Source: Zygnema cylindricum
Taxonomy: Eukaryota; Streptophyta; Zygnematophyceae; Zygnematales; Zygnemataceae
Length of the DNA stretch: 33,177 nucleotides
Assembly: GCA_037447655.1 (NCBI GenBank)
Contig: JBBHKE010003405.1
Span: 1-33,177 of the forward strand
Reading direction: 5' to 3'
Shown here: positions 1-33,177 of the stretch, one piece after another
Numbering within the stretch: position 1 is the first letter of the stretch
Layout: each line of letters starts with the position of its first letter
Position numbers and translations under genes: made by a program
The notes under the pieces: generated by a model
The model's database searches: none
The model's input: the letters and a program-made list of their open reading frames with translations, nothing else
What the model was told of the DNA's origin: nothing

Positions 1-315
1 CTGAGCAGTAAGTTATGAAGGGTCAAATTTGTTGAGTTTGAAAGCTTTAGTCCTCAATAGATGAGGTTTTGAGGGGAGCTTTTAGGACTTAGAATATTTT
101 TGTCTAAGTCTGTGTAATACTTACCTTAATTAGTGTGACAGTTTCCTCAGTACAGATGAGTGTAGAGTACCTTGGTTGGACATGCGTCATCACTTCATGA
201 TACGCAGGTACTCCGGAAATATAAATGGTGAACAGTAACACGCGTCGCATAATGGACGGACAGATATGGATGATCTAACGAACAAGCTACATGACGTCTA
301 TCTGGGAATGGTCCT

Positions 316-379
316 GTACGGGACAAAGATTACGCGGTTAATACGAAGTACGGGACAAAGATTACGCGGCTGATACGAA
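316..379. repeat. Tandem duplication, 2 x 32 bp
   Basis: Bases 316-347 and 348-379 are head-to-tail copies that begin GTACGGGACAAAG and differ at only two positions. The second copy runs directly into a hairpin at 376-401. Confidence 0.85.
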
Positions 380-401
380 TCGCGTCAACAGACGCGATTC
401 G
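376..401. other. Perfect hairpin, 11-bp stem and 4-base loop
   Basis: CGAATCGCGTC (376-386), loop AACA (387-390), GACGCGATTCG (391-401). It overlaps the end of the 32-bp tandem copy. It may be a remnant of a rolling-circle or foldback element; no function is assigned. Confidence 0.7.
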
Positions 402-1694
402 AAATGGGACCACATCGGGATAATGATTTGGACGTGTGTCGTCCACGACGAAGATTCACTTTACATCTAACGGCGATCCGCGAATTCGCAGTTTCCTTGT
501 ACGGACGCCTATAATCATTTGGACGGATTTGCCAATTGCTGACTAAGCAAGTGGCACAATTTATGTACGGCTCCTATTTGTAAATATCTGAAACAACTTT
601 AGATTGTATGTAGTGAATTAATTTTTAGTTATTCAATAGTGAAATTAGATAAGTCATAATTAGTGTTGACGATCCTACGCATTGTCCTATTCGCACACTT
701 GTCCGCGGTAGTTATTTTATTAGTGTAGGCTCGATATAGCATAAACTTGTACTTATAAAGAACACACTTTTCCACAGACCCCTAATTTATGGTGTGACTG
801 ACGGATTGAATTTAAACTCAGAGGATACTTTTGTCTGAAACCATGTGAGTTTCGGACATTCTATTATCTCCGTAGGAATTGCATAAGTTTACCCGGTTTG
901 TAGAATTGCGATAAGTTTACCCGTTAGTTGATAGCATAACCTGTTTTGGGAAACTCTGGAGCCATATATTTTGGATTCCTTTGTGTATCTGGCTGCAATT
1001 TTGGGAAGTCATACGTTTTAGTAAATACTGCAACCTGGTGCATTTTGAGGTGATTCTATTTATTGTGGAGTATTCTGTGTTGTGTGAAACACAGCTGTTT
1101 TGGGGTAGTCTGTGGGTGTTTTCCGTGAGCAATCCATGGCTGAAATAGGCTATGGACAACAAAAGTTGACCTTTTGTACAGAAGCTCTCTGGGAGAGAGG
1201 GTCCAATCTATCAAATTTTTCTAAGTCCTATCTCTCTCTCAAACTCTATCTACTAAAGTACGGCACCAATCATTATAGTGTATCGTACATAAAGGTACAG
1301 GTGCCAGTGTACTTTCTGTACGGCCATTGTACCACATGGCCAAAAAGTCGACTCATGTCATTTTTGGATTCGTTCCTGGAATCCCCGGAGATGCCGTAAT
1401 CCAATGTGATTGTGTCACGTGGCGATTGATGTGACGTCGACCGCAAACCGCCAAAAACCTATTGCGCGATCTCGGCATGCTTCGTGGACGTCTGATTAAG
1501 TCGGATTACCATCGTGGCCGTCATAAATACTTGCACAATATTTTGTTTCGCCTTCGAAACAAAATTCGCGGTATCCGTTTCGGATGTGCCGTACGCCGTA
1601 CATTACAAACTGTATCTATGTCTAAATATCCCGTTGAATGAAAAAAGCCTACGTGCTAACAGTTAAATAACTATCAAACCCTATATCATATATC

Positions 1695-1780
1695 TCTAGT
1701 TTAGACTAGTTGGTTAAGGCTACCGGCTACCGGCTACTTTGTTATACGGCACGTACTAGGTTCAAATCGTGGGCCTGCCA
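1695..1780 (+). repeat. tRNA-like segment (SINE head or degenerate tRNA)
   Basis: A sequence resembling a Pol III box A (TAGACTAGTTGG, 1702-1713) is followed about 50 bp later by a good box B (GGTTCAAATCG, 1759-1769). A 7-bp unit (GGCTACC) is repeated about three times between the boxes. The T-arm pairs only imperfectly and I found no closed 7-bp acceptor stem, so a tRNA-derived SINE or a decayed tRNA is likelier than a working tRNA gene. The SINE tail and target duplications were not identified. Confidence 0.4.
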
Positions 1781-1981
1781 AGTTTGTTTTGGTAAAATCT
1801 ACTAACCTAATATCTTTCCCCGTCGGGATAGCATAGGCGGCCATGGCTCTATCTCCCTCTCCAACTTTCAGTGATTGCGACAAGTGTGGGAGATGGAGAG
1901 AGGAGTTAGAGGCACACTGCCTCTGCTTCTTTTCTACATTTTACAAAACCTAGAAAATACTAAAATAACCTTTGATTTCTA

Positions 1982-3991
1982 CATGAGAATCTTCAACGAG
2001 AAGAAGAATACGAGACTTTATTGGACATCGAACAATTCCTACGTGGGGGCGGTAAATCGCTTACGGATTATCTAACTCTACCCCAATTGTCAGACTATTT
2101 AGAGCAACTCATTCGTCAAACACAAAAACGAAATCCATTAATAGACGCCGAAAAATCCTACAATCTTGAAAACATGACATGAGTGTTATCATCAGTCACC
2201 ACACTCAATGTGGAACACAAAAAAGTATATGACGTAGTTACAAATGCAATACAAGATACTTCAAAGGCCGTAACTTGCTTCTTTCTTGATGGACCAGGAG
2301 GGACAGGAAAGTCATTTGTCATAGAGAAGATTTTGGCAAAAGTGCGTACTAACGGCAAAATAGCTATCGCCGTTGTTGCAACTGGTGTAGCAGCATTGTT
2401 ATTGACAGGAGGAAAGACAGCGCACTCAATATTTAAGCTTCCATTAGATATAGATGCTCAATCTACATGCAATATCTCTTCTCAATCAGATCTTCCAGAG
2501 CTATTGCGTCAAACCTCTCTAATCGTTTGGGATGAAGTTTTTATGTCTCATCGACATCAACTTGAGGTAGTGGGTAGAACATTGCAAGATTTACGAGGAG
2601 ATCAAAAACCACTTGGGAATGTAGTGTTTTTCATAGCGGGGGACTTTCGTCAATGCCTCCCAGTTATTCAAAAAGCCACAGATGCTCAAATCATCGCAGC
2701 ATGCGTTAAAAATAGCCCCTTATGGCAAAAATGCAAACAACTTCGTCTGAAAATAAATATGCGTGTTTTCGCACAACTCAAGATGACATTGCCGCCTCAA
2801 CACTCTAGGAATTCGCCGACTTCTTGCTTCAAGTTGGGGAGGGGCGACACGAATCACACCCACGGTTATCACCAAAGTACATAAAGCTTCCAAAAGATAT
2901 AGTGCTACATAGAAGCAATGACACGAATACAAACTTGGAGAACCTCATTCAATGCACCTTTCCAAACGTAACAACGCAATACATTCGCGATGGATACTTC
3001 TCAGATCGTGCTATATTATCTCCTCGCAATATGGATGTTAACATCGTCAACTACTTGGTGATGAGGAAAATACCCGAACAACACCATGAATACATTTTTG
3101 TAGACTCGGTGGAGATCGAAGAACCTGATCAACAATTATTGTTGCCACAAGAATTCCTCAACTCCTTAACAATCACTGGCATCCCACCGCACAACCTCAA
3201 ACTAATAGCAGGTGCATCAATTATTCTCATATCCCCATTTATCATACAGTTATTTAAGTCTCTAAATATCAATGTGAAAATTTATTTAATCAACTACCTA
3301 CAATCCATAATGCCTATGATTAAATCAAAATTAACTTGAATATAATAATATATTAAATACACATTCTTTAATATAAATCAAATTAATACAAATTCACATG
3401 GTTATTTATCTGTTTAAACATCAAAAAAAAAATGCACATCAATACAAACCACAATCTGTAATTTCAATAATTTAAATCATATTAACAAAAAATATATGAT
3501 CAGATATTGAATACATATTAATTGAAATTTATTAATGTGAAACAGGTACGCCAATCATTCTACTGCGTAATATCAACGGTGAAAGGGGACTTTGTAATGG
3601 AACCAAACTCCGAGTGGTTAGTCTATCCAAAAACTGCATCCACGCAAAAATACTCACTGGTGTTGCACGAAACACTGAAGTTTTTATTCCGCGTATACCG
3701 ATGATCAGCAACGAAAAAACTTTGCCATTCCAAATCAAACGGGGACAATTTCCAGTACAAGTAGGATTTGCTATGACAATCAACAAAGCACAAAGACAAT
3801 CAAAACACCATTTGGGTCTGTATTTGCCCCAATCAGTGTTTGCACACGGACAACTTTACGTGGCGTTGTCGCGAGTCACTTCACGCGCCAATATAAAAGT
3901 GTTGATTGAAGAACCGATACTCGAGGATGAAAACGGAAAGTATACCGAAATGTTGTTTACAAAAGTGTTATTAATGCATAGTGTACATTAG
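1982..3991 (+). pseudogene. Helitron Pif1-like helicase, decayed copy
   Basis: This is the C-terminal helicase part of a Helitron Rep/helicase protein, the rolling-circle transposase that unwinds the element. Homology starts near 1982, where an in-frame TGA lies just upstream; the Rep nuclease domain is not visible, so the copy is 5'-truncated or has an unseen junction. Walker A GPGGTGKS is at about 2291-2314. Then come a Walker B region reading WDEV (usually WDEA), the GDFRQ motif, and a C-terminal part with FAMTINKAQ and HGQLYVALSRVTS. Defects: TGA at 2180-2182; a one-base frameshift near 2766-2770, in a T-run after the codons for NMRV; TAG at 2806-2808 in the new frame; and an AT-rich 334-bp interruption at 3212-3545. 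The last segment (3546-3991) ends in a normal stop about 550 bp before the element's 3' hairpin. Confidence 0.88.
3212..3545 (+). other. Intron-like AT-rich insertion in the Helitron helicase
   Basis: The insertion starts GT after GCAG and ends AACAG before GT. Removing it restores the helicase frame exactly, giving the family motif ...AGTPIILLRNIN. The first ~70 bases inside it (3212-3280) are a diverged copy of the coding sequence just after it (3546-3590): GASIIL against GTPIIL, then a second match at AATATCAA. It is therefore either a true intron born from a partial tandem duplication, or a join of two related Helitron copies. Confidence 0.6.
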
Positions 3992-4500
3992 TTGAATTAT
4001 AAGTGACACAAGTAGACAAATGATATGCTAAGGTTATGATTTCAAAATCATATTGTGTAACAAAACACACCAACATGAAAGCTGTAGCTAAAAATAAACA
4101 TTTGCTTTATGACAGTTACACATAGATATGGGCGGAGAATGGTTAGTTAAGTATAGTTAGTTAGTTGAAATTGCTAGCGCAACACACCATTGAACGTTAT
4201 TACAAAGGTGACACTCAGTCATCAATAAACCCATTTAATCTTAATTACAATATTCCTGTTGTGAAGTAGACTAAATATAATTATGAACTTCAAAACATGT
4301 TTGTTTGCATATAATGACATCTTACATGGGACATTATCGCGGTTTAAAATTGTCTGTATTTGAGTTGTTAATCAAAACACCCTATAGTTGTTAATACCAT
4401 ATATAATTTACATTTGTATAGTTCATCAAAAAACCCATCTGTTGTTGTTCCCAAATATATAGAATATAAAAACTTTATACAACCTTAAACACACACACAA
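3992..4500 (+). other. Helitron 3' untranslated region
   Basis: AT-rich sequence between the helicase stop and the terminal hairpin. It has short TTAGTTAGTTAG-like runs near 4142-4170 and no ORF of note. It is read as the non-coding tail of the element because the hairpin follows in the proper orientation. Confidence 0.55.
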
Positions 4501-4510
4501 CATGACCTTT

Positions 4511-4538
4511 GCCCGTGTAACGGGCATTGATTTACTAG
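4511..4538 (+). mobile_element. Helitron 3' terminus, plus strand
   Basis: A 6-bp GC-rich stem with a 3-base loop (4511-4525) is followed by ATTGATTTA and CTAG. The same 28-base terminus, with one difference in the spacer (A to G), occurs on the minus strand at 5745-5718, which shows it is a mobile family end and not a chance hairpin. Confidence 0.85.
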
Positions 4539-4539
4539 T

Positions 4540-5570
4540 TTACAAAATAGCGATTCACGGTGTAGAGTGTACTGTAGCTTTACTCGTTTCCCTAATAGTG
4601 GTGACCATGAAAACGTTTTGGTGTGCACAATTGAGTGCCGCTGAAATCATAGATCAAAATATTCGAACTCAAAGATATCGTCCTATTGGTCAATTTTATA
4701 ACAACTGATAATGAATTGTACGAAAGTACGGAAGTTACGATGACATCATACGAGGGTGATGACGTCAAACAGTCTTGAACTAAGAATAGTGAAAATACGA
4801 CAATTACGCCGGAACGCAAAATTACGCCAATTACATGGATGTATCGATCGCAAACGGGTAGAAGTCGATGCCTCCAGTTTTCTATCGTATAGATTTCGTA
4901 CAAAAAATCCGAAATGTGCGAAACTATTACGTAACTAAATCAAAATTTTGAGCTTTAAGGTATAATACCATCGAAATTTTGAACTATGGTTGAAGTGGAA
5001 GAAAAGTACAAGAATGTTGGTGAAGGTACACCGCGATACGTAATTAGAGTAAAGAAAAAATTAGATTAAAAAAAGAGAAAAAAATAATTAGGGTTATGAA
5101 CTCTAATTTGTGTGATATAAATTTTTCAAAAATGAATTTACTCTAATTTAGGGTATGGTTACATCAGGAGGTCTTTGTAATAGTACGGACAACAATTTTT
5201 TTGTATTACAGAGGCCTCGGTTACATTGCGTATCGCCTGTAAGCAAGTTTTTACATACGTGTTCTGATTTAAGTGGTTCCACGTAAGTCGACGATCAAAT
5301 CTCTAAAATCGTCAAAGATTTGAAAACCGACAATTTTCGTATGGAAATCCGTACTTGCGTATTTCGTAAGTGTACTTCGCAAGTGTACCGCATCAATGTA
5401 CCTCAGATATCTCCTTCACTCTGCTGACTTTCAGGAAAAAACCGTATTTCTTTTCGGCAAAGATTTTACTGTCACTTTGTCCGAAGGCACGTGACTTTTT
5501 CGGCGTGTGAAAATTTTCATTTTTCATCGACGCACGTGTCAATTTTCCAGGTGTAGCGAATTGACTGGTT
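4540..5570. other. Intergenic stretch between two Helitron ends
   Basis: This AT-rich, unannotatable sequence separates the two inward-facing Helitron 3' termini. It contains one copy of the recurring TAGCGATTCNCGGTGTA word (4546-4562). No coding potential is seen beyond short random ORFs. Confidence 0.5.
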
Positions 5571-5615
5571 CTGTATTGGTGAACCCACCTCTCGGAGGTG
5601 GGTTCACCAATACAG
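5571..5615. other. Perfect 45-bp foldback, 21-bp arms and TCG loop
   Basis: Left arm 5571-5591 (CTGTATTGG...CACCTC) and right arm 5595-5615 are exact reverse complements around TCG at 5592-5594. It lies about 100 bp outside the minus-strand Helitron 3' end. No protein or RNA family is recognised; it could be a small foldback element or a structured RNA. Confidence 0.9.
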
Positions 5616-5717
5616 TGGCGGATGAAGCGATTGCTTCGCAGATGAAGACCAAAATGTAATCGGACGGCCGACGTCTTCTCCCGGATACTTGGATAATCAT
5701 AATCATATTTTCTGTAA

Positions 5718-5745
5718 CTAGTAAATCAACGCCCGTTACACGGGC
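5718..5745 (-). mobile_element. Helitron 3' terminus, minus strand
   Basis: Read on the minus strand: hairpin GCCCGT-GTA-ACGGGC (5745-5731), spacer GTTGATTTA, CTAG (5721-5718), then T at 5717. It matches the plus-strand terminus at 4511-4538 in 27 of 28 bases. The element body therefore extends to the right and includes the minisatellite block; its 5' end was not found. Confidence 0.82.
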
Positions 5746-5768
5746 ATGTACCCTGTCCAGTTTATCAT

Positions 5769-7050
5769 GTCCGTACTGCGGACGCACGGCAGCCACGTTG
5801 TGCTACACTGTCAATCGCTATTACCGTAGAAGTTTTTGTAGAGTATAAGAATAATTACAAGGGTGTACCCTAATTAAGAATTTGAAAATTATGAAAAAAA
5901 ACATACATTCTAATTGTTTAATAATGCTAATTTGGGTCTTTGGAAAAAATACATGCCGGTCGCAAATATGCTTACACTAGTAGAGGTACTTGTACAAAAT
6001 TTGACATATCTTACACAAATCGTACGTTCACACAGACGAAACGTGGTTGTTGGACGAATATGTGCGAACGTAATATTTGATTGCCCGATTTCATCTCCTT
6101 TATAGAGCTCATATTATCATGCGTCCGCGGCTACTAAACATAATGAATTGTACTATTTCACTTAAAAGGTAAGATGTTGTACGGTTTGACACTGAATATA
6201 CATCACACTATTTAAACGATGACGTACTTTCGTTTTGTACGGTACCTTGAAAAAAACCCTAAATGGCGTACAGAAAGCTACGCTAATGGAGAATTAAAAG
6301 AAAAAAAAACGGGACGGAATTAGCGTACACTACGCTAATAGCGATTGGCGGTGTAGCGGTACGGCAGTCTGTACCGCTGACGCACGGTAACGTCACGTTG
6401 TGCCAGCGGTACGGCGGTCTGTACCGCTGACGCACGGCAACGTCACGTTGTGCCTCCGGTACGGCGGTCTGTACCGCTGACGCACGGCAACGTTACACCG
6501 CGAATCGTTATTAGTGTCAAATTTTAAATAGTGTTGAAGATAATTTACCGTAAATGATGTTAATTAAGAATTTGATTTTTTTTTTAATGTGTATTGTAAT
6601 TTTGGCTTAATGCTAATTTGGGAACAGAAAAAATGAAATATTCTCCGTACGATTGTATACATTAACATATTTATTCGTACAAAATATTATAAATTGTACG
6701 GCGTCGTGAAATTTAAATATCCGTACATGTCAGACTAATTTACTTGTTAGACTAATTCCGTTTTTTGAGCGCACGTTCCTATGCGTGCGCATCTGATTTT
6801 ATTATTTTTTTGTAAATTTTTCACTTGAAAAGGTACATTTATGTACGGTCTGACATCAACCGTACACCACGCTATTTAGATCTTATTGTACATTCATCTT
6901 TTACGCTATGTTGTACGGTACCTTAATTTGTAGGGTACCTTAATTAACGTCGAGGAAAAATTAAAATTATGTGTCCTATTTGAGGAAAGAAATCAAAATT
7001 TTAAGAACCCAAATTAGAGTTATAGACACTAATAACGATTTCGCGGTGTA
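5769..7050. repeat. Two-copy super-repeat, period about 680 bp
   Basis: Spacer A (about 5807-6352) and spacer B (about 6492-7050) are collinear diverged copies. Matching landmarks: TAATTAAGAA at 5871 and 6561; AATGCTAATTTGGG at 5923 and 6609; GTACGGTACCTT at 6237 and 6913. Offsets shrink from 690 to 676 through small indels. Each copy is bordered by minisatellite units and by the AATCG(C/T)TATTA word. Confidence 0.75.
6355..6495. repeat. Minisatellite, 50-bp period, about 2.8 copies
   Basis: Units start at 6355, 6405 and 6455. Most contain a short hairpin, AGCGGTAC...GTACCGCT, with an 8-base loop. Copies 1 and 2 differ at two positions. It is bordered by inverted copies of a TAATAGCGATT-NCGGTGTA word (left 6335-6355, right 6491-6518). 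Confidence 0.9.
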
Positions 7051-7056
7051 CATTGT

Positions 7057-7470
7057 GCCAGCCGTCTGGCGGTCTGTACACGACGGTTGGCAATGTTAGA
7101 TTACCCAGCCGTACGACGGTCTGCACACCGACGGTTGGCAATGTTAGATTAAGCCATTCGTACGGCGGTTTGCACACCGACGGGTGGCAATGTTACGTTA
7201 CGCCAACCGTACGGTGGTCTGCACATCGACGGTTGGCAATGTTAGATTACGCCAACCGTACGGCGGTCTGCACACTGACGGGTGGCAATGTTAGGTTTCA
7301 CCAACCGTACGGCACTCTGGACACCGATGGTTGGCAATGTTAGATTATGCCAGCCGTACGGTGGTCTGCACACCGACAACTGGCAATGTAAGATTACGCC
7401 ATTCGTATGGCGGTACGGGCGGCACCGTTACATTGTGCCAGCGGTACGGCGGTCCGTACTGCCGACGGAC
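7057..7470. repeat. Minisatellite, 49-bp period, 7 copies plus degenerate tail
   Basis: Units begin at 7057, 7104, 7153, 7202, 7251, 7300 and 7349; the first is 47 bp and the rest exactly 49 bp. A degenerate eighth begins at 7398, and the tail merges into a unit of the 50-bp type (7437-7470). The consensus core (CCGTACGGCGGTCTGCACAC) is clearly related to the 50-bp array, so both descend from one unit. Because 49 is not a multiple of 3, the repetitive ORFs across it are a by-product of the period and not genes. Confidence 0.92.
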
Positions 7471-9000
7471 GGAAAAACGGAAAAAATTGATTACAGACAC
7501 ACCGCCTACCGCCTATATAAGGCTTCGCAGAGGGGCGAACAACGTTCCCTTATTTATATACTGATATGTTTGATAGCGCCGATACTATTTTACTGTACTT
7601 TACTTAACTGCAGTCGCGCGTGATGTCTTTCGATACTTTGCAATCGGATCGCGAACCGATACTCCAACTACTCGTTTTTAGTGTTAATAACACTAATTCG
7701 GTCGCTTCTTTTTTTGTCCAAAAATCACAAAATAGACTTAACAACATTATTGAAGGTTGTGGACTGCAATCTGCCACGTCTCCTTGCACTAAATTAGTAT
7801 TGTTTATTATAATTTCGCATTTACACTAAGAAATCTTTAACGCTAATAACGATGAGCGGTGTACACCGTGAATCGCTTTAGATGCTAGACATAACATACC
7901 ACTACAGTAATTTGGATACACGTTGTCGACGTTTGAACATGTGAGAACATGTTTGCGCTAATTTTCCTCGTTTTTAAGATTGGGAATCAAATTTGAGTGC
8001 CCTTTTCAATGCCGACGCGCTCTCTTTCCTGTGTCGACGCCTTTATCTGACACTTTTTTCTGTACTCTTGTACGATATAAGTAGCAGTTTTAGTACGGAT
8101 TGAAACATTTCGCACAATACACTATTTAAAAACAGTCCAAATTAGAGTAGTTGACTATATTTAATTGGTACCCGTATGACCTTTAAAGGAAAAACATAAT
8201 TATTATTTATTTTTCGGTTCGAGGGTCATAATTTGGGGGCGCGGAATAGTGTTGTTAACACTAATAGCGATTCAAGTTGCACTTTCCTAATCAAAGTCGC
8301 ACGAAACATTCCGTACACCAGACGCTTTCCCCCCCAAACCGCGTATCCATTCGAACCTTAAAGTGCGCACGCAAACACGCGCACGCACGTAAACTTAATA
8401 ATTCAAAAATCAACACCCCTCCGCCGAAGATTTAGTTGCGTGCACCCATGAGTCAATGCTGCCACGTGTCCATTGACTGAATAAACTTTTCAACCGTACA
8501 ACATAAACGACACCAATTTCGGTTGTTTACTTCCGCACGTCCAATTTCATTCCCTTTTATATTTTTTCCATTTTACTTCCTGCACTTTAGTACCTCCATT
8601 CCATTCATACCTTTCCTATATTTTTTCCTATTTTTTTTCTTTCTTTGTTGAAAATCTCACTCAAATCTCATTCAATGTTTGTAAACTTTCAAAAGATTTT
8701 GTCAAATTGAAAAAAACTTCTAAAATTTGTTCATATTTTTCCCACATTTTTTCCAATTTAACAACAATGCTTTCGCAACTTCCTCAAATTCTTTCCTATA
8801 TCCTAATTTTTTCTAAATTTTTGTAATTTTTACCAAATTTCTTAAATTTTATAATCAATGTCTTCTAAAATATCTAAAAATTTATAATTTTCATCCACTA
8901 ACTCTGAAATTTCACTTATTCATTACTCTAAAATCTTCTAACAAAAAACAGAAATGGACATGGAAGAATAAAGTTGAATATGGTGTGGAAAATTTTACCT
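7471..9000. other. Intergenic stretch with palindromic TTAGTGTTA-type words
   Basis: A small ORF (7620-7829, plus strand, 69 codons) follows a TATATAAGG string at 7514, but it matches no family and is not called a gene. Short inverted repeats of the form TTAGTGTT/AACACTAA occur at 7679-7697 and 8247-8263. A 12-bp perfect palindrome (CGGTGT/ACACCG) is at 7857-7868 with imperfect pairing outward to 7841 and 7881. From 8560 to 8960 the sequence is T-rich low complexity. Confidence 0.45.
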
Positions 9001-9280
9001 TTAATGGAAGGGGGAGACGATCCGGGGGAAGGGGGGGAAGGGGGGGAGGGGGGGATGGGGAGGGAAGGGGGGAAGGAAAGCGCGGAGGAGGTAGCGAAAG
9101 AGGTCATATATGAGGTGGCCTAAGGGAAGGAGGGGAGGGAGGATAGATAGAGGGAAGAGGGGGGGGAAGAGAGGAAAGAGGTGGAAAGGAGGGGGGAGGG
9201 GGAAGGAGAGGGAGAAGGGAACGAAGGAAGGGAATGGAGGGAGGGAGAAGGGGAGGAGGGGAAGAGGGGACACCCAGGAA
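9001..9280 (+). repeat. Polypurine (GGGA)-rich low-complexity tract
   Basis: Nearly uninterrupted A/G sequence in two blocks (about 9006-9090 and 9121-9275). At 9024-9060 four or more runs of at least four G are separated by one or two bases, a strong G-quadruplex pattern. ORFs crossing it on both strands are low-complexity artefacts. Confidence 0.85.
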
Positions 9281-11070
9281 TGGAACTCTGTTCCACTTGG
9301 AGGGCAGGGACAGATCCGAGAGGGAGATGTGGACCTAGGCTCAGAGATGCCTTTATATGTAAGTACGGATAAAAAATATATTTTACACCTTCAAATATAG
9401 TACGTGCCAATGTCATATACCATACATGAATAATAGATGTAAGTACGTGTGTTGTGAAAATTTGGATACTCGTTTCTTATTTTTTTTTATTTTTCTTATT
9501 TAGTGATGGGTTATAGGATCGAAAGCATTTGGCTTGATCAAATTTCCTGTAAAGTTGTAAAGAAAACATCACCTTGAGTAATGTTTGCAAAATACTCAAT
9601 AGTAATGGAAAAAAGGAATCTAAAATCTAAACGTAAAATAAAAAACAGACTTATTTTGTTACTGTTGCCTCGGTCTGACCAACATAAATAGCATCAAACG
9701 GGTATATAACTAAAGCTTCCATGTTCACTTAGATAATGTTGAATTTAGGGTTGTTTCTATAGTTAGCATCAGCGATATACAACAAGACAAAGTTTCGTTG
9801 CAAGGTTGTCACAATCGGAGGCGCAAAACAGAGTGAAAAAAGATAACGCACCAGGAGCACAACTTTTGATAAAAACCGAAGTCACTAGGGCTTTTCAAAC
9901 AATAGTCGCTTACAGGGAAGCTTTATGAAAGAAGTCTGTCTTAATACACAATACTTATACTTAATAGGGTGAATTGTGTAGTTTGTAGATACAACGTAAA
10001 ACTACCCAAAAAATTGACCGAATCCATGAGGGTAAAGTTCGATACAGTACGAGCATATTTGGCCCCGCATTCGCCGTTCGTGCATGCAGTGTGGCGAAGA
10101 AATTTACTATCATAATAACGGTATGAGTACTGAAACCACTATTTTTTCGTACGCATTTATGCATTCCTGTTCAAGAAAATACTATTATTCCCTACGCAAT
10201 TATGCATTCCTGTTCAAATAGCAGTTACATCGCAGTTATGCACAGCTGTAAACCACAGAAAAACCAGAAAAAGTTTGAACTCAATTTAATTTCTTTTTTA
10301 GAATAATGTCGTACTTTTCTTTAAATTCTATACTTTCCATCCGGTGGTATAACATTCGCCACATGATTCAGCTAAAGGAGTGAGTTATAAATCAATAAAA
10401 AAAACAGATGTTGGAAGAATTCTTTTTAGTCATATGCAACCAGGACAACCCACGGCTTAAACGGAACAAAAACAAAAAAACAATTGAAAAGCTAAACACA
10501 GTAACCATAATGGCTCAACAAATAAACATTGCTTGCTAAATTTCACACGTACAGGACAACTTCAACCACATTTAGTATGTGCCATTTTTGTTTCTCCTTG
10601 ATCCATTCAAACATCCATCTTCCCCCACCCTCCTCCTTTCTCCCTCTCCATATCTAGCCAGAATTGACTTTGTATGTTCCCATTCATGTTTTGACCACTA
10701 CATATCTTAAATCACTCCAGAATGTTTATACTTTACAAGTCACCATAAATGGTCATAACAACCGTACCCGATATAAAATCCCAACTGAAAAACCATAACA
10801 AAAAAGAAAAATTAAACAATGTAGAAAGCTAGAACTTGATCATTTTCCATGTTAACGGCCTCAAGTTTGACGAACCAGCCAAAGTTATCGAAGAGAAATC
10901 ATAGGGGAGTTCCATCAGCCCCAAAAGGGTAGTGCTATTTTTTTGGCAAGCCAGCACTATTGATGTCAAATTTTTAGATGTTAGCACTTAAACTGTTTTC
11001 AAAACTTTCGAACTTTCAAAAGTATCAACTGATTCAGAGCAAAGACAGTAGCACTCTTGAATTTTCCGCA
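9281..11070. other. Intergenic region downstream of the multidomain gene
   Basis: No supported gene. A 24-bp direct repeat (ACGCATTTATGCATTCCTG...) occurs at 10151-10174 and 10194-10217. Short ORFs, for example minus strand 9961-10164, match nothing I recognise. The part next to 11077 would hold the 3' UTR and polyadenylation site of the minus-strand gene, but no clear AATAAA was located. Confidence 0.45.
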
Positions 11071-11076
11071 TGCTCA

Positions 11077-11307
11077 TTAACATGGGCCAGCGTTGCTAAC
11101 GCAAATCATGGGATTAGCATTTGCCCGGAGGGTTTTTAACGTCTTGGGTGTACATGCCGCTGTGTTGAGGGATTTATACGTATCCGGCTTTTTAAAGCAT
11201 TTTTTCAAATTTGCGCAATTGGCCGTTGGTACCAATCTGATAGCCTTTCGATCTGCGCTAGAGCAGCGTCCCATTATTGTTCCCAAATCTCCTTTTTCGA
11301 GGCAAAC
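11077..11307 (-). CDS. Terminal exon: LysM end and Cys-rich tail
   Basis: Begins in phase 0 with VCLEKGD, completing the last LysM, then a basic tail (CANLKKCFKK...CTPKTLKTL...MICVSNAGPC) and TAA. The tail is lysine- and cysteine-rich and matches no domain I know; it could be one more degenerate carbohydrate-binding or disulfide-stabilised segment. There is no GPI-type or transmembrane hydrophobic end, consistent with a soluble secreted protein. Confidence 0.85.
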   Translation of the reverse strand, partial: VCLEKGDLGTIMGRCSSADRKAIRLVPTANCANLKKCFKKPDTYKSLNTAACTPKTLKTLRANANPMICVSNAGPC

Positions 11308-12741
11308 CTGGTCACAAACAAAAATAATTTATTTCTGCTCACTAACGATGCACAAATGCATTGGTTGTGCTGAAATATTTTGGGACAGGAGAATGAAGAA
11401 GGCCAGATTTCATATCACTGCAAAACGACCCACCTTTTTCCAACAATATGCGTAATAACAAGTGTTTTGAGTACATACCTCTTCATTATAACCTGACACA
11501 GTGGTGACGTAACTGTCGATGCGTGAACAATATATTCCCACATTGAGGGTGTAAAACTTCATGACATTCTCGAGCTTGTCGACATCGGAATCCATAAGAT
11601 TTGCAATAATTGAATTGCATGTATCTTCTGGTTTTACCTCATAGGATTTTACGCACGGCAGGGGGTATGGAAGATCGCCTCGCTGGATGCACACCTGAAA
11701 TCAAAAACAGTCTATTGAACAAGAAAGGCAACTTATGTCAACGATTATCATATTTTTCAACACTAAAACTTGTAGGTGTGCTTCGTCTAGTATTCAGCGT
11801 AAAATTTCCCAAACCTGCTGGAAAGGTTGAAGCTTATAGCAGTCGAGGTCTGGATTCGGTGAATTGGGTCCAGAAAGAGCTGTTATATTAAACAATATTT
11901 GGATTGAATCACAACTGTCGTCCTGCAAAACAGAGAAAGTAGTCCACAATTACTTGTTTCGCAAAAATATATGAATCTGATGAAGGAAGACGACTGTCCA
12001 GGAAATAAACAGACACATACGGTAAGCAATAATGTTCAACCGCAAACAAAGAACAGATTGGACATTGCTCATATACGAGTAAAACAGTTCTGGTTTTAAA
12101 CGGTTACCATAACCATGTAATGGGGCGACTAACCTCCATCACAGTATAGGGAAGAGAGCAGTTGCGATAAGCTGTTACGTCGACAATTGTGTTCGACAGC
12201 AGCGGGACGCTGCAATCAAGATTCTGCAAAAAAAGGAAAAATCATTGTGTCATCAGTTCATAAAAAGTTGTTTCTGGATGTGAGTGTTTATTTAACTAGT
12301 GTTAAATCAGGGGTTATCAGTGTATTTAGCTGCGTCACTCATACGCTAAACACTAATTACGTGGTAACGCGTATTTAACACTAGGGATGGAAGTAAATGC
12401 ACCGAAAGTATAACTTTCTAGGCAAATCAGTCTGTTTTGCGCCTTGTCATATCTCTGCCGCTATTTCCACAAAAATTCAAACTTTTGTGACATAATAGAA
12501 GACATCCCGAAGTACGTGGCCAAACGTTCAGATTTTCTTTGCCAAAAAACGAGTTATAGCCTGTCAAGTAAGATAAAAAAATGATCAACCCAAACTAAAG
12601 TTCTGGTTTATAGATACGGGTATATGATACGGAAGAGTTTGAATTTTGGCAGGTAGAAATATACACAAGTTGAGAGCCAGCAAAAAGAGCACGGCATTCC
12701 GAGATATCTCGAGCTGTAAAGTCATATCTCGAGCTGTAAAG

Positions 12742-12782
<41 letters not shown>

Positions 12783-15700
12783 ATGTAGACATACCTATAT
12801 TTTGCACGTTTGAAAATTCCATGTGCATAATAAGTATTCAACAATATCAAAACCACCAATGAAAAAAAAAACAAGGTTTAATACACAACCAAGAGAAAAG
12901 AAAAATCTGATCGGGAATGTAAAACGGGTTTGGTGAATTTTTGAAAAGGTGTCATATATCACAAATTGACCGGTCACAAAAGAGATTCTGGCCGTTAGGA
13001 AATAATTAAAATTTATTCGGAGATACCAGATTTTTTACAGGAATAAAGAGGACATAATTAGTGTCTCAGAGCAAAAAGGAAAACAAAAAATATCAAGTAT
13101 TGTGAAGTTATGAAGATTCTAAGTTACGGAAAACATAAAAAAGTATATTTAGCATGTTTTCAACATTTTGTGTTTGGTCAATCTCAACAATCTACTACCG
13201 ACATGGTTCTGTAGGTAGGCTAGCGCAGACAAATAGGGCCAAGTATGCCCCTTGAAGGGCGCTACATCGCCTTATTGTCTTGTTGGCGATCTAGTTGTTG
13301 ATGGAGTATATTACATAAAATTAAATTCTCCATGAACAGGTTTAAAAGAGAATTTTCAATAGAACATAAGGATCATATGTCACAAAATGGTGGAAAGTCT
13401 TGCTACCAGATTTTGATTTGTAAAGTCGACTTTGGAAATTCCGTAGGCGTTACGAATTGCATCACAAGTCACTTTTCCACTCTCTGGAACCGTGTAGCTG
13501 TTCTGCCTGTCTCCGAGGATAAGGGCTGCAAGATGGTGGGCAACGGTTCGGTTATCCATACAAAAGATTCCTGAAGAAGAACTATTCACCTTTACAACAT
13601 TTGAAAATAGTTCCGAAACTTAAGAACTCTAGAGCATTTAGCTAACAAAGAACCGGTATCTTTATTAATTTAATAGTATATGGAAACGTGCCTGTGAGTT
13701 GAGGTTGCAACTTTATCACTCACCAGGCACACAAGTAAGCACGTCGTCACTATCGTTGGGAGAATAACCCAAAGGACAAACACAAAGATAAGTTCCCGGA
13801 TAAAGTACAGAATTAACGCAAATACCCACGCCACATGGGTTTTTGGATCCAAAAGTACACGGACTAGCTGCAAGTTCACAACCCCAGTTACCCCATATCA
13901 GCTAAAGAGGTTGATGAACTATTTCTAGGACTTTCTTAAATGCAGTACAGATTTAGGACTCGATCATTATGTCAACCGTACCAGCAATACCGTAAAGCCC
14001 ACATACAAATTATTTCTTTAAAGTACAATGACTACAACCTTTCACCAGAATCCACTGTTCTTGAAAAATGACTGATATCCATGATTCATTGGCCCACAAA
14101 GAAACTGAGAATCTCAGCTCAGTACACATCTTTACACACTCTGAATTTCTATTTGCTATAATCAAGTTGACTCAAGAATATTAGCGTGACCTCAGTTAGC
14201 CATAAAAGTACTTTAACACTAGTGGGCTTTTGCAAGGAGCTAAAAGGTATTGAAAATGGATCGGACAAGAAGTAACGGAGCTTTTACTCCATAAATTACA
14301 AGATGTTTTTTAACATGAGTCTTTAAAGTATGCATTAACGGTCTTGTTACTTAAGTTAACTACGCTATGGTCATGTTACGTAGCTTCTGTAACATAGAGA
14401 TCTTTATATCATCGACTATTTAATTGATGCATGTCCTTCGACAATTTGCCCATTTAGCTAGAGATCTCCAAAACTAAGCATTTAAAACCAAAACATGCTA
14501 CTAACGTTGTAAAGTGAATTCTGCAGATAAATGCCTTTTTTATTTACATTACGTTCCCAAGAATACATAAGTTTTGAGATATTTCAGCTCTGCTGTATAT
14601 TACTCTATTAGTTGTGCAATAGGTTTCATGGATAACTGATTTCAAGCTTCTTGGGATTACACGGATTTGAACATATGCCGGTTCAAGTTCAGGTTATACA
14701 ATCAAACAAAGTGTGGTCCATTTCCTAGTAAACTGTGATCCTTCTATGGTTGTGCTGTGTGTTTCATGGATCAGGAAAAACCTGGAGCACAAGTCTGGCT
14801 GCCATCCGTGTTGGTGACGGCGACAAAGTCATCGCGACATTTGCATAGATTGGTGGTGCCTGACGGAGTACACACTCCGTTGCCGCATGGATTCATGACA
14901 CCCGGTCCATATGCAGCATCGAGCTTTTTCTTGGCAAAGTTGTTGAGGTTGCAAGGATCCACTGCAAGGATGAAATACATGGCATAGAAAACATGATACT
15001 TTCATGCTTGAGACCGTCGTGAAGGTGATTTAAATTGAACAGCCAGATTTTGTGGTATACATTACCCACTAGAAGGTATTTTGCACAATTCGATTATCGT
15101 TTTCTTTTCTGAATATAAGCTACCAAATAATATTGTCAACGAGATTTCATAAATAGAAATGATATATTTTAGGAGAACAACAACAGTTTGGATAGGTCGA
15201 GTTTTGTTAATGCTGATAAAATATAAGGAAACTCAAAATCTGATGTAATCTTGATTTAATATGATTTGATTGTGGTCCTTGTTATCAAGGGTGACAAACA
15301 ACTACCCACGTCCGATGCCATGTATTGCACATATATATTAGAATAACATCAACGGTCAAAGGTTACTTTTTGGTCAAAGACAATAAGCATCAATTGACGG
15401 TATTCCACAGTAGTCCCTGTCTATTTCTCTCAATCAACGTCCAACATGTCAATGACCAACACTTCTATATCCATGTCGGTGAATTTTCCAGCCAGTACTA
15501 GTAAACCTGACACCAATACCTGACTATCAAAAACAGCCGTTTCCAAAATATATATTTTTTTACATTCAACAAAAAAAAGGTCGGATCGGGCAAGTAAAAT
15601 GGGTTTGTTAATTTAAAAAAAAAGCGTCAATCACTGGTCATAGGAGAGATTTTGGTAATTAGGCACAAACTTATCATGTCAAAAACATGATTATGAATAA

Positions 15701-18700
15701 ATGCTAAGGACAAAAATAAATGCAAAGGGCAAAAATACTGACTTAGCGCAAAATAAAAAGAAGAAAATGTCGAGTATTGCTGAAGTGAAGGTGCTTCAAC
15801 GATACGAAAACATAAAAAATGATTTTTCCTACATTTTATGTGTTAAAAGTTTCCAGCAGTTTACCCTCTCCATCTCTCTACCAGGTTTCCCCTTTTTTCC
15901 CCTCTTGAATATTTACCCCTCCCTCTCCCTCTCCCTCTCCCTCTCCCTCTCCCTCTCCGTCTCCCTCTCCCTTTCCCTCTCCCTCCTATCCCTCTCTTTC
16001 TCCCTCTCCGTTTTTCCATCCCTCTCCCCCTCCCTCTCAGTTTTTTCCGCCCTCTCCTCACCCCCCACCGTCTCTTTCTCAGTTTTCCCTCTTTTTCCCT
16101 CTTTTTCCCCACTCTCGCCCTCTACGTGTGCCCTCCCTCCCACTCCCCCTCCCTCTCTCTCTCTCTCCCCCCCCCCTCCCAAGTTTTCTATCCTTCTCAG
16201 TCCCTCCCCTCTCCATTTCGGTTTTCCCCGCCCTTTCACTACCCCTTTCCGTTTCTCTTAATTTTCCTCTTTTTGCCCTCGCCCTACCGGTTTTTCTCCC
16301 TCGCACACTCCCTCTCTCTCACATTTTTTCCGCCCTCTCCTTCTCCCTCGCCATCTAGACTTCCGTCCTATCTCTGCTTTCCCTCTTTCACCGTCTTCCT
16401 CATCCTCTCGTTTCCCCTCCCTCTCCCACTTCATCTCCCTCACCCTCTCTCTCTTCCTCTCAAGTTTTCTATGCTTCACTGTCCTTTTTCTCTCCCTTTC
16501 GGTTTTTTCGGCCCTCCCCCCATACCTTTCCGTCTCTCTTTCAGGTTTCCTTTCTTTGTCCTTGCCCTCACGGTTTCCGCTCCCTCTCACACTCCATCTC
16601 CCTCTCATCCCTTCCCGCCCTCTCCCCCTCCGTCTCCCCCTCCCTCTCCATCTCCATTTCCGTATCTCCCTCGGGTTTTCCCCTTTCCCCGTCTGCCTTA
16701 TCCTCTCAGTTTTCCCCTCCTCTCTCAGTTTCTACTCCTTTCCATCTTTCTCCTAGTCTCACGCTCTCTCACCCTCCCCATCCATCTCCATTTCCGTCTC
16801 TTTCGAATTTTCCCTCTTTGTCTATGTCTCTCTCCCTCTCCGGCTCCCTCTCCCTTGCCCTTTCGATTTCCTCTCCTCTCCCACTCCCTCTCACTTTCTC
16901 TTTCCCTCGCCCGCTCGGTTTCCCCATCCATCTCCGCCCTCCTCTCTCTAATTTATTTCCCGCCCTCTCCCCTTCCCCCTGCCCCTCTTTCTCCATCTAT
17001 TCATCTCGCTCGATTTTTCCGTCACTCTCCCTCTCCTTTACCCTGTAAGTTTCCCTTCCCTCCCATTGCCCCACCCTTTCCCTCCATTTCTCGGCTTTCC
17101 CCTGCCTATCCCTTACCACCTCCGTCTTCTCTTTCCTCAATTTTGCCCTCTCACGTTCCTTCTCCAACTCATAGAGAGATGGAGAGAGGAGAGAGAGGGA
17201 GAGAGGGAGAGAGAGAGGGAGAGAGGAGAGAAGGGGAGAGGAAAAAAGAGACAAGTTGGATGTTTGGTCTGGAAGCGACGCCACGCATCCTTTCACGATA
17301 AGAACGCAAAGAGACAACAGAGCACACAATGCGCAGCCACTTACAAGCGGAAGAAATAAATCACAAACATTCACGTATCCCATGTACCAAGGTATTAATA
17401 GAATATACACATATTAAGCCGAGCTTTTTCTCCATTCTCATTCTAACAATAGATCTCACTTACTCACTTCTCTTACCTGAGTTATTCAATGACTCACTCC
17501 TTTTAACTGATCGTAACTCATCACTTCTGTACAAGGAAGCTTTACAGCCGGAACATTCTCCACAAAGACGAAAGGACAGGTATTCACCGAACAGTAACAA
17601 ACATGGCAGACATACAACGCCAATGTAGACACTTCTGTACCGAAATGAAACATGCGCTTGACAAACAGCATAGCACCACGTTCTATGTACTAAAAAACAC
17701 GTAGACTGCACGAAACAAGATGAGACCTAAATCTACGCACTGAAGCTACCAATACATACTGATGCAAACCCACCCGATACGCCAGTTCTCACAATGTTCC
17801 TAAAATTTCCTCTCTGATACGCCAGTTCTCACAATGTTCCTAAAATTCCCTCTCTCATTGTGGGAATCCTTAACACTCACAACAACCCTACTTAGGCCTT
17901 CCTTTTGCAAACATTTCATGCATTGTAAACTTCGTCAACTATTCTACAGCTTGCTTCCTTCAACTGTAGGCACATGGCTAAATTCTAACTCCTAAGCACT
18001 CACAAGATCCCTACAAAATGCCATCGAATCCGGATATGTTTTATAAGTTTATGAAACACAAGATTCCGAACTAAAGCCATAAAACTCATATTATCCAAAC
18101 AAAATTTCATACAACCAACTGTAATACCGATGCTACGTTGCTAGTATCTAGCCTCGTTAGAACTCAACGCCACTAATGGCTAGCGAAGGGAACTCCTCCA
18201 AATTGTCGCCCAACAGAAAATGGAAGCAAAATCAGACGTAGAATTTCAAAATTCAAAGTCATCGCCTCACTCCGAGCCACAAAACCTGTAACACTCCAAC
18301 ATCACATTCGACAGAAATGCTAAACCTATGCTCATGGTACCAGCCAAAAAACAAAAGGTTTGTTTAACAACCACCAAATTATTCCTTTTTGGGGCCTGAT
18401 AGTATCGGCTTGCAATCGAAATTGTTGCCGAAATCTCCAACCTCGCCCGATGGTAAGGTAAGTGAATAAACCAATTGCCTCCCTCTACGAGACGTAGGGT
18501 GTGTCTACGTTCTCAACCTTTTTGGATTGGGCTTTCGAGTCCAAAGGCGTGGAAAGTAGTGTCACGTTCGTTGTAGAAGTTCGCGGTAACACCTCCTCAG
18601 AGTACTATTCTTAAATTATTTTTACATTCCTCAAATCATCGCGAGTCACCTCAATCCCCAAAATTAATTCCGTTGCAACCATATGTTAACTTTAAATGCG

Positions 18701-21700
18701 TAATAAGGTACTTCAATTTCAAAAGAAAGCTGCTGAAGCGGCCCCATGAAGAAGAATTGGTTCTCTTCACCTTCAGCGAAAGGCACTTTAGCTTGAGGCC
18801 AAATTATGTTGGGCTTTTGCGAAATTGCGCCCACGTTCCCGTTTAACCAGAAGAATCGTGGCTTAAACAACGTTTTCCCGTAACCCTCGAAAAAAAGTTC
18901 ATGTTCACCTTTTCCTCGAGGTCAACATTCAATATTGTTGTCTCGACATCCATCTCGCCAATGTGTTTTTTGTTGGCCACCACTAAGGCCAGCATCCATA
19001 CCGATTTTTTTTTCTTTTTCTTGTCAATCTGTGATTTTCCAAATTGGATCTCAACCAATGTTCAAAACTCATTAAGATGGTTATCCGAACTAGTGTTACC
19101 GCTGAACCTACCCTGTCCGATGGGGTTTGTCGGAAATGACTCCTTCTACTGAGCACCTCTAAAACTGAAGGCTTTCTCATTGGGCTCACGGTACGACATT
19201 TCGGAAGAAGGCGGATCTTTTGAAGGCTCTAGTGTAGTCTTCCGACCAATAAATGGCAAAGGCGTACTTTTCTTCTTCCTTTCGTATAGTTACGTCACTC
19301 AACCACAAACTGGAGAAGTATCCTACTGCAATACCAATTTATAGGATCGCAAATAGACAATAGAGCACACGTATTGTGCAGCCACATACAAGCGAAAATA
19401 ATAATTACCAAACATTCACACGTCACATGCACCAAGGTATTGACCAAACATACATGCACTAAGTCGAGCTTTTTCTCCTTTCTCATTCTTACGAAAAATC
19501 TCAGTTACTCACTTCCCTTAACTGTTTTTAGCTCGTGTTTTAACTCATAACTTAACGCACAAAGCAGCGTCACAGTCGAAACACTCTCCACTAACACAAA
19601 AGGACACCATTCATCGAGCACCAACAACAAGACCAACAAGCAATGCCACAGTAACGAAATAAAACTTGCGCTGGACTAAAAGCATAGTACCACGTCCTAC
19701 GAATGAAATAACATCTACACCCCATGAAAAAAACGATACAATAAAAACGCACTGAACCGTCCATTACTTACTAGCGCTAACTCGGCCTATACGCGGATTT
19801 GCACAATATTCCCAACAATTTACTAGTGTATCGCGAAGAGAGATTTTTTTCGTGCGATTACGTTACAATTTGTTATTGGTTTGTGTTTTTGGGTGTCGCA
19901 CGCCACGCGTTTGTTTTTTCGCACCAAGGAAGAAAGCTACAACGACCTTGTGTTGTTTTCTGGTCGGTAAAATTAAATCTTGTGGGTCCAATTTAAACGT
20001 TAGTGTGAACAATGCTTTGGTGTTCGAAATCCACTCTTTTTGAAATCGAACGACAAAAGTTTGCGCAAAAATATGGTGTTTTTTAAACAACAGCATAAAT
20101 TTGTCACTTATAGACATGCATCCTAAAAGGAAATTCCTGCATGGGTTCTGAGAAAAAAGGAAGTTTACAATGCAAAAAATAGTAATAAAAATAAAATAAG
20201 AAAATAAAAAGTGAAAAAATTATGTTGTGGAAAGGTTATGTCAATGACCATGTGAAAAGAAATCTTACTTGGCAACTTCACAATTGGTATAAGTGCTGGA
20301 ATGGTATTTATTCCGCAAATACCGGGCCCTCCAATAATTTTTAATCGCATATATCCTTTGTCGCCCCAATTCGGGCCCCAAGAGTTTCGGATGAGCCAAT
20401 ATGGCGGTGTGTTTGTCAAATCATAGCCAACAACGACGACGGCGTGATCCACTCCATTAGAAAAGCATTCTTCATCAGAAAACACCCCCTATAGAAAACC
20501 AAAAAAGCACTTACTAGAAAATCGTCAGTTTCTGTCATTTGTTAGTATCGTATACATTGGAGTATCCTAAGGGTTCGGCACTATTGGGACGTTTCGGCTC
20601 CATGAAGCAACAGAATGTGACACATAGAATATGCGTCTAATCATACACGTGAGTGTTTGCATTCCAAGGTACCATGTGAAGATTTCAAAACATTTCTCTC
20701 TTTTCTGCACTTTTTCAAAATAAAATATCATCCATATGACTGAAAATCCTTCCAGTCGTTTGAAACCCCTCACAAGCCCTTTGCTTTTTTGTGAAACAAA
20801 GGATAAAACAGTCAAATTAGACTTTAGATTGTGCTCGAACACAATTGTACGTGAAAATAGAAAGACATTTACTAAATCATAAACTCTTAAGGTACTGGTT
20901 TGTCAAAAATTCACCATTTTGGGATCATAGTTGAGGAAACTTGTTCCACTTGCTTCTATGGCGACTATGGCTGTTTGTTGTTGGACAGCCAAAAGCAATC
21001 CCAGCCATCCACGCAGCTGGACTCTCTCAAAAGATGAAATCATCGGATTAATGCTGACCTGAAAATACACCCATTTTTGTAGTTATTTACCAGAATGGAA
21101 CCATAAACCACAAAGATGTGATAATAAAATGCAATATCTGCTGGTGTTTGTAAAAAATAGCAAGCTGCACGTTGTCAGAGGCCAGCATATGTATGCTCAC
21201 ATTTTTTAACATTTGAATAGTTCCCAAAAAAAAAACAAAAAAAAAACAAAAAAAACAAAAAACGTCCCTGCTTTTGTGGGACTTCGTTCCTTGCCCGAAC
21301 AAACATGTGGAGCAAAAAAAATACCTGCCCTCCTGGACAAGAACCTGGGAGATAACTGGAGTTCAACATGAGAGGATTATTAGCAGCATAGTCGAGAGCC
21401 TTAGCCGGCCAGCCACCAACGGTGCAGTCACGAGTCAAACAGTCAAAAATCTGGTTTTCTGATATGACAGGAACGTCTGAATCTCCCGCATTTGTGATGT
21501 AATAAGCACTCTCAATCGCTGAAATTGATGCGAAGATCCAACAAATATCTGAAAGTGCCATAAACAAGACGGAGAAAAAAAATTGTCAATATAGAGTGAA
21601 AAATGTGGAATTGAACAGAGTCAAGTAGTTGAATTGGCGACAAGTTGAAAACACTGCATTCTATAACTTCAAAGAGTAAAACAAGAAGCATCGAATTATT

Positions 21701-24700
21701 TCTGAAATTTCATGTCTCTCAGTTTCCTCCTTCCAATAAAACGCATATGATCTTTTACCTACAAATCGGACCTTGATGTCATTTTCTTCATAAGTGCGAG
21801 CAACAACAAGTAAATATCTGGTCTCACTTTTGTCATTCTCGCTTTCACGTGCCTCAATGACCTCAAACATCTATTTTCATACAACTGGTGTTTTACTTAC
21901 TGCAATTTTTTTGATCCTTGATGGCTGTCACTGCTCGTCGTTTCATCCAATTCCAGTTTGTTGCGACGAGCCAAGATGCCTTGTTGTCTTCATCCGGAGT
22001 TAGGTATCCCGAGCTTGTGTAGCGGAAATACCTGTTCAGCTTTGTATATTTGAACTCGCCGAGGCTTGTAAGTCCAAGTCCACGTCCCTCTGCAAGAGTT
22101 GAATATTTTTTTGTTAAACGGTGCCGTCCCAGGTATAGTAAGCGACAATACGACTCCGATCTCTTGTTATATATTGTAGATTACATACATCGTTAATCCC
22201 CTCTCCATTCTCATGAAATGGCAACGAATTAGATGAACTGGTGTTCTCCTTTTTTCCTAGTAGTTATACTGATTCCGCCTAGTCATTAACATGTACACCA
22301 CGTCCCTCTGCAACTGTTGGATAAATATTTTGTTAAAAGGTGTTGTCCCCCGGATAGCAAAAGACAGAAGGATTCTGATCTCTTCTTATATAATATAGAT
22401 TACATAAATTGTTGACCCTCTCTCCACTCTGTGATATGACACCGAATAAGATAAAATTGGAACTCTCCCCTTCTACTAGCTAAACTAAGTCTCTCAAACC
22501 ATTGACATGTAAGTTTTGAAACATATTTGACATTGTTAAACATTTATGGACCACTTTGTGACGTTGAAATCATAGAAATATTCATCCTCTTTTCCGTGTT
22601 ACTGAGGAGTTGCAAATCCGTTGTTGATTGCATGTTCGTTTCAAGGGCTTTGCTGTTAAAAAGAGTTAATTCTCTGTAAAACGTATACTTTTAAAATTTG
22701 GTGTCACCTTGCTTAATGAAGGTATAATGCTCATCGCCATTAGTGACAAAAACAAGTGTTCAATTGTGATTTATTCTAGACAAATATTATTCAATACCAC
22801 TTTTTAAGCAATTAGACTACAACAGCTAAGTCACTCTCCACTAAATTAGCAGTTCCTTTTAATACGAATAATTCCTTGACACTTATAAAGGCTGGAAGAG
22901 TATTGGTAAGGGGCATCGTATGGAGTGCTACTTACCAAAGGTACAAGTGTAACTATTTATACTCGTTGTATAACCCTCATCGCATGTACATGGGACATCT
23001 AACGCCGTACAATAACCATGTCCTCCACATACGCCCGTGGCCTGTGTTGCATTGCAAAATCTCTCACATAGCGAAACATCTTTTCCTATTTTTTCGTCAC
23101 CAGTTGAGATGCTATTGTCAAAACAGTTATTCGTAACAAAGGCAGAAGTTGGATTGCCATTCACAACAACACTTGCTCCGGATAAATAGTTGTTACTGAC
23201 GTCAACATTCAAGTCGGTCAGAATCTGAAGTTCCAAGATGAAATTCCCCGTGAGGAAATTGTTTTTCAAATTCCTGTAACCAAAACAGGGATTAATCTAC
23301 TGTTGGTGACATATGTCAATTGTATACTTTTTTCAGCCTTGAAGTCTGAGAGAATTATTTTAAAATAAGAACAGTGTAAGTGAACAAACAACATAGGTAT
23401 ACTCGAGGAAAAGCATCAAGAAATCTCCAAAACTTAAGGCTAATTTCTGATATGTTAAGGCACTTGTCACTTATGCACTGGCAAAAAGTTGATAGAACGA
23501 AAACTGGAAATTGAAATTTAAGGAGAATTCTCTAGTTTTGCTAGAGATCTTAAACTTTTATGAATAAAAAGTCATAACACAAACATTAACAAGAAATCTC
23601 TTGTGACATTTGTGATTGAAGCTGCAAAAGTATTGAAATTCTAGTGAACAAAAATTTTCATCTGCCAATAGAAATGAACAAATATCACAACTCACATATC
23701 CTGGAGTTTTTTCAGGCTGCCAAAACTTGTAGGAATGGTGCCCATTAAATTGTTATTGAACAAATGTCTGGAACAACAGGGGAACATTGAGTGCATGGGA
23801 GTGCACAAAATCAAAATTTGACTGTAAACTTCTGTAAAAGTTGACTTCAGTAATTTTCAGCGTCTTGAGTTGAGAAACGCAATGCAGTCATTGATAATTG
23901 CATTTTTGCTTCATACTCATTTCTCATTTGCGGCCTCGCTTTTATCTTTGATTTATGGAAATAGAAGAATTAACTTACATAATTCGCAACTTGATTAAAC
24001 TGCCTATATTTAGAGGTAAAGTCCCATTGAAGTTGTTCTGGTCTAAGTACCTGAAAAATCCATTTGTAAAAGTCAACTCAGCTTAGAAACTGAAAACCAC
24101 TCGTCAAATTAACACGTGGATGAATCTCTTGCAAAGATGTAAACATTATTTTTTTTACTTACTGTTTGGCGACCTTGAGTGTTATTAATATATTCACAAG
24201 GTAGCAATACAATAAAAAATGCTTATATAGCGAAAAAAAATACTAGGAAACTGGCAGAACTTACAGCTCTTGGAGCTTCGGTAAAGTCATCATGACAGAG
24301 GGAATAGATCCGGTCAGCGAGTTTCTGGAGAGGCGCCTGTCCAAAAAAAATGATATAAAATAACTTGCAATTAGTAATTAGATACGGGTTATGTGCCTAT
24401 GTCACCACCACAAGAGGTGGCTAGCGTTCCCTACTAACTTTCATAAAGTAAATTGGCCCATATTGATTTCCCTTTCAAAAGAAATCAACGTTCACAAAGC
24501 GGAAATAAATCTACAAATGATGCGGCGAGTTGTTCAGATTGTACAGTTCAGATTTAGGCATCCCAATACATGTATCCGACAGTAAGCTCCAAATTGCTAT
24601 TGTCACATGCATTTCGTAACTCAAAAATTCAGTACTAGGTCAACACTACTGTAAGCTCCTTAGCGGCAATAAGTATCAACTTACAATATTTGGAGACTGG

Positions 24701-27700
24701 TCAAGCTTTGAACTGATGACGGAATGCCTCCTGATAACTGATTGTTCAAAAGATTTCTGTCATAAACCAAAAATAGCGTACAGTATTTCAAACATTCGCT
24801 GTTTCATGGAGTTATAACGATGAATGAAATATCTGAAATATTTAAAATGATACTGTACACCATCGGAACTATGCTAGCTTCAAGTCTGTTTTTGGTTGTT
24901 TTGACCCCACAGAAAATTTAGTATGCACCACGCTGATTTGCCTTTTCTGCAAAAATGAAGTATCCAAAGCTGTAAGAAATGATAAATATTAGTCTCGCAT
25001 TGCACGTGAGAAGAGGGAAATTATGGGTAGGAAGGATAGCGCAAATGAGGAGCTCTTAATATCAGTAGAATCACAAGTTAGTCTATGGGACTCACACTTA
25101 GAAAACAAAATCTCATGCATCCATCTCATGTTAAGATGGATTTTATGACAAAAAATCCGACGTGTGCAAGGACCATTCTCGACCAAAGGATATCTATAAA
25201 TTAGTCTTGAGCACTTGTTCCTCTCAAGTAGTCCAGAGCCCTCGAGTTACGATCTCTCGCGCCAGTTTGAGAGCCGTCAGAGAAAAATATCAACGGGAGT
25301 TATCATTAGGAAACCGTGATTGTCAAACTTACAATGATCTAAGGTTCCGCAAGTTTCCGAGGGACACGGGAATGGATCCAGTTAATTCACATGAAGATAA
25401 ATCCCTGTCAAAAAGACAAATTCAGTCATGAAAGGTGAAACGGCAGAATAATTCCATAAAAACAGCGAAATTTCGACTCCCTTGGAAGCCAAATTTGTTG
25501 TTACCACGGACAACTGTATATTGTTGCAATTTAACCAAAAAAAAGAAAACTCTATCAAAGCATCCTATCGACCAGAACACATATATAATGCTTTCCATGG
25601 TATGCAAGCTGATTGTTTCACTTACAGTTCTTGGAGAGAATCCAAACGCGTTATCGCTTCCGAAATGGTCCCTCCACGCACAGTAGCCGATAATAATCTA
25701 CATCATGAAATAAGAACTGTAAACTACTCGAGTGTGCATAGAAGCTCAAGTTGTTATCAAAAACAAAGAGATTTTTTTTGTGTAAAGACTACATATGTAA
25801 GAGAAATGTGAGTGGAGTATGATAAATTGTTTGGTAATTTGTGAATCCATAATATGATCAAACGGAGATTCAAAATTGCTTTTCTTCTCGCCACAATCTC
25901 TGCTATTGCTCGTAATACAAAAAAAAAGTCGTGTATTTGCACATGTCCATTGATTTGGCAAGCATAGACTGTTTGGGTGTCTACCTTTTCGCTTTTTGTG
26001 ATCCGTTTAGAAAGCCTCAGATCCACGATTTTTTTTTAAATTCTTATAACATTAAATATTTTGAATTCTTATCACATTAAAGGCTGAAAGGCTCTATTTC
26101 TGAAATAATTGAAAGGGTGATGTCCTTCCTTGATTTACAAAAACTGAGATTTTTTTTTTTTTTTTTTTCTTCAGTCAAGGTATTCTGGCCTTTTTGGCGT
26201 TTTTAGCACTTGTTGACCTTACATATTGCTAGGAGCAGCATTTCCAAAGTCCATTGATCCATGAATTTAGTGATGGCCCTTTGGAACTACCACATGACAT
26301 GAATATTGAAACTTATGCACAAACCTATGAGATATAAAAAAATTATAGAAATTGTATATATCTCTATATATTACACATATACAAGCACATAGTAGTGGAT
26401 GCCCATAAAACAAAAAATTTTAAGTATTGTTTACGACAGAATCAATCAAGTACATGAAACGCGTGGAATTCTGTCATAGTGAGGAACACATGTTGACGGT
26501 TTATAATACCAGAGCTAGTCATATAATGTTGAGGCTTGAAGACCTACAATTTGATTACGACCTTGTTGTCGCACACCACACCGTACCATTTGCATACTTC
26601 CGAGTTCGATCCCCATGCTGAAAGGACGCCTCCACGGTCATTCAACATTGATTTGAACTCCAGCAAGATGCCTCCTGGGCTCATATCAACAAACGATACA
26701 CACTGGAATATCAACTGCTGGAACTCTTGTGCCACCACACTTTGAGATCAATATGGCCATTCAAGTCTTACAATAGCTGGTTGCAAAACATGTACTGTCT
26801 GATTTCTAAGACAAACCAGTGCTAAAAGAGAAAAACTATCTCCAAAAGCATTTAAATCACCAGGTTAACAGAACTTGCAGAGATATAAAAGATGGATTAC
26901 TGTATTCTAATAAAAGATCAGAATCTGCACCTTAATCACGTTACAATTTCTTACTTGTTATTGAGTGACATGGGAAAAACTGAGGCAAAAGTTATAGAAA
27001 CCAAAAAACGTTTGCATCGTGCATTGAAGGAAAAAACGACATGACCTAATGATCGGTTTTTTGATGCACAAGAAAATTTTTGAAATGCACTTCCAATTCA
27101 AAGAAAAATACATCGTAAAATAGACAGGTTTTTACATCACTGATCGTTTTAAGTGATCAACTCTGGACCAGTTGATGATCTCGAAGTAGGTCAACTTTTG
27201 AATGGCCGAGGATTGAAAAACATATGGCCGATTATCTATTTTTTTTCACATGTCTTCAAAAGACGTATAGAACCTAAACACAGATTCCGCCTCCAAATAT
27301 AATTTTCGTTCAATACCGAGAGAAATCATTATACGGCGCCAACTAAAGACATGAAGGGCCAGGGGCCATAAAGATGGAGCAAAGCGGAGTTAAGGGTACA
27401 TAAAAGATGAAATTGAAGATAATAAGACAAAAGCACTAAGTGATCATTCCACCAAAAGACAAAGTTCACCAATAATGTGGAGAAAGACACACACGTATAC
27501 ACACAAAAATTTAAATATATGCGTATACACACATATGTGTGTGTATACAAATATTGTACATACATGCATGTATACATATTCATATATAGACAGAATTCGG
27601 CATAAATTAAAAAAAAGCAAAGACCTCTTCTTAAAAGAGGGGGAGATGGGCCTACAAAGGGAAAGATTTACCGTCAAGAAGGGGGAGAGGAACCAGGGGA

Positions 27701-30700
27701 GAGGCCAGTCGATCAGTCGAGGGATCAGACGTCAGATGCAGAATCAGATCAGGCGAGTGGGCAAAAAAGGGAGGCAGAAATCTGAAATCTTTTGGAATCG
27801 AGTCATCGTCGCTCAATCAAATAAGATCTCTAATGTGCTTTTATTAAAATGTTCGTCTGAAAGTCTCTCCAACTTAGTGAAGTTACAACTTTCTAAATTA
27901 ACAATGCTATATCTAGTCAATACAACATTTAATCCCAAATCTATAACATTTACCGTGGTTACTATTAGCCCAAAAAGAATCCACAATAGTCACAGTAGAT
28001 GGCTTTGTTAAATAAATAAACTTTTGGATTCAAAATGATGAAGCAAATTTCGCCCCCATTTTCTTTTGCTTTTGTATAATTCTGTCTTGTTTGTGACTAA
28101 TACACTATAAAAATACACATCCACACTAATTACTGTAAATGATCAAGTGAAATTTTTGGTTCTTTTTCCTTCCCTTTTACCTGGCCAAACACTTGAGAAC
28201 TTCCACGATCGGATTTGATGGACATCATTATATCCACCCGTGGCTGCGGTAAATCCAAAAAATGCTGACGTCACTTTTTGACACGTGATACAATCGGACG
28301 GTCGTAAGAGTTCGCAAAGGGGTCTTTTCAATTGAAAAAGGGCAGATGGTTTTACTGTTCCCAAACTTAAAGAAACTTCCCATATTTTTGAAATTCCGTT
28401 ATATTCGATCCAAGCGTTTATAATCGTATCAAAATTATCGAGTACACTTGCCACATTTGGGCCTATAGAATTTTCCTGAAATTTTTCTCGCATAACGACA
28501 TTTCTTTTCGCAATTTCTTCTCCATATGAATATGTGTCGAAGGCGATCGCCACACTTCCAACCATTGGAGTAGACGAGTATCCGTACCTGTCGACAAAAG
28601 CCGCGCAATAAGAGTCGCGCGATCGCAAAATTATACATAGAAACGTCACAATCACAGGAAAGTAAAGGAAACATCTCAATTGCGGGAAAGTGAGAGAAAC
28701 AAATCAACCAAAGTAAAGTATACAAAAACATCTCAATCACTGAAAAGATTGTTGACACATTTCATCAACTTTAGCTCACAAGCATTAACTCATAAGTGTA
28801 AAGTGTGGTATGTATTAAACTACACGTAAGTACGAAGCTAGTAAACTTTGTGTATAGTTCGAAGAACAATAGACACGCCTAAATATTCACGTTAAACTGA
28901 CGTATTTGGACGTGAATACTCTTGTCATGGAAAATTGGTTTTACTTCGTCACTTTAACTCTAAGAGGATAAGTTTTTTTGGTGTTGAATTTGAGATTACT
29001 ATAGTTTATAGTCAGACAAGCCATTCTTTTTAAAGGTGTGTAATCCCATCCGTCAAATTATCTTAAATGAGCTTCTTGAAAAATCTTATTTTTTAACCCC
29101 CTATTTTACGGCAAGATGTTAAAAACATTCCACAAAAACTTGCCAATGTGATTTATTTCCAATTCTGATTCGTTCGTATGCATTTCAACCACAAATTTAG
29201 CTTTTGTGATAGGAAAGTATTGTTTATTGGGATAGATTTTAGCCTAGTTTACTAGTTTAATTCATACGTTACTTTTTATTACACCAAATTTTCGACCTAT
29301 GAATTTTTGAGAATAGACAATAGCAGCACAATACACCGAACCGAATGCGTGCGACTGTATGAAAACTTCCGTCAAAATATATCTTAAGTGTTATGCTGTC
29401 GAGACGTTAAACGTTAGACAACCTGTCGCAAAATTCAAATGTTTTTGTCTCACTACCTTGTAATTCAGCATACACAATAGCATAACATATGCAATATGTT
29501 CCGGTAAACATTTCCCCTATGGATAAAATTAGCATTTGACTGAATGTCATGCAAACAAACTGTAAATTCGATAAACTTCCAAACCTAAAATCAACCTTAA
29601 AATTGACTTTCATTAAATTAAGAAAAAATAACATCACATGTAAGGGTTCTTTTCTATAATTTTCCTCAAAAATTTCATGTTGCACACGAAAAGACTTTTA
29701 TCGTACGGAGAAAGTGCGAAATCCAATGTATAACATACAATATCTTAAAATTTAGAATGTAATTCAGATTGGCATCTTCCCTTTTTCGACCCACTGCCAG
29801 GTCATGCCAGCTCATCTTCAAACTCAAACGCAAATCACCTCAAGAGTGGGTTTTAGGTAGGGTACCAAGTGACCAACAAAAGGAAAACTTCCTATCACGT
29901 GTCACACGATTGTGAATATTTTTGCACGAGGGAGAGTACACTCTAATTTTTTTCCTGACTGCCAAGCACATGTAAGGAAAATATTTTATTCGTGGGTCCT
30001 TTGAAAAGTTTACGTGGTTGTCGCCTTTCCCCCTCCCTCTCCCACTACCGCTCCCCTCTCCCTCTTCTGACAATGAAACGGGACAACATTGGTTTAAAAT
30101 GAAAAAGTTCTAAGAAATATTTTTTTATTATCTTTTCTTTTAATAATAGTTTGAGAGAAAAGACAAAAAAAAATCAGAAAACTATGGCGTAAAGTTCCAA
30201 AATTAGTGACGTCAACACTATGAAAGGTAAGCATGATGAACAATGTCAACAAAACCTAGACATCTACAATGTCACAAAAAAGTAGACGAGTACAACGTCA
30301 TAAAAAAACGATTTCTACAGTATTAAATTGTCACAAAGTTATATAGCATCTACAAATGTCACTACTTTAAGTGACGACTTTTGTTCTTGGACATTGAAAC
30401 AACCAATAAACTAGTATGAAGAATCTTCACTAAAAAACAAAGTTTCGTCGCTAAATAATGGTTACATGGGCACACAGCCTAAACCAATTTCCACACGACC
30501 GTACATACCCCAATCGTCCTCCGAGTCCTTCTAATGCTGCCAAGTTCCCATTGGACGCGAAAAGGACAAAAGCGAGACCGTCTGCGTGAATGCAATCTGA
30601 ACAGTTTTTTCCCATTCTAAAAGAAAACGAAGTTTGGAAGGAGGCTTCCTGACATCCACTGGCGACATCCCGTAAAACGATTATTGGAGTCGATCTAAAA

Positions 30701-31020
30701 AATTGACCACTTTTCCAGTCTTCGGCAGGGGTTAAACGGATCCAAGGGGGAGTAAGAACTGCGTCTTTTTGAAGAATTAAATTTGTCGTATTTGTAAAAC
30801 TCGGATAGGAAAAGGACAACGGCGTAGAAACGACTGAAAAAAAAAGGATCAACAAAAGGACCAAATTAAACAAAAACAAAAAGGGTAAATGAAAAGACAA
30901 AGAAAAAGGAACAAATTCAACAAGGGAACAAAAAAAAAATCCTATCTGAAGAAATTCTCAAAATTGGTGCTCTCCCTCTCTATCTCTCTCCGCCCCCTTC
31001 TCTCCTTCCCCATTTACCAT
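11077..31020 (-). CDS. Lectin-LRR-EGF-papain peptidase-EGF-LysM protein (spliced model)
   Basis: Hand-spliced model, exons in transcription order: 31020-31018 (ATG, tentative), 30945-30509, 28587-28181, 26674-26548, 25697-25626, 25404-25333, 24756-24685, 24336-24265, 24050-23979, 23767-23696, 23273-22936, 22089-21901, 21548-21325, 21058-20915, 20488-20269, 14961-14782, 13867-13724, 13570-13407, 12223-12134, 11922-11815, 11694-11479, 11307-11077. All introns are GT-AG, all phases match, and no stop occurs before TAA at 11077-11079. The product is about 1,217 residues. Likely secreted, it combines a glycan-binding lectin, an LRR ectodomain, EGF modules, a C1A protease and chitin/peptidoglycan-type LysM domains. 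From 26674 to 11077 the model is strong. The lectin join and the start are inferred; two adjacent genes remain possible. No transmembrane or kinase segment is seen, so it is not a receptor kinase as modelled. Confidence 0.72.
11479..13570 (-). CDS. Four exons encoding LysM modules
   Basis: Exons 13570-13407, 12223-12134, 11922-11815 and 11694-11479; the three junctions between them are phase 0. LysM-type signatures appear about three times: SYTVPESGKVTCDAI...YGI...NLDCS; LPYTVMEDDSCDSIQILFNI...NPDLDC; and SYEVKPEDTCNSI...LNVGIYCS, each followed by a G/QxVC-type end (QQVCIQRGD, NEEVCLEKGD). This is the Y-V-x-x-G-D-T-C...N-P-G-x-x-C pattern of eukaryotic LysM modules, which bind N-acetylglucosamine polymers. 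Introns cut inside modules, before DDSC and VC. One donor (CTG|GTAGCA, 13406) is weak, but module continuity supports it. No LysM receptor kinase is attached. Confidence 0.8.
12296..12384. repeat. MITE-like hairpin, nested inverted repeats
   Basis: CTAGTGTTAAAT (12296-12307) and its exact reverse complement ATTTAACACTAG (12373-12384) enclose a second inverted pair (GTGTATTTAGC.. / ..GCTAAACAC). The element lies in an intron between LysM exons. TTAGTGTTA-type ends also occur at 7679-7697 and 8247-8263, so it may belong to a small foldback family. Confidence 0.55.
12704..12777. repeat. 20-bp tandem duplication and (TA)n microsatellite
   Basis: ATATCTCGAGCTGTAAAGTC is repeated exactly at 12704-12723 and 12724-12743, followed by an AT dinucleotide run to about 12777. 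It is intronic. Confidence 0.9.
13724..13867 (-). CDS. Exon: EGF-like module 3
   Basis: A symmetric phase 1-1 exon of 144 nt with six Cys: SPC, NPCGVGIC, LCVCPLGY and LTC, then GTGCCTG|GTGAGT. The NPCG-x-G-(V/I)-C core repeats that of the previous exon, so the two modules are duplicates. Confidence 0.9.
14782..14961 (-). CDS. Exon: EGF-like module 2
   Basis: Enters and leaves in phase 1 (TTGCAG|TG; CCAG|GTTTTT). Six Cys in EGF order: DPC, NPCGNGVC, CKC and QTC. Reading past the donor would stop at once (GFS then TGA), so the donor is needed to continue. It follows the peptidase module directly in the mRNA. Confidence 0.88.
15860..17160 (+). repeat. 1.3-kb polypyrimidine (CCCTCT)-rich tract
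   Basis: Almost pure C/T for 1.3 kb, with a regular (CTCCCT)n core at about 15917-15957 and a short TTTTCC spacer that recurs. In the transcript of the minus-strand gene this is a long purine run. The many long ORFs on both strands, up to 391 codons (16126-17301), are Pro/Leu/Ser or Arg/Glu/Gly low-complexity artefacts and not genes. Confidence 0.95.
17172..17245 (+). repeat. GA-rich block, inverted against the CT tract
   Basis: GAGAGGGAGAGAGAGAG-type sequence abuts the right end of the CT-rich tract. The two are complementary and could fold into a long hairpin in single-stranded DNA or intron RNA. Confidence 0.85.
17297..17808 (-). repeat. 3' LTR of the copia element
   Basis: Shares with the right LTR the blocks GAGCACAC...GCAGCCAC, ACCAAGGTATT, CGAGCTTTTTCTCC and many others in the same order. 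Its far end has a 40-bp tandem duplication (17776-17815 and 17816-17855), so the exact border is blurred. Confidence 0.8.
18400..19060 (-). pseudogene. Copia reverse transcriptase fragment
   Basis: On the minus strand near 19010-18895 the frame reads LALVVANK...GEMDVETTILNVDLEEKV, matching the copia RT motif around MDVKTAFLNGDLEEEV. The catalytic YVDD part is not seen. Further on, near 18575-18470, STPLDS and PYVS*REAIGLFTYL match the conserved stretch between RT and RNase H, interrupted by a stop. The sequence between the two is too decayed to follow. Confidence 0.75.
19343..19817 (-). repeat. 5' LTR of the copia element
   Basis: The right-hand copy of the direct repeat; its minus-strand start is TGTTGGGAATATTG (19817 downwards). 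Offset from the left copy is about 2.03 kb. Confidence 0.8.
20269..22089 (-). CDS. Papain-like (C1A) cysteine peptidase domain, four exons
   Basis: Exons 22089-21901, 21548-21325, 21058-20915 and 20488-20269 join in phases 1, 0 and 0. In the 1,217-residue model the active site is complete: oxyanion Gln641 in KDQ (codon 21913-21911), nucleophile Cys647 in NICWIF (21543-21541), His782 in VDHAVVVVGY (20446-20444) and Asn802 in IRNSWG (20386-20384). The DCTVGGW stretch matches the family's GCxGG motif, and the end reads GICGIN. The mature-type start is WNWMKRRAVTAIKDQ. No I29 inhibitor propeptide (ERFNIN/GNFD pattern) is found upstream; the linker to the EGF module is too short for one. It is therefore predicted active but unusually regulated. 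The module enters and leaves in phase 1. Confidence 0.93.
22080..22515. repeat. 218-bp tandem duplication of a 3' splice site
   Basis: Copies 22080-22297 and 22298-about 22515 are diverged but collinear (CCACGTCCCTCTGCAA at both starts, CATGTA near both ends). The duplicated unit includes the acceptor and first bases of the first peptidase exon, so the intron holds a second CAG|AGGGACGTGG upstream in the transcript. Using it would hit TAG after eight codons. Confidence 0.8.
22936..23273 (-). CDS. Exon: last LRRs and EGF-like module
   Basis: Starts in phase 2 with LKNNFLTGNF and VDVSNNYLSG, the closing repeats, then a cap with Cys (TNNCFDN). The last ~45 codons form an EGF-like module: CERFC, GVCGGHGYC, CTCDEGY and a final C. 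The exon leaves in phase 1 at TTTG|GTAAGT. The next acceptor in phase is the peptidase exon at 22089, so the EGF module runs straight into the protease with a linker of about 60 residues. Confidence 0.9.
23696..25697 (-). CDS. Six 72-nt exons, one leucine-rich repeat each
   Basis: Exons 25697-25626, 25404-25333, 24756-24685, 24336-24265, 24050-23979 and 23767-23696 are each exactly 72 nt (24 codons), all in phase 2. All but the first carry a clear plant-specific LRR: for example LSSCELTGSIPVSLGNLRNL, LLNNQLSGGIPSSV, LSRNSLTGSIP, LDQNNFNGTLP, LFNNNLMGTIP. The first is degenerate (RGGTISEAITRL). Donors are GTAAGT in five exons and GTGAGT in the last. Plant-type LRRs form a curved solenoid that binds proteins or small ligands. 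The one-repeat-per-exon layout is known from plant LRR receptor families and implies growth by exon duplication. Confidence 0.93.
26548..26674 (-). CDS. Exon: LRR N-terminal cap
   Basis: The sequence GGILLEFKSML...VLSAWG..EVCKWYGVVC is a standard plant LRRNT_2 cap (LLxFKxxL, LxxW, Cx(W)xGVxC). Its donor is TT|GTAGGT in phase 2, as for all following LRR exons. Two acceptors are possible. CCCAG|GAGGC (26674, phase 1) fits the lectin exon exactly; CCAG|TGTG (26702, phase 0) would need another upstream exon. No signal peptide precedes the cap in this region, which favours continuity with the lectin leader. Confidence 0.85.
26675..28142. other. Long intron or intergenic gap between lectin and LRR exons
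   Basis: If lectin and LRR belong to one gene this is an intron. It contains an alternating purine-pyrimidine (CA/TA) stretch at about 27485-27590 with a near-palindrome GTATACACACATATG... (27523-27548). No signal-peptide exon, promoter or poly(A) signal could be recognised, although the LRR cap would need a leader if the genes were separate. Confidence 0.4.
28181..28587 (-). CDS. Exon: second half of legume-lectin domain
   Basis: The acceptor CGACAG|GTACGG joins in phase 2 to the previous exon. Conserved lectin strands are VAIAFDTY, VASVLDN, AWIEYNG, WEVSLSL and the C-terminal FFGFTAATGGYNDVHQIRSW. In typical legume lectins the first strand reads VEFDT, whose Glu binds a metal ion, and a later strand reads HIGIDVN; here these are AFDT and NVASVLDN, so the Ca/Mn site is probably lost and sugar binding may be altered or absent. 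The exon can end at the donor CCAG|GTAAAA (28180, phase 1), or run on to a TGA at 28143-28145 and end a separate short lectin gene. Confidence 0.8.
28800..29770. other. Intronic/unannotated AT-rich stretch
   Basis: It lies inside the first long intron of the lectin part. No coding or structured feature is seen; the minus-strand ORF 29407-29685 matches nothing I recognise. Confidence 0.4.
29775..30140. repeat. Dispersed 370-bp repeat, copy 1
   Basis: Diverged but collinear with 32725-33110. Shared anchors in order: CCCTTTTTCGACCC, AAATCACCTC, TACC...CACACGA.TGTGAA, CATGTA.GGAAAA, GGGTCCT, TCGCC, GACAA, AAAATGAAA. No ORF is conserved between the copies. It is likely a non-autonomous transposon family or old segmental duplicate. 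Confidence 0.75.
30160..30420. repeat. Degenerate short repeats around CTACAATGTCACAAA
   Basis: Words like CTACAATGTCACAAA, GTACAACGTCATAAA and CTACAAATGTCACT recur at roughly 35-45-bp spacing. This is weak, irregular repetition with no assigned role. Confidence 0.35.
30509..30945 (-). CDS. Exon: hydrophobic leader plus first half of legume-lectin domain
   Basis: A very hydrophobic run (LFNLVLLLILFFSVVSTP) is followed by lectin sequence: LSFSYPSF, NLILQKDAVL, the strand ending SFQTSFSF, then HADGLAFVLF and GGRLG. The Asp of ADGLAF and the Gly of GGRLG are conserved sugar-site positions in the family. The donor GTATGT follows at 30508 in phase 2. No in-frame ATG exists within the open frame; a TTG at 30900 is the first start-like codon. 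A possible fix is an ATG at 31020-31018 followed at once by a 72-nt GT-AG intron (31017-30946) that joins in phase 0. Otherwise the true first exon lies upstream, or the start has mutated. Confidence 0.75.
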
Positions 31021-31373
31021 CTACTCAACCCAAAGACCTCAACAAAATTAAAAACCATCTAGCTTTCCCTGTGACTCTCCCTTCCTTTCGATCTTTTGGA
31101 TTCCTTGATTTCCCCGGATCCTGATTCTTGTCTCATCTGTTTGCCGGAACGTCTTCATTTTTTCCTCTTCCCACTTCCCTTGTCCCCCTTCCCTCGTCTC
31201 TCACCTCGTGACAGCTGGCAGGTGAAAACAAAGGAAACGGAAAAAAGTAGGAAAGGGAATTTCCTTGCATTGTTGAGGTCAGGAAACGCCATTAAAATTG
31301 GCAATATCGTATGAATAGTATTGATTTTTAAATAGCAATAGTCATATGAATAAAAAAAAGGAAAACAAAAAAA

Positions 31374-31405
31374 GAGTTTCCTAAAAGAAAAAATTACTGA
31401 AGAGA
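31374..31405. repeat. Exact 32-bp direct repeat, copy 1
   Basis: GAGTTTCCTAAAAG...ACTGAAGAGA, identical over 32 bases to 32521-32552. Weaker similarity seems to continue for some bases after each copy. Confidence 0.9.
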
Positions 31406-31464
31406 TTAATTTTCCCAAGGAATGTCTCCGTATGTGGGAAAAGAAGTAAGCTTCGAAAAAAGTT

Positions 31465-31494
31465 AAAAACCACTACAGAACTGTAGTGGTTTTT
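31465..31494. other. Hairpin, perfect 14-bp arms and 2-base centre
   Basis: AAAAACCACTACAG (31465-31478), AA, CTGTAGTGGTTTTT (31481-31494). It lies 60 bp inside the first 32-bp direct repeat. It resembles a stem followed by a T-run, but a bacterial-type terminator is not expected here; a foldback remnant is likelier. Confidence 0.75.
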
Positions 31495-31672
31495 TTGGGA
31501 TTCGAAATACTAAATTTGTTTCTGTCAAAACCTCCACAGATGTCAATCTTCAACCGTTTGTTTTTTTCATTCGGCCCGATTCGTACGGCTTTGCCACACT
31601 TTAAATCTTATTTAGCGTAATGGAGCGAAACCCTAATTCCGGAAACCTCCTTGAGTTTGGTTGACTTCAAAA

Positions 31673-32026
31673 ATGCCGTACAAACTGGTTCAGTACTCCC
31701 AGCGAGCTCCAAAGTTGACTAAAGACTTGCCAGAAATGAAGATTGGCTCACCGACAAAATACTTTATGGCACCGACACGTTGGCTAGCAAAACGGCATCC
31801 AAGTAAGGGTTTTTTCTGTCGTTTAGCTCAAAAACTTAGGGCCGTATTAATGGACCGTACAACAAAAAGGACAGAGTGCAAATACAAGCGGATGCAAAGA
31901 ATAAAATCACACGAGCGAGAGAATACTCCACGGGTATCAAGCTTCGCGAGTAGAGTCGGCGGCCGTACAGATCGAAACGAGGAGACACGCGAAGGCGCGA
32001 GGAGAGCAAAGCCGGCCGCGGGATAA
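31673..32026 (+). CDS. Unrecognised basic ORF A (about 117 codons)
   Basis: Starts at ATG 31673 (MPYKLVQYSQRAPK...) and ends in TAA (32024-32026). It is rich in Lys and Arg, with no signal peptide or membrane segment. The 3' half is markedly more GC-rich than the surroundings. I do not recognise the family. Just after its stop, another frame (about 32028-32387) continues with coding-like composition, as if one reading frame had been broken by a frameshift. It lies wholly between the two 32-bp direct repeats. It could be a mobile-element protein or random sequence. Confidence 0.3.
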   Translation: MPYKLVQYSQRAPKLTKDLPEMKIGSPTKYFMAPTRWLAKRHPSKGFFCRLAQKLRAVLMDRTTKRTECKYKRMQRIKSHERENTPRVSSFASRVGGRTDRNEETREGARRAKPAAG

Positions 32027-32027
32027 C

Positions 32028-32387
32028 CACACGGAGACTGCCGCGGAGGCCGGTTGGACACATTTCGAATTGCCGGCTGGAGACGTCACCGGGCCAGATA
32101 TACCCGCCTTAGCTGGCGATGTAATGCGTCTCTCGGGGGGACGCAGCTTGACTAATACACCGCTCAGCGACGGCCGATGTCAAAGCGCGATTAAAAACAA
32201 AAACATTAAAAAGGTAAAGGCATCTTGGCTCCCTAAAATAAAAGCAATAAAAAAAAACAGACGTGCAAACGCGCGTTGGCTCCCATTGGCGCTACGTTTC
32301 CATTACGCTCTTGTCTACACTATTAGGAGGAGAAGGTACAAGATATACAGAAAGCGGGAGGACAACATATTTTTGTACTTGGCATAG
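32028..32387 (+). CDS. Unrecognised ORF B, basic C-terminus
   Basis: An open frame without its own ATG at the left end; the first possible start is TTG near 32070, and the first ATG is at about 32121. The N-terminal part is acidic to neutral (AGDVTGPDIPALAGDVMRL), the rest strongly basic (KASWLPKIKAIKKNRR, TIRRRRYKIYRKRED), ending in TAG. No known domain is recognised. It may be the downstream half of ORF A. No splice or frameshift signal was pinned down. Confidence 0.25.
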   Translation, partial: HTETAAEAGWTHFELPAGDVTGPDIPALAGDVMRLSGGRSLTNTPLSDGRCQSAIKNKNIKKVKASWLPKIKAIKKNRRANARWLPLALRFHYALVYTIRRRRYKIYRKREDNIFLYLA

Positions 32388-32520
32388 GACTTGTATTTGT
32401 AATGATTGCAGCTGTTTTGTTTAATTTATCAATTTGTGATAAAAGGTTTAGGGTGTGTTCCCGTGTAACCGTAACTTAGTCTTTGTTACTTTGTTTTTTA
32501 GTGAAGATTCTCCGTAGTTT

Positions 32521-32552
32521 GAGTTTCCTAAAAGAAAAAATTACTGAAGAGA
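32521..32552. repeat. Exact 32-bp direct repeat, copy 2
   Basis: Identical to 31374-31405, in the same orientation, 1,147 bp downstream. With copy 1 it brackets the GC-rich ORF segment. Confidence 0.9.
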
Positions 32553-32724
32553 ATAAGGGGGTGTCCCCATGTTTTATTTTCTCTGTCTTTTTGCCCTAAA
32601 ATTCAGGGAACTTTGAAAAAAACATTAGCCGTACGAGAAAATCATTTTTACCAAAGTAGAGTGAACGTCAATTCATACTTTGAATGTACGGAGTGTTTGT
32701 CGTCATGTGAACGCATTTTGGCGT

Positions 32725-33110
32725 TTTCCCCTTTTCGACCCCCGGGCAAGAGAATCCAGCCCATCAAAAAACTTCATCCAAAATCACCTCGAGGGGGTGT
32801 TTTTAGTTAGAGTACCGCCCAAACAGCGAATGAAAAACGACCCACACACGCGCCACACGAGTGTGAAAATTTTATGACGAGGAAGTGTCCTCGCTATTTT
32901 TCTCGGTGCCCGTCACGCGCATGTACGGAAAAAAATTGCAGGGGTCTCGGACCTCCACTTTCATTTATGGGTCCTATGCAAAAAATTTCACTGTCGTCGC
33001 CTCTCCCGTGTCTCTCTCACACTATCACTTTTATCTCACACTTTCTAGAATGAGGCACGACAATATTGATATAAAATGAAAGATATTTTAAAAGTATTTT
33101 TTTTGACAAT
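32725..33110. repeat. Dispersed 370-bp repeat, copy 2
   Basis: Second copy of the 29775-30140 repeat, in the same orientation, about 2.95 kb away. It runs up to a T-rich end near the window edge. The short ORFs across it are not shared with copy 1. Confidence 0.75.
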
Positions 33111-33177
33111 TTTTAGGTTTTTTTTTAATGGCAAGTCGAGTGAGAAAAGTAGAAAAAACGAAATCGGGAAACCATTG

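Follow-up and report, generated by a model that had tools for sequence, protein, structure and literature searches.

A gene of Zygnema cylindricum that probably encodes a secreted papain-like protease with lectin, LRR, EGF and LysM modules

Does this locus of Zygnema cylindricum join recognition modules, a papain-like peptidase and a LysM tail in one protein, and how far does the gene extend? In the window, the whole analysed stretch of 33,177 nt, we rebuilt 22 exons on the minus strand (31292..11077) with a spliced product of 1208 aa. All 21 introns are GT-AG, the phases are consistent, internal stops are absent and the last base of the stop codon is 11077. The sequence-only reading had counted at least 18 exons with consistent phases and no internal stop, and the 19 exons E4–E22 (26674..11077) splice in just this way, while its domain order of LRR-EGF-C1A-EGF-EGF-LysM within one protein is borne out by the spliced model and Pfam. 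The gene extent it gave stands within its own interval but is incomplete, as exons for an L-type lectin and a provisional signal peptide lie upstream, joined in frame. A gene start at 26.7 kb was rejected once the lectin exons were found, and an upstream start is very probable. Taken together, the locus probably encodes one secreted modular protease of 1208 residues, composed of a signal peptide, an L-type lectin, an LRR cap with about eight LRRs, an EGF, a C1A peptidase, two EGFs and three LysMs, in which a conserved C1A-EGF-EGF-LysM chassis carries a front end exchangeable at phase-1 introns. An Rfam scan of the window gave no matches at gathering scores.

Splice sites were scored with a matrix built from the other introns of the same gene model. 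The acceptors of E4 (-0.7 bits) and E5 (-5.3 bits, the weakest of the model) and the donors of E16 (3.2 bits), E18 (1.2 bits) and E20 (2.8 bits) are weak. The LRR N-terminal cap is encoded by E4 (26548..26674; LRRNT_2, PF08263, 1.7e-9) and is followed by six LRR exons, each of exactly 72 nt and in phase 2: E5 (25626..25697), E6 (25333..25404), E7 (24685..24756), E8 (24265..24336), E9 (23979..24050) and E10 (23696..23767). The final LRRs share E11 (22936..23273), which ends on a phase-1 donor, with EGF1, and the latter matches P0022 (8e-8) and other relatives. The front end thus consists of a cap and about eight LRRs (LRR_8 1.3e-14 in the spliced protein), then EGF1. An LRR receptor-like protein or kinase was ruled out, since no 19-residue Kyte-Doolittle window exceeds 1.6 in the spliced model and no kinase domain was matched by Pfam in the spliced protein.

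The peptidase domain is spread over four exons. E12 (21901..22089) encodes an LNxYFRYxSxG segment and the start of the domain with Gln632, E13 (21325..21548) the catalytic Cys638 (codon 21541-21543), E14 (20915..21058) a further part, and E15 (20269..20488), with a phase-1 donor, His773 and Asn793. The C1A family is marked by catalytic Gln, Cys, His and Asn motifs; all four residues are retained in a domain that Pfam assigns to Peptidase_C1 (PF00112) at 4.6e-38 in the spliced protein, consistent with the earlier claim of a papain-like peptidase whose active site is in place. The domain matched 174 distinct PDB sequences at E<=1e-3, with plant papains at the top among the best 60 of the 174. 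The predicted structure of P0020 (pLDDT 75.7, pTM 0.76) had papain matches in the PDB among the best 50 of 434, a result that concerns this relative only. An I29 inhibitor prodomain is usual, if not universal, at the N-terminal side of plant papains. Its presence here was rejected, as Pfam gave no match on the spliced protein, and the prodomain position is occupied by the LRR-EGF recognition module and the short LNxYFRYxSxG segment.

Judged from its sequence, the protein is most likely a protease that is secreted and anchored on a glycan, and whose recognition modules can be exchanged. Export into the wall or mucilage is proposed because a signal peptide is predicted and a transmembrane segment is absent, and the LysM tail would anchor the protein on a GlcNAc-containing glycan, as expected of a member of the LysM family. 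Target choice or control of the enzyme may fall to the LRR-EGF and lectin front end, and the C1A domain would cleave a nearby protein. As the I29 prodomain is missing, latency must arise elsewhere, and with a recognition module and the LNxYFRYxSxG segment at the prodomain position, the enzyme could become active once a ligand binds or a cut is made there. The earlier picture of a secreted putative protease with a LysM tail in one protein agrees with the lack of a transmembrane window above the cut-off and with the predicted, still provisional, signal peptide; the protein may also, as suggested then, dock through LysM on glycans such as chitin or GlcNAc-containing polymers and through LRR on partner proteins. 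Such an enzyme may serve the remodelling of the alga's own wall or mucilage, or mating, rather than defence, the LysMs binding the alga's glycans while the protease trims wall glycoproteins, and we give this role somewhat less than an even chance. Many family members in Closterium are in line with it, as is a Chlamydomonas M11 protease that acts on cell walls according to passages of PMC6362431; nothing specific speaks against it, and the LRR and lectin modules would suit non-self recognition equally.

The intron phases suggest how a secreted protease with exchangeable modules could have been assembled. Introns at module boundaries are in phase 1 in 6/6 cases vs 1/15 elsewhere (Fisher p 1.3e-4), and with the lectin part omitted the counts are 4/4 vs 1/14 (p 1.6e-3). 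The modules are bounded by phase-1 introns, as in class 1-1 shuffled proteins, and front ends differ among relatives, with intron positions compared in the Z. cylindricum gene only. Such phase-1 joins are the class 1-1 exon-shuffling mark of animal proteins. In the relevant passages of a 2021 review, class 1-1 shuffling is tied to animals, and the questions are posed why shuffling should be confined to them and why class 1-1 modules were used (PMC8001218). A plausible competing account, held at roughly one chance in three, is that the pattern does not stem from shuffling: introns entered glycine-rich linkers in phase 1, and the fusions arose through other recombination. The same passages hold that such a bias produces phase-1 introns in linkers and near signal-peptide ends (PMC8001218), the LRR-EGF1 boundary has no intron, and the seven phase-2 LRR introns may be one event, in which case the counts become 6/6 vs 1/9 (p 0.0014). 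Against this account, the same chassis bears different front ends in relatives, as expected from exchange at such introns. The bolder proposal is rather doubtful: that class 1-1 shuffling of the animal kind arose independently in the algal sisters of land plants, which used it to build a family of glycan-anchored secreted proteases with interchangeable recognition modules. These would work like the lectin/EGF protease cascades in animal blood, and the 72-nt LRR exons would let the recognition surface vary in frame.

The 5' end of the model was less straightforward. E1 (31205..31292) provides the start codon, a signal peptide (MAFPDLNNARKFPFLLFSVSFVFTC...) and a phase-1 donor with good splice scores, and is the sole ATG-donor signal-peptide candidate within 30840-33177. 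It looked decisive until candidates were counted on the same strand across the whole window, where 13 such pairs (10 different ATGs) occur, or ~0.4 per kb; the exon is weakly supported and retained as provisional. Its signal peptide stays below the transmembrane cut-off used (19-residue Kyte-Doolittle window, 1.6). The L-type lectin domain is encoded by E2 (30509..30833, first half, aligned with the P0004 lectins) and E3 (28181..28587, second half, with a phase-1 donor into LRRNT), and matches PF00139 in the spliced protein at 1.9e-24 over residues 35-270 and profile positions 2-236 of 250. L-type lectins need their metal-site residues, the Glu of EFD and a His, for sugar binding. This site is degenerate here, with Ala and Asn vs the Glu and His kept in 10/10 other aligned lectin domains. 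Among the 58 fetched proteins, the best phmmer matches of the lectin are both lectins of P0004 (8e-29 and 6e-28), a EukProt transcript-assembly ORF labelled complete that reads lectin-lectin-C1A-EGF-EGF-LysM in one frame, which makes a lectin module a partner of the C1A-EGF-EGF-LysM chassis.

It is improbable that E1–E3 form a neighbouring gene for a short secreted L-type lectin, followed by a second gene, LRR-EGF-C1A-EGF-EGF-LysM, that begins at about 26.7 kb. Such a split would agree with the 1506-bp lectin-LRR intron and its mediocre acceptor (the score of the E4 acceptor is reached by 24.9% of the AGs on this strand), the lectin-free LRR-EGF-C1A-EGF-EGF-LysM proteins of Closterium and P0022, and the fact that no relative with the order lectin-LRR-EGF-C1A was found. 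A search with lectin plus LRR cap (572-aa query, residues 30-345) gave three matches, none with C1A, one being P0057 from a Poribacteria bacterium with listed lectin and LRR families; the search covered lengths of ~315-1001 aa and could not have returned P0004. On the other side, the phase-1 donor of the lectin is compatible with the LRRNT acceptor, its top matches among the 58 proteins, both in P0004, sit on this very chassis, and the stretch between 28180 and 26690 holds no signal-peptide exon candidate, a weak point as ~0.6 would be expected from the density counted across the window. The lectin exons thus very probably belong to the protease gene.

The tail of the gene model starts with two EGF exons flanked by phase-1 introns on both sides, E16 for EGF2 (14782..14961; P0021 8e-23, P0004 5e-13, aligned with P0004) and E17 for EGF3 (13724..13867). 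LysM1 starts on E18 (13407..13570) and ends on E19 (12134..12223), where LysM2 starts; LysM2 continues on E20 (11815..11922) and ends on E21 (11479..11694), which also encodes LysM3 and the best PF01476 stretch (residues 1078-1099), and E22 (11077..11307) supplies a cysteine-containing C-terminal tail and the stop codon. An alternative acceptor for E18 (exon start 13510, phase 1) would drop 20 residues at a place where P0004 shows a gap about as long, and scores -3.7 vs 7.9 for the chosen one. The domain searches proposed earlier were clear for PF00112 and PF08263. LysM (PF01476) was marginal in the spliced protein (2.1e-4, 21.6 bits vs a cut-off of 20.9), and EGF (PF00008, E17, 0.016, 15.9 bits) fell under its cut-off of 21.5 and is supported through relatives. 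By phmmer against the 58 proteins, the LysM region matched P0021 (1e-33) and P0020 (4e-29) and EGF3 matched P0021 (4e-17), while the LysM of P0014 reaches 3.9e-22 in Pfam. The EGF and LysM modules, weak by Pfam here alone, align with those of relatives, and the LysM region is homologous to stronger LysMs among them. Transcripts ending between the peptidase and EGF2, the case named earlier as refuting one gene, are disfavoured: that the EGF2-EGF3-LysM part is another gene beyond the 5.3 kb intron, which contains long repeats rich in pyrimidines, as well as a 170-nt stretch that recurs once at 76%, and may hold an inserted element, is very unlikely, as the frames of P0004, P0020 and P0021 run from C1A into EGF2, EGF3 and LysM and the splice sites of the intron are fair with matching phases.

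The relatives are mostly gene predictions, many labelled partial, and the contigs of P0020 and P0021 are barely longer than their ORFs. The C1A-EGF-EGF-LysM chassis is also found in Closterium, in P0022 (labelled jgi/Mesen1, which we take to be Mesotaenium endlicherianum) and in transcripts with other front ends, and the land-plant matches named in the homologue search are ordinary papains. The order LRR-EGF-C1A-EGF-EGF-LysM, earlier thought unknown in plants and algae, occurs in Closterium predictions (e.g. P0005) and in P0022. In the C1A tree, the Z. cylindricum protein pairs with the fragment P0021 (100/99), and P0004, P0019 and P0020 join the two in one clade (93/97), within which the known front ends (Z. 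cylindricum, P0004, P0020) are all different; with fragments left out, the Z. cylindricum protein and P0020 were flagged as long branches. A single clade of LRR-bearing rows, chosen after the first tree was seen, was rejected (p-AU 6.8e-9), and one of lectin-bearing rows was not (p-AU 0.059).

Similar to the Z. cylindricum protein, Closterium P0005, P0009, P0012 and others, as well as P0022, combine the chassis with an LRR front end, and EGF1 detects matches in P0005 and P0022; P0005, P0009, P0012 and P0022 lack a lectin domain and share 36-39% identity over the matched part. P0004 likewise has a lectin ahead of C1A-EGF-EGF-LysM (41% identity), but its two lectins keep the Glu and His, and LRR and EGF1 were not found in it. 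Closterium P0006, P0007 and P0013 bring LRR, lectin, C1A, EGFs and LysM together, but with the LRR preceding the lectin, and they group apart in the C1A tree (100/100). Among the relatives compared, the lectin-LRR-EGF front end was seen only in the Z. cylindricum protein.

C1A peptidases joined to LysM in algae, mentioned in the sequence-only reading, are already in print (PMC6362431); the passages concerned do not describe an LRR or legume-lectin front end, and state that C1A-lectin combinations are not retained in vascular plants. For Zygnema Lectin_legB proteins, 26 architectures are reported in PMC11096116, of which its passages name only the one with a kinase; the words LysM, papain and EGF do not occur in its main text and peptidase occurs 7 times, none of them C1 among 12 of 17 passages. 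Our literature searches found no paper joining LysM with a cysteine protease in Volvox or EGF-bearing green algae, none on papain and LysM in Zygnematophyceae and none on Lectin_legB with Peptidase_C1, and the portions seen of PMC10380794 and PMC11289646 do not mention the architecture. The gene suggests that the algal relatives of land plants possess a family of putatively secreted proteases whose recognition modules have been exchanged. Its LRR exons have a counterpart in brown-algal ROCO genes, where LRR units also sit on separate 72-bp phase-2 exons and which are proposed, in the passages at hand, to be shuffled immune receptors (PMC11378527). The likeness is limited to LRR exon design, as the ROCO proteins are LRR-ROC-COR GTPases without a protease (PMC11378527). 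Such shuffled exons in brown algae fit poorly with exon shuffling restricted to animals, on the relevant parts of both sources (PMC11378527, PMC8001218), and a plant-lineage algal gene with phase-1-bounded modules makes the claimed restriction directly testable in sequenced genomes.

The window (33,177 b, 39% GC) looks eukaryotic and carries a real, unusual and very probably single gene, a member of a modular family of predicted secreted proteases. Minus-strand exons were picked by their reading frames and GT-AG sites and by the logic of the domains, then joined, giving a model from 31292 to 11077 with 22 exons (E1-E22) and 1208 residues, GT-AG at all 21 introns and no internal stops. The sequence-only reading had proposed a gene of LRRs, EGFs, a C1A peptidase and LysMs; its 19-exon part is borne out, since 26674..11077 splices within the longer model, and it was incomplete in missing two upstream exons (30833-30509 and 28587-28181, minus strand) that encode an L-type lectin domain (Lectin_legB, PF00139, 1.9e-24 over residues 35-270). 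The lectin pair begins and ends in phase 1, compatible with the exon of the LRR cap. Ahead of the pair fits an exon for a signal peptide (31292-31205, minus strand), which is the sole candidate of its kind upstream but is provisional because such candidates number about 0.4 per kb on the gene's strand of the window (13 in all, with 10 different ATGs). The majority of splice sites scored well, with weak acceptors at E4 and E5 and weak donors at E16, E18 and E20, on a matrix derived from the model's own other introns and thus not independent of it. An alternative acceptor for E18, the first LysM exon (start 13510, also phase 1), scores -3.7 versus 7.9, despite which it would better fit the homologue P0004.

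The spliced protein also matches Pfam Peptidase_C1 (4.6e-38), LRR_8 (1.3e-14), LRRNT_2 (1.7e-9), LysM (2.1e-4, marginal) and EGF (0.016). A PDB search with the C1A part at E<=1e-3 gave 174 distinct sequences, led by plant papains (e.g. 1ppo, 3.1e-32), and the predicted catalytic Gln632, Cys638, His773 and Asn793 are all kept, in agreement with the papain-like peptidase first read from the DNA. The Pfam scan gave no match to an I29 prodomain, whose usual place is taken by EGF1 and a short family-specific LNxYFRYxSxG segment, aligned directly ahead of C1A (22089-21976, minus strand, residues about 573-610), which is a candidate short propeptide. Its Phe is kept in 13/13 aligned rows; these are 13 of 15, P0022 and P0016 having been missed by the motif filter, and by eye the segment is present in P0022 and absent from P0016.

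Introns at all six boundaries SP-lectin, lectin-LRR cap, EGF1-C1A, C1A-EGF2, EGF2-EGF3 and EGF3-LysM are in phase 1, versus one of the remaining 15 (eight phase 2, six phase 0; Fisher p 1.3e-4). The p value is 3.9e-4 omitting SP-lectin, 1.6e-3 without the lectin part (4/4 vs 1/14) and 0.0014 with the seven LRR introns taken as one event. The LRR-EGF1 boundary has no intron, and no phase-1 introns split the LysM repeats. In the available portion of PMC8001218, modules flanked by phase-1 introns on both sides (class 1-1) are the units of exon shuffling, and the question is posed why such shuffling is confined to Metazoa. The main alternative to shuffling comes from the same text, which gives other causes for a preference for phase-1 introns in linkers and at the ends of signal peptides; such a bias could produce the boundary pattern. 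That the LRR part is a gene separate from the lectin is opposed, weakly, by the lack of any signal-peptide-exon candidate between lectin and LRR cap, where about 0.6 was expected.

On sequence comparison, the Zygnema gene is one of a family rather than a singleton. When residues 560-1208 were searched against 7759 candidates, 18 proteins passed E<=1e-3, and a three-row profile of the conserved C1A-EGF-EGF-LysM part (the chassis) found 43 when run against the 7996 candidates with the most words in common. Organism-named rows holding most or all of the chassis are Closterium; the others are P0022 (label Mesen1), the EukProt transcripts P0004, P0019 and P0026, and P0020 and P0021 (source marked lgn). 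These relatives point to a zygnematophyte source for the window. The remaining named matches (insect, land plants, protists, bacterium) cover C1A only. P0057 (697 aa, Candidatus Poribacteria), from a search for lectin plus LRR cap, has no C1A; legume-lectin and LRR families are co-listed there. Mapping of 58 fetched proteins by phmmer with segments of the Zygnema protein gave front ends (the modules before C1A) of LRR-EGF (e.g. P0005, P0022), LRR with lectin (P0006, P0007 and P0013, the lectin of the first two from Pfam), lectin-lectin (P0004) and EGF alone (P0020, preceded by an apparent signal peptide, judged by eye). The domain order first taken to be unknown thus recurs in P0005 and P0022; the lectin-LRR-EGF front end is found only in the window's gene among the proteins compared. 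P0001, P0002 and P0003, all labelled partial, each hold two chassis in tandem, either tandem genes fused in prediction or genuine double proteins.

In a tree on C1A-EGF-EGF (27 rows, 402 columns), the Zygnema protein is sister to the fragment P0021 (100/99) and groups with P0004, P0019 and P0020 (93/97), and the Closterium lectin-bearing type (P0006, P0007, P0010, P0013, P0032) forms its own branch (100/100). With the long-branched P0014 and P0016 and two fragments dropped (23 rows, the Zygnema protein and P0020 being flagged as long), a single LRR-bearing clade was rejected (p-AU 6.8e-9) and a single lectin-bearing clade not quite (p-AU 0.059), for groups drawn up once the first tree was known, with P0010 and P0026 assigned to the LRR group by eye, Pfam and phmmer detecting no LRRs in either. 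The front end has thus changed, by gain or loss, more than once, in a family where many relatives are partial predictions.

The simple form of the proposed recognise-and-cut device is opposed by the marginal LysM, a degenerate lectin and relatives with altered catalytic sites. The lectin lacks the Glu and His retained in 10/10 other aligned lectin domains, and may therefore bind protein, or nothing. The catalytic Cys is Ser in both C1A copies of P0003 and in P0032; members whose site is dead would point to a function in binding for part of the family. In P0020 the residue after Cys is Thr, not Trp.

Elsewhere in the window, a PIF1-like helicase lies in pieces at 2183-3988 on the plus strand (PF05970, 1.6e-60), with Pif1_2B divided between 2809-3336 and 3536-3988; we take these pieces to resemble a decayed Helitron. 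The 5.3 kb C1A-to-EGF2 intron (14962-20268) has a pyrimidine-rich tract at about 15.9-17.2 kb and 170-nt direct copies (17310-17479 and 19355-19524, 76%), perhaps an old mobile element. At about 6350-7450, short repeats rich in GC and resembling gtacggcggtctg were spotted by eye within an AT-rich region.

Algal C1A joined to LysM is already in print, according to the accessible part of PMC6362431. The corresponding part of PMC11096116 counts 26 Lectin_legB architectures in Zygnema genomes, so the lectin-LRR-EGF-chassis combination may already be among them, unremarked; search listings of open-licence literature showed no description of a modular C1A-EGF-EGF-LysM family. The six LRR exons, each 72 nt and phase 2, share only 33-54% DNA identity with one another and so are not fresh duplicates. 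LRR exons of 72 nt and phase 2, as in the Zygnema gene, also occur in the brown-algal ROCO genes of PMC11378527, and with that report, as excerpted, exon shuffling outside animals has already been claimed.
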